This document shows positions 1 to 48,503 of a stretch of DNA of 48,503 nt, piece after piece (position 1 is the first letter of the stretch; every line of letters starts with the position of its first letter). The notes below the pieces were generated by a model. That model did no database searches and was not told the origin of the DNA. It saw only the letters and a program-made list of their open reading frames with translations. The DNA comes from Akkermansia muciniphila (GTDB taxonomy: Bacteria > Verrucomicrobiota > Verrucomicrobiia > Limisphaerales > BJHT01). Where the stretch lies: assembly GCA_945861535.1 (NCBI GenBank), contig CAMAUZ010000063.1, positions 1 through 48,503 of the forward strand, given 5' to 3'. The position numbers and the translations under genes were made by a program.

Positions 1-933
1 CAGCTCGCCGCCGACCGCGAGCGCCTGCGCGGCCGGCTCGCCCCGCTCCTCAGCGCCGCCGATTTGCTCGTCACGAAGGGCGACACCGCCGCCGCCCGCA
101 CCGCCTACCGCGAGCTGCTCCAGCGCGACCCCGCCTGGCCCGCCGCGCTGGAAGCCTTCGCGTGGTTCCTCTTCGACCAGAGCATCCAGAACAAAACCCA
201 CGGCACGCTCGTCGCCGCGCTCGCCGATGCCCAGGAGGCCCACACCCTCGCCACGCGCTGGCACGAGGCTGCCCAGGCGGAGGCCAAAGCCCGCCGCCTG
301 CTCAGCGCTACGCACAATCAAATGGGCGACGTGCTCCGCCAGCGCGGGCAGCCGGGCGACGCCGCCCAAGTCGAGCAGCACTACACCCGCAGCCTCGAAC
401 TCGCCGAGAAGCTGCTGGCGGACAACCCCGGCTCGGCGCAGGCCGTGCGCGATGTCTCCGTGAGCCTGGACAGGCTCGGCGACTTCCTCGCCCGGCGCGC
501 CCAGCCCGGCGACGCGGACAAGGCCCTCGGCCACTTCACCCGCTGCAACGAACTGTTCGAGAAGCTGCTGGCGGACAACCCCGGCTCGGCGCAGGCCGTG
601 CGCGATGTATGTGTTAGCCTCGAAAAGCTGGGCATCGCGCTGTCCAAACGCAACCAGCCTGGCGACTCCTCGAAGGTCGCCAATTACTTCGACCGCTGCG
701 TTCAGATTGGGGAGGCGCTCCTGAAAGCTAATCCCACCTCCGGACTCGCCGCCAGCGACCTCGCCGCCATCTGCATGGAATACGGCAATCATGCGGAGCG
801 CACCGGCCAAGGCGATGCGCAGTCATGGTGGAAACGCGCACACGGTATCCTCACCGACAAGAAGCAGAAAGGTATGTCCCTCTCGCCGGACGACCGGAAA
901 TTCCTCGAAGAACTGCGCACGAAGGTGAAGTAG
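1..933 (+). CDS. TPR-repeat protein, C-terminal part (5' end outside window)
   Basis: The frame is open from the first base to a TAG stop, so the start lies outside the window. The roughly 310 visible residues are helical and Ala/Leu-rich. They contain tetratricopeptide-like units of about 51 residues with the recurring pattern G-D-x-L-x-R-R-x-Q-P-G-D followed by a Y/F-x-R-x-x-E-L-x-E-K-L-L segment. Two adjacent units share an identical 51-bp stretch (405-455 and 558-608, period 153 bp), which indicates recent internal duplication. TPR arrays of this kind often form the C-terminal half of bacterial Ser/Thr kinases or caspase-like proteins, but the N-terminal domain is not visible and no enzymatic role can be assigned. 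They normally act as protein-protein interaction scaffolds. The frame and TPR nature are clear; the family is unknown. Confidence 0.8.
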   Translation, partial: QLAADRERLRGRLAPLLSAADLLVTKGDTAAARTAYRELLQRDPAWPAALEAFAWFLFDQSIQNKTHGTLVAALADAQEAHTLATRWHEAAQAEAKARRLLSATHNQMGDVLRQRGQPGDAAQVEQHYTRSLELAEKLLADNPGSAQAVRDVSVSLDRLGDFLARRAQPGDADKALGHFTRCNELFEKLLADNPGSAQAVRDVCVSLEKLGIALSKRNQPGDSSKVANYFDRCVQIGEALLKANPTSGLAASDLAAICMEYGNHAERTGQGDAQSWWKRAHGILTDKKQKGMSLSPDDRKFLEELRTKVK

Positions 934-945
934 TCCTGCGCCCCA

Positions 946-1185
946 GGCCAACGGCCTGCCACAAGCCAGCCCAGGGCAAGCGAGGCACGAGCGCCGCCCT
1001 GGGTAGGACCAGCAAAACGGACCAAGCCCTGAAGGGGCGGCACACCTTGCCTTAAGGGCGGCGCACAGGATGTCCCGCCCCTACAGGGCTTTGAGCTTCC
1101 CATCTGCGGAACCCAGGGCGGCGTCCGCATGATGCCCGCATCACGCGGACTTGCCCTGGGCTGGCTTGTTGCCGGGCCTTTGGCC
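946..1185. repeat. Inverted repeat, intergenic palindromic element
   Basis: The left arm (946-980) and right arm (1150-1185) are imperfect reverse complements of about 35 nt. A shorter inner pair is built on CGCCGCCCTGGGT and its complement. The element lies directly after the TPR gene. I see no convincing gene between 934 and 2102; this stretch consists of three nested or adjacent palindromic repeats plus a direct repeat. Confidence 0.75.
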
Positions 1186-1245
1186 CTCTGGAGTTTGGAC
1201 ATTTTCGTTCTGTCCCTGTCGTGCGCCCGGCCGTGCCTCCGCGTC

Positions 1246-1558
1246 GTGCCGGAGGCACGCAAGAAATTAGCCGGTGGTGAAGCGTAGCGGAACCACCGGA
1301 CCCGCCGCCCCAACCCGGCCCTGCGCCCCGGCGGGGCGCGAGAGTCGTGAAACCTCCCCGGCACCTCTCGCTGGTGCGGGACCACGGAGTTGTGAAGGGG
1401 CCGGGAGGTCGGCCCATGATGCCGCGTCGCCGTGGTGAGGGGTGTCGTCGGCGAGCGCGCCGCTCGCGCCCCGCCGGGGCGCAACCCTCTTTGGTTCGGG
1501 TTTTCCGGTGGTTCCGCTGCGCTTCACCACCGGCTAATTTCTTGCGTGCCTCCGGCAC
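1246..1558. repeat. Large nested inverted repeat with 54-bp arms
   Basis: Arms 1246-1299 and 1505-1558 are reverse complements over 54 nt with one mismatch. A second pair built on GCGCCCCGGCGGGGCGCGAG and its complement (near 1323 and 1465) is nested inside. The whole 313-bp block could fold into one long cruciform. Apparent reading frames here are by-products of repeat composition. Confidence 0.85.
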
Positions 1559-1656
1559 GAAGGGGAGGCGAGCACGGGAGCGCAACCGGCTTTTGCGACC
1601 AGCGACCAGCCAGAAACCGGCTTGGCCGTACCCATTCAGTCGAACCGAATTGTTTG

Positions 1657-1784
1657 ACCACAGAGACGCGATGAACACAGAGAAAACAAAGAATTCGCTG
1701 ACCGACATTGACTCACTAACAGGTGACTTTCCGGCGCTGACGCCGGCCCGCTTTTTTTCTCTGTGTTCATCGCGTCTCTGTGGT
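1657..1784. repeat. 30-bp perfect inverted repeat (ACCACAGAGACGCGATGAAC type)
   Basis: 1657-1686 and 1755-1784 are perfect 30-bp reverse complements around a 68-bp loop. A related A-rich motif (ACCACGAAAGACACGAAA) occurs at 37058. I recall this motif class as common between genes in PVC-group genomes; I cannot check that here. Confidence 0.85.
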
Positions 1785-1924
1785 TCTCACATCGGTTTCC
1801 ACTGCATAGATACGGCTTGACCCCTGCAGCGCGCTGGCGCCCGTCGCCGCAGTTCAGGGGACCAACGTAAAACGGCGCAAAATGTCCAAACTCCAGCGGG
1901 CCTTTGGCCTTCGATGCCCGGCAC

Positions 1925-2162
1925 CGCCGCGCGCCAGTTCACCGGAAGCGTGGGAACAAATCTTCGGCGGGCCATTTTTCCACGGCGGCGGCGGCGCGAA
2001 AGGAGCGCGGCATTTATGCCGCTTCAGCGTGGAGCGCGCTGGGCGGGTGCGGACGCGCTGCGATGTTCGCACGGTGAAGCGGCGTGAACGCCGCGCGCCG
2101 GTTCACCGGAAGCGTGGGAACAAATCTTCGGCGGGCCATTTTTCCACGGCGGCGGCGGCGCG
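1925..2162. repeat. 74-bp direct repeat duplicating the 3' end of the beta-lactamase-like gene
   Basis: 1925-1998 and 2089-2162 match over 74 bp with one mismatch (1936 against 2100). The right copy encodes the last residues and stop codon of the minus-strand hydrolase gene. The left copy is a detached duplicate of that gene end. The 90 bp between them is a small palindromic repeat built on GCGGCATTTATGCCGC and a reverse-complement-like GTGAAGCGGCGTGAACGCCG. Confidence 0.85.
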
Positions 2163-3380
2163 GTGGAGGGCGGGGTCGATGGCGGCGTCGCGGGTTTTGT
2201 GGTCGAGGGAGCGTTGGTTGAAGAGGGCGGCCCAACTGAGGCCGTCCCAGCGGCGGACGAGGAGCGTGTAGGTGCCGGGGAGGCTGCCGGTGTGCCAGGC
2301 GTTGAAATTTCCCGCAGTGCCGACGGGGCGGACGTTCCAGCCGCAGGCGTAGTAGGCGGGTTTGAGGGTGCCGTCGTCGTGGCGCGAAACGGGCGGGGGC
2401 GGCGGCGCGTGCATGGTGTCGAACGCGGCGCGGGTGAGGAGCGGGCGCGGCGCGGCGGGGTCGAGGGCGGCGACGAAGCGGGCGAGGTCGATGACGGAGG
2501 CGATCCAGCCGCCGTTGGCGTCCATGGATTCGAGGGCGAAGCCGCCGTCGGGCCAGGGGACTTTCGGGCCGTCGGGGGCGAAGAGATTTTCGCCTATCGC
2601 GTTGTCGGGGGTGTGGTAGCGGACTTCGCCGTCGGCGCGGGCGGTGGCGGGGGATTTGCCGAGCTGCATGTGGCGGATGCCGGCGGGCGTGAGGACGGCG
2701 CGGCGGGTGAAGGTTTCGTAGGTTTCTCCGGAGATTTCTTCGATGAGCCGGCCGAGGAGGCAGTAGCCGAAATTCGAGTAGGCGTAGCGCGTGCCGGGAT
2801 CGAAATCGAGGGGCTTGGCGAGGTGGTGTCGAAGGATGTCGCGCGGGCCGGCGGGCGGGGCGATGCCGAGGTCGGTGGCGATCTGTTTGGTGCGGAACAT
2901 GGGGTCGTAGGTTTTGTCGCGGTCCCAGCCGGCGGTGTGCTGGAGGAGCTGGCGGATGGTGATGCGCGCGAGGCGTTCGTCGGGTGTGGCGTCGGCGGGG
3001 AGGAGGGATTTCAGCGGGAGGCGGGTGAAGGCGGGGTCGTCGAGGGCGAGTTTCTTTTCTTCGACGAGTTTGAGAATGGCGGCGGCGGTGAAGGGTTTGG
3101 AGAGGCTGGCGATGCGGAAGCGGGAGGTGGCGGTGACGGGCGCGGGGTGGTCGCGGTCGGCGCGGCCGTAGCCGCGGGCGTAGAGGAGCCGGCGGTCTTT
3201 GACGATGGCGAGCGCGCCGCCGGGGATGGAGCGCTCGGTCATGAAGAGCTGCATTTCGTGGTCGAAGCTGGGGAGCGGAGAGGGGGAGGGAGCGGGGGGA
3301 TCGGCGGCGTGGGTGAGGGAGGGGAGGAGGGTGGCGAGGGCGAGGTGGGTGAGGGCGCGGCGGCGGGGCAGGGGATTCAT
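2103..3380 (-). CDS. Serine beta-lactamase-like hydrolase (class C / esterase family)
   Basis: The protein of 425 residues starts with an Arg-rich then hydrophobic leader ending S-L-T-H-A (residues 1-25), a Sec or Tat export signal. The mature part carries the three signatures of the PF00144 beta-lactamase/DD-peptidase fold: S-L-S-K at 92-95 (nucleophile Ser92, general-base Lys95), Y-S-N at 201-203, and H-T-G near residue 367 in place of K-T-G. H-T-G is usual in the esterase and peptidase members rather than in true AmpC. The likely role is hydrolysis of a peptide or ester in the periplasm; beta-lactam resistance should not be assumed. It is transcribed alone on the minus strand. Its last codons lie in a 74-bp sequence duplicated just downstream. 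Confidence 0.9.
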   Translation of the reverse strand: MNPLPRRRALTHLALATLLPSLTHAADPPAPSPSPLPSFDHEMQLFMTERSIPGGALAIVKDRRLLYARGYGRADRDHPAPVTATSRFRIASLSKPFTAAAILKLVEEKKLALDDPAFTRLPLKSLLPADATPDERLARITIRQLLQHTAGWDRDKTYDPMFRTKQIATDLGIAPPAGPRDILRHHLAKPLDFDPGTRYAYSNFGYCLLGRLIEEISGETYETFTRRAVLTPAGIRHMQLGKSPATARADGEVRYHTPDNAIGENLFAPDGPKVPWPDGGFALESMDANGGWIASVIDLARFVAALDPAAPRPLLTRAAFDTMHAPPPPPVSRHDDGTLKPAYYACGWNVRPVGTAGNFNAWHTGSLPGTYTLLVRRWDGLSWAALFNQRSLDHKTRDAAIDPALHRAAAAVEKWPAEDLFPRFR

Positions 3381-3785
3381 GACAGAAAAATTAGGGGCAG
3401 AAAAATGGGGAGGGAATTGGCAGACGAATGGGGGCAGACGAATGGGGTTTTCTCACTCGGCGGGCCTCATTTGATTGCCGTGGCGGGCTGCGGAGGGTTG
3501 GGGCGGGAGGGGGCGCGGAGAGAACACCGCAGGGATTGGAAGGGCGCAGAGGGTGGCAGAATCATGGGCGGCAGAATGATGGGGAAGATTTTGAGAGCGC
3601 AAATTTGAGATTTCGGAGGCACTTGCGAAACCTCGGCTTCACAGTTCCGGCTTTCCATCTTTTACCCCTCATCTTTTACCAGATGCTTGGGCCTTGGCCG
3701 AGAAGACGGGCTACAGATGGTAAAAGATGGTGGGTAAAAGATAAGGAAGCAGGGTTTTTACAAGTAGCTCTTCAAATTTGAAATT
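3381..3785. other. Intergenic, no gene seen; ATCTTTTACC inverted repeat
   Basis: About 400 bp without a supportable gene. It holds G-rich runs of AGAATGATGGGG type (3545-3590) and an inverted repeat with arms 3656-3683 and 3715-3742 built on CATCTTTTACC repeated twice per arm. The same motif pair recurs at 22931-22957 and 23113-23137. Confidence 0.7.
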
Positions 3786-4538
3786 TCAGAGAAAGGGGAG
3801 GGTGAGGTGGAGGTGGCGGAGGGGGCCGTGTGGGGTGAGGCGGAACCAGAGGACTAAACTGGGGCGGGGGCGGAGGCGGGCGCGGTGGCGCGGGGAGCGG
3901 GCGCATTTTTGGAGGTCGGCGGGGGTGAAGCGGAGGGGGAGAAAAATGCAGTGGCGTCCGGGAGTGGCGGCGGCGAGGGCGGCGGTTTCGTAGCGCAGGA
4001 GGTTGGTGATCCAAGGAGGGATCGATTTGGCGGGGGTGGCGTTTTTGTTTTCGCGGAGGAGGTGGGCGGCGAAGTGGCGGGCGTCGTCGGTGTGGTGGCG
4101 GGGGGCGGGAAGGGTTTTTTGGAATAGTAGTTTTGAGAGGAAGTGGGCGAACGGTGAGGGAGCGCGGCCCTCCGGGCCGCAGCGGGTGGGGGTGGCGGAG
4201 GTCGTGGAAATTTCCACTGCGCGTTGTGAGTTCGGGGCCGCTGCGGGCGGGACGCCCGCGCGCCGGTCGGCCCAGGCGAGGAAGCGGGGGGCGAATTGGC
4301 GGCCGAGGGCGCGACGGGTGAGGGGGAGAAGTTTGGCGGTGTCGCCGAGGCGTTTGTTTTGGAGGGAGCGGGCAAAGCGGGTGATCTCGGCGCGCGGCAG
4401 GTGGGTGAGGACAGGGAGGTCGGCGGGCGGGAGGGAGAATTGCGCGGCGACGGTGGCGGGGTGCGCGAAGAATTGTTCGCGGACGCGCGGGTCGGTGTAG
4501 AGGTGCGCGAGGAGGCGCTGGGTTTCGGCTAGGCCCAT
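3786..4538 (-). CDS. Probable MNIO partner protein (third gene of DUF692 operon)
   Basis: This is a 250-residue protein whose start codon overlaps the end of the DUF692 gene by 10 bp, so the two are translationally coupled. The N-terminal 90 residues (E-T-Q-R-L-L-A-H-L-Y-T-D-P, later R-F-A-R-S-L-Q-N-K-R) are helical and resemble the DUF2063-type partner proteins that escort peptide substrates to DUF692/MNIO enzymes. The C-terminal third may be the substrate-docking part. Residues roughly 90-130 are low-complexity because a palindromic GC-rich repeat (4158-4266) sits in frame inside the gene. The partner role is inferred from gene order and weak resemblance; no decisive motif is visible. Confidence 0.6.
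   Translation of the reverse strand: MGLAETQRLLAHLYTDPRVREQFFAHPATVAAQFSLPPADLPVLTHLPRAEITRFARSLQNKRLGDTAKLLPLTRRALGRQFAPRFLAWADRRAGVPPAAAPNSQRAVEISTTSATPTRCGPEGRAPSPFAHFLSKLLFQKTLPAPRHHTDDARHFAAHLLRENKNATPAKSIPPWITNLLRYETAALAAATPGRHCIFLPLRFTPADLQKCARSPRHRARLRPRPSLVLWFRLTPHGPLRHLHLTLPFL
4158..4266. repeat. Palindromic repeat inserted in frame inside a coding region
   Basis: Contains the palindromes CGGCCCTCCGGGCCG, GTGGAAATTTCCAC and GCGGGCGGGACGCCCGC. This is the same style as the intergenic repeats but lies within the MNIO-partner gene without breaking its frame, encoding a Gly/Pro/Ala/Arg-rich linker. Confidence 0.6.
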
Positions 4539-5452
4539 CGGTGGTGGCGGCGCCCGAGGTCGCGGGCGCGGGTGAGTTCGGCGGCGAGTTCGGCGAAGGG
4601 CGGGAGATTTTCGTCGCGCTCAAGGATGACGCCGCGGACGGGCGCGCGGTGGAGGACGTGTTCGAGGAGGTCCCAGACTGCGGGCGGCGTGGGCTGGGAA
4701 TGGCTGTCGATCAGTTCGCCGTGGTGGGTGTGGCCGCCGGTGAAGTGGAGCTGCACGACGCGGTCGAGCGGCAGCGCGGCGAGCGCGGCGTGCGGGTCGG
4801 TGCGGTGGTTGACGCAGTTGGTGTGGAGGTTGGTGACGTCGAGGAGCAGGCCGCAGTCGGTCGCGGCGAGGACGGCGGAGACGAAGCCGGCCTCGGTCAT
4901 TTCCGCGCCGGGCAGATGGACGGAGAACGTGATGTTTTCGAGAATCAGCGGCGTGGGGATGTGGCGGCGGACGTGGGCGACATTGGCGGCGAAGACATCA
5001 ACGGCTTCGCGCGTGAAGGGCAAGGGTGTGAGGTGGCCGATCTCGACGCCGCCCGCGCGGGTGAAGGCGATGTGCTCGCTCCACCACGGCGGATCGAGGC
5101 GCTCGATGAGGCGCGCAAAGTTTTCGAGATAGGCGTCGTCGAGGCCGTCGGCGCTGCCGAGGGAGAGGTTTAGGCCGTGTGGGATGAGGGTGAAATGTTC
5201 GGCGAGGAGGTCGAGTTCGGCGGCTTTTTCGGGAGTGGGATCGAAGTAGTGGTCGGCGATGATTTCGAGAAAGTCGGCGGCGTCGGGGTGGAGGAAGAGG
5301 TCGCTGCGGAAGGGTTCACGGAAGCCGAGGCCGACACCGAGGGCGGGGAGGTGGGCGAAGGGGGCCGATGGGGCCGATGGGACGGATGGGACGGATGGGA
5401 CGGATGGGACCAATCGGGCGGGGGCTGAGAATGGGAGCGGCGTGGCGCGCAT
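4529..5452 (-). CDS. DUF692 / MNIO family multinuclear iron-dependent oxidase
   Basis: A 307-residue protein with the full DUF692 (UPF0276, MbnB/TglH/BufB) signature on a TIM-barrel fold: G-V-G-L near residue 39, A-D-H-Y-F-D-P, H-G-L-N-L-S-L-G, S-E-H-I-A, L-E-N-I-T-F, L-L-L-D-V-T-N-L, a Q-L-H-F-T-G-G-H/L-I-D-S-H-S-Q pair, and L-E-R-D-E-N-L-P. The His, Asp and Glu residues in these motifs are the usual two- to three-iron ligands. Known family members oxidatively modify cysteines in ribosomally made peptides. The first 38 residues hold a V-P-S/A-P-S repeat from a 9-bp tandem repeat and may be dispensable, or the true start may be further in. A GGTGGAG ribosome-binding site precedes the ATG. It sits 3 bp after the TIGR04222-like gene and overlaps the next gene by 10 bp. 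Confidence 0.93.
   Translation of the reverse strand: MRATPLPFSAPARLVPSVPSVPSVPSAPSAPFAHLPALGVGLGFREPFRSDLFLHPDAADFLEIIADHYFDPTPEKAAELDLLAEHFTLIPHGLNLSLGSADGLDDAYLENFARLIERLDPPWWSEHIAFTRAGGVEIGHLTPLPFTREAVDVFAANVAHVRRHIPTPLILENITFSVHLPGAEMTEAGFVSAVLAATDCGLLLDVTNLHTNCVNHRTDPHAALAALPLDRVVQLHFTGGHTHHGELIDSHSQPTPPAVWDLLEHVLHRAPVRGVILERDENLPPFAELAAELTRARDLGRRHHRWA
5361..5414. repeat. 9-bp tandem repeat (six units) inside the DUF692 gene
   Basis: Two GGGGCCGAT, three GGGACGGAT and one GGGACCAAT unit lie head to tail. The 9-bp period keeps the frame and encodes the Val/Ala-Pro-Ser repeat near the N-terminus of the MNIO enzyme, so copy-number change would lengthen or shorten the protein without a frameshift. 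Confidence 0.9.
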
Positions 5453-5455
5453 GGG

Positions 5456-6418
5456 TCAGTCTCCACCGCCGCCGCCACAGCCGCCGCAGCCGCCCCCACC
5501 GCCCCCGCCGCCACAACTGCTCCCACCGCTGCTACTACTGCTGCCGCAGCTGCTGCCGCTGCCGCAGGAACTGGAGGAGGATTGCTGCGGCGGGGCGAAG
5601 AGGTGGGCGTAATTTTTCCACGGGGTCTTGGCGAGGCTGGCGGTGCCGTAGATGGCGGCAAGGAGCAGGAGCGCGTCGGCGGCGAGGTGCGCGGCGGGTT
5701 CGAGGGCGGCGCGCTCGCGGAGTTTGTCGAAGGCGAGTTCGAGTTTCGCGAGATAGGCGCGGCCGCGGGCGCTGGTGTGGCGGCCGGCGCGGGCGACGAT
5801 GACGAGGAGCACGATGGTGCTGAGAATGCCCAGCGCGATGAGGAAGCCGACGTTGGTGCGACCGCGCGACAGGGCGATGCAGAGTTTGTAACCGCCGAGG
5901 CCGAGGATGAGCGCTGCCGCAGCGAGGCCCGCGGGCACGGCGGCGGCGGCGACCGCGGGCGGACAGAGGAGAAACTCGGCGTGCAGTTTTTGTTCGTAGG
6001 CCTTGGCGAGGCGGTCGAAGAGCGGGCCGGTGTCGGCGAGCCGGGCGGCGGACCAGGCGTTTTGGGGCGTGGCGAAGAGATCGAAGATTTCCCGCTCAAC
6101 CGGCGAGAGATGGCGCGGGTCGGGGTGACCTTTGGCGTGGAGGATTTGTGCCGGAGTGCCGGCGGTTTCCAGATAGTTGCGGTCGATGAGGCCGAGGATC
6201 AGGACGTGGATGAGTTCCGCGCGATTGCCGCGGAGGAAGGCGGTTTCGAGGGGATCGATTTTCGGGGGGACGGGCGGCGCGTGGAGTGAACCGGTGGTGT
6301 CACGCGAGCGGAGGTAGAGGTGGACGAGGACGAGGGTGGCGATGATGACGGTGGCGTAGAGGGCGAGGAAGTCAGGGCCGCGCAGGTCGGCGATGGGATT
6401 GTGGAGGAGCCAGTTCAT
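5456..6418 (-). CDS. TIGR04222-like membrane protein with Gly/Ser/Cys-rich C-terminal tail
   Basis: 320 residues. An N-terminal membrane helix (about 18-36) is followed by a soluble region with D-P-L-E-T-A-F-L-R-G-N and S-P-V-E-R-E-I-F typical of TIGR04222 proteins. Then come two hydrophobic segments (about 150-175 and 190-208) and an Ala-rich helix (about 240-258). From about residue 282 the chain is almost pure Ser, Gly and Cys: three S-S-C-G units, then a poly-Gly stretch with two more Cys, ending G-G-D. Five tail cysteines are present. It is the first gene of an operon with the DUF692 enzyme (3 bp downstream) and its probable partner. I infer that the tail is the modified substrate, by analogy with Cys-rich precursors of other MNIO enzymes. 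The low-complexity tail is encoded by CCG/CCA repeats but stays in frame. Confidence 0.85.
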   Translation of the reverse strand: MNWLLHNPIADLRGPDFLALYATVIIATLVLVHLYLRSRDTTGSLHAPPVPPKIDPLETAFLRGNRAELIHVLILGLIDRNYLETAGTPAQILHAKGHPDPRHLSPVEREIFDLFATPQNAWSAARLADTGPLFDRLAKAYEQKLHAEFLLCPPAVAAAAVPAGLAAAALILGLGGYKLCIALSRGRTNVGFLIALGILSTIVLLVIVARAGRHTSARGRAYLAKLELAFDKLRERAALEPAAHLAADALLLLAAIYGTASLAKTPWKNYAHLFAPPQQSSSSSCGSGSSCGSSSSSGGSSCGGGGGGGGCGGCGGGGGD

Positions 6419-6469
6419 TCTGGGAAATGCAGTTGAAACCGGGGACCGAAGCGCAGCGCGGCGAGACTG

Positions 6470-6606
6470 GTAGCGCAGGTTTCCAAACCTGCTGTGTCGC
6501 CGACTTCGAAGTCGGCGGGGCGTCGGCCAGCACGGGCGCGGCGAAAAGTTCCAGCGGCCGCAGGTTTAGAAACCTGCGACACAGCAGGCTTGGAAGCCTG
6601 CGGTAC
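6470..6606. repeat. 30-bp inverted repeat with inner palindromes
   Basis: Arms 6470-6499 and 6577-6606 are near-perfect complements containing the inner palindromes CAGGTTTCCAAACCTG and CAGGCTTGGAAGCCTG. A GCCGACTTCGAAGTCGGC palindrome lies between. The element fills the gap upstream of the MNIO operon; related pieces occur near 39365-39411. Confidence 0.8.
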
Positions 6607-6642
6607 GGGTGCTGGTCGGGAACGCGCGTGGCTCATGGCGGG

Positions 6643-7386
6643 TCAGAGTTTTTCCGTGAGCCGCGCGGCCTGGTGGATGGTGTCGAGGAAGGCACCGAAG
6701 AGCTGCTTGAGGGCGGCGGCATCGGGTTTGAGTTCGCCGCGCTTGAGGGCGAGGAGATCGCGCAGGAACTGGGCGTTGAGACCGAGCTTGTCGGCGTTGG
6801 CGACGGTGGTGGCTTTGGTCGCGGGACGTTCGCCGGTCTGGAGTTCGACGAGCGCGCCGAGCGTGGTGAGGAACGAGGAGACGGCGTGGGTGAGGGTTTC
6901 CTCGAGCTGCTCGGGACGGTGGCCGCGCTGGAGATAGAAGGAGCGGAGGCGGAGCAGGAGATTTTGTAATTCACGCGCGCACTGGCGGCGGAGGCGGTCG
7001 CGGGTGATCGCGAGTTGCGCGAAGATTTCGCGGCCGGCGAGCAGGCGGTGCTGGCGCTGGATGTCGGTGAACTTGATCGGGAAAACTTCGGAGAAGGTGG
7101 GCAGGTCGGCTTCGGCGAGGGTCAGCAGCGCGAGCGGGAATTCGGCGCGGGCCTGTTCCATGGCGGGGAGGAGGGCGTCCAACGCGGGGAGCGTGGCCGA
7201 GCGGAGGACGACGAGGACATTCACATCGGAATTGCCGGGTGTGAATTCGCCCTTGGCGAGTCCGCCGTAGAGCACGACGGCGATGAGCTGATCGCCGAGC
7301 GCGGCGGTGAGGTCGGTGCAGAAACGGGTGAGACCGTGGCGGATGGTTTCCGGCAGAGCCGGATCGGTTTTCCAGTCGGCGGGCAT
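6643..7386 (-). CDS. Nucleotidyltransferase-domain protein
   Basis: 247 residues from the ATG at 7386, chosen because the frame upstream of it only translates the palindromic repeat at 7443-7572. Residues about 25-50 read V-V-L-Y-G-G-L-A-K-G-E-F-T-P then N-S-D-V-N-V-L-V-V-L. This fits the G-G/S-x(9-11)-S-D-x-(D/N)-hydrophobic signature of the pol-beta-type NTP_transf_2 fold, with Asn in place of the second metal-binding Asp. The C-terminal half is helical with Arg/Leu-rich heptads and could be a substrate- or partner-binding helical domain. Targets of such enzymes include antibiotics, RNA and proteins; none can be chosen here. It is transcribed divergently from the first Ig-protein gene and is not part of an operon. 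Confidence 0.75.
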   Translation of the reverse strand: MPADWKTDPALPETIRHGLTRFCTDLTAALGDQLIAVVLYGGLAKGEFTPGNSDVNVLVVLRSATLPALDALLPAMEQARAEFPLALLTLAEADLPTFSEVFPIKFTDIQRQHRLLAGREIFAQLAITRDRLRRQCARELQNLLLRLRSFYLQRGHRPEQLEETLTHAVSSFLTTLGALVELQTGERPATKATTVANADKLGLNAQFLRDLLALKRGELKPDAAALKQLFGAFLDTIHQAARLTEKL

Positions 7387-7442
7387 GGGCGGACCGTAGC
7401 GAGGGGCGCAGGTGGCGGCGAGGGTTTTTCGGGCCGCGGGTG

Positions 7443-7572
7443 TGGGGGCAGGCATCCCTGCCTGCCGGTTCTCGGGGCATCCGTGCCCCGTGTTCCGGGT
7501 ACCGCTGCGCCGCCGCGAGGAACGGGCGGCACGGATGCCGCCCGAACCGGCAGGCTGGAAGCCTGCCCCACC
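7443..7572 (+). repeat. 130-bp palindromic element, copy 1 of 5 (GGGGCAGGCATCC family)
   Basis: Starts TGGGGGCAGGCATCC and ends GAAGCCTGCCCCACC, with an inner pair CGGGGCATCCGTGCCCCG and a CGGGCGGCACGGATGCCGCCCG palindrome. The two ends pair with each other. Other copies are at 27255, 35305, 41908 and 48149, all in the same orientation. Confidence 0.9.
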
Positions 7573-7591
7573 TCTCCGCTCACGCCATCCC

Positions 7592-7670
7592 GGACCATGC
7601 GCGCACCGACGGCGGTCCGTCGGCGGACCGCGGCTGCGGCGACGACGGACCGGACCAGGGGCCGGACCAC
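7592..7670 (+). promoter_or_regulatory. Candidate enhancer array of GGACC boxes upstream of Ig gene 1
   Basis: GGACC(A/G) occurs at 7592, 7625, 7647, 7652 and 7664. Arrays of the same box precede the sigma-54 sites of all four paralogues at 51-62 bp distance, where enhancer-binding activators usually bind. The binding protein is not in the window. Confidence 0.55.
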
Positions 7671-7723
7671 ATTCTTTGGGATGAAGACACCCCAGCGCGG
7701 GGTGAGCGGGGATTTTCACGGGA

Positions 7724-7739
7724 TGGCACCGGCGGTGCT
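7724..7739 (+). promoter_or_regulatory. Sigma-54 promoter of Ig gene 1
   Basis: TGGCACCGGCGGTGCT fits the -24/-12 consensus TGGCACG-N4-TTGCW, with GG and GC separated by exactly 10 bp. It lies 80 bp before the ATG, within a block conserved upstream of all four paralogues (GGGGTGAGC...CACGGGATGGCACC). Confidence 0.8.
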
Positions 7740-7819
7740 CCATTCCGGTCCAGCGATAGGTCGCGTCATGATTGCAAGGAAGCAACCGGACCGGCCAGGG
7801 ACGAAAACTGAAAACAATT

Positions 7820-10397
7820 ATGGACAGCAACTACCGAAAACTCCTCCTCCTCGGAAACGTCATCCTCGGCCTGATGGCACTCTCGGCCAAGGCGGCCGGG
7901 ACCAAGCCCGCGATCAGCACCCAGCCGACCGCGACACTGAACGCGGCGGTGGGCACCTCACCCAGTCTCACGGTGGTTGCCTCGGGTACCGCGCCGCTGG
8001 CCTACCAATGGCGCAAGGACGGGGTGCCGGTCCCCGGCGCCACCAGTGCCACCCTCGCTTTCCCCGTCGCCCAGATCATCCAATCCGGCAGCTACACGGT
8101 CGTCATCTCCAATAATGCCGGCACCGCCACCAGCACCGCCGCCAACGTCCAGATCGGATTGCCTCCGGTCATAACGGTCCAACCGCTGCCCGCCCTCGGC
8201 CGGCTCGACGACTTTGCCGAATTCGCGACGGCGGTGACGGGTTCCGCCCCGCTATCCTATCAATGGCGTCGCAATGGCGCTCCGATCCCGGGTGCAAGCG
8301 GCAACCCGTTCCAATTGAGTCCGGTGCTCGCCACCAGTGCGGGGGATTACTCGGTGGTGGTCAGCAATCCCTTTGGCTCCGTCACCAGCGCGGCGGCCTA
8401 TTTGAATGTGATGGGCATCACCGACCAACCCCTGTCGCAGGCGGTCGCGCCGGGTGCCAATGTGACCTTGATCTGCGGCGTCGCGGGCAATCCCGCGCCC
8501 GCCTGTCAGTGGTATCTTCAAGGTGGCTTTCCTATTCCCGGCGCGACCAATGCCACGCTATCGCTGACGAATGTGACCGTCGCCGAGGGGGGGGCGGTAT
8601 TATCTGGCGGCCAACTACGGCCCGGCCGAAGGCACGGTGGAAAGTGAGTGGGCGCAGTTATCGGTCACCGTTCCCGCATTGCCGTGGGCGGACCTGTTTG
8701 CGGGTCGCGGCACGATCACCGGGGCGAGCGGCTCGGGCAGCGGTAATAACTTAAATGCCACCACTGAAACCGGCGAACCCAGCTCCTATGCCTACAAGGC
8801 TAATCACTCGGTCTGGCTCAAATGGACCGCGCCCACCAACGGCGTGGTCGTCATGAGCACTGCCGGCAGTGATTTTGATACCATCCTTGGTGTATTCCAC
8901 GGGACGGCGGTGGACGCTCTGACGTTGGTGGTGGCCGATGATGAGAGTGGCGGCTATCTCAACAGCAAGGTCAGCTTCAGCGCCCAGGCGGGCGTGGAAT
9001 ACAGCATCGTCGTTGCGGGCTTTGCCGGGGCTGCGGGTCAGATCGGCTTCTCCTGGCACCTGACGCCTTCGGGGATTGCCCTCCCCGTCATTACGTCACC
9101 GCTCAGTCTTGCGGGCGTCCTGGGCAGCCCGGTGGCACTGTCGGTGGGCTATGTCGGCAACAGTGCGCCGGTGAGGGTGCAATGGCTCTTTGAAGGTCAG
9201 CCGATAACCGGCGCAACCAACGACACTCATAATCTGCCGAGTCTCCAACTGGCTCAGCTTGGCGTTTATCAGGCCCGTCTGGAAACCGGCCCCTTCACCC
9301 TGTTCTCCCGCCCGGCCGACGTGCAGATCAACACCGAAGGACTCACCCGTGCCATCGCCCAGAACCGCGAGGCGGACGCCGATCGATCCGGCATCAACGG
9401 CGGGGCCGGTCCCACGGCCGGTCTCCGGCGGCGGATCACGGCGGTGAGCGGCTACAGCGGCACGCAGATCTTCGCCACCCGCTCGGGCAAAGACCCGGCG
9501 GAACCCAATCACTGCGGCGTGGTCGGTGGTTCCTCCTACTGGCTCAGCTATGCCCCCCCGGTCACTGGCACCGTCTTTCTGGACACGGCTGGCAGCGCTT
9601 ACGATACCCTCCTCGCAGTCTATACCGATGATGGTCTGGGCAATGGTTACGCCAGTCTCATCTCTGTCGCCTGCAATGACAACGTGAGCCCCACGCTCAC
9701 GACCAGCAGCCTGACCTTCAACGGCACCGTCGGGGTCACCTATTACATCGTCGTGGACGGCAAAAACGGCGCTTACGGCTCGGCCTATCTTAATTACCGC
9801 ATCAGCGCGCCGCCGACGATCACCGCCCTGGCCGCCATGACCATTAACGAAGACACCAGCACCGGCGCCCGCGCCTTCGCCGTCGGCGATGCCGAATCCT
9901 CCGCCGCCAATCTCGTCGTCACCGCCTCGTCCTCCAATCCCGCCATCGTCCCCGCGTCGGGACTGATCCTCGGCGGCACGGGCGCCAGCCGCACGCTCAA
10001 CGTCATCCCTGCCGCCAACAAAAACGGCAGCGTCACCATCACCGTCACGGTGACCGATGCCGACGGCGTCGCCACCTCGAGCTCCTTCACCCTCACGATC
10101 ACCCCGGTCAACGACGCCCCCGTCGCCGGCACCGATACGCTCTATCGCGCCATCAATGCCAACATCACCGTCCCGATCACCACCCTCCTCGCCAACGACA
10201 CCGACGTGGACGGCAACCCCCGCACCCTGACCTCGGTGGCCAGCCTCAGCTACCTGGGAGCGACCATCACCAAGACCTCCACCAGCGTTACCTACAAAGC
10301 CAAAGCCGGTGTCAATGGTCCTGATTACTTCCTCTACACCATCAGCGATGGTCAAGGCGGCACCGCCACCGGCCGCGTGAACGTGTACGCGCAGTAG
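7820..10397 (+). pseudogene. Exported multi-Ig/PPC/cadherin-like protein, paralogue 1, frameshifted at a G8 tract
   Basis: The ATG at 7820 opens a signal peptide (K-L-L-L-L-G-N-V-I-L-G-L then S-A-K-A). Three Ig-like domains follow (each with Y-Q-W or C-Q-W and G-x-Y/D-x-V-V-x-S-N), then a PPC-like beta domain (V-W-L-K-W-T-A-P), a fourth Ig-like domain, a second PPC-like domain with conserved N-H-C-G and V-A-C-N-D-N cysteines, and cadherin/Big_9-like repeats ending G-R-V-N-V-Y-A-Q. At 8587-8594 there are eight Gs. Removing one joins the upstream frame (which otherwise stops at 8647) to the downstream frame and restores a paralogue-like sequence, giving about 858 residues. The extra G may be a real mutation, a phase-variation state or a sequencing error. 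It is likely secreted or surface-located; no anchor motif is visible. Confidence 0.85.
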
Positions 10398-10453
10398 GAT
10401 ACCCCTTCCCGTGTGGGACCTATCGCTAGGTTCCCAGTTTTCGACCACACGGC

Positions 10454-10486
10454 CCGGCCCGGACGCAAGTCCGGGCCGGATTTTTT
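10454..10486 (+). terminator. Rho-independent terminator of Ig gene 1
   Basis: A 10-bp stem CCGGCCCGGA / TCCGGGCCGG with loop CGCAAG is followed after one A by six Ts. The same hairpin follows all four paralogues. Confidence 0.9.
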
Positions 10487-10616
10487 GGTAGGGATGCGTG
10501 GCGCGCGTCCGTAACCTTTCCCCCGCCCGCCGCCCTCGTCGCCAATCAGCCGCCCCATCCTCGTCGCACGCGCACCGCGGGAAAGGGGCACGGCCGCTCG
10601 GCAGCGCGGCCCTACC
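10487..10616. repeat. GGTAGGGACGCG...GCGGCCCTACC intergenic repeat pair
   Basis: The left unit GGTAGGGATGCG...GTCCGTAACC and the right unit CACGGCCGCTCGGCAGCGCG...CTACC are imperfect complements. Equivalent pairs bracket the spacers after genes 2, 3 and 4. Confidence 0.7.
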
Positions 10617-10638
10617 CCGATGCCCGCGCGCCGTTCGC

Positions 10639-10686
10639 GGACCATCGGCCCCCCCCGGACCACCCGGACCATCGCCAGCGGACCAC
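10639..10686 (+). promoter_or_regulatory. GGACCA box array upstream of Ig gene 2
   Basis: GGACCA at 10639, 10657, 10666 and 10680, 62 bp before the sigma-54 site. Same candidate activator-binding motif as for the other paralogues. Confidence 0.55.
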
Positions 10687-10748
10687 CTCCCGGACACCCA
10701 TGGTGCCCAATCATCCTCCCCCCGGGGTGAACTGGATCAGTCACGGGA

Positions 10749-10764
10749 TGGCACCGCCGCTGCT
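10749..10764 (+). promoter_or_regulatory. Sigma-54 promoter of Ig gene 2
   Basis: TGGCACCGCCGCTGCT, GG-N10-GC spacing, 81 bp before the ATG at 10846, within the conserved GGGGTGAACTGG...TCACGGGA context. Confidence 0.8.
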
Positions 10765-10845
10765 AAAGACCCGAGCAGAGAAAGGGTACGGTCCGGGAGG
10801 TATGTGCGGATACCCCCGGGCTGGGCCGAACAAGCAACTCGTCAC

Positions 10846-13094
10846 ATGCACACTCGATTCCACAAACTCCTCCTTCTCGGCAACGTCCTCCTCGGCTTGC
10901 TGGCCCTCTCCGCCAAGGCCGCCCCGAGCGGCGGTCGCGGAAGCTCGGGGACCAAACCCGTCCTGCTCACCCTGCCCAAAGACATCAAGGACGCCATGCC
11001 CGGCTCCCGCATCACCCTCACCGCCACTGCCTCCGGCGATCCCGCCCCGCAATGGAAGTGGTATCTGCAAGGCATCCAGATTCCCGGAGCCACCCAATCC
11101 TCGCTGACCTTCACCAACGCCCAGCCCACCGATGGCGGCTCCTTCCAGGTCGTCGCCTATACTGCCAAGTCCGTGGGATAACCTACACTTTACCTCGGAG
11201 CCTAATACCTGTTCGCTCGACTATTACGGACAGGGAGGCGCTGGACTTCAGAGACAGGTGTAGTCTATCCCACGGACTTGGCAGTAACAGCGCCGGACAG
11301 GACAAAGCCGACTTCACCCTCAACTTCAAACTCGACGCGCTTCCCTTCGCCGATGAGTTCGCCAAGCGCGGCACCATCACGGGCAACTCCGGCGTCGGGT
11401 CCGGCAGCAACACCTCCGCCAAAAAAGAGTCTGGGGAACCCGCCCACTGGTCCGGCAAACACGACCGCACGGTCTGGGTCCAATGGACCGCCCCTCAGTC
11501 CGGTGTCGCCACCTTCACGACCGACGGCAGCGACTTTGACACCGTCCTGGCCGTCTATACCGGCACGACTTTCGCCAACCTCGTCCGCGTGGTGAACGAC
11601 GATAACTCCGGCGGCTACGGCAACAGCAAGGTGAAGTTAAACGCCACCGCCGGCACCACCTACGCCCTCGTCGTCGCCGGCATCGGCGACGGCCGGGGCG
11701 GTGCCAAAGGCAACTTCGTGTTCGAGTGGGAGCTGCTCGTCACGGCCACCCAGCTCAGCTATGTCACGCAACAACCGCTGTCCACCTCACTGCCACTGGG
11801 CGGCACTCTGGCTTTGACCGTCAATCTCTCCGCCAACCAGCAGTCTTCGCCGATGGTGCAGTGGTATTTCGAGAACGATCTCATCCCCGGCGCTACCGCC
11901 ACCAACCTTGTCATTAACAACGTGCAAGCCGCCAACGTCGGTCTCTACCGCGCCCACCTCCGTTGGGACCTCCTTGGAATAACCTTGTTCGGCTACTTCT
12001 CCCAAGGCGCCGACATCCAGATCAACACCGAAGGACTCACCACCGTGTTGGCTCAAAATCGTCAGATCGACTCAAACCTCACGCCCCTGGCCAGCCTTAC
12101 CCGCGGCCTGACTGCCTCCCTCCGCGCCCGCCTCACCGCCGTGGCCGGCTACAGCGGTTCCCAAATTTTCGCCACCCGCTTCGGCAAAGACCCGGACGAA
12201 CCCGATCACTGCGGCGTCGATGGCGGTTCCTCCTACTGGCTCAGCTACCAAGCCCCCAGCACCGGCACCGTTCTCCTCAACACCGTGGGATCCTCCTACG
12301 ACACCCTCCTCGCCGTCTATCTCGACGATGGCAAAGACAAGGGCTACGACAGCCTCATCAGCGTCGCCTGCGACGACGACAGCGGTCCCGATGGTCGCAC
12401 CAGCAAGCTCCAGTTCAATTGCACCGCTGGCACCACCTATTACGTCGTCGTGGACGGCGTGAATGGCGCCTACGGCACGGCCTACCTCAACTATTCTCTA
12501 GTCACTCCCCCCACCATCTCCGGGCTCGCCCCGCGGACCATCGCCGGTGACACCAGCACGCCGGTGCTGGCCTTCACCGTCGGCGGCGGCAATACCGCCG
12601 CCAGCAATCTGGTCGTCACGGCCAGTGCTGCGGACGCCACCCTCGTGCCCGCCGCGGGCATCGTCCTCGGGGGTTCGGGTGCCAGCCGCACCCTCAAGAT
12701 TACGCCCGCGCTCTACAAGAAAGGCACCACCACCATTACGGTAACGGTGCAGAATGCGGTGGGCGCGGTCGCCTCGAGCAGCTTCACGCTGACGGTTACC
12801 CCCGTGAATCACGCCCCGACCGCCGGTACCGTGACGATGCTTCGGCCCGGCAATGTTCCCGGCAAAGTCCTCCTCAAGACCCTGCTGGCCGCCTGCTCCG
12901 ATCCGGACGGAGATCCGGTCACTATCGTGAGCGTTGCGGGCATCAGCTATAAGGGGGTCAAGTGCAGCAAGGACACCACGCATCTCTTTTATTCGGCCAT
13001 CCCCGGCTATAACACCAGCGACTACTTCACCTACACCCTCAGCGACGGCAAAGGCGGCACCGCCACCGGCCGCGTGAACGTGTACGTGCAATGA
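10846..13094 (+). pseudogene. Exported Ig/PPC/cadherin-like protein, paralogue 2, interrupted by a MITE
   Basis: The ATG at 10846 begins a signal peptide almost identical to paralogue 1 (K-L-L-L-L-G-N-V-L-L-G-L, ending S-A-K-A). One Ig-like domain is interrupted after V-V-A-Y by a 123-bp insertion that brings a stop at 11179-11181. Deleting the insertion and one TA copy (125 bp) gives V-V-A-Y-N-S-A-G-Q, which aligns with V-R-A-Q-N-S-N-G of paralogue 4, and restores a 707-residue protein. After the break come the first PPC-like domain (L-P-F-A-D-E-F; V-W-V-Q-W-T-A-P), an Ig-like domain (M-V-Q-W-Y-F), the second PPC-like domain (D-H-C-G-V-D-G-G-S-S-Y-W) and cadherin-like repeats ending N-V-Y-V-Q. 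The 3' part has no start signal of its own. Confidence 0.88.
11162..11284. mobile_element. 123-bp MITE with TA target-site duplication
   Basis: Terminal inverted repeats CTGCCAAGTCCGTGGGATA (11162-11180) and its exact complement (11266-11284), extended imperfectly by CTACAC. The element is flanked by TA at 11160-11161 and 11285-11286. Excision with one TA restores the reading frame of Ig gene 2. It has no coding capacity. TA duplication is characteristic of IS630/Tc1-mariner transposition; the parent element is not in the window. Confidence 0.88.
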
Positions 13095-13126
13095 GTACGG
13101 CCCCGTAACCCATCGCCAGCCACGCC

Positions 13127-13156
13127 ACGGCCCGGACGCACGTCCGGGCCGTTTTT
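13127..13156 (+). terminator. Rho-independent terminator of Ig gene 2
   Basis: Stem ACGGCCCGGAC / GTCCGGGCCGT around GCAC, with a run of five Ts beginning at the last stem base, 32 bp after the stop. Confidence 0.88.
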
Positions 13157-13162
13157 CATTCC

Positions 13163-13411
13163 GGTAGGGACGCGTTGCGCGCGTCCGTGACCTTTCCCCG
13201 TCCACCGCGCACGTCCCCAAGGCCTGGTTTGCCAGGTCCCGAACGCCGCGGCCGCCTGGGTTCGGAGTTCCGCGTTTACGCGGCCCGCGGGTTGCACCCC
13301 GCCCGAACCGCGTAAACGCGGAACTCCAAACCGCCGCCAAACCACCGCGCCACTTTTCATTCCGACGCGCGGGAAAAAAAGGCCACGGCCGCACGGCAGC
13401 ACGGCCCTGCC
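13163..13411. repeat. GGTAGGGACGCG intergenic repeat with nested 20-bp inverted repeat
   Basis: The outer pair is GGTAGGGACGCGTTGCGCGC (13163) and CACGGCCGCACGGCAGCACG (from 13384). Nested inside is a perfect 20-bp inverted repeat, GGAGTTCCGCGTTTACGCGG at 13264-13283 and its complement at 13308-13327. No gene seen. Confidence 0.8.
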
Positions 13412-13433
13412 AGGACGCCTGCGCTCCGTTCCC

Positions 13434-13484
13434 GGACCATCGGACCACCCCGGACCACCGGAACGGACCACCCCTGCGGACCAC
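13434..13484 (+). promoter_or_regulatory. GGACCA box array upstream of Ig gene 3
   Basis: Five GGACCA(C/T) boxes at 13434, 13442, 13452, 13465 and 13478, 51 bp before the sigma-54 site. This is the densest of the four arrays. Confidence 0.6.
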
Positions 13485-13535
13485 CTCTGTCGCCCAACCC
13501 CCCTTCCCACGGGGTGAACCGGACAAAACACGGGA

Positions 13536-13551
13536 TGGCACCGCCACTGCT
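13536..13551 (+). promoter_or_regulatory. Sigma-54 promoter of Ig gene 3
   Basis: TGGCACCGCCACTGCT, GG-N10-GC spacing, 81 bp before the ATG. Confidence 0.82.
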
Positions 13552-13632
13552 CTAGCCCACACCAGCGAAAGGTCGCGCGCCGACGGCAAGGAAGCCACCG
13601 GACCGACCAACAACGAAATCAGGGCAAAAGAC

Positions 13633-16600
13633 ATGAACTCACGCATCCGCAAAGTCCTCCTCCTCGCCAACGTCATCCTTGGCCTCGTGGCGCTCTCCGC
13701 GAAAGCCCAGACCACCATCTCCATCACCAGCCAGCCAGCCGATGTCACCCGTGCGGTTGGCAGCTCCGGCTCCATGAGTGTCTCCGTGACCGGTGGCTCG
13801 CCTTACACCTATCAGTGGTATTTCCAGAACGCCCCGATCCCGGGTGCCATCGCCAATAGACTGAGCTTCAGCGGCACCCAGGCGGCGCAGGCGGGCGGCT
13901 ACCAGGTCGTGGTGGCCAATGCCGCCGGCTCGGTCACCAGCCGCGTCGCCACCCTCACCGTCTATCAGGCTCCGGTCATCACGCAGGAGCCACTCGACCA
14001 GACCGCGCCCGTCAACAGCACCGTCACCCTGAGCGTCACCGCCACCGCCGTCCCCGCACCGACTTACCAATGGAAATTCAATGGCACCCTGATCCCCGGT
14101 GCCACTTCGCCCGAACTCGTCCTGCCGGCCGTCACCAGCGCCAACGCTGGCGACTATGTCGTCTTCGTCACCAACCCCTACGGCGACTACACCAGCAGCA
14201 CCGCGAAGCTCCAGGTCAGCTATCCGCCGGTCATCTCCTCCCAGCCGTCGGGTCTGGTGATGGAAGCGGGGTCCTCGGATAAATTCTACGTCTCCGCCTC
14301 CGCGATCTCGGCGTTGTCCTATCAATGGTATTTCAACGGTGCCGCGCTCACCGGGGCGACCAACCAAGACCTGTTGTTCGAGAACCTCCAGCCCGCGCAG
14401 AGCGGTTTCTACGGGGTCATCGTGAGCAATGACGCCGGCGCCACGACGAGCGAAGAGGCCTATCTCAACGTTTATGTGAAGCCGGTCTTCACCCAGCAGC
14501 CCGTGGAGGCCACCGTTGCGCAGCATCAATCCATCACCTTCACCGCCGTCGCGACCGGCGTTCCCGCCCCCGCCTATCAATGGTTCAAGGGCAGCACGCC
14601 GATTCTTGGGGCCAACGGCAGTTCCTTCGCCATTCACAACGCCCAAGTCACCGACATGGCGGACTACAGCGTGATCGCCTCCAACCCTTACGACACCGTC
14701 ACCAGCGCCAACGCCGCCCTGACCGTGACGGCCCCGCCGGCCATCACCGCCGAGCCGGCGGATGCCTTCATCCCCTACAACGCAAAGGGTGAGTTCGCCG
14801 TCACCGCCATCGGCACCGGCCCGCTCGTTTATCAATGGTTCTGGAATGGCGCGGCCATCGCCGGCGCGAATAGTGCCGACTTCAGCGTTGACCATGTTTT
14901 CCCGGCCAACACCGGCAGCTACTCCGTGCGCGTCAGCAATGCCTACGGCTCGGTCATGAGCCGCGCCGCGAGTCTGGATGTCTTCCAAATCCCGGTGTTC
15001 ACGCTCCAGCCGCTCAAGGCCCAGACCAATGCGGTCGGCTCCACCGTCACCCTCACCGCCGCCGCGACCGCCATCCCGCCGGTCACGCTGTATCGCTGGT
15101 ATCTGAACAGCGTCCCGATCCCGGGTGCCACCGGCCCGTCGCTGACGCTGACGAACCTCACCGGTGCCGATGGCGGCAACTTCACGGTCGAGGCGCTCAA
15201 CCTTTATGGAGCCACGATGAGCAAGGATGCTTTGATCCGTGCCGACCTCCCGGCCCTGCCGTTCATGGACAATTTCGGCAACCGCAAGGCGATCCTCGGG
15301 CTCTCTGGCGCGGGCTACGGCGACAATCGCCTCTGCACGTACGAACTGTACGAACCCTCGCACTACGGCAGGACCTCCAAGCGCTCGACCTGGCTCAAGT
15401 GGGTCGCCCCCACCAACGGCGTCATGGTCATCGACACGGCTGGCAGCTCGTTCAACACCGTCCTCGCGGCTTACACCGGCTCGAAAGTGGACGCCCTGAC
15501 CCGCGTCACCTCCGACGACGACAGCGCCGGTTTCGCCAACAGCCGCATCGTCTTCAACGCCGCTTACAATGTGAGCTACTCCCTCGTGGTCGCCGGCCGT
15601 CCGGGTGATGAGAAAGGGGACGTGTTCTTTAGCTGGACCTTCTACCCCACGGAAACGCGCCTGCCGGTCATCACCAGCCAGCCGGTGGATGTCTCCGTCA
15701 CCGCTGGCTCGCCCGTCACCCTCGCCGTCGCCTACGGCAGCAATAACGCTCCGGTGCTGGTGCAATGGTTCTTCGAGTCCCAACCCATCGCCGATGCGAC
15801 GAACAACACCTACACGATCCCCGCGCTCGACGGCACGCAGATCGGCCGATACCGCGCGGAACTTGCCTGCGGCGGCTTCACCTTCAGCACCCGCACCGTC
15901 GAGGTCCAGATCAACACCGAAGGCCTGGCCAATGTCATCGCCCAGAACCGGGCCGATGACGCCAGCGACTCCGGGATCAACGGCTGGAACGCCCCGACCG
16001 CCGGCCTGCGCCGCCGCATCACCGCCGTCAGCGGCTACTCCGGCTCCCAGGTCTTCGCCACCCGCTCCGGCAAAGACCCCGGCGAACCCAACCACTGCGG
16101 CGTGGTCGGCGGCTCCTCCTACTGGCTCAGCTACGTCCCCGCCAGCAAGGGCGTCCTCCGCCTCAACACCGACGGCAGCACCTACGACACCATCGTCGCC
16201 GTGTATGTCGATGACGGCCTGGGCAACGGCTATGCCAGCCTGCTCCCCGTCGGCTGCAATGACAACGGCGGTGCCAACGGCCTCGCCAGCAAGGTGGACC
16301 TCAGCGTCACCAACGGCGTCACCTATTACATCGTCGTGGACGGCAAGAACGGCGCCTACGGCACCGCCACCCTCAACTACCTCCTCACCGCCAACCCGAC
16401 GATCTCCACCGTCGCCGCCGTGACGATCAACGAGGACGCGATCACCGCGCCGCTCGCCTTCACCATCGGCGACCTCGAGACCAGCGCCGCCAGCCTCTTC
16501 GTGGCGGCCACCTCGTCCAACCCGACCAAGGTGCCCAACGCCAACCTCACCCTCGGCGGTTCGGGAGCCAGCCGCACCCTCACCGTCCGCCCGGCCACCA

Positions 16601-16980
16601 ACCAGAACGGCACGGTCAGCATCAGCCTCGTCGTCACCGACGCCCACAATCAGAAGGCCACCAACTCGTTCACCGTGACCATCACGCCCGTCAACGACGC
16701 TCCCGTCGCCGGCACGGACACGGTTTACCGCCTGGCCAACCTCAGCGTCAGCATCCCGATCAGCACCCTGCTGGCCAACGACACCGACGTGGACGGCACG
16801 ACGTCGGTCTTTAACACCGTTGCCTCCATGAGCTTCCAGGGCGCGCCGGTGGCCAAGAGCGGCAACTTCATCAACTACACCGCGGTCCCCGGGAAAAACA
16901 CCCCCGACTACTTCACCTACACGATCATAGATCCCTCCGGCGTCGTCGCCACCGGCCGGGTGAACGTGTACGTGCAATAA
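13633..16980 (+). CDS. Exported protein with seven Ig-like domains, two PPC-like domains and cadherin-like repeats (paralogue 3)
   Basis: 1115 residues, the only long paralogue that reads through intact. Signal peptide 1-26 (K-V-L-L-L-A-N-V-I-L-G-L, cleavage after S-A-K-A). Six consecutive Ig-like domains of about 85 residues each (about 27-535) carry the I-x-x-Q-P opening, Y-Q-W core and a final V-x-x-S/A-N-x-x-G strand. Then come PPC-like domain 1 (T-W-L-K-W-V-A-P), Ig domain 7 (L-V-Q-W-F-F), PPC-like domain 2 (N-H-C-G-V-V-G-G-S-S-Y-W; G-C-N-D-N), and cadherin/Big_9-like modules (N-D-A-P-V-A-G-T-D-T; L-A-N-D-T-D-V-D-G) ending G-R-V-N-V-Y-V-Q. The N-D-x-D acidic motifs suggest calcium binding. 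It is probably a secreted adhesin or polymer-binding protein, but no ligand can be named. Transcribed from its own sigma-54 promoter. Confidence 0.9.
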   Translation: MNSRIRKVLLLANVILGLVALSAKAQTTISITSQPADVTRAVGSSGSMSVSVTGGSPYTYQWYFQNAPIPGAIANRLSFSGTQAAQAGGYQVVVANAAGSVTSRVATLTVYQAPVITQEPLDQTAPVNSTVTLSVTATAVPAPTYQWKFNGTLIPGATSPELVLPAVTSANAGDYVVFVTNPYGDYTSSTAKLQVSYPPVISSQPSGLVMEAGSSDKFYVSASAISALSYQWYFNGAALTGATNQDLLFENLQPAQSGFYGVIVSNDAGATTSEEAYLNVYVKPVFTQQPVEATVAQHQSITFTAVATGVPAPAYQWFKGSTPILGANGSSFAIHNAQVTDMADYSVIASNPYDTVTSANAALTVTAPPAITAEPADAFIPYNAKGEFAVTAIGTGPLVYQWFWNGAAIAGANSADFSVDHVFPANTGSYSVRVSNAYGSVMSRAASLDVFQIPVFTLQPLKAQTNAVGSTVTLTAAATAIPPVTLYRWYLNSVPIPGATGPSLTLTNLTGADGGNFTVEALNLYGATMSKDALIRADLPALPFMDNFGNRKAILGLSGAGYGDNRLCTYELYEPSHYGRTSKRSTWLKWVAPTNGVMVIDTAGSSFNTVLAAYTGSKVDALTRVTSDDDSAGFANSRIVFNAAYNVSYSLVVAGRPGDEKGDVFFSWTFYPTETRLPVITSQPVDVSVTAGSPVTLAVAYGSNNAPVLVQWFFESQPIADATNNTYTIPALDGTQIGRYRAELACGGFTFSTRTVEVQINTEGLANVIAQNRADDASDSGINGWNAPTAGLRRRITAVSGYSGSQVFATRSGKDPGEPNHCGVVGGSSYWLSYVPASKGVLRLNTDGSTYDTIVAVYVDDGLGNGYASLLPVGCNDNGGANGLASKVDLSVTNGVTYYIVVDGKNGAYGTATLNYLLTANPTISTVAAVTINEDAITAPLAFTIGDLETSAASLFVAATSSNPTKVPNANLTLGGSGASRTLTVRPATNQNGTVSISLVVTDAHNQKATNSFTVTITPVNDAPVAGTDTVYRLANLSVSIPISTLLANDTDVDGTTSVFNTVASMSFQGAPVAKSGNFINYTAVPGKNTPDYFTYTIIDPSGVVATGRVNVYVQ

Positions 16981-17008
16981 AAAGCCGCACGCTCCCGACG
17001 GAAAACGC

Positions 17009-17040
17009 CACGGCCCGGATGCAAGTCCGGGCCGTGTTTT
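17009..17040 (+). terminator. Rho-independent terminator of Ig gene 3
   Basis: 11-bp stem CACGGCCCGGA / TCCGGGCCGTG, loop TGCAAG, followed by TTTT. Confidence 0.9.
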
Positions 17041-17050
17041 GGTTTGGTTT

Positions 17051-17339
17051 GGTAGGGACGCGTTGCGCGCGTCCGTGACCCTTCCCTGGGTGTGATTGAA
17101 AGTCGGTGCGGGTCGCGGCGGAGGGGAGCCAATCGCCGACGAGGGCAATGTGGAGTGCGGTGGCAAGTCGGACGCGACACCGCTTTCTCACGGGCGGGCG
17201 CGTCCCAAAGCGGTGTCGCGTCCGACTTGCCACCGCACTCCATAACTCCCGCCGGACGCGCCCGAGCGCCCTGATGCGCCCGCAACCGCGCCCGCCGCAC
17301 CGCCGAAAAGTCACGGCCACGCGGCAGCGCGGCCCCACC
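17051..17339. repeat. GGTAGGGACGCG repeat enclosing a 176-bp hairpin element (copy 1)
   Basis: The outer pair begins GGTAGGGACGCG at 17051 and ends at 17339. Inside, 17089-17264 is a block repeated at 20105-20280 (offset 3016 bp). The block includes a perfect 36-bp inverted repeat (17151-17186 and 17207-17242), which contains GTGCGGTGGCAAGTCGGACG. Reading frames through it are not genes. Confidence 0.85.
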
Positions 17340-17360
17340 ATGATGCGGCGCTCCGTTACC

Positions 17361-17409
17361 GGACCAGCGACCCCGCGGACCAGCCACCGGACCACGGCCA
17401 GCGGACCAC
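17361..17409 (+). promoter_or_regulatory. GGACCA box array upstream of Ig gene 4
   Basis: GGACCA at 17361, 17377, 17389 and 17403, 51 bp before the first sigma-54 site of this gene. Confidence 0.55.
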
Positions 17410-17460
17410 TCCCGGTGCCCAACCGCCCTTGCCGCGGGGTGAACCGGACCAATCACGGGA

Positions 17461-17476
17461 TGGCACCGCCATTGCT
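17461..17476 (+). promoter_or_regulatory. Sigma-54 promoter 1 of Ig gene 4
   Basis: TGGCACCGCCATTGCT matches TGGCACG-N4-TTGCW at all but one position. It lies in the conserved upstream block but 250 bp from the ATG, much farther than in the paralogues. Confidence 0.82.
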
Positions 17477-17607
17477 CAAGCCCACACCAGCGAAAGGTCG
17501 CGCGTCGATGGCACGGATGTCACCGGACGGGCGCAGCGATTGGCGGGTAGCCACAACATTAAGTCGCAGGGCGGCCTTCATGCCGCAGAAACCGCCGCCC
17601 AACCGCG

Positions 17608-17623
17608 TGGCACCGCGGTTGCT
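17608..17623 (+). promoter_or_regulatory. Sigma-54 promoter 2 of Ig gene 4
   Basis: TGGCACCGCGGTTGCT with GG-N10-GC spacing, 103 bp before the ATG. Unlike the other sites it is not preceded by its own dense GGACCA array. Confidence 0.75.
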
Positions 17624-17726
17624 ATTGTCAGTGTCGGCTGGCGGGCGGACCAGCGGACAGATGGAGCGGTATAAACACGGTCAACCAAGGTCGGGGCAAC
17701 GTTCGAAAACAAGGGTCATTCAAGTT

Positions 17727-19838
17727 ATGAAATCAAAGCGCAGTATTACTTCTAGCCGGTTCCGGTTTTATCTCACTTTCGCCGTATTGGCGGGAGTGTT
17801 GGCGACGCGGGCATCAGCCAGTTGGGGTGACTGGTGGAACTGGTGGGGCAACGGGGCGCAGATCACGTCTCAGCCCGCCAATGCGACGGTCAATCCGGGA
17901 GCCAACGTGACGTTCACCGTCACTGCGAGCGGTTCGCCCGCACCGACGTTTCAGTGGCTCCTCCAGGACATTCCGATTCCGGGGGCGACCAGCGCCAGTC
18001 TTACGCTGACGAATGTGCAGCCCGCCGACGGCGGCGCATATTCGGTCCGCGCCCAAAACAGCAATGGTAGTGATCACAGCGATCCGGCGCTCTTGACCGT
18101 AAGTGTCCCTGCCCTCCCGTTCGCCAACGCGTTTGCGTCCCGTGGCGAGATCACTGGCCTCACCGGCGTGGGTTCCGGCAACAACAGTTCCGCCAACACG
18201 GAAAACTACGAACCGCGCCATCATCCCAGCGCGCGGAACCGCCGCACGGTGTGGCTGAAGTGGACCGCGCCGGATTACGGCAAGATGACCCTCAACACCG
18301 CTGGCAGCGCCTTTGACAGCATTCTGGCCGCCTACACCGGCACGAGCTTGACCGGCCTGCAACTGGTGGCCAACGACGACGACAGCGGCGGCTACGAGAA
18401 CGCCCGCCTGGCGTTCTACGCCCACGCTGGGACCACCTATTCGTTCGTCGTCTCCAGCGCGGATTCCGCGGGTGGCAACCTCGTTTTCGCCTGGAACTTC
18501 GTCCCCAGCACGGTCGTGCTCGCGGGCATTGCCGGCCAGCCGGCGCATACGTCCTTGAACCGCGGCGAAGCCCTGTCCCTCGCAGTGTCGCTGTCCGAGA
18601 CCAACGCCGTCGCCACCGTCCAGTGGTTCTTCGAGACGGCGGCCATCTCGGGCGCCACCAACACCACGCTCGTGATCCCGAATTTTCAGGATGCCGGGGT
18701 GGGCGTTTACCGCGCGGTCGTGACCTCGGCCGGCGAGAGCATCGCGTCGCAGGCAGCCGAAGTGCAGATCAACACCGAGGGCGCGCTCAACGTGGTCCTG
18801 CGCAACCGCCAGGATGACGCCGATGCGACCGGTCTGCGCAGCGGCCCGATCAACACCAGCGGCCTGCGCCGTCGTATCACCTCCGTGACCGGCTACTCCG
18901 GCACCCAGGTCTTCGCCACCCATTCCGGCAAAGACCCCGGCGAACCCGATCACTGCGGCGTCGTCGGCGGCTCCTCCTATTGGCTCAGCTACGTGCCCGG
19001 CTCGACCGGCGTCATGACCCTCAACACCGACGGCAGCGGCTACGACACGCTCCTCGCCGTGTATCTCGATGACGGCCTGGGCAACGGTTACGCCAGCCTC
19101 ATCTCGGTGGCCTGCGACAACAACAGCGGCATCGACGGTGTGGACAGCCGCCTCACCTTCGCCGCCACCTCCGGCCTCACCTACTACATCGTGGTGGACG
19201 GCGTGAACGGCGCTTACGGCACGGCCTACTTGAACTACAGCCTCAAGGTCCCGCCCACCATCACCAGCATCGCCGCGCAGACCATTGCGGAAGACACCAA
19301 CACGGGCAACCTGGCCTTCACGATCGCCGATTTTGAATCGGCCACGACCAATCTCACGGTCACCGCGACCTCCTCGAACACCAACCTCGTGCTCGCCGGC
19401 GGCATCACCCTCGGTGGTTCGGCAGGCAGCCGCACGGTCAAGGTCACGCCGATCGCCAATTCCAACGGCGTCGTGAACATCACCGTCACCGTCACCGATC
19501 CCGACGGCCTGAGCGCCAGCACGGTGTTCGCCGTCACGGTCACCGCGGTGAACGATGCCCCCACCGCCGCCACGGACACGCTCTACCGGCCGGTCAACGT
19601 CTCGATCTCGGTCCTCATCTCCACGCTCTTGGCCAACGACAAAGATGTCGATGGGGACACGCGCACGCTCACCGGCACGGCGAGCCTGAGCTACCTCGGC
19701 GCGACCATCACCCGCGATGCGACCCGGGTCTATTACACGGCGCGCGTGGGCTATAATTCGCCCGATTACTTCACCTACACGATCAGCGACGGCAATGGCG
19801 GCACCGCCACCGGCCGCGTGAACGTGTACGCGCAATAA
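17727..19838 (+). CDS. Exported Ig/PPC/cadherin-like protein (paralogue 4)
   Basis: 703 residues from the ATG at 17727. The frame is open upstream to 17106, but that part only translates repeats and promoter. The signal peptide (residues 1-31, ending T-R-A-S-A) differs from the other paralogues and is followed by a Trp-rich W-G-D-W-W-N-W-W segment. Order: one Ig-like domain (I-T-S-Q-P; F-Q-W-L-L), PPC-like domain 1 (L-P-F-A-N-A-F; V-W-L-K-W-T-A-P), an Ig-like domain (T-V-Q-W-F-F), PPC-like domain 2 (D-H-C-G-V-V-G-G-S-S-Y-W; V-A-C-D-N-N), cadherin/Big_9-like modules (A-N-D-K-D-V-D-G-D) and the shared C-terminus G-R-V-N-V-Y-A-Q. The shared C-terminal 450 residues are strongly alike in all four copies; the number of leading Ig domains varies (3, 1, 6, 1). 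Likely secreted. Confidence 0.9.
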   Translation: MKSKRSITSSRFRFYLTFAVLAGVLATRASASWGDWWNWWGNGAQITSQPANATVNPGANVTFTVTASGSPAPTFQWLLQDIPIPGATSASLTLTNVQPADGGAYSVRAQNSNGSDHSDPALLTVSVPALPFANAFASRGEITGLTGVGSGNNSSANTENYEPRHHPSARNRRTVWLKWTAPDYGKMTLNTAGSAFDSILAAYTGTSLTGLQLVANDDDSGGYENARLAFYAHAGTTYSFVVSSADSAGGNLVFAWNFVPSTVVLAGIAGQPAHTSLNRGEALSLAVSLSETNAVATVQWFFETAAISGATNTTLVIPNFQDAGVGVYRAVVTSAGESIASQAAEVQINTEGALNVVLRNRQDDADATGLRSGPINTSGLRRRITSVTGYSGTQVFATHSGKDPGEPDHCGVVGGSSYWLSYVPGSTGVMTLNTDGSGYDTLLAVYLDDGLGNGYASLISVACDNNSGIDGVDSRLTFAATSGLTYYIVVDGVNGAYGTAYLNYSLKVPPTITSIAAQTIAEDTNTGNLAFTIADFESATTNLTVTATSSNTNLVLAGGITLGGSAGSRTVKVTPIANSNGVVNITVTVTDPDGLSASTVFAVTVTAVNDAPTAATDTLYRPVNVSISVLISTLLANDKDVDGDTRTLTGTASLSYLGATITRDATRVYYTARVGYNSPDYFTYTISDGNGGTATGRVNVYAQ

Positions 19839-19863
19839 CCGGCGCGCCCGCACCGGAAAACGC

Positions 19864-19895
19864 CACGGCCCGGACGCAAGTCCGGGCCGTGTTTT
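19864..19895 (+). terminator. Rho-independent terminator of Ig gene 4
   Basis: 11-bp stem CACGGCCCGGA / TCCGGGCCGTG, loop CGCAAG, then TTTTGTTTT. Confidence 0.9.
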
Positions 19896-19900
19896 GTTTT

Positions 19901-20361
19901 GGTAGGGACGCGTTGCGCGCGTCCGTGACCCTCCCCCATTCAACGTTGAGCGTTGAACGTTGAGCGTTGAACGTTCCCTCCCCCGTCTGCGTTTCCCCTT
20001 TTTTTCTTTGCCCGCCACACCACGGGAAAGGCCACGGCCGCGCGGCAGCGCGGCCCTACCATATTTCGGTAGGGACGCGCTGCGCGCGTCCGTGGCCCTT
20101 CCCAGGTGTGATGGAAAGTGGGTGCGGGTCGCGGCGGAGGGGAGCCAATCCCCGACGAGGGCGATGTGGAGTGCGGTGGCAAGTCAGACGCGACACCGCT
20201 TTCTCACGATCGGGCGCGTCCCAAAGCGGTGTCGCGTCCGACTTGCCACCGCACTCCATAATTCCCGCCGGCCGCGCCCGTCCCGCTCGGCGGCCCCGTC
20301 CACCTCGCCCGCCCCACCGTGGAAAAGGTCACGGCCGCGCGGCAACGCGGCCCTACCGGGA
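19901..20361. repeat. Repeat-filled spacer: GGTAGGG units, GTTGAACGTT tandem repeat, hairpin copy 2
   Basis: Two GGTAGGGACGCG units (19901, 20071) are each followed by a matching CACGGCCGCGCGG...CCCTACC unit (20033-20060 and 20328-20357). A short tandem repeat of AACGTTGAGCGTTG type lies at 19939-19974. The second copy of the 176-bp hairpin block is at 20105-20280. No gene is supported here. Confidence 0.8.
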
Positions 20362-20432
20362 TGCGCCCGGGACCCGTTGCCGGGATTTCTTTTGCGGCAG
20401 CGGTGCGGCTCTGGCATTGGAGGGGCGCTTTT

Positions 20433-21578
20433 ATGCATGTGCGCTTGTTACACGTGGTCGCCGGGATGGTCGCGAAGGTGGATCGGGATCACCCGGCGGA
20501 TGCGGTGTTGCGGGCGGAGTTGAAGGCCGGAGGGCTGGCGCGGACGGATGCGCGGGCGGTGAGCCGGGCGGTGTTTGCTTATGAACGGTGGCGCGGCTGG
20601 GTGGACCTGACGCAGGCACCGCCGACCCGGGTGGCGGCGGCGCTGGCGTTGGCGGAACGTTTCGAGCGCGCGCCGGATTCCTTCACGGATGTGGAACTGC
20701 TCGCGCGGGCGGTGCCGGCGTGGACGGCGGGGCAGGTGGCGGTGTCGGCGGAATGGGTGCGGTCGCTGCAACATGAGCCGCGGTTGTGGTTGCGGGCGCG
20801 GCGGGGAACCGGGGCGCAGGTGATTTCATCGCTGGCGGGGGCGCAGCCGGGACCGTGGGCGGACAGTGTTTTATTTTCGGGCGAGGAGGATTTGTTTCGG
20901 ACGGCGGGATTTCAGGCGGGGGAGTTTGAGATGCAGGACATCGCGTCGCAGGCGGTGGGGCGGCTGTGTGATCCGCGGCCGGGCGAGACGTGGTGGGATG
21001 CGTGCGCGGGCGAGGGCGGGAAGACGCTGCATCTCTCGGCGTTGATGGAGAACCGGGGACTGATCTGGGCGAGCGACCGGGCCGAGTGGCGGCTGCAACG
21101 GCTGAAGCAGCGGACAGCGCGGGCGGGGGTTTTTAATTATCGGCCGGCGGTGTGGGATGGCGGGGAGCGGCTGCCGACGAAGACGTTGTTCGACGGGGTG
21201 CTGGTGGATGGTCCGTGCAGCGGGGTGGGGACGTGGGGGCGGAATCCGCACGCGCGCTGGACGGTGACGCCGACGGACGTGGCGGAACTGGCGGCGGTGC
21301 AGGGGCGCTTGCTGGCGCACGCGGCGCACGCGGTGAAGCCGGGGGGGCGCTTGGTTTACGCGGTGTGTACGCTGACGGGCGCGGAGACGACGGGCGTGGC
21401 GGCGGGGTTTGAGCGGGCGCATCCGGAGTTCCGGCCGGTGGGGTTGCACGATCCGTTTCGACCGGAGGAGACGGCGCAGGTGCAGGTGTGGATGTGGCCG
21501 CAAGTGACGGGTGGGAACGGGATGTTTGTGGCGGCGTGGGAGCGGGTGGGTAGCGGGCGGGTAGAGGGTAGAGGATAG
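20433..21578 (+). CDS. RsmB/NOL1-NOP2-Sun family RNA m5C methyltransferase
   Basis: 381 residues from the ATG at 20433, which has a GGAGGGG ribosome-binding site seven bases upstream; the frame continues upstream only through repeat DNA. The N-terminal 130 residues are helical and NusB-like. The methyltransferase core shows motif I D-A-C-A-G-E-G-G-K-T (SAM binding), motif IV D-G-P-C-S-G-V-G-T-W (Cys) and motif VI V-Y-A-V-C-T-L-T-G (second Cys). The two cysteines are the catalytic and release residues of this family. It probably methylates cytosine 967 (E. coli numbering) of 16S rRNA, as RsmB does. Motif IV has D-G-P-C instead of the usual D-A-P-C, and the position before the motif VI Cys is Val rather than Thr; both are mild departures, so target identity is less certain than the enzyme class. 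Confidence 0.85.
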   Translation: MHVRLLHVVAGMVAKVDRDHPADAVLRAELKAGGLARTDARAVSRAVFAYERWRGWVDLTQAPPTRVAAALALAERFERAPDSFTDVELLARAVPAWTAGQVAVSAEWVRSLQHEPRLWLRARRGTGAQVISSLAGAQPGPWADSVLFSGEEDLFRTAGFQAGEFEMQDIASQAVGRLCDPRPGETWWDACAGEGGKTLHLSALMENRGLIWASDRAEWRLQRLKQRTARAGVFNYRPAVWDGGERLPTKTLFDGVLVDGPCSGVGTWGRNPHARWTVTPTDVAELAAVQGRLLAHAAHAVKPGGRLVYAVCTLTGAETTGVAAGFERAHPEFRPVGLHDPFRPEETAQVQVWMWPQVTGGNGMFVAAWERVGSGRVEGRG

Positions 21579-21610
21579 AAAAGAGAGGAGAGAGGAGTGC
21601 GAGCAGGGAG

Positions 21611-21638
21611 AATAGGGAATAGGGAATAGGGAATAGGG
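21611..21638. repeat. 7-bp tandem repeat AATAGGG x4
   Basis: Four perfect AATAGGG units after the RsmB-like gene. Confidence 0.9.
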
Positions 21639-21720
21639 AAGGGTTGAAGGGTGAAAGGGTTGATGGGTAGATGGGTTGAATTGGTAGAATGGGAAGAGGT
21701 TCGGGGCCTCTTTACCCCTT

Positions 21721-21776
21721 CAACGGTTCAACGGTTCAACGGTTCAATGGTTCAACGGTTCAATGGTTCAACCCTT
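21721..21776. repeat. 8-bp tandem repeat CAACGGTT x7
   Basis: Seven units (CAACGGTT or CAATGGTT, the last degenerate) directly upstream of the HAD phosphatase gene. They are partly complementary to the GGGTTGAAGGGTGAAAGGGT stretch at 21641. Confidence 0.9.
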
Positions 21777-21801
21777 ATGAATTAATTTACGGATACGATT
21801 T

Positions 21802-22446
21802 ATGCAGAAGTTTGAAGCGATTATTTTTGATATGGACGGTGTGATCGTGGACAGCGAGCCGCGGCATATCCGGGCGTTTCGCGAGGTGTTCGGGGCGATG
21901 GGTTATGGGGAGCGGCATGGGATGGATTTCGAGGCGTATCTGGGGCGTTCGGACCGGGCGCTGTGGCTGGATTTCGTGGCGAAACATCAGCCGAAGGAAA
22001 CGCTGGAGGAATTGACGGCGTGGAAGCAGCGGCGGCTGATTGAGATACTGCGCGCGGAGCAGCCGATCTTTCCGGGGCTGCCGGATTTGGTGGCGAAAGT
22101 GGCGGTCGGGCACCAGTTGGCGGTGGCGTCGGGGTCGCTGCATCCGGTGATCGAGGAGGTGCTGGCGTTGAAGGGGCTGCGGCGTTTTTTCGAGACGGTG
22201 GTGAGCGTGCAGGATGTGGCGCACGGAAAGCCGGCGCCGGATATTTTTCTGCGCACTGCGGAGTTGCTCGAAGTGTCGGCAGCGGATTGCTGCGTGATCG
22301 AGGATTCGGCGGCGGGCGTGCAGGCGGGGAAGGCGGCGGGAATGACGGTGATTGCAATCACCAACTCGCTGCCCGCAGCCCGCCTGACACAGGCGGATGC
22401 GGTGGTGGGAACGTACGCGGAGATCGAGCGGTGGCTCGGGGTGTGA
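21802..22446 (+). CDS. HAD-superfamily phosphatase (beta-phosphoglucomutase/phosphoglycolate phosphatase-like)
   Basis: 214 residues with all four HAD motifs. Motif I is F-D-M-D-G-V-I-V-D-S-E (nucleophile Asp10, acid/base Asp12), motif II is V-A-S-G-S, motif III is H-G-K-P-A-P-D-I-F and motif IV is V-I-E-D-S-A-A-G-V-Q-A. The helical C1 cap between residues 15 and 85 fits the beta-phosphoglucomutase and phosphatase subgroup. It acts in the cytoplasm on a small phosphorylated metabolite; the exact substrate cannot be read from the sequence. The gene stands alone, 223 bp after the methyltransferase gene. No strong ribosome-binding site precedes the ATG, but motif I at residue 9 is the usual distance from the start in this family. 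Confidence 0.9.
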   Translation: MQKFEAIIFDMDGVIVDSEPRHIRAFREVFGAMGYGERHGMDFEAYLGRSDRALWLDFVAKHQPKETLEELTAWKQRRLIEILRAEQPIFPGLPDLVAKVAVGHQLAVASGSLHPVIEEVLALKGLRRFFETVVSVQDVAHGKPAPDIFLRTAELLEVSAADCCVIEDSAAGVQAGKAAGMTVIAITNSLPAARLTQADAVVGTYAEIERWLGV

Positions 22447-22604
22447 GGGGGAATGAAGCTCCAAGAGCAAAGCTCAAAGCTCAAGGAAAGGGCCTGGACA
22501 GGCGGAACGGCGACCCTTTGACGGCGGGAGAATGACTGCGGCGCGTCCGCCGATCGCGGGTGGTTTCGATCGCCGGTGCCGCCCGCTGATTAGCGCCGGG
22601 CTTC

Positions 22605-22728
22605 ACAGACTATGTGAAAACGTAGCCGCCGACGTGAGGAGGCGGATGGGACGCGCTCGAACTGCGGGGAAATCCGCCTCCTCACGTCGGCGGCTACGGG
22701 GAAGCAATGGAGTTTTCACACAGTCTGT
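22605..22728. repeat. 124-bp hairpin element, TIR AGACTGTGTGAAAAC, copy 1
   Basis: The outer ends ACAGACTATGTGAAAAC and GTTTTCACACAGTCTGT pair with one mismatch. Inside is a GTAGCCGCCGACGTGAGGAG arm and its complement. Copies at 23305-23423 and, partial, 36405-36490. The 22447-23596 stretch has no supportable gene. Confidence 0.88.
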
Positions 22729-22930
22729 TCAGCCGGGTGTTAGCGAGGCCAAGAACCACAACCGCTTCAGCGGTTTCCCGCACGCTTGGGGAAAAACCGT
22801 CATAGGGCTATCCCCTTGACTCAACTCACGTTGATCGGCCACCACAAGTGGCACCAAGGGCTGCATAAACTTTGATGCGTCGCTGTCGGTTGAGGCAAAG
22901 ACATAGCTCTGAAAAACAGCAGAACTTTCC

Positions 22931-23137
22931 CATCTTTTACCCCGCATCTTTTACCATCACTTCCGGGTCGGGCGCTGGATCGGCTCGCTTGCCTGCGCTG
23001 ACAACTCTTCGAGCCGGTCCGGCAGCCTCGTGATTGTGAAAAGTTCAGCCGATGGGCGATCACTCGGCGAAGGTCGGCCGCTGTTCGTAAGGGTGATTTC
23101 GGAGAGGTTTTTGGTAAAAGATGGGCGGTAAAAGATG
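22931..23137. repeat. CATCTTTTACC inverted repeat pair
   Basis: 22931-22957 carries CATCTTTTACC twice. 23113-23137 is the approximate complement. Same family as 3656-3742. The enclosed 155 bp holds no gene. Confidence 0.75.
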
Positions 23138-23304
23138 AAGACAAGTGGGGACATCCCGTTGACTCAACTCCCGTTGGTCTTACCTCCACGAATAGCACGG
23201 TTGGCTGTCAAAATGTCGGTGCGTAGGTGTCGGTCGAGTCACGGGCATAGCCCTAAACCGTTAAAACGGTTTTCCTCTCGCCCGCTGGGGACACCCGGCT
23301 GAGG

Positions 23305-23423
23305 AGACTGTGAGAAAACGTAGCCGCCGACGTGAGGAGGCGGATGGGTCGTGCCCGAAATGCGGGAAATCCGCCTCCTCACGTCGGCGGCTACAGGGAA
23401 GCAATGGCGTTTTCACACAGTCT
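23305..23423. repeat. 119-bp hairpin element, copy 2
   Basis: Same layout as 22605-22728: AGACTGTGAGAAAACG end, GTAGCCGCCGACGTGAGGAG arm, complement arm, GTTTTCACACAGTCT end. It is preceded by CCGGCTGAGG and followed by GTGCAGCCGGGTG, so the flanks of the two copies also resemble each other. Confidence 0.88.
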
Positions 23424-23596
23424 GTGCAGCCGGGTGCGAATGAGAGGGAAAAGGATCCGGCCGCAAAGCTTCGATGTTACCGCCGCGACCGGGGCGGGGC
23501 GGCCGCGGGTTTTTCCCTCGCGGGATAACTCGGACGGGCTAGAGTTCGCGGCCATGGGCAGCCGCATCGCGCTGGCCCGTTGGTATTTGTGGCCGG

Positions 23597-24130
23597 ATGA
23601 AAAACATCGTCTATTTCGATTTGGAAACCCAGAAGTCCGCCGACGAGGTGGGCGGCTGGAATCGCGCCGGGGACATGCTGATGAGCGTGGGGGTGACGTA
23701 CTCGACGGCGCGCGGCGGCTACCGGATTTACGGCGAGAAGCAGGTGGATGAACTCATCACGGAACTCCAGCGCGCGGACCTGGTGGTGGGCTACAACATC
23801 GCCGGCTTTGATTACGAGGTCCTGCATCGCTACACGGCGCTGGACCTCCGGCAGTTGCCGACGCTGGACATGATGGTCGAGGTGCAGAAGTCGCTGCCGC
23901 ACCGGCTGTCCTTGGATTCCATCGCCACGGCGACGCTCGGCGTGGAGAAAACGGCCGAGGGCTTGCAGGCCATCCGCTGGTTTCGCGAGGGCAAGCTGCT
24001 CGAGATTGCTGAATACTGCTGCTACGACGTGAAGATCACGCGGCTGGTCCATGAATATGGCGCGGCGCAGCGGCAGCTTTTTTACAAGAACCGGTTCGGG
24101 GCCAGGCTGTGCGTCGCGGTGGCGTGGTGA
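23597..24130 (+). CDS. RNase H-like DEDD 3'-5' exonuclease-family protein
   Basis: 177 residues. The N-terminus reads I-V-Y-F-D-L-E-T (metal ligands Asp8 and Glu10). The middle holds V-V-G-Y-N-I-A-G-F-D-Y and the C-terminal part A-E-Y-C-C-Y-D-V-K-I-T. These are the ExoI, ExoII and ExoIII positions of the DEDD exonuclease fold, closest to the YprB/RNase_H_2 group, sometimes annotated as DEAD/DEAH-associated. It would cleave DNA or RNA from the 3' end using two metals. The protein is short for the family but the ligand set looks complete. It has no operon partners and ends about 90 bp before the convergent tRNA-Leu gene. Confidence 0.82.
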   Translation: MKNIVYFDLETQKSADEVGGWNRAGDMLMSVGVTYSTARGGYRIYGEKQVDELITELQRADLVVGYNIAGFDYEVLHRYTALDLRQLPTLDMMVEVQKSLPHRLSLDSIATATLGVEKTAEGLQAIRWFREGKLLEIAEYCCYDVKITRLVHEYGAAQRQLFYKNRFGARLCVAVAW

Positions 24131-24220
24131 GCGGTGGGGGAGCAGGGCAGGGGAGTCACGGCGGGAGGCCGCCCCAATTCCATCGTCGGGAGAAAATGCT
24201 ACCCAAGGAGAGAAGCTCGG

Positions 24221-24305
24221 TGGTGCCCACGACAGGACTTGAACCTGTACGATGTTACTCACTAGAACCTGAATCTAGCGCGTCTGCCAATTCCGCCACG
24301 TGGGC
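24221..24305 (-). tRNA. tRNA-Leu (anticodon CAG)
   Basis: The 85-nt class II tRNA reads on the minus strand from GCCCACG to CGTGGGC plus discriminator A and an encoded CCA. It has a 7-bp acceptor stem, a G-G-C-A-G-A D-loop region, the anticodon arm CTAGA-TTCAGGT-TCTAG with anticodon CAG (reads CUG), a long variable arm, and the T arm ACAGG-TTCAAGT-CCTGT. It is intact. The region 24306-24510 between it and the next gene shows no other gene. Confidence 0.96.
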
Positions 24306-24510
24306 CCGAGGTTGGTTGTTCTCACCAATGCGGCCCTAAGGCCCGCACTTGCGAGGAAACCGAGCGCTTTAAGTAGGACAATCAGTCCGGCGCTGCAAGG
24401 TAAAACACCCCAGCCACGAAAATCTTCTCGCCGGGCAGTGGTTGTTTTTGCGCCGGGTGGCGGCGTAACCTATTTTTCAACGGCCCGCTTCCGGCGGGCT
24501 TGCCCAAACG

Positions 24511-25389
24511 ATGAGTGCCGAACGATCCAGCATTTATGACCCGACCCGCCGCCGCCGGAGCGGGCGGCGGCGTTTTCTCAAGGCCTGTTTGTTCGGTGCG
24601 CCGGCGGTGGCGGCGGCGGCGGATGCTTGGTGCATCGAGCCGGGGTGGCTGGAAATCCGACGAGTCACCGTCGCTCGCGGCGTGCCGACGCATCGCATCG
24701 TCCAGTTCTCCGATGTGCATTTCCGGGGCGACGCGGCGTATCTCAAGGAGGTCATTGCGACGGTCAATTCATTGGCCCCTGACCTCGTTTGTTTCACGGG
24801 CGACATTGTCGAGCAGGGGCAGTTTCTCGAGGAGGCGCTGGAAATCATGTCGGCGGTCAAGGCCCCGATGTATGGCGTCCCGGGGAACTGGGAGTATTGG
24901 TCGATGCCGGGAGGCGAGGTGTTGCGCAAGGGGCCGCACCGCAACCTGGATGATCTGGAGCCGGTGGCGAAGACCTACTTTGCCCCGATCCGGAAAATGT
25001 TCGAGGCGACCGGCGGCCGTTGGATCGAGGATGCCGACACGCTGACCAAAGACGGCAAGGTGAACATCCTCGGGGCCACGGCGCGGAAGATTCCCGATCT
25101 CAAGCCGAAGCCGGGCGTGAAGAATCTGTTCCTCGTGCATTACCCCGCGTGGTCGCGCTACTGGCTGCCGGAGATGAAATTTGACCTGACACTCGCGGGG
25201 CACTCCCACGGCGGCCAGGTGCGGCTGCCGTTCCTCGGCGCGCTGCGGGTGCCGGATTTGGTGGACGAGTATTCGCAGGGGTTGTTCCCGACGAAGTTCG
25301 GTCCGCTGTACGTGAACGCGGGCATCGGCTACTCGCATCTGAATGTCCGCTTCCTCTGCCGCCCCGAGATCACGGTGATCGAGTTCTGA
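24511..25389 (+). CDS. Tat-exported metallophosphoesterase (YkuE-like)
   Basis: 292 residues. The N-terminus has a twin-arginine signal (R-R-R-F-L-K at about 19-24, then an Ala-rich hydrophobic stretch), so the folded enzyme is probably exported. Calcineurin-like metal-binding motifs are in order: F-S-D-V-H-F, F-T-G-D-I-V, V-P-G-N-W-E-Y and A-G-H-S-H-G-G-Q. Trp replaces His after the Asn in the third motif (usual G-N-H-D/E), as occurs in some YkuE-type members. It would hydrolyse phosphomonoesters or phosphodiesters outside the cytoplasm; the substrate is unknown. A possible promoter TTGTTT-N18-TAACCT lies at 24442-24471. Monocistronic. Confidence 0.88.
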   Translation: MSAERSSIYDPTRRRRSGRRRFLKACLFGAPAVAAAADAWCIEPGWLEIRRVTVARGVPTHRIVQFSDVHFRGDAAYLKEVIATVNSLAPDLVCFTGDIVEQGQFLEEALEIMSAVKAPMYGVPGNWEYWSMPGGEVLRKGPHRNLDDLEPVAKTYFAPIRKMFEATGGRWIEDADTLTKDGKVNILGATARKIPDLKPKPGVKNLFLVHYPAWSRYWLPEMKFDLTLAGHSHGGQVRLPFLGALRVPDLVDEYSQGLFPTKFGPLYVNAGIGYSHLNVRFLCRPEITVIEF

Positions 25390-25415
25390 GCTGAAATGAT
25401 CCCGTCAGGGCGGCA

Positions 25416-25575
25416 GGAGCGCGGCCTTTAGGCCGCAGAAATGTCCACCCGCAGCGCCGCTCCAAAACCACTGGGGAGCGTTCCGTCACGCACGCTTCGA
25501 TGTGTCCGAAGAGACGGTTTGGAGATTCGCGCGACCTTTTCCCGACGCACGTTTCTGCGGCCTGAAGGCCGCGCT
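25416..25575. repeat. 29-bp inverted repeat (GGAGCGCGGCCTT family)
   Basis: Left arm 25416-25444 and right arm 25547-25575 are reverse complements over 29 nt with about two mismatches, each with an inner palindrome GCGGCCTTNAGGCCGC. They lie between two convergent genes. Related arms occur at 28030-28065 and 39145-39307. Confidence 0.85.
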
Positions 25576-25594
25576 CCGGCTGCGTGCTGGCGCC

Positions 25595-26062
25595 TCAGTG
25601 CCAGCGTTGCAGTTCGATGATGTTCCCCTCGGGATCGGCCATGTAGATCAGCGTCAGCCGGCCCGCGCCGGGGATGTCGAGGGTGACGAGACCGCCCACG
25701 TCCCGTCCACCCCAGCGCAAAATCTCCGCGCGCTTTTGCTCCACGTCCGGCACCTCGAAGGCCAGGTGCGCAAAACCGGGGCGGTTCAGGCAGGTCCCCG
25801 GATTTGGCGCGTTCCGTTCGTATTGGAAAACCTCGAGCGTCGGCCCGCTGTCGCCGTGCCCGGGCAGCCGCAGGTGCCGGCCGCAGATGCGCGCGCCCGG
25901 CATCCCGGTCAGCACGTCGGTGTTGGGTCCGTGATGATCGCGTTCCGAGCTGACCGGTTCGCAGGCGAAGACCTGCGTGTAAAAATCCGCCAGCCGCCGC
26001 CAGTCATCGGCGATGAGATTGGTGTGCGCGTAACGAATGCCGCTGGGGTGGGTCGTGTTCAT
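25595..26062 (-). CDS. VOC (glyoxalase/bleomycin-resistance/dioxygenase) family protein
   Basis: 155 residues from the ATG at 26062 (an upstream in-frame ATG at 26149 is less likely because it adds a non-homologous stretch). The fold is two beta-alpha-beta-beta-beta modules: R-Y-A-H-T-N-L-I-A-D-D-W-x-x-L-A-D-F-Y at the start, then G-F-A-H-L-A-F-E-V-P-D-V, and D-P-E-G-N-I-I-E-L-Q-R-W at the end. His15, the His of F-A-H-L and the final Glu are the likely metal ligands. It is a cytoplasmic lyase, isomerase or dioxygenase-like enzyme of unknown substrate. It lies 83 bp downstream of the methyltransferase gene on the same strand; co-transcription is possible. Confidence 0.85.
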   Translation of the reverse strand: MNTTHPSGIRYAHTNLIADDWRRLADFYTQVFACEPVSSERDHHGPNTDVLTGMPGARICGRHLRLPGHGDSGPTLEVFQYERNAPNPGTCLNRPGFAHLAFEVPDVEQKRAEILRWGGRDVGGLVTLDIPGAGRLTLIYMADPEGNIIELQRWH

Positions 26063-26145
26063 AAAGTTTTCATTGACCAGGTCTGATGCAAAAATGTTGC
26101 GATCCGAAATCGTGTCAGCCGCGCCTGCCGCTCGGCGCTTCCGCC

Positions 26146-26907
26146 TCACCGCTCCCGCCGGGCGACCACAAAGGCGTTGAACATGTAATGCCGCAGCGGC
26201 GTGGCGTTGAGCAGCAACTCCACCGGTTTCGGCACGTAGCGATCAGTGCAGACGACCTGCTCGATGGCGCAGCCGCCGCGGCGCAGGAAGAACGCCATCT
26301 CCAGCGGATTCGTCGCGATGATCGCGTCGTCGTCCGGCTCGAACGGCGTTTTCACAATCGGCGTCATGCGGTCGAAGCGCACGGCGTCGGGCGCGGACTG
26401 GAATTGCCGGCGCTTTTCCCGCACGCGGCACCAGTTCCGCCATTTGTTTCCCAGCCCCCGCATCCGTGGGTGGTACCCCGGCCCGACCGCGCGGAAAAAA
26501 TTGGGACTCGAGAGGACAACGCGGCCGCCGGGTTCCGTCACGCGCACAAGCTCGGCGATGAACGCCTCGGGTTCATCCACATGCTCGAGCACGTTCAACG
26601 CGCCCACCGCGGCGAAGTGGCCGTCGGGAAACGGCAGCCGACGGCCATCGTAAACCTGACAGCGCTCGCTGAATTTCCGCGCGCGCTCGACGTTGGGAAT
26701 CGAGACATCCACGCCGTACGCCTCCACGCCCGCCTGCGTCAAACGCCCCACGACCTGCCCCACGCCACAGCCGACATCGAGCGCCCGGCCGCCGGTGCGC
26801 CCGGGGCGTAGCGCGTCGGCATACTTGCCGTAGAAGTTGGGATCCCAGCCGGCGAGGAATTCCGCGTACGCCTCGTTGTGCAGGTAATACGAATCCTGAT
26901 GGCTCAT
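26146..26907 (-). CDS. Class I SAM-dependent methyltransferase
   Basis: 253 residues from the ATG at 26907. The start at 26997 would add 30 low-complexity residues with no match to the fold. Motif I is A-L-D-V-G-C-G-V-G-Q (SAM loop), motif II ends at acidic G-V-D-V-S-I, the motif IV region reads A-L-N-V-L-E-H-V-D-E-P, and the post-motif is E-P-G-G-R-V-V-L-S-S-P-N-F-F. This is the Methyltransf_11/23 type seen in lipid, sugar or quinone methylation and in polysaccharide clusters. The C-terminal half (R-R-G-G-C-A-I-E-Q-V) is the substrate side. No partner gene indicates the substrate. Confidence 0.88.
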   Translation of the reverse strand: MSHQDSYYLHNEAYAEFLAGWDPNFYGKYADALRPGRTGGRALDVGCGVGQVVGRLTQAGVEAYGVDVSIPNVERARKFSERCQVYDGRRLPFPDGHFAAVGALNVLEHVDEPEAFIAELVRVTEPGGRVVLSSPNFFRAVGPGYHPRMRGLGNKWRNWCRVREKRRQFQSAPDAVRFDRMTPIVKTPFEPDDDAIIATNPLEMAFFLRRGGCAIEQVVCTDRYVPKPVELLLNATPLRHYMFNAFVVARRER

Positions 26908-27254
26908 GCGCGCTGGCGTTTCGCGGGCGCCGGTTTCGGGGCGTCGGGGGAAATCGGCGCCGCCGCTGGCACCGCGGGCGTCGGCGGTGTCGGGCATCCA
27001 GAGGGCGGTTCGGATGCCGCGGGCGCGGCGGCAAGCGGCGCGGTTCTGCCCGCACCTGCCGCTTGTTTAGAAATGATTTTGCTCATCGAATTGCGCGCGA
27101 CGCTACCGGAACGCTCTCTCGGCGCCAGCGCAGAACTGGACCGGGACCGGAATTTCGCGGGCGAGTGCAGTGGCCGGCCGGCACCGGGGGAGTGCGAAGG
27201 TTCAGGCACCAAATCTGGGAGCGCCGATTTCCAAATCGGCGCGCTCCGCGCGTG

Positions 27255-27389
27255 TGGGGCAGGCATCCTTGCCTGCCAGTTCACGGGGCATCCCTGCCCC
27301 GTGTTCCCGGTCTAGCCGCACCGCCGCACCGCCGCAGGGGACGGGCGCAGGGATGCCGCCCGAACTGTCAGGCTGGAAGCCTGCCCCAC
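27255..27389 (+). repeat. 130-bp palindromic element, copy 2 of 5
   Basis: TGGGGCAGGCATCCTTGCCT at the left end and GGCTGGAAGCCTGCCCCA at the right. The inner CGGGGCATCCCTGCCCCG and GGGATGCCGCCCG units are conserved; the centre (27315-27335) is variable. It is preceded by a separate GCCGATTTCCAAATCGGCGC palindrome at 27223. No gene between 26908 and 27524. Confidence 0.9.
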
Positions 27390-27524
27390 ATGGCCGGCTT
27401 ATCTGGAGTCTGCTAGACAACTACGGAGACCGGCGCTCCGGGGCGGAGTGCGGATGCGCCACAGGTATCGCCCCGCTGGATTCCAACATAGCTCCCCGCC
27501 GGTTGGAAACGTAGCCTCCGCGCC

Positions 27525-27758
27525 ATGATTCAAGCTGGCATCAAGAACGACCGGACCTGGCGCAAGGCGCGTCTGGCCGCCCGGCTGTTGCTTCGCCGCG
27601 AGGTCCGCCCGCTCCGCACCCCCGAGCAACAGTTGGCCCGCCAGCTCGCCTGCGATCCGGAATTCACCAATCGCCTCATCCAGCAAGCCCTCTATTTTCT
27701 GGGCATCGGCCCGCGCAAACATGAGTTCGACCGCCAACTGGTGGCCCGCGGAGCTTGA
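27525..27758 (+). CDS. Small conserved-looking hypothetical protein
   Basis: 77 residues, rich in Arg and Leu (M-I-Q-A-G-I-K-N-D-R-T-W-R-K-A-R at the start; F-T-N-R-L-I-Q-Q-A-L-Y-F-L-G-I-G at the end), mostly helical, with no recognised domain. Support comes from codon use like neighbouring genes and from a TAGCCT -10-like box seven bases before the ATG (27512-27517), which would give a nearly leaderless transcript. It overlaps the next small frame by 38 bp. Function unknown. Confidence 0.5.
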   Translation: MIQAGIKNDRTWRKARLAARLLLRREVRPLRTPEQQLARQLACDPEFTNRLIQQALYFLGIGPRKHEFDRQLVARGA

Positions 27759-28050
27759 CTGGAGCACGCCCGCCGGCCAGTTGCTCCAACAGCTCGTGGC
27801 CGCGCTCCCGGTCGGCCACGCCTCTCACATCACCGTCTATGGCTTCGCGCCGCTGCAACTCACCGTGGACCGGCAGCTTCTCGGCGGTAACCCGGCAGTC
27901 GGAGCGCGGCCTTTCGACCGGAGAAATGCGCATCCTGTGAAGGGGGCGGGAATTTCGGGACGGTCGCTTCCGACTCGCCAAAGGTTGGAGAGTGGGAGGC
28001 GTTCGGGTTGTTTGGGGCACTCGCTGCGGGTGGACGTTTCTGCGGCGTGA
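27721..28050 (+). CDS. Hypothetical protein, C-terminus extended by repeat DNA
   Basis: 109 residues. The first 60 (W-W-P-A-E-L-D-W-S-T-P-A-G-Q-L-L-Q-Q-L-V) look protein-like with amphipathic helices and a beta-rich H-I-T-V-Y-G-F-A-P-L-Q-L-T-V. From about residue 60 the frame runs through a GGAGCGCGGCCTT-type palindromic repeat, so the end is probably accidental or altered by repeat insertion. The start overlaps the preceding small gene by 38 bp. Weakly supported. Confidence 0.35.
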   Translation: MSSTANWWPAELDWSTPAGQLLQQLVAALPVGHASHITVYGFAPLQLTVDRQLLGGNPAVGARPFDRRNAHPVKGAGISGRSLPTRQRLESGRRSGCLGHSLRVDVSAA

Positions 28051-28205
28051 ACGCCGCGCTCCGGGGGCGGGGTGCGGATGCGCCCGAGGAAAATTGCTCC
28101 ACGAAATAGATGTAGAACCCCGCGGACGAATCACCCAAGCTCCGCCGGTAAACCGGGAGGGCTTCCTTGCGCGAGCCGCCCGGTCGTCCCGATGCGACGG
28201 CCCGC

Positions 28206-28234
28206 TTGACGCGCCGCGCCCGGTTTAATTATTG
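28206..28234 (+). promoter_or_regulatory. Possible housekeeping promoter of htpG
   Basis: TTGACG (28206-28211), 17-bp spacer, TTATTG (28229-28234), followed 11 bases later by the ATG. The -35 is good, the -10 weak; AT-rich TTTAATTATTG stands out in GC-rich surroundings. Confidence 0.4.
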
Positions 28235-28245
28235 AAAACGACAAC

Positions 28246-30093
28246 ATGAACACGACCGAGAAACATCACTTTCAAGCCGAGATTCAGCAGTTGCTGGACA
28301 TCGTCATTCACTCGCTCTACACGGACAAAGAAATCTTCGTGCGTGAGCTGATTTCCAACGCCGCCGACGCGTGCGAAAAGCTCCGCTTCACCCAGGCCGC
28401 CGGCACGGCGATCCACCAACCCGACGCCGCCGTGAGCATCGCGCTCACCACGGATGACAAGGCCGGCACGATCACCTTCACCGACACGGGCATGGGCATG
28501 ACGCACGCCGAACTGGTGGACAATCTCGGCACCATCGCGCACTCGGGCACCAAGGCGTTTCTGAAGCAGCTCGCCGAGGACAAGCGCCCGGACGCGCGGT
28601 TGATCGGGCAGTTCGGCGTCGGGTTTTACTCGGCGTTCATGGTGGCCAAGCGCGTGACGGTGCTCAGCCGTTCTGCGTCGCCGGATGAATCCGGCTGGCA
28701 ATGGACCAGCGAAGGCACGGGCGGCTACGAAATCACCCCCGCGGCCGACCTCCCGCGCGGCACGAAGATCACGCTCGAACTCAAGGACGACGCGAAGGAC
28801 TTTGCCCACGGGCACGCCATCGAGCGGATCATCAAGCGCTACTCGAGCTTCGTGCCGTTCCCGATCGAGCTGAACGGGACGCGACTGAACACCGTGCAGG
28901 CCATCTGGGCGCGCAGCAAAAACGAGATCAAGGACGAGGAGTACAACGAGTTCTACCAGTTCGTCGGGCACGATCACGAGGCGCCGCTGCTGCGCCTCCA
29001 CTTCACGGCGGACGCGCCGCTGGCCATCCAGGCGCTGCTCTTTGTGCCGGGGCGGAACTTCGAGGGCGCGGGCATGGGCCGCATTGATTCCGAGGTGAAT
29101 CTCTATTGCCGCAAGGTGCTCATTCAGGCCAAGGCCAAGGGGCTGTTTCCCGACTGGCTGCGGTTTCTCAAGGGCGTGGTGGACAGCGAAGACCTGCCGC
29201 TCAACATCTCGCGCGAGACGATGCAGGACACGGCGTTGCTGCAAAAACTCAACAAGGTGCTCACGTCGCGTTTCCTGAAATTCCTCGATGAAACGGCCGA
29301 AAAGGACGCCGCCGCGTACGAGAAGTTTTACGGGGAATACGCGAAGTTTCTCAAAGAAGGGGTCGCCACGGATTTCACGCACAAGGAGGCGCTGGGCAAA
29401 TTGCTGCGCTTCGAATCCTCCTCGCTCGAGGCGGGCAAGCTGACCTCGCTCGCCGAGTACGTGAAGCGCATGGGCGCGGACCAGCAGGAGATTTACTGCC
29501 TGCTCGCGCCGAGTCGCGCCGCAGCCGAGAGCAGCCCGTATTTCGAGGTCTTCCGCGAGCGCAAGTACGAGGTGCTCTTCCTCTACGACCCGTGGGACGA
29601 GTTTGTCATGGACCATCTCCGCGAGTTCGACGGCAAGTCGCTGCGGCACGCCGAGAAGGCGGAACTGAATCTCGAAGACACCGCGAAAAAGGAAGGCGCG
29701 CTGTCCGACGATGCCGCCAAGACGCTCACCGACTGGCTCAAGGAATCGCTGACCGACAAGGTCGGCGAGGTGCGTGTTTCCAAACGCCTCGCGAGCAGTC
29801 CGGCGGTGGTGGTCGATTCCGACAAGCACATGACCGCCGGCATGCGGCGCATGATGAAGGCGTTGAGCAAAGACCAGGACGCCCTCCCCACCGCCCGGCA
29901 TGATTTCGAGATCAACCCCGCGCATCCGATCATGGTGCGCCTCGACAAAATGCGGCTGAAAGACTCGGCCCTCGCGGCGCAGGTCGCCGAGCAAATCCTC
30001 GACAACGCGCGCGTCGCCGCCGGCGTGCTTGAAGACCCGCGCACGATGCTCAAGCGGCTGGACGGGCTCTTGGAAAAGGTGCTCGGGGAATAG
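28246..30093 (+). CDS. htpG: HSP90-family chaperone HtpG
   Basis: 615 residues, the usual bacterial HtpG length. The N-terminal GHKL ATPase domain shows E-L-I-S-N-A-A-D-A-C (N-box, about 36-45), D-T-G-M-G-M (G1 box), A-H-S-G-T-K-A-F and G-Q-F-G-V-G-F-Y-S-A-F (lid and G2 region). The middle domain carries L-P-L-N-I-S-R-E-T with the Arg that contacts ATP gamma-phosphate. The C-terminal dimerisation domain ends G-L-L-E-K-V-L-G-E without the eukaryotic MEEVD tail, as expected for bacteria. It is a cytosolic ATP-dependent homodimeric chaperone for stress-damaged and client proteins. Monocistronic, preceded by a possible TTGACG promoter. No heat-shock operator is evident. Confidence 0.97.
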   Translation: MNTTEKHHFQAEIQQLLDIVIHSLYTDKEIFVRELISNAADACEKLRFTQAAGTAIHQPDAAVSIALTTDDKAGTITFTDTGMGMTHAELVDNLGTIAHSGTKAFLKQLAEDKRPDARLIGQFGVGFYSAFMVAKRVTVLSRSASPDESGWQWTSEGTGGYEITPAADLPRGTKITLELKDDAKDFAHGHAIERIIKRYSSFVPFPIELNGTRLNTVQAIWARSKNEIKDEEYNEFYQFVGHDHEAPLLRLHFTADAPLAIQALLFVPGRNFEGAGMGRIDSEVNLYCRKVLIQAKAKGLFPDWLRFLKGVVDSEDLPLNISRETMQDTALLQKLNKVLTSRFLKFLDETAEKDAAAYEKFYGEYAKFLKEGVATDFTHKEALGKLLRFESSSLEAGKLTSLAEYVKRMGADQQEIYCLLAPSRAAAESSPYFEVFRERKYEVLFLYDPWDEFVMDHLREFDGKSLRHAEKAELNLEDTAKKEGALSDDAAKTLTDWLKESLTDKVGEVRVSKRLASSPAVVVDSDKHMTAGMRRMMKALSKDQDALPTARHDFEINPAHPIMVRLDKMRLKDSALAAQVAEQILDNARVAAGVLEDPRTMLKRLDGLLEKVLGE

Positions 30094-30150
30094 GGGTGGC
30101 ACGGCTTGGGAGTAAGAGCGCGTCGCACCGTGCGGCGCGCTTCCTTTTTG

Positions 30151-30382
30151 TAGGAGCCGACGTGGGGAGGCTCTAACTTTTTCCGCGAGAGGCGCGCGCT
30201 TGGGCAGAAGGAGGTCAGAGTCTCCTTACGTCGGCTCCCACAAAGACGCGCCAGGCGCGCTCCCTTCTTGTAGGAGCCGACGTGAGGAGCCTCTAACCTT
30301 TTCCACGAGAGGCGCGCGCTTGGGCAGAAGGAGGTCAGAGTTTCCTTACGTCGTCTCCCACAAAGACGCGGCAGGCGCGCTC
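30151..30382. repeat. Tandem duplication (period exactly 120 bp) of a hairpin element
   Basis: 30151-30270 and 30271-30382 are about 95% alike. Each copy has arms TAGGAGCCGACGTGNGGAG and CTCCTTACGTCGGCTCC around a GAGAGGCGCGCGCTTGGGCA loop. The second copy abuts and overlaps the stop codon of the lipoate ligase-like gene. Related in sequence to the GTAGCCGCCGACGTGAGGAG hairpins at 22605, 23305 and 36405. Confidence 0.92.
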
Positions 30383-31172
30383 ACCGCTTCCGGTTGTACT
30401 CGTCGCAACCGTATTTCTCGCGCGCCAGTCGTTGCACCTGTTTGCGCAGCGACGCGTCCGGCTCGAAGCGCAGCCACACCACGTCCCATTGCCGCGCCGC
30501 GACCTCGCAGAATGCCTGCTCCCATTCGGCGCGCCCCGCTTTCACCGGCGGCGGCTGGATGGATCCCTGAATCAGCAGCCCGAGCCGGTTCCGGCGCTGC
30601 GCCGCGCCCGCGATTTTGCGGCCGTGCCAGAGCACATCAAATTTCTCCGCGCCCACGAAACATTGCCCCGGCATTTCCTTGCGACAGCACGGTGACAATT
30701 CCGCCGCCACGCCCAGTTCGCCAAACGCATCCGCGACCCACTGGTGAAAGCGCTGGTAGCTGGCGACTGCCGAGAGCTCATACCAAGGATGCGACGGCGG
30801 AATGGTCAGGCTCACGGTCCAGTCGGCGTCGTGGGGAACCAGGCCGCCGCCGGTGGCGCGGCGGATCAGCGGGCGCAGCGGCGTCACGGCCTCGAGGTCC
30901 GCGTAGTGTTGGAAATAGCCGAACGTCGCGGCGGGAGCCGTCCACGAGTAAAAGCGCAGCACGGGCGAACCGAGTGACGCGGCGCATTCCAGCAGAGCTT
31001 CGTCGGCGGCCATGTTTTCGGGTGGGGCCGTTGGCGCGCAGTTCCAGAGCAGCCAGCGCTCGGCTCCCGCGCTGAGACGACGACGCGCGTCAGCCGCCGA
31101 ATCCACCGCGGTCTCCGCAGCGGCGGCGAGATCACACGTTGCCGGCGCTGGGGCAGAGAGGGCTGATTTCAC
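30381..31172 (-). CDS. Lipoate-protein ligase A / octanoyltransferase-family protein
   Basis: 263 residues. The biotin/lipoate ligase fold shows E-N-M-A-A-D-E-A-L-L near residue 53, R-R-A-T-G-G-G-L-V-P-H-D (substrate-binding loop) and K-F-D-V-L-W-H-G-R-K-I-A-G-A-A-Q-R-R with the conserved Lys. It probably attaches lipoate or octanoate to the E2/GcvH lipoyl domains. The first 40 residues are Ala/Arg-rich and not typical; the start may lie further in, since the present one overlaps the end of the endonuclease III gene by 41 bp. Single-domain, without the small C-terminal LplA domain, so the transferase (LipM-like) role is also possible. Downstream of nth, probably in one operon. Confidence 0.83.
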   Translation of the reverse strand: MKSALSAPAPATCDLAAAAETAVDSAADARRRLSAGAERWLLWNCAPTAPPENMAADEALLECAASLGSPVLRFYSWTAPAATFGYFQHYADLEAVTPLRPLIRRATGGGLVPHDADWTVSLTIPPSHPWYELSAVASYQRFHQWVADAFGELGVAAELSPCCRKEMPGQCFVGAEKFDVLWHGRKIAGAAQRRNRLGLLIQGSIQPPPVKAGRAEWEQAFCEVAARQWDVVWLRFEPDASLRKQVQRLAREKYGCDEYNRKR

Positions 31173-31785
31173 AATGGGAACAGTCGGGTTTCCGCGCGCC
31201 GCAGCGACGACGTCCGTGCCAGATGAGCCAGTGGCTGAAATTCGCCCACTGGTCGGTGGGCACGAGCTTCACCAGCGCCTCCTCGATTTTTTCGGCGCCC
31301 TTCCCGCGGCTCAGGCCCAGGCGCGCCGCGAGCCGCGCGACATGCGTATCGACGACGATGCCGGCGTTGATGTGATAGGCGTTGCCGAGCACCACGTTCG
31401 CGGTTTTGCGCCCGACGCCGGCGAGATTCACCAGCTCGAACATCGTGCGCGGCACCACGCCCCCGTGCCGCTCGACGAGCGTCTGACAGCACGCCTTGAT
31501 GTTCTTCGCCTTGTTGCGGAAGAGGCCGATGCGCTGCACGTCCCGCTCCAATTCCGCCACGTCCGCGTGGGCGTAATCGGCGGCCGTGCGGTACTTCTGG
31601 AACAGCGCGGCGGTGACGAGGTTCACCTGTTTGTCGGTGCATTGCGCCGAGAGAATCGTGGCGATGAGCAGTTCGAGGGGGTTTGAAAAATTCAGTTCGC
31701 AATGGGCGTCCGGATACGCCGCCGCCAAGCCGCGAATAATCTTCGCGGTGCGTGCAACCAGCAGGGCATGGCTTTCTCGTGGCAT
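31132..31785 (-). CDS. nth: Endonuclease III (DNA glycosylase/AP lyase)
   Basis: 217 residues. The helix-hairpin-helix L-A-G-V-G-R-K-T-A-N-V-V-L carries catalytic Lys127. V-V-D-T-H-V-A-R carries catalytic Asp146. The C-terminal iron-sulfur loop has the exact C-x6-C-x2-C-x5-C spacing (C-G-A-R-K-P-D-C-S-H-C-E-I-S-P-L-C). It excises oxidised pyrimidines from DNA and nicks the abasic strand in base excision repair. It precedes and overlaps the lipoate ligase-like gene on the minus strand. Length and motifs are normal for the family. Confidence 0.96.
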   Translation of the reverse strand: MPRESHALLVARTAKIIRGLAAAYPDAHCELNFSNPLELLIATILSAQCTDKQVNLVTAALFQKYRTAADYAHADVAELERDVQRIGLFRNKAKNIKACCQTLVERHGGVVPRTMFELVNLAGVGRKTANVVLGNAYHINAGIVVDTHVARLAARLGLSRGKGAEKIEEALVKLVPTDQWANFSHWLIWHGRRRCGARKPDCSHCEISPLCPSAGNV

Positions 31786-31858
31786 GACGGGCGGAGGCTA
31801 GCGGGCGCGAAAGAAGTTGGAAGCGCGGTGATGCAGCGCCGGCGCAGCGCGGCAGCCC

Positions 31859-32008
31859 GGGGAGCGCACGCCGCTGGCGTGCCGTTTTCGGCGGCCCGCC
31901 GAAAACTCGTCGTTCCACCCACTCTTTCCTGCGGCCGAGAATGCAGATTGGGGAACGAAGGTTTGGGCGGGCCGCCCAAACCGGCACGCGGGCCGCGTGC
32001 GCTCCCCG
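31859..32008. repeat. Nested inverted repeat between nth and hicB
   Basis: Ends GGGAGCGCACG and CGTGCGCTCCCC pair. Inside are two further palindromes, TTTTCGGCGGCCCGCCGAAAA and TTTGGGCGGGCCGCCCAAA. No gene in this 250-bp gap. Confidence 0.85.
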
Positions 32009-32036
32009 TTTCGCCGCGTTCGGGTGTCTCCCGGCG

Positions 32037-32387
32037 TCACGCCTTGGTCAGCGCCTTGACGCAATAGCTGTTGAGGCTTTCGCCCTCTGCCAGCGCTTTC
32101 AAAGCCAGGCGGCGGTGCAGGATCGGCTCCAGCCGGAGCACGAACTTGCCGCTGTATCGGCGGCGGTCCGCGGTGGCGGCGGGCAGGGCCTTGCCGTCGG
32201 CTTCCAGATTCACAATCCACTCCTCGACGATCTGGCACAGCTCGGCAAAGACCTTCGTCTCGTCATCGCCGTGACAGCACGGGCCGATAAGCGGCGGCGC
32301 GCTGCCGACGAAGCAGCCGTCCGCCGCGCTCCATTCCACGAGTTTCGTGAAACGCGCGGCCTTGGTCTTGAGTTCGTTTCGTTTCAT
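32037..32387 (-). CDS. hicB: HicB-type antitoxin
   Basis: 116 residues. The N-terminal half has the partial RNase H-like HicB fold (V-E-W-S-A-A-D-G-C-F-V-G-S-A-P and C-H-G-D-D-E, with a V-F-A-E-L-C-Q-I-V-E-E-W helix). The C-terminal half is a ribbon-helix-helix DNA-binding motif (S-G-K-F-V-L-R-L-E-P, then A-L-A-E-G-E-S-L-N-S-Y-C). It neutralises the HicA mRNase and represses its own promoter. Its ATG overlaps the TGA of hicA by 4 bp. The usual bacterial HicB glycine-rich L-P-G-C/P-G pattern is partly replaced by S-A-P-P-L-I-G, a known variant. Confidence 0.9.
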   Translation of the reverse strand: MKRNELKTKAARFTKLVEWSAADGCFVGSAPPLIGPCCHGDDETKVFAELCQIVEEWIVNLEADGKALPAATADRRRYSGKFVLRLEPILHRRLALKALAEGESLNSYCVKALTKA

Positions 32388-32578
32388 GGCTCGGTCGCGG
32401 CGATTTTCCGCCGCACTTCTTTTTCCTGATATGGCTTGGCGTCCTGGCCGGGTTGGCCGCTCACGGTCACGCGGCCGCCGGTCGGATGCTCGAAATTGCG
32501 GTGGCTGCCCTTGCCACCCCGGTTCACAAAGCCCGCCCGTTCCAAGTCGGCGATGAGCTGGCGAATCTTGCGTGGCAT
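32384..32578 (-). CDS. hicA: HicA-type mRNA interferase toxin
   Basis: 64 residues with the double-stranded-RNA-binding-like HicA fold: R-Q-L-I-A-D-L-E-R-A-G-F, then G-G-K-G-S-H-R-N-F with the catalytic His, then G-R-V-T-V-S-G-Q-P-G. The first gene of the hicAB operon, with a 4-bp ATGA overlap to the antitoxin. Cleaves mRNA independently of ribosome position when antitoxin is lost. The intact motif suggests an active toxin. Confidence 0.92.
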   Translation of the reverse strand: MPRKIRQLIADLERAGFVNRGGKGSHRNFEHPTGGRVTVSGQPGQDAKPYQEKEVRRKIAATEP

Positions 32579-32582
32579 GACA

Positions 32583-32600
32583 GTATCAAACTGGTATCAG
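32583..32600 (-). promoter_or_regulatory. Candidate HicB operator
   Basis: Two GTATCA direct repeats, 11 bp apart (32583 and 32594), lie directly before the hicA start where the autoregulating RHH antitoxin would bind. Inferred from position only. Confidence 0.3.
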
Positions 32601-32814
32601 GCGCGGTGCTGGGTGTCAAAACGGTTTCGCCGTGGGATGGAGATAGGGAATGGGTGCCGATGTTGCCCGAGAGTGGCGGCCGGCGTGGGGCTGGCAGTGG
32701 CGCCCGTAGCCGCCGGGTTCAGGACGAGTCTCCGCGGCCCCGCCCGCTGCGGCCCGCACCCACATTCAACGCTCTCCGCCGAGAGAATTCCTAAAAAGCC
32801 TCTGACCAACTGCA

Positions 32815-32830
32815 TGTTGCATATGCAACA
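32815..32830. promoter_or_regulatory. 16-bp perfect palindrome TGTTGCATATGCAACA
   Basis: A perfect AT-rich palindrome within the 448-bp gap between hicA and the oligopeptidase gene, suggestive of a dimeric regulator's operator. The rest of the gap (32601-32989) shows no gene. Confidence 0.4.
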
Positions 32831-32989
32831 CAGAGTTGGCGTTCGCCTCCCCAGATGCGGGTTGGCTCCTGGAAAGGGAGCCGTTCGCCGGCCGCGGCAC
32901 ACAGCCCGGACGGGGACCGAGGCGCGGGTGCGTTCCTGATTCGGTATTCTCGATTCGCAATTCGGAATTCCGCGCTGCGCTGTGTCGCA

Positions 32990-33017
32990 TTGACGCCTCG
33001 CCGGGTGCCGGTAGCGT
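32990..33017 (+). promoter_or_regulatory. Housekeeping promoter of the prolyl oligopeptidase gene
   Basis: TTGACG (32990-32995), 16-bp spacer, TAGCGT (33012-33017). The transcript would start close to 33025, about 23 bases before the ATG, or at the TTG at 33027. Confidence 0.6.
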
Positions 33018-33047
33018 CCGGCTCCATTGAACTTGCCGCTCGCCCTC

Positions 33048-35180
33048 ATGAAGACTTCCCTCGCCGGTGATTGTTCCGCGCTCGTCCCGCTTCTGGGCCT
33101 GGCGTTCGCGCTCTGGCTCACGCTGACGGTCGTCGGTGCCGCGCCGCCGCCGGGCCCGCCCGTCGCAAAAAAGATTCCGCACCTCACGCCACTGCACGGG
33201 GTCGTGCTGGTGGACCACTATTTCTGGCTCCGCGAGCGTTCGAATTCGGCCGTGCTCACCCATTTGAAAAGCGAGAACGCCTACACCGAGGCGGTGATGA
33301 AGCCGACCGCGAAATTTCAAAAAACCCTCTACAAAGAAATGGTCGGGCGCATCAAGGAAACCGACCGCACGGTGCCGTATCCCAAGGGGCAGTACCTCTA
33401 CTTTTCCCGCACCGAGAAGGGGAAACAGTACGCCATCCTGTGCCGCACGAAGAATGAACCCGGCGCGAATGAAGAGGTGATGCTCGACGGCAACCAGGAG
33501 GCGCGCGGCCACAAATATTTCGCCATCGGCGCGTCCGAAGTGAGCGACGACGGCCACCTGCTGGCGTTCGCCGTGGACACGACGGGCTTCCGCCAATACA
33601 CGCTCCAGGTGAAAGACCTCCGTACGGGCAAGATGCTCGCCGACCGCATCGAGAAAGTCGGCTCGCTCACCTGGGGCGCCGACAGCCGCACCTTGTTTTA
33701 CACCGTCGAGGACGAGGCCAAGCGGCAGTATCGCCTGTATCGGCATGTGCTCGGCGCGCCGCGCGACGTGCTGTTGTACGAGGAGAAGGATGAGATGTTC
33801 GACCTCGGCGTCGGGCGCTCGCGCAGCGGGGCCTACCTGTTTCTCGGCGCCACCAGCAAGACGACCAGCGAGTATCGCTACCTCGCCGCGGACCAGCCGG
33901 ACGGCGAGTGGAAAGTGGTGCTGCCGCGCGAGGCCGGGCACGAATATGATGTCGATCACCACGGCGACCGCTTCTATATCCGGACCAACAAGGGCGGCCG
34001 TAATTTCCGGCTTGTCTCCGCGCCCATCGCCGATCTGGCGCAGAAAAACTGGCGCGAGGAAATTCCCCATCGCCCGAACGTCATGTTGTCCGGCTCGGAT
34101 TTTTTCTCCGACTTCTGCGTGCTGCACGAACGCGAGCACGGCCTGCCCCAGCTCACGGTGCTGGACCTGAACACGCGCACAACCAAGCGCCTCGAGTTTC
34201 CCGAACCCGCCTATGATCTCGCGGGCGATCACAATGAGGAATGGGTCACCGGGACGTTCCGTTACAGCTATCAGTCCTTCATCACGCCGCGGTCGGTGTA
34301 CGAATATGATTTCGCCAGCGGCGAGACGGTCCTGCTCAAGCGCACCGAGGTTCCCGGCGGTTACCGCCCCGAGGATTTCCAGCTCGAACGCGTCCACGCG
34401 AAGGCCGCCGACGGCACGCTGATTCCCGTCTCGCTCGCCAGCAAACGCGGCGTGCCGCGCGACGGCACCGCGCCGCTGCTGCTCGACGGCTACGGTGCCT
34501 ACGGCCTGCCGAACGACGTGAGCTTTTCGGTGAGCATCCTGAGCCTGCTCGATCGCGGGATGATCTTTGCGATGGCGCACATCCGGGGCGGCGGCGAATT
34601 GGGGAAAGCGTGGCACGACCAGGGGCGCATGGAGAAAAAGACCAACACGTTCAACGACTTCATCGCCGCCGCCGATTTTCTGGTCGCGGAGAAGTTCACC
34701 GCGCGCGACCGGTTCGTGATTCAGGGTGGCAGCGCGGGCGGCCTGCTCATCGGTGCGGTGCTCAATCAGCGTCCCGATTTGTGCAAAGCCGCCGTGCTCG
34801 AGGTGCCGTTTGTCGATGTCATCAACACGATGCTCGATGAGTCGCTGCCGCTGACCGTCACCGAGTTCGAGGAGTGGGGAAATCCCAAGGAAAAGGCCGG
34901 CTACGAGCGCCTCAAAACGTACTGTCCGTACACCAACCTCGCCGCGCGTGACTACCCGGCGATGCTCGTGAAAACCTCCTTCCACGACAGCCAGGTGATG
35001 TACTGGGAGCCGGCGAAATACGTCGCGAAACTACGGACCCTCAAGACCGACACGAACCCGCTGCTGCTCCAGGTCAATCTCTCCGCCGGCCACGGTGGCG
35101 CGTCGGGCCGCTACGATTTCCTGCGCGAGACGGCGTTCAGTTTCGCCTTCGTGCTCACGCAGGTTGGGGTGAAGAAGTGA
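33048..35180 (+). CDS. Prolyl oligopeptidase-family serine peptidase (S9A, oligopeptidase B-like)
   Basis: 710 residues from the ATG at 33048; an in-frame TTG 21 bp upstream is an alternative. A hydrophobic segment at about 12-32 (L-V-P-L-L-G-L-A-F-A-L-W-L) serves as an export signal. An N-terminal cap segment (V-V-L-V-D-H-Y-F-W-L-R-E) and seven-bladed propeller region extend to about residue 430. The alpha/beta-hydrolase domain has D-G-Y-G-A-Y-G, R-G-G-G-E-L-G and the nucleophile in G-G-S-A-G-G. Asp is in F-H-D-S-Q-V and His in A-G-H-G-G-A-S-G-R. The three residues form the catalytic triad. The enzyme cleaves short peptides after Pro or basic residues; acidic residues for the oligopeptidase B specificity cannot be confirmed by eye. 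Probably periplasmic. Monocistronic. Confidence 0.94.
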   Translation: MKTSLAGDCSALVPLLGLAFALWLTLTVVGAAPPPGPPVAKKIPHLTPLHGVVLVDHYFWLRERSNSAVLTHLKSENAYTEAVMKPTAKFQKTLYKEMVGRIKETDRTVPYPKGQYLYFSRTEKGKQYAILCRTKNEPGANEEVMLDGNQEARGHKYFAIGASEVSDDGHLLAFAVDTTGFRQYTLQVKDLRTGKMLADRIEKVGSLTWGADSRTLFYTVEDEAKRQYRLYRHVLGAPRDVLLYEEKDEMFDLGVGRSRSGAYLFLGATSKTTSEYRYLAADQPDGEWKVVLPREAGHEYDVDHHGDRFYIRTNKGGRNFRLVSAPIADLAQKNWREEIPHRPNVMLSGSDFFSDFCVLHEREHGLPQLTVLDLNTRTTKRLEFPEPAYDLAGDHNEEWVTGTFRYSYQSFITPRSVYEYDFASGETVLLKRTEVPGGYRPEDFQLERVHAKAADGTLIPVSLASKRGVPRDGTAPLLLDGYGAYGLPNDVSFSVSILSLLDRGMIFAMAHIRGGGELGKAWHDQGRMEKKTNTFNDFIAAADFLVAEKFTARDRFVIQGGSAGGLLIGAVLNQRPDLCKAAVLEVPFVDVINTMLDESLPLTVTEFEEWGNPKEKAGYERLKTYCPYTNLAARDYPAMLVKTSFHDSQVMYWEPAKYVAKLRTLKTDTNPLLLQVNLSAGHGGASGRYDFLRETAFSFAFVLTQVGVKK

Positions 35181-35200
35181 GGCGGTGGGAGTGGGGGGGA

Positions 35201-35580
35201 AGCTCAAAGACTAAAGCACAAAGCTCAAGGGAAGCTCAAAGAGCCAAGCGCCAACGGGCGCGTCTCGGTTTTGTGGAAGCGGTCTGGCGTGCGCGGCGGG
35301 CGAATGGGGCAGGCATCCTTGCCTGCCGGTTTACGGGGCATCCCTGCCCCGTGTTCCCGGTGCCGCTGTAGGTTGTTGGCCATGGAAACGGGCGGCAGGG
35401 ATACCGCTCGAACTGGCAGGCAAGGACGCCTGGCCCACCGCGACGGCGCACCTGCTTCCGCGTGTTTCCTGCTGCCCTGCGCCTTCACGCACCGATGGAT
35501 CCAAGAAACGGCAATGCCCTTGATCCTTGGGGTTTGGAGCTTCCCTTGAGCTTTGAGCTTTATTCTTTGAGCTTCCTCCC
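35201..35580. repeat. AAGCTCAAAG inverted repeats flanking element copy 3
   Basis: AAGCTCAAGGGAAGCTCAAAG (35221-35241) pairs with the sequence at about 35542-35562, GCTTCCCTTGAGCTTTGAGC. The 130-bp element at 35305-35438 is nested between the arms. Related AAGCTC units occur at 22455-22485. No gene between 35181 and 35661. Confidence 0.8.
35305..35438 (+). repeat. 130-bp palindromic element, copy 3 of 5
   Basis: TGGGGCAGGCATCCTTGCCT to GGACGCCTGGCCCACC, with conserved inner CGGGGCATCCCTGCCCCG. The right end is more diverged than in other copies. Confidence 0.88.
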
Positions 35581-35626
35581 GCTCCCTCCGTTCACGCCTC
35601 ACGCCTCACTCCCCCGGACATTTGTG

Positions 35627-35655
35627 TTTTCGCCACGCGCCGCCGTGGCTAGGTT
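35627..35655 (+). promoter_or_regulatory. Promoter of the glycosyltransferase gene (near-leaderless)
   Basis: TTTTCG (35627-35632), 17-bp spacer, TAGGTT (35650-35655), ending only six bases before the GTG start, which fits transcription beginning at or next to the start codon. Confidence 0.55.
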
Positions 35656-35661
35656 CCGCCC

Positions 35662-36387
35662 GTGGCGACGCGGATTTCAGTCATTGTGCCGGTGTTCAAC
35701 GAGGCGGACAACGTCTCGCCGCTGGTCCGTGAGGTGACGGCGGCGCTGGCGCGCGAGTCGTTCGAGCTGGTGCTGGTTGATGACGGCAGCCGCGACGGAA
35801 CGTGGGAGAAAATCCAGGCGGCCTGCGCGGCGGACGCGCGGGTGCGCGGGCTGCGGCTGCGATTCAACAGCGGTCAGAGCGCCGCGCTGTGGACGGGAAT
35901 TCAAGCCACCGACAGCCCGGTTCTGGCGACGCTGGATGGCGATTTGCAGAATGATCCGGCGGATTTTCCCGCACTGCTCGCCGAACTGGAGAAGTGCGAC
36001 ATGGTCTGCGGCGTGCGCCAGAAACGCCGCGACACCTGGATTCGGCGCGTGTCGTCCAGCGTCGCGCGGGCGGCGCGGCGCGCGGCGCTGGGCGTGGATT
36101 TTCAAGACACCGGCTGCGGGCTGCGGGTTTTCCGGCGCACGTCGTTGCAAGGAGTTTTTGGGTTCAACGGGCTGCACCGTTTCCTGCCCGTGCTCGTGCA
36201 TGACGGCGGGTCGCGGGTCCACGAACTGCCCGTCAATCATCGCCCGCGCGTGGCCGGCGTTTCCAAGTACGGCGTCTGGAACCGGCTCGGGCGCGGCCTC
36301 GTGGATCTGTTCGCGCTCGCCTGGTATCACCAACGACGTTACCGCCCCGTGCCGTTTGCGCGGTGCCCGGAAACACCGGGGCGCTGA
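35662..36387 (+). CDS. Family 2 glycosyltransferase (dolichyl/undecaprenyl-phosphate sugar synthase type)
   Basis: 241 residues from a GTG start. GT-A fold motifs: S-V-I-V-P-V-F-N-E-A-D-N, L-V-L-V-D-D-G-S-R-D-G-T, A-T-L-D-G-D-L-Q-N-D-P (D-x-D metal/nucleotide site) and D-T-G-C-G-L-R-V-F-R-R. The D-L-Q-x-D-P pattern is typical of DPM1/ArnC-like enzymes that move a sugar from a nucleotide donor to a lipid phosphate at the inner membrane. No C-terminal transmembrane helices are present, so it is the soluble DPM1-like form. N-H-R-P-R-V-A-G-V-S-K-Y-G near the end matches the family acceptor loop (R-x-x-G-x-S-K/T-Y). Confidence 0.92.
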   Translation: MATRISVIVPVFNEADNVSPLVREVTAALARESFELVLVDDGSRDGTWEKIQAACAADARVRGLRLRFNSGQSAALWTGIQATDSPVLATLDGDLQNDPADFPALLAELEKCDMVCGVRQKRRDTWIRRVSSSVARAARRAALGVDFQDTGCGLRVFRRTSLQGVFGFNGLHRFLPVLVHDGGSRVHELPVNHRPRVAGVSKYGVWNRLGRGLVDLFALAWYHQRRYRPVPFARCPETPGR

Positions 36388-36404
36388 AGTGACGGGAGGA
36401 GCCG

Positions 36405-36490
36405 GTGTGAAAAGGTAGCCGCCGACATGAGGAGGCGGACGGGCGGGTGCGGACCTGCGGGCGAATCCGCCTCCTCACGTCGGCGGTTAC
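36405..36490. repeat. Hairpin element, partial copy 3 of the GTAGCCGCCGACGTGAGGAG family
   Basis: GTAGCCGCCGACATGAGGAG and its complement CTCCTCACGTCGGCGGTTAC flank a short loop. It lacks the clear GTTTTCACACAGTCTGT right end of copies 1 and 2. It sits between convergent genes. Confidence 0.82.
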
Positions 36491-36516
36491 GTCGCGCTCC
36501 GGCGGGGCTGCGGTGG

Positions 36517-36987
36517 TCAGGATACGGCGCGTACGCCGCGTTGAACGAGCGCCTCGAGGGCCGCCGCGGGCTGGGCGCCCGCGGCGCGCGTGGCTTCCGC
36601 ACCGAGGTAAAACACGATCAGCGTCGGAAGCGATGCGATCTGATAAAGCTGGGCGAGGAACGGGATTTCTTCCGTGTTCACTTTCAACACCAAGAAACGT
36701 CCCGCCGCGCGAGCCGCGACCGCCTCCAGTTCCGGCGCCATCATTTTGCACGGCCCGCACCCGGCGGCCCAGAAATCCACGAGGAGGGGCAGGGGAGAGG
36801 CGAGGATCAGGGCGGAGAACGGCTTGGCCGCCGTCACGGCGATGGGCGTGGGCGGGAGCGCGAGCGGCTCCTGGCACGCGCCGCAACGGGTTGGTTTGTC
36901 GAGCGTCGCGTAGGCGAGGCGGTTCTTCCGGGCGCACTTGGCGCAGGCGATGATGATGCCGGTGGTATCGAGTTCAGGCGTAAACAC
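36517..36987 (-). CDS. trxC: Thioredoxin with N-terminal zinc ribbon (thioredoxin 2 type)
   Basis: 156 residues from a GTG at 36987. The frame upstream continues only through an ACCACGAAAG repeat, so the longer version was rejected. Residues about 14-40 hold two C-x2-C pairs (C-A-K-C ... C-G-A-C), the zinc-binding ribbon diagnostic of thioredoxin 2. The thioredoxin domain carries the active site A-G-C-G-P-C-K (Trp before the motif is shifted, as W-A-A-G) and cis-Pro in S-L-P-T-L-I-V-F. A cytoplasmic disulfide reductase, likely used in oxidative stress. Monocistronic on the minus strand. Confidence 0.9.
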   Translation of the reverse strand: MFTPELDTTGIIIACAKCARKNRLAYATLDKPTRCGACQEPLALPPTPIAVTAAKPFSALILASPLPLLVDFWAAGCGPCKMMAPELEAVAARAAGRFLVLKVNTEEIPFLAQLYQIASLPTLIVFYLGAEATRAAGAQPAAALEALVQRGVRAVS

Positions 36988-37057
36988 GGGGCGAAGTTTA
37001 GGAGCGCTTGCGTGCAAGACAAGCTGCCGAGCGGATGAACCAAGCAATCGAACCTGA

Positions 37058-37086
37058 ACCACGAAAGACACGAAAAACACGAAAAG
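37058..37086. repeat. ACCACGAAAGACACGAAAAA repeat fragment
   Basis: A short direct reiteration of A-C-G-A-A-A units in the 310-bp gap between the thioredoxin and MFS genes. Same class as the inverted repeat at 1657-1784. The rest of the gap shows no gene. Confidence 0.6.
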
Positions 37087-37255
37087 GGACGTCATCGCAG
37101 CGACTCGCGGCCGCACCCGGCGTGGGAGTTTTTTTGGCCCCGAGAACCTCATTCGCAGCCCGTTTTTTCAAGTGTTTCATGCGGGTCGTGGTTCATCACG
37201 TCCGCAGCTTTTGGGCTGAAACCGTCGCGGAATCACCCGCCTTTTCATTTTGTCC

Positions 37256-37284
37256 TTAACGCTGGCGGAGGCGTGCCGTAGCGT
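37256..37284 (+). promoter_or_regulatory. Promoter of the MFS transporter gene
   Basis: TTAACG (37256-37261), 17-bp spacer, TAGCGT (37279-37284), followed by the ATG 13 bases later. Confidence 0.55.
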
Positions 37285-37297
37285 CCGCGCACTTGAA

Positions 37298-38563
37298 ATG
37301 AGAAAACCCTCGATCCTTGTGATCTTTTTGACGGTCTTCATCGACCTCATCGGCTTTGGCATTGTGCTGCCGCTGCTGCCGATCTTCGCCCGCGACCTCG
37401 AAGCCAGCGGCCTGACCATCGGGCTGCTCATGGCTTCCTACTCGGCGATGCAATTCATTTTCGCTCCGTTGTGGGGCCGGCTTTCCGATCGCATCGGGCG
37501 GCGTCCCGTGCTGCTGGTCAGCACGGCGGGAGCGGCGATTTCGTATGCGATCTTCGCGATTGGGTCGGGGCAGACGGGCACCACGGCCATCGTGCTGTTG
37601 TTTGTCGCGCGCATTTTCGCGGGCATCTGCGGTGCGAACATCACGGTCGCCCAGGCCTACATCGCCGACATCACGCCACCCGAGGAGCGCTCGAAGAAAA
37701 TGGGCCTCATCGGCATGGCGTTCGGCCTCGGATTTATTCTTGGCCCGGCGCTCGGCGGCCTGGGGCTGACCTTCGGCAACCTCGCCACGCCCGGTTGGAT
37801 CGCGTCGGCGTTTTGCGCGGCGAACTTCTGCTTCGCCTACGCCCGGCTGCCGGAAAGCTGGAAGCCGGGCCTCGAGCCCGCCGACACGCGTCCGCGGTTC
37901 GCGCGTTTCATGACCACGATGCGGCGGCCGGGGATCGGCATGTTGATCGGCGTGTTTTTCCTCGCGACGTTTTGCTTCGCCTGCTTCGAGACCACGCTGG
38001 GCCTGCTGGTGAGCAAAAATTTCAACCTGAGTTTTGAAACCGTGAAGGGCATCCACACCTTCGACACCAAGGTGGTTTATCTCTACACGTTTTGCGGGCT
38101 GGTCGGCGCGTTCGTGCAGGGCGGACCGCTCGGGCGGCTGGTGAAAAAATTCGGGGAGCCGCTGCTGATCGGGCTGAGCCTGGTGCTGGTCGGCGTGAGC
38201 CTGGCGGTGCTGCCGTTCGCGACGAACTGGCCGCTGCTGCTCGCGGCGCTCGGGGTGTTGTCGGTCGGCTCGAGCCTGACCCGGGCGCCCGTTTTCGGGA
38301 TGCTGTCGAATCTCGCGTTGGCCAACCAACAGGGCGAGACCATCGGGACGGCGCAGAGCGCGGCGAGTCTAGCGCGCATCGCGGGGCCGATCTTCGCAGC
38401 GACGCTGTTCACGGTGGACCCGCGGATTCCCTATCTGGCGTGCGGGGTGTTGTCGCTGGTGACGGCGGCGCTGGCATGGGGAAAATTGCGGGCGACCGCC
38501 GGGCCGGGCCTCACACCGGCCGTGGCGGCCGCGGCGACCGCACCGGCGGGCGCGCGGAGTTGA
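37298..38563 (+). CDS. MFS transporter (DHA1 drug/proton antiporter type, TetA-like)
   Basis: 421 residues from the ATG at 37298. About twelve hydrophobic helices are visible, starting L-V-I-F-L-T-V-F-I-D-L-I-G-F-G-I-V-L-P. Between helices 2 and 3 lies the MFS motif A, G-R-L-S-D-R-I-G-R-R-P. The helix 1 motif D (F-I-D-x-x-G-F-G-I-V-x-P) and helix 5 motif C-like stretch G-P-A-L-G-G-L are those of TetA/Bcr-type exporters. It would export a small molecule in exchange for protons at the inner membrane. The substrate is unknown; there is no adjacent TetR-type regulator, so a drug-resistance role is not implied. The tail is Ala/Thr-rich. The DUF5069 gene follows after 31 bp and may be co-transcribed. 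Confidence 0.92.
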   Translation: MRKPSILVIFLTVFIDLIGFGIVLPLLPIFARDLEASGLTIGLLMASYSAMQFIFAPLWGRLSDRIGRRPVLLVSTAGAAISYAIFAIGSGQTGTTAIVLLFVARIFAGICGANITVAQAYIADITPPEERSKKMGLIGMAFGLGFILGPALGGLGLTFGNLATPGWIASAFCAANFCFAYARLPESWKPGLEPADTRPRFARFMTTMRRPGIGMLIGVFFLATFCFACFETTLGLLVSKNFNLSFETVKGIHTFDTKVVYLYTFCGLVGAFVQGGPLGRLVKKFGEPLLIGLSLVLVGVSLAVLPFATNWPLLLAALGVLSVGSSLTRAPVFGMLSNLALANQQGETIGTAQSAASLARIAGPIFAATLFTVDPRIPYLACGVLSLVTAALAWGKLRATAGPGLTPAVAAAATAPAGARS

Positions 38564-38594
38564 CGCGGGCCGGAGCGGTCAGGAGGATGCGTGC

Positions 38595-39020
38595 ATGAGC
38601 GAAATTATTTATCCGAGGAGTCCCCGGGAAACGATGGCGGGCTGGGCGTATCTGCCGCGGTTTCTGGACAAGGTGCGGCTGCATCTGGCCGGGAAACTGC
38701 ACGCGGATTATCAGGAGAATTTCGCGTACAAAGGTTTCGATGCGAAGTGGCTGGCGGCGGCGGGTCTGCTGCCGGAGCAGTTCATCGCGGTCGTGGCGAA
38801 CAGCGTCACCGACGGGCAGGTGTGCGACTGGGTGGCGCGGCACACGAATAAAACGGAGGCCGAAAAGGCGGCGTTCAACGCGGCGGTGCTCAACTACGGA
38901 CGCGAGGGGGAGGAAGTGAAAGCGCGGCTGCAATGGCGCAAGGAACAGGCCGGCCTCGGGCAGCGGGCGGACATTCAGACGTTCGCGGACTTTATCGACG
39001 CGGATGAGAAGCGGCTTTAG
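38595..39020 (+). CDS. DUF5069 domain protein
   Basis: 141 residues matching the DUF5069 pattern: I-Y-P-R-S-P-R-E-T-M-A-G-W-A-Y-L-P-R-F-L at the N-terminus, K-x-R-L-H, then D-A-K-W-L and a C-terminal helix D-F-I-D-A-D-E-K-R. The family is largely confined to Verrucomicrobiota, Planctomycetota and related groups and has no known function. A perfect AGGAGG ribosome-binding site lies nine bases before the ATG. It may share a transcript with the MFS gene. No enzymatic motif is visible. Confidence 0.88.
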   Translation: MSEIIYPRSPRETMAGWAYLPRFLDKVRLHLAGKLHADYQENFAYKGFDAKWLAAAGLLPEQFIAVVANSVTDGQVCDWVARHTNKTEAEKAAFNAAVLNYGREGEEVKARLQWRKEQAGLGQRADIQTFADFIDADEKRL

Positions 39021-39144
39021 GGCGGAGGCGGATTGGGGCGGGTAGGGGAGGGTGGCGATCCCGGAGTGCGGCCGTCCCCGGCCGCGGCGATGTCCTCGCG
39101 GACGAGGATTTGGGTTTAGCCGTAACTATCCAGTGCGGGCAACC

Positions 39145-39307
39145 GGAGCGCGGCCTTCAGGCCGCAGAAACGTGCGTCTTGCATGGGGTGATCGAATTTT
39201 CCCGACTGCTTTTTTAGATTCACCAAATGGTGAGTTGAGGTGCGCGTTCGGAAAGTTTCGAGCCGTCGCGGCGGGCCGGCGCTGCTGCGGCTTGAAGGCC
39301 GCGCTCC
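39145..39307. repeat. GGAGCGCGGCCTT inverted repeat
   Basis: GGAGCGCGGCCTTCAGGCCG (39145-) pairs with CTGCGGCTTGAAGGCCGCGC (39285-39305). Same family as 25416-25575. No gene between 39021 and 39410. Confidence 0.8.
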
Positions 39308-39410
39308 TTTCGCGCTGATTGCATGGCTACGGCTAAACCAGCAACGCGTCCGGCAAGCCCACCCCCTGCCGGCTTGGAAGTCGGCGACAGAGCCGGTTTG
39401 GAAAACTGGG

Positions 39411-40292
39411 CTACAAGGGCGCGCGGCACCCGGCGGAAAGCATCGCCCGAAACACCGCCGCGCCGGGCGATGCGGTGTGGCCGGCGCGGCTGAGCAGCGC
39501 GACCTCGCGTTCGACGGGATCACCCCGCAGGCGCACCGCGACGCAGTTCGCGACGGGTTGGCGGGTCGCGAGTTGCGGCAGAATGGCGATGCCCAGACCG
39601 GCGGCGACGAGGCTGCGGACGGTCTCCAGTTCGCTGCTCTCGCACGCAATGCGCGGCTCGAAGCCGGCGGCCCGGCAGGCGGCGAGGGCGGTGTCGCGGG
39701 CACGGCCCTTGTAGAAGACGAAGGGTTCGTCGGCGAGTTTGGCGAGGCTCACGCTGCGTTGCCGGGCGACCGGGTGTCCGGCGGCGATGAGGGCAACAAA
39801 CGGCTCGGTAAACAGGACCTCGGCCTCGAAGCTGCCGCCGGAAGTGGGAAGCTGGACGACGCCCAATTCTACGCGTCCGCTCTCGACCCACTGGGCGACG
39901 GCCTCCGAGGTGCCTTCAAACAGGGAGAGTTCAACCAACGGGTGCCGCTGGCGAAAGGCCGCGATGGCCGCCGGCAGCAAACACGCGCTCACGGAAGGAA
40001 TGGCCCCGATGCTCAACCGACCGCCGCGCAGCCCAGCGACATCCTGCACCGCCCGGCGGGCCGCGGCGGCGCGTTCGAGCAAGGCCTCGGCGTGCAGGCG
40101 CAACGTTTCGCCGGCGGTGGTGAGCACCGTCTCGCGGCGGCCCCGGTTGAACAGCGGGGTGCCGAGTTCGGTTTCCAGCTTGCGGATTTGTTCGCTGAGC
40201 GCGGCCTGCGCGAGGTGCAGCCGGGCGGCGGCGCGGGTGAAGTTCCGCTGGCGGGCGGCTTCCAGGAAGTATTCGAGTTGAAACAGTTCCAT
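39411..40292 (-). CDS. LysR-family transcriptional regulator
   Basis: 293 residues. N-terminal winged helix-turn-helix: F-L-E-A-A-R-Q-R-N-F-T-R-A-A-A-R-L-H-L-A-Q-A-A-L then S-E-Q-I-R-K-L-E-T-E-L-G-x-P-L-F-N-R. The substrate-binding domain (about 90-290) carries L-S-I-G-A-I-P and G-x-G-I-A-I-L-P-Q, the CynR/OxyR-like layout. It is transcribed divergently from the Old-Yellow-Enzyme gene with a 74-bp spacer between start codons, the classic LysR arrangement, so it very probably regulates that gene and the following ones. An AT-rich stretch G-A-T-T-T-A-C-C-A-T-T-T-A-G-A-A (40324-40343) in the spacer is a plausible binding site. The inducer is unknown. Confidence 0.93.
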   Translation of the reverse strand: MELFQLEYFLEAARQRNFTRAAARLHLAQAALSEQIRKLETELGTPLFNRGRRETVLTTAGETLRLHAEALLERAAAARRAVQDVAGLRGGRLSIGAIPSVSACLLPAAIAAFRQRHPLVELSLFEGTSEAVAQWVESGRVELGVVQLPTSGGSFEAEVLFTEPFVALIAAGHPVARQRSVSLAKLADEPFVFYKGRARDTALAACRAAGFEPRIACESSELETVRSLVAAGLGIAILPQLATRQPVANCVAVRLRGDPVEREVALLSRAGHTASPGAAVFRAMLSAGCRAPL

Positions 40293-40366
40293 CGGAATTT
40301 CCAGCGAGCATAAACGGAAAGAACTGATTTACCATTTAGAAGAATTCCCCTCTCATCGGCCCTCGC

Positions 40367-41851
40367 ATGAGCACAACATCGTCCGCTCCTCCCGTCCGCC
40401 TTGGCGCTTTGAAATCGCTGGCGGACTTCCAGGCCGCCTGCACTTCGCTCGGCATCGAACTGCCCGCCGAGGCGCTGGGGGCCGGGCCGTCGCCGCTCGC
40501 CGAGCCGGCCGCGGTGGTGATCAATGGCAAGCGCCCGGGCAATCGCATCGTGATTCATCCGATGGAAGGCTGGGACGGCACGACCACCGGTGGCGTGAGC
40601 GAGGAGATGCGGCGGCGCTGGCGGCGTTTCGGCGAGAGCGGCGCGAAAATGATCTGCGGCGCGGAGGCGATGGCCGTGCGACCTGACGGACGGGCGAATC
40701 CGAATCAGCTCATCATCACGGAGGAAAATCAGGCGGGCTTGGCGGAACTGGTGGGCATTCTGAAAGGCGCCCACGCCGAACGCTACGGCACGACGGACGA
40801 TCTCGTGATCGGCTTCCAACTCACGCATTCCGGGCGCTTCTGCCGTCCGCACGACAAGGCCCGCTGGGAATCGCGCGTGGCCTTCCGGCATCCGCTGCTC
40901 GACCGCAAGTTCAACGTCACGAGCGACGCCCAGGTGTTCAGCGATGCGGAGATCGAGCAGTTGATCGCCGACTTTGTGCGGGCGGCGCGGGTGGCGTGGG
41001 CGGTGGGCGCGGACTTTGTGGATCTCAAGCACTGCCACGGCTATCTCCTGCATGAGTTTCTTGGCGCGCACACGCGGCCCGGCAAATACGGCGGCAGCTT
41101 TGAGAACCGCACCCGCATCCTCCGCGAGCTGGTCGCGGCCATTCGCGCGGACGGCAACCCCATCGAGTTCGGCGTGCGGCTGAGTTTGTTCGACAAGGTG
41201 CCCCATCGCCCCGATCCCACGCGCTCGCAGCCGGGCAAGCTCGGACCGGGCATCCCGGAGGATTTCGCCGCGCACCTTCCCTATCGCTACGGCTTCGGTG
41301 TGAATCAGAGCGACCCGACGCAGGTGGATCTCACCGAGACCTTCGCCTTCGTCGCGCTCTGCGGCGAACTGGGCATCAAGGTGCTCAACACCAGCGCGGG
41401 CTCGCCCTACTACACGCCGCACTTGCAACGGCCGGCGGCGTTCCCGCCCAGCGACGGCTATCAGCCGGCGTATGATCCGCTGATCGACGTCGCGCGCTTG
41501 ATCGACGCGGTGCGGCAGGTGAAGGCGCGCGCGCCGCAGGGGCTGTACGTCATCGGCTCGGGCTACACGTATTTGCAGGAGTTCCTCGCGCCGGTCGCGA
41601 CGGCCGTGGTGCGCCAGGGCTGGGCGGACGCCATCGGCCTTGGCCGCGCGGTGCTCTCGTATCCGGCCATGCTCACCGATGCCATCGCGGGCAAACCGGT
41701 GGAGAAAAAATTCGTCTGCCGGACCTTCAGCGACTGCACCACCGCGCCGCGCAACGGCCTCATCAGCGGCTGCTATCCGCTCGACAAATTCTACACGCAG
41801 CGCCCGGAAGCGGCGCAGCTCAAGGAGATCAAGAAAAAGGTCGGCGCGTGA
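40367..41851 (+). CDS. NADH:flavin oxidoreductase, Old Yellow Enzyme family
   Basis: 494 residues, TIM-barrel flavoprotein. V-I-H-P-M-E-G-W-D-G-T (FMN phosphate/N-terminal strand), F-Q-L-T-H-S-G-R-F (substrate/flavin His), D-L-K-H-C-H-G-Y-L-L-H-E-F-L (second catalytic strand; H-x-x-H near 225), G-G-S-F-E-N-R-T-R and L-G-R-A-V-L-S-Y-P (FMN phosphate loop) follow the family order. It lacks the C-terminal 4Fe4S Cys cluster and NADH domain of dienoyl-CoA reductase-type members. It reduces activated C=C bonds or oxidises cyclic substrates using FMN in the cytoplasm. The first gene of a same-strand group with a DapA-like aldolase and exported DUF1549/DUF1501 proteins, divergent from a LysR regulator. 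Confidence 0.92.
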   Translation: MSTTSSAPPVRLGALKSLADFQAACTSLGIELPAEALGAGPSPLAEPAAVVINGKRPGNRIVIHPMEGWDGTTTGGVSEEMRRRWRRFGESGAKMICGAEAMAVRPDGRANPNQLIITEENQAGLAELVGILKGAHAERYGTTDDLVIGFQLTHSGRFCRPHDKARWESRVAFRHPLLDRKFNVTSDAQVFSDAEIEQLIADFVRAARVAWAVGADFVDLKHCHGYLLHEFLGAHTRPGKYGGSFENRTRILRELVAAIRADGNPIEFGVRLSLFDKVPHRPDPTRSQPGKLGPGIPEDFAAHLPYRYGFGVNQSDPTQVDLTETFAFVALCGELGIKVLNTSAGSPYYTPHLQRPAAFPPSDGYQPAYDPLIDVARLIDAVRQVKARAPQGLYVIGSGYTYLQEFLAPVATAVVRQGWADAIGLGRAVLSYPAMLTDAIAGKPVEKKFVCRTFSDCTTAPRNGLISGCYPLDKFYTQRPEAAQLKEIKKKVGA

Positions 41852-41907
41852 AGACGACCGGGCGCATCTCGGTTTCTGACACGCTGCCTGGCTCGCCCAC
41901 CGCGGAG

Positions 41908-42042
41908 TGGGGCAGGCATCCTTGCCTGCCGGTTCACGGGGCATCCCTGCCCCGTGTTCCCGCGCCAGCCGCGCCACACGTCCGCCCTAGAAACGGGCGG
42001 CAAGGATGCCGCCCGAACCGGCCGGCTGGAAGCCTGCCCCAC
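41908..42042 (+). repeat. 130-bp palindromic element, copy 4 of 5
   Basis: TGGGGCAGGCATCCTTGCCT to GGCTGGAAGCCTGCCCCA, complete with inner palindromes. It lies between the Old-Yellow-Enzyme and DapA-like genes, inside a probable operon. 42043-42145 holds no gene. Confidence 0.9.
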
Positions 42043-42145
42043 AGGATCAGCGGCCCGCACCTGGATCCCCACGGCGGGTCCGCAGCCACGCGCGCCGCGC
42101 AGGGCAAAAACTAAGACGCGTCCACCCAACCCCGATGCACCAGCC

Positions 42146-43264
42146 ATGAAAACGCTCATTGCCAAACCCGAAGACCTCACGCCGCAGACGCCGTGGCCCG
42201 ACACCCGGTGGGCCTGGAGCGGCGAGGAGGAACTCATCGACCACCGGACCAAAGCGCGACTCTGCGCGGCGGCGCTGCTGCCGTTCCGCGATCGGAAGCC
42301 CGACTGGGACGGCTTCCTCGCGAGCATCCGCTGGATGCAGGCGGCGGCGGACCATTACGGCGTCGAGCTGGTCGTCGTGCTCAATGCCGACACGGGCTAC
42401 ATCTTCAATCTCGACGATGCGCTCTACGCAGAGGTGCTGCGCCGGTTCCGCGCGGAGTTTCCCCAGGCGAAGTTTATCGCCGGCGTGACGGCGCGCGGCG
42501 CACAGAACGACACGTCCTTCAAAGCCGAGCGCTATCGTCCGCTGCTCGACATCGTGCAACAGCACGACAACTGCGAAGTCATGCTCATGACCTCGCAGTG
42601 GCTCAGCGCGCTCGAGCCCGAGCCGTGTCGCGACGCCTATTACGAGATCGCGCAATGGCTCATCCGACCCGGGATCGTTCACGCACTGGAACCGGCCTTT
42701 GTGCCGTGGGCGCGGCCCTTCGGTCCGTGGCTGCTGCATCAACTGGCGCTGCATCCCAAGTTTGTCGGTGGTAAGATCAGCACGCTCGACGAGCCGCATT
42801 TCCTTTACTGGGCGGCGATGGGTCGCGACCTCGGGCTGGATTTCGCACCCCACAGCGGCGACGACTTCGGCATCGCCACCGCCATCAAGCTCGGCCTGCC
42901 GCTGCTTATCGGCGCGGCCGTCAGCGGGGCGCCGCTTATATGCGCGGCCAAAGACATGTGGCTGAGCGATGATGCGCCGCAGAAGAAATTCCCCACCGGC
43001 ACGGGCCGCTTTGACACGCGCGTTTACAAGGTCTTTGAGGCGTTCCAATCGCTGGAGGATCAGGTCTTCCGGCTCGATGCGAACCTGAGCGCATCGGCCT
43101 ACAAGCACAGTACCGCCCATGTGCTCCACGAACTGGGCATCATCGCCTCGCCGGAAGCGCACCCCGCCTGTCCCGACTTGCGCGGCGCCGACGAAGCTGC
43201 CCGCATGACCGAAGCCCTGCGCCGCCCCCGGCGGGTCGCCGCGCGGATGAACATCGCGTTTTGA
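42146..43264 (+). CDS. Dihydrodipicolinate synthase/N-acetylneuraminate lyase-like aldolase
   Basis: 372 residues from the ATG at 42146; upstream in-frame sequence is repeat DNA. TIM-barrel aldolase: A-A-A-L-L-P-F strand 1, I-A-G-V-T-A-R-G-A strand with a small-residue loop, V-M-L-M-T, and the Schiff-base region K-F-V-G-G-K-I-S-T-L-D-E, where the second Lys matches the catalytic Lys of DapA-type enzymes. The C-terminal 80 residues are an added helical part. It probably cleaves or forms a 2-oxo acid such as pyruvate plus an aldehyde. With the neighbouring flavoprotein and LysR regulator it suggests breakdown of a sugar-like or cyclic compound. The DUF1549 gene follows after 10 bp. The name of the substrate is not supported. 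Confidence 0.82.
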   Translation: MKTLIAKPEDLTPQTPWPDTRWAWSGEEELIDHRTKARLCAAALLPFRDRKPDWDGFLASIRWMQAAADHYGVELVVVLNADTGYIFNLDDALYAEVLRRFRAEFPQAKFIAGVTARGAQNDTSFKAERYRPLLDIVQQHDNCEVMLMTSQWLSALEPEPCRDAYYEIAQWLIRPGIVHALEPAFVPWARPFGPWLLHQLALHPKFVGGKISTLDEPHFLYWAAMGRDLGLDFAPHSGDDFGIATAIKLGLPLLIGAAVSGAPLICAAKDMWLSDDAPQKKFPTGTGRFDTRVYKVFEAFQSLEDQVFRLDANLSASAYKHSTAHVLHELGIIASPEAHPACPDLRGADEAARMTEALRRPRRVAARMNIAF

Positions 43265-43274
43265 TCACACCCCC

Positions 43275-46200
43275 ATGAAAGCCGCCTCTCGTCTCACTCC
43301 GCTTTTCGCCATCCTCGTCGCGGCGGTGCTCCTGGGGTCCGCAGGGTTGCCGGCCGCCGAGGTGCCCGCCGCGTTCACCAAGGCCCATGCGGTGCTCGAG
43401 GAGCGGTGTTTCAAATGCCACAGCCATGCCGCCAACAAGAGCAAAGGCGGACTGCTGCTGGATTCCGTGGCGGCGATGCTCAAGGGCGGCGATACCGGGC
43501 CGGCGATTGTCGTGGGAAAGCCGGACGAGAGTCTGCTCATCAAAGCGGTGCGCTACGGCGACGAGAACCTGCAGATGCCGCCGAAGAACGAAAAGCTGTC
43601 GGCCACCGAAATCGCCGTCCTGACCGAATGGGTGAAGGCCGGTGCGCCCTGGCCGACGGAGAAAAAAGGCGGCGAAGCGGCGGGCGTGAAGCGCCGCAAA
43701 CCCGGCAGCATCACCGCCGAAGACCGGCAGTGGTGGGCTTTTCAACCCGTGAAAGGTGTGACGCCGCCGCCGGTGTCAGCGGCTGGCGCGGTGATTCACA
43801 ATGACGTGGACCGTTTCGTCCTTACCCGCCTGCTTGCGGAGAATCTGCCCCCCGCGCCCGAGGCCGACCGCGCGGTGCTGATCCGCCGCGTCACGTTTGA
43901 TCTCACCGGCCTGCCGCCGACGCCGCCGGAGGTGGATGCCTTTCTCGCCGACACCGCGCCGCAGGCTTACGAGCGGCTGGTGGACCGCCTGCTCGCCAGC
44001 CCGCGCTTCGGCGAACGCATGGCGCGGCACTGGCTGGACCTCGTGCGCTATGCGGATGGCGACGGCTATCGCGCGGATGACTATCGCCCCGACGCGTGGC
44101 GCTATCGCGACTACGTCATCCGCTCGTTCAACGAGGACAAACCCTACGATCGCTTCGTCCGCGAGCAGTTGGCGGGCGATGAACTCTTTCCCGAAAACCC
44201 CGAAGCCCTCATCGCCACCGGCTATCTGCGGCATGGCATTTACGAGTGGAACGCCCGCGATGTGCGTGGCCAGTGGGATGCGATTTTGAACGACCTCACC
44301 GACACCACGGGCGACGTCTTCTTCGGCCTCGGCCTGCAATGCGCGCGCTGCCACGACCACAAGTTCGACCCGCTTCTCCAGCGCGACTACTTCCGGCTGC
44401 GCGCCTTTTTCGCGCCGTTCCAGCCGGGCGACCGGATCGCCGCCACCGCGGCGGAAATCGCGGCGCACGCGGAGAAAATGAAGGCGTGGAACGCGCAGAC
44501 GGCGGTCGTGCGCGACGAGCTGGCGGGGCTCGAACAACCCTATCTCGACCGGGCGGAAAAGGGGGCGGTCGGCAGATTTCCCGACGACATTCAGGCGATG
44601 ATCCGCAAGCCCGCGTCCGCCCGCGAGCCGCTGGAGGCGCAGTTGGCGGCGCTGGCGTGGCGGCAGGTGGTTTATGATTGGGAGCGCGTGGATCGCAATT
44701 TCAAGGGGACCGACAAGGAGCGAATCCTCGCGCTGCGCCGCGAGCTGGCCGCGCTGAGCAAAGACAAGCCCGCGCCGCTGCCGGTCGCCTTTGCCGCCGC
44801 GGATGTCGGTCCATAAGCGCCGCCTGTTCTCATCCCGAAAAAGGCGACCCTCGGTGAAATCGAGCCGGGCGTGCTGACGTTGCTGGATCCCGCAGCGCTC
44901 GCCGTCCGGCCCCTGCCGCACAGCACCGGCCGGCGCAGCGCCCTGGCGCACTGGCTCACGCAGCCGGGGAATCCACTGACCGCGCGCGTCATTGTGAATC
45001 GTGTGTGGCAGCAGCACTTCGGGCGCGGCCTGGCGGCGAACGCCAGCGACTTCGGCATGTTGGGCGAGCCGCCTTCGCATCCCGAGTTGCTCGACTGGCT
45101 GGCGGGCCGTTTCGTGCGCGAGGGTTGGTCCTTGAAAAAGATGCACCGGCTCATGGTCACCAGCGCCGCGTATCGGCGCGCCAGCCGACATCCGGCACCC
45201 GAAGCGGGCAAGCTCAAGGATCCGGAAAACCGGCTGCTGTGGGTCATGCCGCCGCGCCGGCTCGACGCTGAACAGATTCGCGATGCCCTGCTCGCGGTGA
45301 GCGGCGAGTTGCTCCCCGAAGCGGGCGGCTCCGGCGTGACGCCAGATGTCCCGCGCCGCACGATCTTCACCCGCTTCATGCGCAACACGCGCGACCCGCT
45401 GGCGGATGTTTTTGACGCGCCGCTGTGGTTCAGCAGCGCCGCTTCGCGAGATACGACCACCACGCCGGTGCAGTCGCTGCTGCTCGCGAACAGCGCGGCG
45501 TTGCGGGCGCGGGGGCGGGCGTTTGCCGCGCGGCTGGAAGCGACCGCGCCAGGCGACACGGCCGCGCAGGTGCAGGCCGCGTATCGGCTGGCGTTTGGCC
45601 GCGCTGCGCAGGACAGCGAGGTCCGCGCCGCGACGGAGTTTCTTGCTAAGCAGGCCGCGCAATCCGACACGAAACGCCTCAGCTCCGGCCAGGCGGCCTT
45701 CATTCCCGAGAAGGTGCCGTATCGCGATGGCCAGGCCGCGCGCATCACGCCCGACAGCGAGCAGATGCTGTTTCGCGTCAGCGACAGCAAGGCGCTGCAG
45801 GCGGACGGCGCGTTCACCCTCGAGGCGTTCATCGTGCCGCGGTCCGTGGCGGAGGGCGCCGAAGTGCGCACCATCGCGGCCAAGTGGAATGGGGACAAAA
45901 CCGGGGCCGGCTGGTCGCTCGGCATCACTGGTCAGCAAAGCCGGCGCAAGCCGCTCACGCTCGCGCTGCAACTCATTGGCACGCATCGCGACGGGCACCA
46001 CGGTGAGTCGGCCATCTTCGCCGACCTCGGCGTGCAGATGAACAAGCCGTACTTCGTCGCCGCCGCCGTCACGCCCGCGACCGCCGCCGCGCCGGGCCGC
46101 GTCTTCTTCGCGCTGAAGGACCTTTCCAACGATGACGAGCCGCTGCTCACCGCCGGCGTCGAGCACGAGGTCACCGGCGGCTGGAGCAACACCACGCCGC

Positions 46201-46508
46201 TCACGCTCGCGGCGCGTTCGGGTACCAAGCCGCATTCGTTTCACGGGGCCATTGATGACGTGCGGCTCTCCAGCGTCGCGCTGCCCGCCGACCGCATGCT
46301 CTACACCTCCGAATCCGTGAGCGACACCACGCTCGGCTACTGGCGCTTCGAGGCGAAGCCCGATGTCTTCGCCGACTCCGGCCCGCATGGACATGCGCTC
46401 GAACGCCCCACGCCCTAGGCCACTGCCGGCCTCACGCCGCAGCAGGCGGCCCTCACGGACTTCTGCCACGCGCTGCTCAATGCGAGTGAGTTTCTCTACA
46501 CCGAATAG
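43275..46508 (+). pseudogene. DUF1549/DUF1553 planctomycete-cytochrome protein interrupted by two in-frame stop codons
   Basis: A single reading frame of 1077 codons plus a stop, with TAA at codon 514 (44814-44816) and TAG at codon 1048 (46416-46418); no frameshift is needed. Signal peptide 1-28. The cytochrome-c-like PSCyt1 part contains C-F-K-C-H (45-49); its distal Met ligand is likely in L-Q-M-P-P. DUF1549 spans about 176-380, including C-A-R-C-H-D-H-K-F-D-P (356 onward). After the first stop the protein continues A-P-P-V-L-I-P-K-K then DUF1553 (R-V-I-V-N-R-V-W-Q-Q-H-F-G-R-G-L) with a LamG-like insertion (about 800-1030). The canonical C-terminus F-C-H-A-L-L-N-A-S-E-F-L-Y-T-E lies beyond the second stop and ends 4 bp before the DUF1501 gene. 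Probably nonsense-mutated; readthrough or base-calling error cannot be excluded. Family function is unknown. Confidence 0.9.
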
Positions 46509-46512
46509 CCTC

Positions 46513-47940
46513 ATGCAAGACCCCCGCTGCCATCGCTACGAACCCGCCCGGTCGCGCCGCGATTTCCTCTTTCGCTCCGGCGTCGGGCTGGGTGCCATCG
46601 CCCTGCAAAGCCTGCTCGGCAGCACCGCCTCGGGCGCTGCGCCATCGCCGCTCATTGCCAAGCAGCCCCAGCTCCGTGCGCGTGCCAAGAACGTCATCTT
46701 TCTCTTCATGGAAGGCGGGCCGTCGCACCTCGATTTGTTCGACCCGAAACCGCTGCTCAACAAACTCGCCGGCAAGCCCCTGCCCGACAGCTTCGGCTCC
46801 GTCATCACCGCGATGGGCGAGGCCAAGGCACCGTTGCTCGCGAGCCAACGCACCTGGAAACAACACGGCCAGAGCGGCCTGTGGATCAGCGATTGGCTCC
46901 CCAACATCGCTCGGTGCGCCGACGACCTCGCCGTGGTTCGCTCGTGCTGGGCCGATGGCATCAATCACAGCGCCGGCGTCTGCCAGATGAACACCGGCTC
47001 GATCCTTGGCGGCCGGCCGTCCCTCGGCTCGTGGGTGAGCTACGGACTGGGCACCGAAAACACCGACCTGCCGGCCTTCCTCGTGTTGCAGGACAACCAA
47101 AGCAGCGTCGTCAACGGCCCGCGCAACTGGAGCGCCGGCTTCATGCCCGCCGTCTATCAGGGCATCCGGCTCCAAGGCGGCAGCGAGCCGATTCCCAATC
47201 TCAACACCCCGCCTTCCCACACGCCGCGACAGCAGACCACGCGGCTCGATTTCATCAATCAGCTTAACCGGAGCTACGCCGCGCGCTTTCCTGACCAGAC
47301 CGAACTCAGCGCCCGTCTCACGAGCTACGAACTCGCCTATCGCATGCAGGCCGAGGCGCCTGGGGCCGTGGACCTCGCGAACGAGAGTGACGCGACCAAA
47401 AAGCTCTACGGCCTCGACCGCAAGGAAACCGCCGACATGGGCCGCCTCTGCCTGCTCTCGCGCCGCATGGTCGAGCGCGGCGTGCGCTTCGTGCAGGTCT
47501 ATCACGGGGCGGGCAGCAAATGGGATTCGCACACCGCCATGGAGAAAAATCACGGCTCCCTCTGCGCGAGCATGGACCAACCCGTCGCCGCGCTGCTCCG
47601 CGATCTGAAAGCCCGCGGACTGCTGGACGAGACCCTCGTTGTCTGGGGCGGGGAATTCGGCCGCACCCCGATGAGTGAGAAAGGCGACGGGCGCGACCAC
47701 AACCCGACCGGGTTCACCATGTGGTTCGCCGGCGGCGGAGTGCGCGGCGGCCAGACCATCGGCACCACCGACGATCTCGGCCTGCACGCCGTCGAAGATC
47801 GCCTGCACGTCCACGACCTCCACGCCACCATCCTCTGGCTGCTCGGCCTCGATAACATGGGCCTGGTCTATAAATACAAAGGCCGCCCCGAACGCCCCAC
47901 GCTCAACGAAGGCGAGCCGTGCGAAAAGATCGCCGGTTGA
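46513..47940 (+). CDS. DUF1501 family exported protein (sulfatase-like fold)
   Basis: 475 residues. Twin-arginine signal S-R-R-D-F-L-F-R-S-G-V-G at about 13-24, followed by a hydrophobic stretch and Ala-rich cleavage region, so it is exported folded. The body has the alkaline-phosphatase/sulfatase-superfamily pattern of DUF1501: V-I-F-L-F-M-E-G-G-P-S-H-L-D-L-F-D-P-K-P, C-W-A-D-G-I-N-H-S-A-G, G-R-P-S-L-G-S-W-V-S-Y-G-L-G, Y-H-G-A-G-S-K-W-D-S-H and G-G-E-F-G-R-T-P-M, ending D-H-N-P-T-G-F-T-M-W. DUF1501 genes usually sit directly after DUF1549/DUF1553 genes, as here, and are translated with them; the 4-bp spacing supports coupling to the interrupted upstream frame. The biochemical role is unproven. 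Confidence 0.93.
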   Translation: MQDPRCHRYEPARSRRDFLFRSGVGLGAIALQSLLGSTASGAAPSPLIAKQPQLRARAKNVIFLFMEGGPSHLDLFDPKPLLNKLAGKPLPDSFGSVITAMGEAKAPLLASQRTWKQHGQSGLWISDWLPNIARCADDLAVVRSCWADGINHSAGVCQMNTGSILGGRPSLGSWVSYGLGTENTDLPAFLVLQDNQSSVVNGPRNWSAGFMPAVYQGIRLQGGSEPIPNLNTPPSHTPRQQTTRLDFINQLNRSYAARFPDQTELSARLTSYELAYRMQAEAPGAVDLANESDATKKLYGLDRKETADMGRLCLLSRRMVERGVRFVQVYHGAGSKWDSHTAMEKNHGSLCASMDQPVAALLRDLKARGLLDETLVVWGGEFGRTPMSEKGDGRDHNPTGFTMWFAGGGVRGGQTIGTTDDLGLHAVEDRLHVHDLHATILWLLGLDNMGLVYKYKGRPERPTLNEGEPCEKIAG

Positions 47941-48148
47941 TCGTAACGACGCAGCCGGAGCGCGGCCGTGTCCGCCGCGGGCCAACCGCAGCGGCCCCGG
48001 ATCCGAGCTGGCATCCATTGGAATCAGTGGCGTCCCCTGCGGCCAACCTGTTGCGGCTGGTGCTCTGCGCACCCAGCCGCGCTCCGGATAAAATCCTCGC
48101 GGTGCAGCTCAGTTTCTTGCCCGCGGCATGGCGTCCGCGCCCGCCGGG

Positions 48149-48281
48149 TGGGGCAGGCATCCTTGCCTGCCAGTTGGCGGGGCATCCCTGCCCCGTGTTG
48201 CCAGTTCGGCGGGGGTGGGCGGCCATGGAAACGGGCGGCAGGGATGCCGCCCGAACTGGCAGGCAAGGATGCCTGCCCCAC
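48149..48281 (+). repeat. 130-bp palindromic element, copy 5 of 5
   Basis: TGGGGCAGGCATCCTTGCCT to GGCAAGGATGCCTGCCCCA. It is the most symmetric copy: both ends carry the AAGGATGCCTGCCCCA half-site. Preceded (47941-48148) by unassigned spacer. Confidence 0.92.
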
Positions 48282-48503
48282 TGCACCCGCGCGCGTGGCG
48301 CCGCAGGTTTCCTCGAGTCCGGCACCCGTGCCTGCCGGAGGTTGCAGGAAACTGAGCCGTAACTAGTGTCTGGCCGAAAACGCGCGTTTTTGGAAACGGG
48401 GCGCGACGCGGAGGGGGTGCGCAGGCGGTGCGCGACGGATTTTTCCTCCGGCGACGGATAAATCACCCAAATTCTCCGTTTTTAGGCGCATCGCTCCTGG
48501 CGG
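48282..48503. other. Right edge of window, no gene recognised
   Basis: About 220 bp with a CGAAAACGCGCGTTTTTGG inverted-repeat-like stretch at 48376-48394 and an AT-richer end (AAATCACCCAAATTCTCCG). It may be the start of a new gene or element beyond the window. Confidence 0.4.

Follow-up and report, generated by a model that had tools for sequence, protein, structure and literature searches.

Does a Cys-rich membrane protein encoded beside a DUF692 (MNIO) enzyme carry the substrate of that enzyme on its own C-terminus? The locus that raises this question lies in a 48,503-nt stretch of an Akkermansia muciniphila contig (CAMAUZ010000063.1), which is referred to here as the window. A first-pass annotation had proposed three coupled genes, and inspection of the open reading frames confirmed that they are complete, closely spaced and all on the minus strand. 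They encode a TIGR04222 membrane protein, T (5456-6418; 320 aa, three predicted TM helices), an MNIO enzyme, M (4529-5452; 307 aa), and a partner protein, P (3786-4538; 250 aa), with a gap of 3 nt between T and M and an overlap of 10 nt between P and the stop of M. Whole-genome searches found one TIGR04222 gene and one MNIO (PF05114) gene, side by side. The proposed substrate is formed by the 41 C-terminal residues of T (residues 280-320; 5459..5581, minus strand), a Ser/Gly segment with five Cys, as had been annotated. The remark that no separate short precursor gene accompanies the operon also holds for the window, in which no second Gly/Ser/Cys-tailed open reading frame and no other Cys-rich short open reading frame was found besides the tail of T.

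The TIGR04222-like and DUF692 identities given in the annotation were borne out by profile searches. T matches TIGR04222 above the cut-off (E 7e-31, 107.6 bits, cut-off 43), with weak DUF2207_C similarity in the Pfam search, and M belongs to the MNIO superfamily (PF05114, E 7.5e-85, 284.8 bits, cut-off 25). The best NCBIfam model for M is BufB (233 bits, cut-off 310), and M reaches 203 bits with HvfB (cut-off 360), thus staying below both equivalog cut-offs for bufferin maturases. The description of M as a complete enzyme is consistent with its iron ligands (H92, H127, E172, D205, N208, H236, D249, H251 and E278), nine of nine being identical to those of TglH (H71, H107, E151, D184, N187, H216, D229, H231 and E258; PMC10880893). 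The start codon of M is uncertain, homology extending only from about residue 33-39.

For P, annotated as a small probable partner, only the predicted fold revealed relatives. Its AlphaFold2 model (pLDDT 84.5) resembles TglI (8hi7_A; Z 10.8 over 187 residues, nearly the entire structured length), NGO1945 (3dee; Z 8.5) and Os1348 (6lk7; Z 7.4). At the sequence level, Os1348/NHLP models matched P only below cut-off, a PDB sequence search with the P profile returned nothing significant, and the DUF2063 signature of PME-type 1 partners was not found in P, Pfam at E <= 1 giving only a chance-level DZF_N match. PME-type 2 partners are defined by an NGO1945/TglI-like structure, a missing DUF2063 Pfam signature and a gene position after the MNIO; judged by its modelled fold, P is a protein of this type. 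It belongs to a conserved family, A1. An inverted-repeat element (4159..4264, no strand assigned; 27-nt arms, 52 nt apart) sits within the P gene, in a stretch that is missing from the P of a congener and coincides with the low-pLDDT part of the model.

The link between TIGR04222 and DUF692 mentioned in the annotation is present in Antoine et al. 2025 (PMC12452194), who described clusters in which TIGR04222 and MNIO genes occur with a PME-type 2 partner, and who proposed the Cys tail as substrate; the tail-as-substrate idea is therefore not new. With C-proximal Cys in T, an adjacent MNIO and a PME2, the window locus is such a cluster, encoding these three proteins in identical order, with Cys in a Ser/Gly-rich C-terminal tail. 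Antoine et al. also reported many TIGR04222 genes without an MNIO and, in some clusters, further genes of unknown kind (PMC12452194). Their main text names neither the WHxH proteins nor the radical-SAM proteins described below as alternatives, and the literature searched yielded no other paper on the findings added here. Our analysis differs from the published account in an additional upstream gene (N), in these alternative partners and in a topology favouring a cytosolic tail. Besides the partners and N, what is new here is the comparison of 85 genes, the joint absence observed in Methylocystaceae and the view of the tail as a module.

The 85 distinct T genes were drawn from the phylum, order and genus to which the window belongs, from Planctomycetota, Cyanobacteriota, Pseudomonadota and one alphaproteobacterial family, and from loci found via MNIO; Actinomycetota, where TIGR04222 is commonest, are outside the survey. 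Gene calls were open reading frames, and the custom profile models relied on small seeds. An MNIO is adjacent to 30 T genes, a WHxH protein to 38 and a radical-SAM/SPASM protein to 6, with 11 having none of these; neighbourhoods were mostly assessed over 1.5-3 kb, and the 'none' cases include some on short contigs. Since MNIO itself served as the query for part of the MNIO-type set, these counts are not frequencies. T orthologues adjoin an MNIO in several phyla, and the T-MNIO-partner order, which the annotation had suggested looking for in other genomes, recurs in many phyla. WHxH genes lie directly upstream of T or are fused to it, and the radical-SAM/SPASM genes lie downstream (one at 1.7 kb). 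At least two Cys within the last 60 residues are found in all 74 T genes with a partner, as against 5 of the 11 without (Fisher 1e-6, ignoring the relatedness of the genes). A plasmid search using a T protein gave no matches.

None of the 85 T genes has two of the three partners. Part of this pattern reflects shared ancestry, because the WHxH and MNIO clades each make up nearly one side of the tree. In a quick T tree, the WHxH type forms nearly one group, and well-supported branches require at least four changes for the radical-SAM type and at least four for the MNIO type. The independent evidence consists of the radical-SAM cases, locus L224 and the absence in Methylocystaceae. The radical-SAM proteins beside T combine a Radical_SAM domain with a SPASM match (which in L185 stays under the Pfam cut-off); their nearest models are TIGR04082 (SbtM) or TIGR04340, both under cut-off (for SbtM, 114-152 against 350 bits). 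An MNIO is absent from 14 of the 24 WHxH-type genomes checked, for which reason service of these tails by an MNIO encoded elsewhere was rejected; among the other ten, nine have higher-scoring MNIOs (329-377 bits) that lie away from T, and one match is weak (98 bits). An MNIO is thus not required for a Cys tail and is only one of several routes to it, and since relatives pair the same kind of tail with unrelated partner proteins, we regard the tail as the heart of the system.

A natural experiment is provided by Methylocystis and its relatives, which share a conserved block of genes, COX15-T-M-P-next gene (L183, L184). T and both flanks are also present in two further genomes (L181, L182), but M and P are missing there, and T ends in FERASGAGDD and FQDASGNCDE, respectively, without the Cys tail. 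In a separate, careful tree of 63 rows, these two group within the MNIO-type clade as sisters of L064; because they are nested there, a single loss of M, P and the Cys tail is the best reading. One of the two genomes has a distant MNIO (920 kb away), which at 367 bits scores above the T-linked kind, and the other has none.

Directly upstream of T in the window lies the nucleotidyltransferase-like gene N (6643-7464, minus strand), with a weak match to NTP_transf_2 (PF01909; 20.7 bits, cut-off 21) and an uncertain start, the open reading frame reaching 7830. N shares 32% identity over 237 aa (E 6e-48) with the gene after the partner in the marine Verrucomicrobiales locus L066, and an N-like gene is likewise placed after the partner in L067 and L073. 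HMM matches locate an N-like gene directly upstream of T in 12 of the 85 cases, window included (7 of the MNIO type, 3 of the radical-SAM type, 2 without enzyme and none of the 38 of the WHxH type). The annotated operon of T, M and P stands, although not its limitation to three genes, since N belongs to the unit as a recurrent fourth member.

The tail also occurs on other scaffolds. The marine Verrucomicrobiales loci L066 and L073 contain an MNIO, a partner and a nucleotidyltransferase-like gene, and their genomes gave no TIGR04222 match; there, the same tail is found on short peptides that have one or two TM helices (L066, 6514-6717 and 6830-7093; L073, 7242-7439). On Rhizobium megaplasmids and large-phage contigs, the latter with phage genes around the fusion, WHxH, two TM helices and the Cys tail form a single protein. 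As the tail shifts scaffold yet keeps a candidate modifying protein, it behaves as a module, for which TIGR04222 is one among several membrane scaffolds. The WHxH protein itself has about 170 aa and is strongly conserved, with the motif D-x-x-W-H-x-H ... H-H-x-P-T. WHxH proteins matched nothing in Pfam or NCBIfam and had no relative among PDB sequences, and a structure model of the phage form was too weak to place (pLDDT 59). A distant relative, L226, narrowly passes PF07173 (25.0 vs 22.7 bits) and aligns with the WHxH profile (hhalign, 96.7%), which identifies the family, at the level of sequence profiles, as distant kin of the GRDP-like proteins. Its conserved His, Asp and Cys residues and its gene position suggest that the WHxH protein may be an enzyme.

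Based on these observations, we propose a hypothetical scheme in which (i) the operon would produce a protein that is anchored in the membrane and offers its unstructured Ser/Gly/Cys tail as the modification substrate; (ii) the TglI-like partner would hold this substrate while the nine-ligand iron MNIO oxidises the tail Cys; (iii) the tail module could be served by an MNIO with its partner, by a radical-SAM/SPASM enzyme of the SbtM kind or by a WHxH protein; and (iv) the tail would remain on the cytosolic side, the working site of the MNIO, and handle a soft metal or redox stress. We consider this scheme as a whole probable. Its first element, already put forward in the first-pass annotation, is supported at the sequence level by the predicted fold of P, the iron ligands, the gene order, the alternation of partners including the radical-SAM exchange, and the joint absence in Methylocystaceae, and that the MNIO modifies the tail in some way appears highly likely; the chemistry, location and role of the tail are proposed with less assurance. 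Copper or another soft metal as its purpose is a tentative suggestion.

Regarding location, Antoine et al. 2025 predict a periplasmic tail (PMC12452194), which would be exported and act there like the bufferins. In contrast, 71 of 82 proteins have more positive charge on the C-terminal than on the N-terminal side of TM1 (Wilcoxon 1e-12, relatedness ignored), the flank after TM3 averages 3.6 Lys/Arg, and positive residues follow the last TM in the short peptides and phage fusions. An N-out orientation with three crossings would leave the tail in the cytosol, and in the WHxH-2TM-tail proteins WHxH and tail necessarily share one side. Two features count against this orientation: the short TM2-TM3 loop also carries positive charge, and there is a borderline fourth hydrophobic helix. 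This last helix is weaker (median 1.46 vs 2.1-2.45), and it falls in the TM range in some members (1.8 or more in 12 of 82), which speaks for export. On balance, the charge bias and three-helix parity lead us to favour somewhat a cytosolic tail, and we rate the periplasmic placement as a serious but less probable option. A cytosolic tail would suit a cytosolic MNIO and remove the need for modification before export, and it makes the published placement a testable disagreement.

Our best guess for the product is a 5-thiooxazole, a copper-binding group corresponding to about -4 Da per Cys. Characterised MNIO-PME1 systems form 5-thiooxazole on Cys, with copper binding (PMC12668002), and the radical-SAM enzyme SbtM makes thiooxazole from Cys with the loss of four hydrogens (PMC11002830). 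As an MNIO and SbtM-like radical-SAM enzymes replace each other on one tail, 5-thiooxazole would be the most economical product. The window uses an MNIO instead of a radical-SAM enzyme; SbtM-like enzymes adjoin the same tails in relatives, and L066 encodes a full SbtM (522 bits) near its MNIO and two tail peptides. Thiooxazole is nevertheless an extrapolation, because M scores under the cut-offs for BufB and HvfB and is accompanied by a partner other than PME-type 1. The large distance of the radical-SAM proteins beside T from the SbtM cut-off also counts against the scheme. Given a modification, we see the chances of this product as even. The bufferins/captophorins (BufB/HvfB with PME-type 1) likewise combine a related MNIO, a Cys-rich substrate and a partner protein; the window differs from them in the scores of its MNIO, in a partner that has no DUF2063 signature, in a unit that contains no Sec-signal precursor and in a substrate segment carried by a membrane protein. 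MNIOs are chemically diverse, and another outcome, such as a methanobactin-like oxazolone-thioamide, a thioether, TglH-like beta-carbon excision or hydroxylation, would fit the resemblance of P to TglI, whose enzyme removes the Cys beta-carbon (PMC10880893). The window pair resembles TglHI (3-thiaglutamate) in its full set of iron ligands and in the fold predicted for the partner, but no TglA-like scaffold was seen in the unit and the putative substrate is a multi-Cys tail. We regard such other chemistry as rather unlikely, since BufB is the nearest NCBIfam match of M and the exchange with SbtM-like enzymes points to a chemistry common to both families.

Alternatively, the tail might act without modification, as a Cys-rich segment with a metal or redox function, with the MNIO helping otherwise or acting on another peptide. 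The persistence of tails in the WHxH-type genomes that lack an MNIO is consistent with this, as are the five T genes, some of them on short contigs, that encode a Cys tail although no enzyme was recognised in their vicinity. However, the WHxH-type genomes have their own dedicated partner, radical-SAM/SPASM maturases stand in for the MNIO, the Methylocystaceae block without MNIO and partner is also without the Cys tail, and the window offers no other Cys-rich short open reading frame, which together make an unmodified tail improbable. That the tail is a mere drifting low-complexity end, as the weak DUF2207_C similarity of T and the Cys-free Gly-rich tail of the DUF2207-like relative L123 might suggest, is strongly disfavoured and very improbable, and on sequence comparison the tail is not a chance run, because the congener L057 retains all five Cys in a tail four residues shorter, because tails of the same composition, mostly ending in CGGCG, occur in Verrucomicrobiota, Planctomycetota, Cyanobacteriota, Acidobacteriota, Pseudomonadota, Myxococcota and Armatimonadota, and because the Cys tail depends on an adjacent enzyme.

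In summary, the modified, membrane-anchored tail remains our preferred reading of the operon, and, if true, MNIO chemistry, so far associated with small secreted peptides, would also apply to the tail of a protein embedded in the membrane, and the purpose of TIGR04222 tails would become approachable by a few co-expression experiments. A bolder and so far doubtful extension would make the tail a mobile multi-thiooxazole module, anchored in the membrane and facing the cytosol, which bacteria and some large phages mature with one of three unrelated families, WHxH being an unrecognised peptide-modifying enzyme acting on the same Cys. Repeated replacement of MNIO by radical-SAM enzymes would mean that unrelated enzymes have converged on one substrate; this swapping points to the WHxH family, which also occurs in jumbo phages and has GRDP-like (PF07173) kin, as a likely new enzyme.

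The MNIO (DUF692) reading frame of the window carries, within its first ~30 codons, a tandem repeat (5360-5415) encoding Pro-Ser-Val/Ala runs. Because this N-terminal repeat is missing from homologues, the annotated start of the window MNIO may lie too far upstream. The same operon also contains two inverted repeats. One, with 27-nt arms, is an in-frame element inside the partner gene (4159-4264), and the ~50-residue stretch of the partner that contains it is missing from the protein of the congener, a same-genus relative; the other, a large repeat at 6470-6606 with 49-nt arms spaced 39 nt apart, takes up much of the intergenic gap between the nucleotidyltransferase-like gene and the TIGR04222 gene.

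In the large-phage IMG/VR contigs L162, L163, L164, L165, L166 and L167 (≤362 kb), a WHxH domain shares one protein with two TM helices and a Ser/Gly/Cys tail (L162 3992-4807; L164 3983-4927, for example), with phage DNA ligase, tRNA-His guanylyltransferase and DNA transfer protein families among the genes nearby. The tail of the WHxH-TIGR04222 fusion of Gloeothece (L108) reads GGCGCGC, and a methyltransferase gene (7265-7930) overlaps the 3' end of the fusion gene. At the marine Verrucomicrobiales locus L073 (7242-9247), the gene for a 65-aa, single-helix Cys-tail peptide precedes those for a DUF350 membrane protein and for a protein whose C-terminus is rich in Ser and Gly. The marine Verrucomicrobiota locus L066 (4227-9365) unites MNIO, partner and nucleotidyltransferase-like gene with two short Cys-tail membrane peptides and a full SbtM radical-SAM maturase.

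Follow-up and report, generated by a model that had tools for sequence, protein, structure and literature searches.

In a little-known Verrucomicrobiota bacterium, four adjacent paralogues form an array that, on the strength of its sequence patterns, is probably (roughly three chances in four) the principal site of a small sigma-54 regulon confined to this lineage. The regulon would serve genes for exported, adhesin-like proteins and is predicted to be controlled by an enhancer-binding protein through upstream CGGACCA repeats. Every one of the four genes has a -24/-12 (sigma-54) site and ends at a GC-rich hairpin-T terminator (Table 1). The whole stretch of DNA that was analysed (48,503 nt) is referred to below as the window. 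Among the terminator-like sites listed for positions 7400-20400, the four strongest coincide exactly with the four gene ends, in agreement with the original prediction, made from the sequence, that every gene has its own terminator. MicroRNA-like Rfam matches at 17157-17236 and 20173-20252 proved to be long inverted repeats rather than RNA families.

Table 1. Features of the four-gene array, in window coordinates.
Feature	Position	Strand	Remarks
Gene 1 upstream repeats	7591..7669	+	CGGACCA at 7591, 7651, 7663; CGGACCG at 7624, 7646
Gene 1 sigma-54 site TGGCACCGGCGGTGCT	7724..7739	+	
Gene 1 leader	7750..7819	+	5' hairpin and GGA hexaloop hairpin (~7772-7785); start inferred from -12 element
Gene 1, Ig(3)-PPC-Ig-PPC-cadherin exported protein	7820..10397	+	frameshifted in G-run 8587-8594 (this assembly)
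Gene 1 terminator	10454..10479	+	
Gene 2 upstream repeats	10638..10685	+	CGGACCA at 10638, 10656, 10665, 10679
Gene 2 sigma-54 site TGGCACCGCCGCTGCT	10749..10764	+	
Gene 2 leader	10775..10845	+	diverges most among the four; loop GCGGAU at 10806-10811
Gene 2, Ig(1)-PPC-Ig-PPC-cadherin exported protein	10846..13094	+	interrupted by insert
TA-flanked 123-bp element in gene 2	11162..11284	+	terminal inverted repeats; predicted MITE
Gene 2 terminator	13127..13152	+	
Gene 3 upstream repeats	13433..13483	+	CGGACCA at 13433, 13441, 13451, 13464, 13477
Gene 3 sigma-54 site TGGCACCGCCACTGCT	13536..13551	+	
Gene 3 leader	13562..13632	+	GGA hexaloop hairpin 13585-13596
Gene 3, Ig(6)-PPC-Ig-PPC-cadherin exported protein	13633..16980	+	intact, 1115 aa
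Gene 3 terminator	17009..17036	+	
Gene 4 upstream repeats	17360..17408	+	CGGACCA at 17360, 17376, 17388, 17402
Gene 4 distal sigma-54 site TGGCACCGCCATTGCT	17461..17476	+	perfect consensus
Gene 4 first leader	17487..17556	+	GGA hexaloop hairpin 17509-17522
Gene 4 proximal sigma-54 site TGGCACCGCGGTTGCT	17608..17623	+	perfect consensus
Gene 4, Ig(1)-PPC-Ig-PPC-cadherin exported protein	17727..19838	+	intact, 703 aa; different signal peptide
Gene 4 terminator	19864..19891	+	

Sigma-54 sites at each gene of the array

Five sites in the window match TGGCACN5TTGCW with no more than one mismatch, and all of them are the plus-strand array sites of Table 1; a first-order Markov null gave a mean of 1.6 such sites (both strands) and a maximum of 5 in 60. 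When two mismatches were allowed, sites were not enriched in the window (13 found vs 21.6 expected), and the evidence for sigma-54 sites is therefore their position, not their number. In each of the five, 10 bases separate the -24 GG from the -12 GC within a TGGCAC-N5-TTGC context. Across 437 kb, made up of the window and 14 loci of this genome with both strands counted, TGGCAYN6TGCW occurs nine times: five times at the array, once at a fifth paralogue elsewhere in the genome (contig C28), twice on contig C38, and once at fliW-csrA.

A sigma-54-type (GG-N10-GC) promoter had been predicted for each gene, and candidate sites are indeed present at all four, with gene 4 having two. The conserved promoter distance predicted alongside holds for genes 1-3, where the site ends ~80-81 nt before the start codon, but not for gene 4 (~250 nt from the distal and 103 nt from the proximal site); genes 1-3 alone share both this distance and their signal peptide. 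The CACGGGA context was confirmed as exact at all four genes and nowhere else in the genome, where the other matches carry two mismatches and a reversed-pattern control yields six such. One promoter per paralogue, which had been singled out as unusual, is ordinary for monocistronic genes with their own promoter and terminator.

Exported proteins with a shared C-terminal module

The number of Ig_3 stretches varies from gene to gene (3, 1, 6 and 1 in genes 1-4), and the C-terminal module shared by the window genes shows 48-58% identity to the gene 3 copy; both the variable N-terminus and the common C-terminal module set had been foreseen. The implied set of four working genes was not found, as this assembly has genes 1 and 2 broken, the former by a frameshift within eight consecutive G and the latter by the 123-bp insert. 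Ends of the insert also occur at C34 and C97, beside IS630-type transposase ORFs. Because its TA flanks and terminal inverted repeats are shared with these transposase-bearing elements, the insert is, judging by its sequence, an IS630-derived MITE.

All four proteins end in ATGRVNVY(V/A)Q, with no PEP or LPXTG motif seen by eye and no sorting family in Pfam or NCBIfam scans. Of ten aligned members, five gave a weak Pfam PPC (PF04151) match, the best at E 0.055; the first member gave none. The predicted structure of this domain (pLDDT 81.8, pTM 0.78) aligned to the collagenase PPC domain (1nqj; Z 11.6, rmsd 2.5, 106 residues) and to 5sv5 (Z 11.3, rmsd 2.6, 103 residues), followed by similar-fold modules including parts of clostridial toxins (Z 8.6-10.8), and the model thus supports a PPC jelly-roll fold. 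The Ig domain aligned to MALT1 (Z 14.3, rmsd 1.3, 85 residues). Most likely, the exported proteins serve to bind polymers or cells.

Predicted leaders with a GGA hairpin

The predicted transcripts would start with a two-hairpin leader, of which the second hairpin places GGA in its hexaloop and carries compensatory changes. Since GGA is presented in a hexaloop, we likened the predicted leader to CsrA sites. Unconstrained RNAalifold recovered the GGA hexaloop hairpin, with all three pairs changed on both sides; of 500 shuffles, 4 reached the joint covariation score of both hairpins, and slid versions never did. Seven type A leaders were compared, representing gene 3 and no more than three other gene lineages. 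In six of them NNGGAN, with two or more closing pairs, stands at the aligned place, and in four the loop fits ANGGAN; covariation is modest. A GGA hexaloop with two closing pairs also arose in 10-23% of shuffles of any single leader, and single-sequence folding of the seven was not significant (z -0.46 to -1.48). The hexaloop is absent from the sister-species gene 2 leader, as it is from the leaders of the C28 paralogue, the gene 4 proximal site and the second leader of sister locus L010; the gene 4 proximal leader is similar to the one at the C28 paralogue, which has a single promoter. A c-di-GMP riboswitch, to which the leader bears some likeness, is not supported, with no match obtained even at E up to 10.

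That the hairpins are an RNA stabiliser or the site of a regulator other than CsrA is a serious contender, if somewhat short of even odds. The 5' hairpin starts ~3 nt from the inferred transcript start, the GGA loop lies ~40 nt ahead of the start codon and not over any Shine-Dalgarno sequence, and Rfam contains no family that matches the leaders. Set against these points are the GGA itself, invariant in all seven type A leaders amid neighbouring bases that vary, and a hexaloop size and short stem that fit the CsrA description in PMC7652899. The genomic setting likewise argues for CsrA: the single csrA gene (C3:23434-23592) adjoins fliW and flagellin, and this cluster lies downstream of its own sigma-54-like site. 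We put forward CsrA-FliW gating of the leaders as a second control only tentatively; it is weaker than the sigma-54 step and falls outside the probability given above.

CGGACCA repeats as candidate activator sites

Ahead of every array promoter, at a distance of 58-133 bp, stand three to five direct CGGACCA repeats; upstream activator sites would be expected in this range, and by sequence the repeats are candidates for such sites. Four 91-bp blocks hold 16 of the 26 plus-strand and none of the 3 minus-strand copies of CGGACCA in the window (0.05 expected). Measured from the -24 element, the repeats recur at similar positions across paralogues and species (-58 to -61, -70 to -73, -84/-85 and others). 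A blind whole-genome search for three spaced copies returned only the array and C38:28107-28149 (reversed-pattern control, 0). At C38, repeats or near-repeats, in part CGGACCG or CGGACGG, lie upstream of each of two tandem sigma-54-like sites at a greater distance (-112 to -159), and the genes that follow are unrelated (transglutaminase-like/receiver units).

A single RpoN is encoded in the genome, together with seven strong enhancer-binding proteins that each combine receiver and AAA+ domains; six of the seven give a Fis-type HTH match. Not one of the seven genes is linked to the array, to C28 or to C38. Near these genes, CGGACCA occurs only as scattered single copies, by which none of the proteins could be assigned to the repeat. 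Together, the shared repeats, a promoter-leader unit kept in the sister species, RpoN and the seven enhancer-binding proteins lend, at the level of sequence, stronger support to co-regulation than was at hand when it was first proposed.

It is improbable, in our estimation, that the repeats bind a repressor or nucleoid protein while the sigma-54 activator works elsewhere or from solution. Fis-type HTH proteins typically read dyads, and CGGACCA is not palindromic; this, the domain make-up of the seven activators and the larger repeat-promoter distance at C38 lend the idea some weight. At the array, however, the repeats occupy the range upstream of -24 in which activators usually sit. Sigma-54-like sites also precede flgB-flgC-fliE and the flgD region. 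The 200 bp upstream of the two flagellar sites inspected contain no CGGACCA, which again argues against a repressor. A precedent for activator binding comes from Nla28 of M. xanthus, an activator that uses clusters of 3-5 imperfect 8-bp direct repeats, arranged in tandem ahead of sigma-54 promoters (PMC9765219).

The repeat-plus-promoter pattern has nine matches in this genome, eight of them at the array and C28, and four in the sister genome; one of the nine, at C2:178827-178912, was taken as chance. Each of the other 318 genomes of the order gave 0-4 matches, level with controls, and among 320 genomes the 25 outside the genus with 1-4 matches were level with reversed-pattern controls. Triple-repeat matches in 24 genomes outside the genus (293 of the order searched) were mostly other short-period tandem repeats among the listed matches inspected. 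By these genome pattern searches, the repeat-promoter arrangement of the array was not recognised elsewhere in the order.

Duplication history and conservation in a sister species

Sister-species orthologues keep the promoter layout, and that of the C28 paralogue is similar. L010 holds an open orthologue of gene 1, with the sigma-54 site TGGCATCGGCGGTGCT, and L013 an open orthologue of gene 2; the L012 contig begins inside the gene and so lacks the promoter region. The upstream flank of the array (4302-7434) has 90-92% nucleotide identity to the sequence beside the gene 1 orthologue in L010, and downstream of the gene 4 orthologue (L011) only short repeats matched the window in the nucleotide comparison. 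L014-L016 are distant homologues, of which L016 has two 1-mismatch sigma-54 sites in a pattern scan. A promoter-leader model recovered just its own training set in this genome (four sites) and in the sister (three), and gave one further, weak match (E 0.09) in 20 genomes.

Dating the duplications by comparison, as had been suggested, placed them before the species split in the tree. This tree supports growth by duplication, but with lineages that diverged earlier than the two species, and one lineage has a copy away from the array, at C28. We consider it very unlikely that promoter, leader and repeats are shared through the copying of genes only, reflecting descent and not function. Genes 1-3 do have the entire 5' region down to the signal peptide in common, yet the C-terminal modules of window and sister paralogues are down to 47-60% identity with gene 3's while the -24/-12 core and heptamers are nearly unchanged, in lineages older than the species split, and C38 carries the repeats and sigma-54-like sites before unrelated genes. 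Independent sigma-70-type transcription with accidental -24/-12 matches is scarcely credible: perfect sigma-54 sites genome-wide (4) are not above the reversed-pattern control (6), but no sigma-70-like site occurs in 7400-20400 (1.5 expected), all five good window sites are at the array on one strand, and three sister loci retain theirs.

A model for the array and its relation to known systems

In the sigma-54 regulon that we favour, an activator encoded away from the array would bind the direct CGGACCA repeats ahead of every gene and, through looping of the DNA, open RpoN polymerase at each -24/-12 site, so that the paralogues would be switched on together and transcribed singly. Their products would be Sec-exported Ig stalks whose C-terminal set comprises two PPC domains together with one Ig and one cadherin-like domain. 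In a second step, CsrA might bind the leader GGA hairpin and be freed or loaded by FliW and flagellin, which would tie the surface coat to flagellar assembly. The promoter type shared with flagella suggests that coat and swimming are under joint control. The full combination, in which a dedicated activator on CGGACCA fires sigma-54 at the array, C28 and C38 and CsrA-FliW-flagellin sets translation, is rather unlikely as a whole; if true, the state of flagellar assembly would decide when the Ig/PPC coat is shown.

To our knowledge, the surface proteins of Verrucomicrobiota are mostly uncharacterised, and our literature search found sigma-54 regulation in this phylum hardly described. With a defined seven-base repeat, a regulon small enough to enumerate and a possible connection to the CsrA-FliW flagellar switch, the attach-or-swim decision would become testable in a phylum for which it is poorly understood.

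Sigma-54 promoters have been tied to flagella and to functions of the cell surface (Francke et al. 2011, PMC3162934), and the array resembles that picture of an exterior controller in placing putative surface functions under predicted sigma-54 promoters. It differs in that the targets are tandem Ig/PPC/cadherin genes with a shared repeat block; Verrucomicrobia go unmentioned in the searched text of that work. In floc-forming Aquincola, the RpoN-dependent pepA encodes an exported matrix protein needed for aggregation (PMC9850573); PepA is a PEP-CTERM protein, whereas the proteins described here end cadherin-like and are encoded as an array. In the Nla28 regulon of Myxococcus xanthus, sigma-54 promoters likewise have short direct repeats, 3-5 per cluster, as upstream activator half-sites, but there the repeat is CT[C/G]CG[C/G]AG and the starvation regulon is large (PMC9765219), in contrast to CGGACCA and very few targets. 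Finally, the Hag-FliW-CsrA flagellin switch (PMC7652899, PMC6529632) shares with this genome the adjacent fliW, csrA and flagellin genes and has GGA hexaloop-type sites, for which the leaders offer candidates; what would be different here is the possible reach of predicted CsrA control to the leaders of non-flagellar surface proteins.

Predicted sigma-54 promoters and gene layout

Allowing one mismatch to TGGCACN5TTGCW, the window has five sites, which all fall on the plus strand at the array; a strong terminator of a single type ends each of the four genes. Both results confirm the motifs of the original prediction. Gene 4 has two sites that each match the consensus perfectly; beyond it, the only perfect sites genome-wide are two in the flagellar region of contig C12. 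Since the whole-genome total of perfect sites (4) shows no numerical excess over a reversed-pattern control (6), it is their location that counts. The proposed constant promoter distance held for genes 1–3, which have a common signal peptide type and 80 nt from promoter to start, but not for gene 4, which has a different signal peptide and whose proximal promoter and leader type are those of the fifth paralogue, on contig C28. The predicted variation in Ig number before a common module was also borne out, with Ig_3 counts of 3, 1, 6 and 1 followed by one C-terminal module, 48–58% identical to that of gene 3.

A stretch of eight consecutive G in the coding part of gene 1 shifts its reading frame in the assembly; this may be an assembly error, a fixed break or a length-variable switch. 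Gene 2 is split by an insert of 123 bp with TA flanks. The ends of the insert are found again on contigs C34 and C97, in elements that carry IS630-type transposase ORFs (the one on C97 was checked against Pfam); the insert is a MITE with IS630-type ends. Orthologues of both genes in the sister genome (G001) are open frames.

Other features lie close by. A long, nearly perfect intergenic inverted repeat, present in two copies, scored under threshold against microRNA families and looks like a dispersed mobile hairpin, and GGTAGGGACGCG, a short dispersed repeat, directly follows three terminators and occurs once more downstream. Upstream of the array, a possible RiPP cluster contains an MbnB/TglH/ChrH-family enzyme flanked by two genes with no Pfam match; the region is kept in the sister genome at 90% DNA identity.

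Positions of the array and associated features
Feature	Contig	Position
Possible RiPP cluster (-)	window	3789-6418
RiPP enzyme	window	4532-5452
Paralogue array (+)	window	7592-19895
Gene 1 G-run	window	8587-8594
Gene 2 insert	window	11162-11284
GGTAGGGACGCG repeat	window	13163, 17051, 19901, 20068
Inverted repeats	window	17157-17236, 20173-20252
fliW-csrA-flagellin cluster (L047)	C3	4922-6577 of L047
Perfect site 1, before flgB-flgC-fliE	C12	
Perfect site 2, about 0.8 kb ahead of flgD, within a preceding ORF or at its start	C12	
Tandem sigma-54-like units (L045)	C38	27972, 30001

Upstream repeats

CGGACCA occurs in 26 plus-strand copies in the window, 16 of them within four 91-bp blocks upstream of the array promoters, where 0.05 would be expected and where it is the most frequent heptamer. 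Several spacings from the -24 element come back repeatedly (-58 to -61, -70 to -73, -84/-85, -93 to -96, -101 to -105 and -111 to -113), both at the array and at sister paralogue loci L011 and L013; gene 1 and its orthologue have their own spacing in common. Direct repeats can serve as activator sites (PMC9765219). Genome-wide, three copies with gaps of 1–14 were found only at the array and on C38 (control matches, 0). Two tandem units there each have a sigma-54-like site (TGGCATTGCCGCTGCT) with repeats farther upstream; the first codes for an exported protein of 199 aa that has a transglutaminase core, and the second for a shortened relative of 86 aa, with a stand-alone receiver-domain protein farther down. 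The repeat thus predicted sigma-54-like sequence that had played no part in its derivation.

Leader RNA and a possible second gate

We compared seven type A leaders, the predicted RNA regions behind the sigma-54 sites (four window, three sister). A 5' hairpin, GCGA-loop-UCGC, is common to them and disturbed in gene 2; a second short hairpin carries GGA in its loop, constant in 7/7 with variable neighbouring bases. Unconstrained RNAalifold predicted both. The second hairpin showed both-sided change in all three pairs and pairing in 81% of cells, and the covariation score of both helices was matched or exceeded by 4 of 500 shuffles, with all six slid versions falling short of it. On the negative side, single leaders folded no better than z -1.5 against shuffles, and the sister gene 2 leader is without the closing pairs of the GGA hairpin.

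CsrA sites have GGA in a six-base loop, stems mostly of ≤4 pairs, and ANGGAN in RsmE (PMC7652899); strict ANGGAN is limited to 4/7 leaders, which counts against the match. The single csrA copy lies in a fliW-csrA-flagellin cluster with a sigma-54-like site (TGGCATGGTCATTGCT) upstream of fliW, which would plausibly place flagella, csrA and the Ig array under RpoN. Action of CsrA on the array itself is a tentative and rather doubtful proposal.

Protein fold and evolution

The C-terminal module model (pLDDT 78.6, pTM 0.49) contains an Ig domain at ~134-222 matching MALT1 (Z 14.3, rmsd 1.3, 85 residues). It also has a pair of jelly-roll domains, covered by the tandem collagen-binding domains of 5iku (Z 11.2, rmsd 18.8 over 220, flexible). 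Modelled alone (pLDDT 81.8, pTM 0.78), the second jelly-roll aligned best with collagenase PPC domains (Z 11.6, rmsd 2.5, 106 residues), and its sequence barely touches the PF04151 profile. The domain types suggest adhesion.

In the tree, gene 1 pairs with sister locus L010, gene 2 with L013, and gene 4 and the C28 paralogue with L011; gene 3 falls beside gene 1, and sister locus L012 beside gene 2. Because window genes pair with sister loci, the paralogue lineages predate the two species. Growth by duplication, as first proposed, is supported by the tree, with the lineages separating before the species split. Past the gene 1 orthologue, L010 leads into one more paralogue, which has a promoter of its own, so array membership differs between the species at the same upstream flank. 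This flank is 90–92% identical in DNA and gene 1, which diverges more, 78%.

A family search reached two genomes only, the source (7.94 Mb, 169 contigs, including the window as C63) and G001, the nearest relative compared, of the same genus; among 320 genomes of the order, the repeat and promoter combination is concentrated in the two of this genus. The array motifs are real and belong to a conserved regulatory unit, of which the original prediction saw only part.

Comparison with known systems

Literature searches on sigma-54/RpoN in Verrucomicrobia and Ig surface proteins of the phylum, and on RpoN, CsrA, FliW and adhesin jointly or sigma-54-driven paralogue arrays, turned up no description of this system among the papers listed. 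Sigma-54 has been tied to the cell exterior (PMC3162934, whose text does not mention Verrucomicrobia), and an RpoN-dependent matrix gene is known (PMC9850573). Sigma-54 control of the cell exterior is already a known kind of regulation; what is new is the form it takes here, with the repeat, the array and possibly a second gate.
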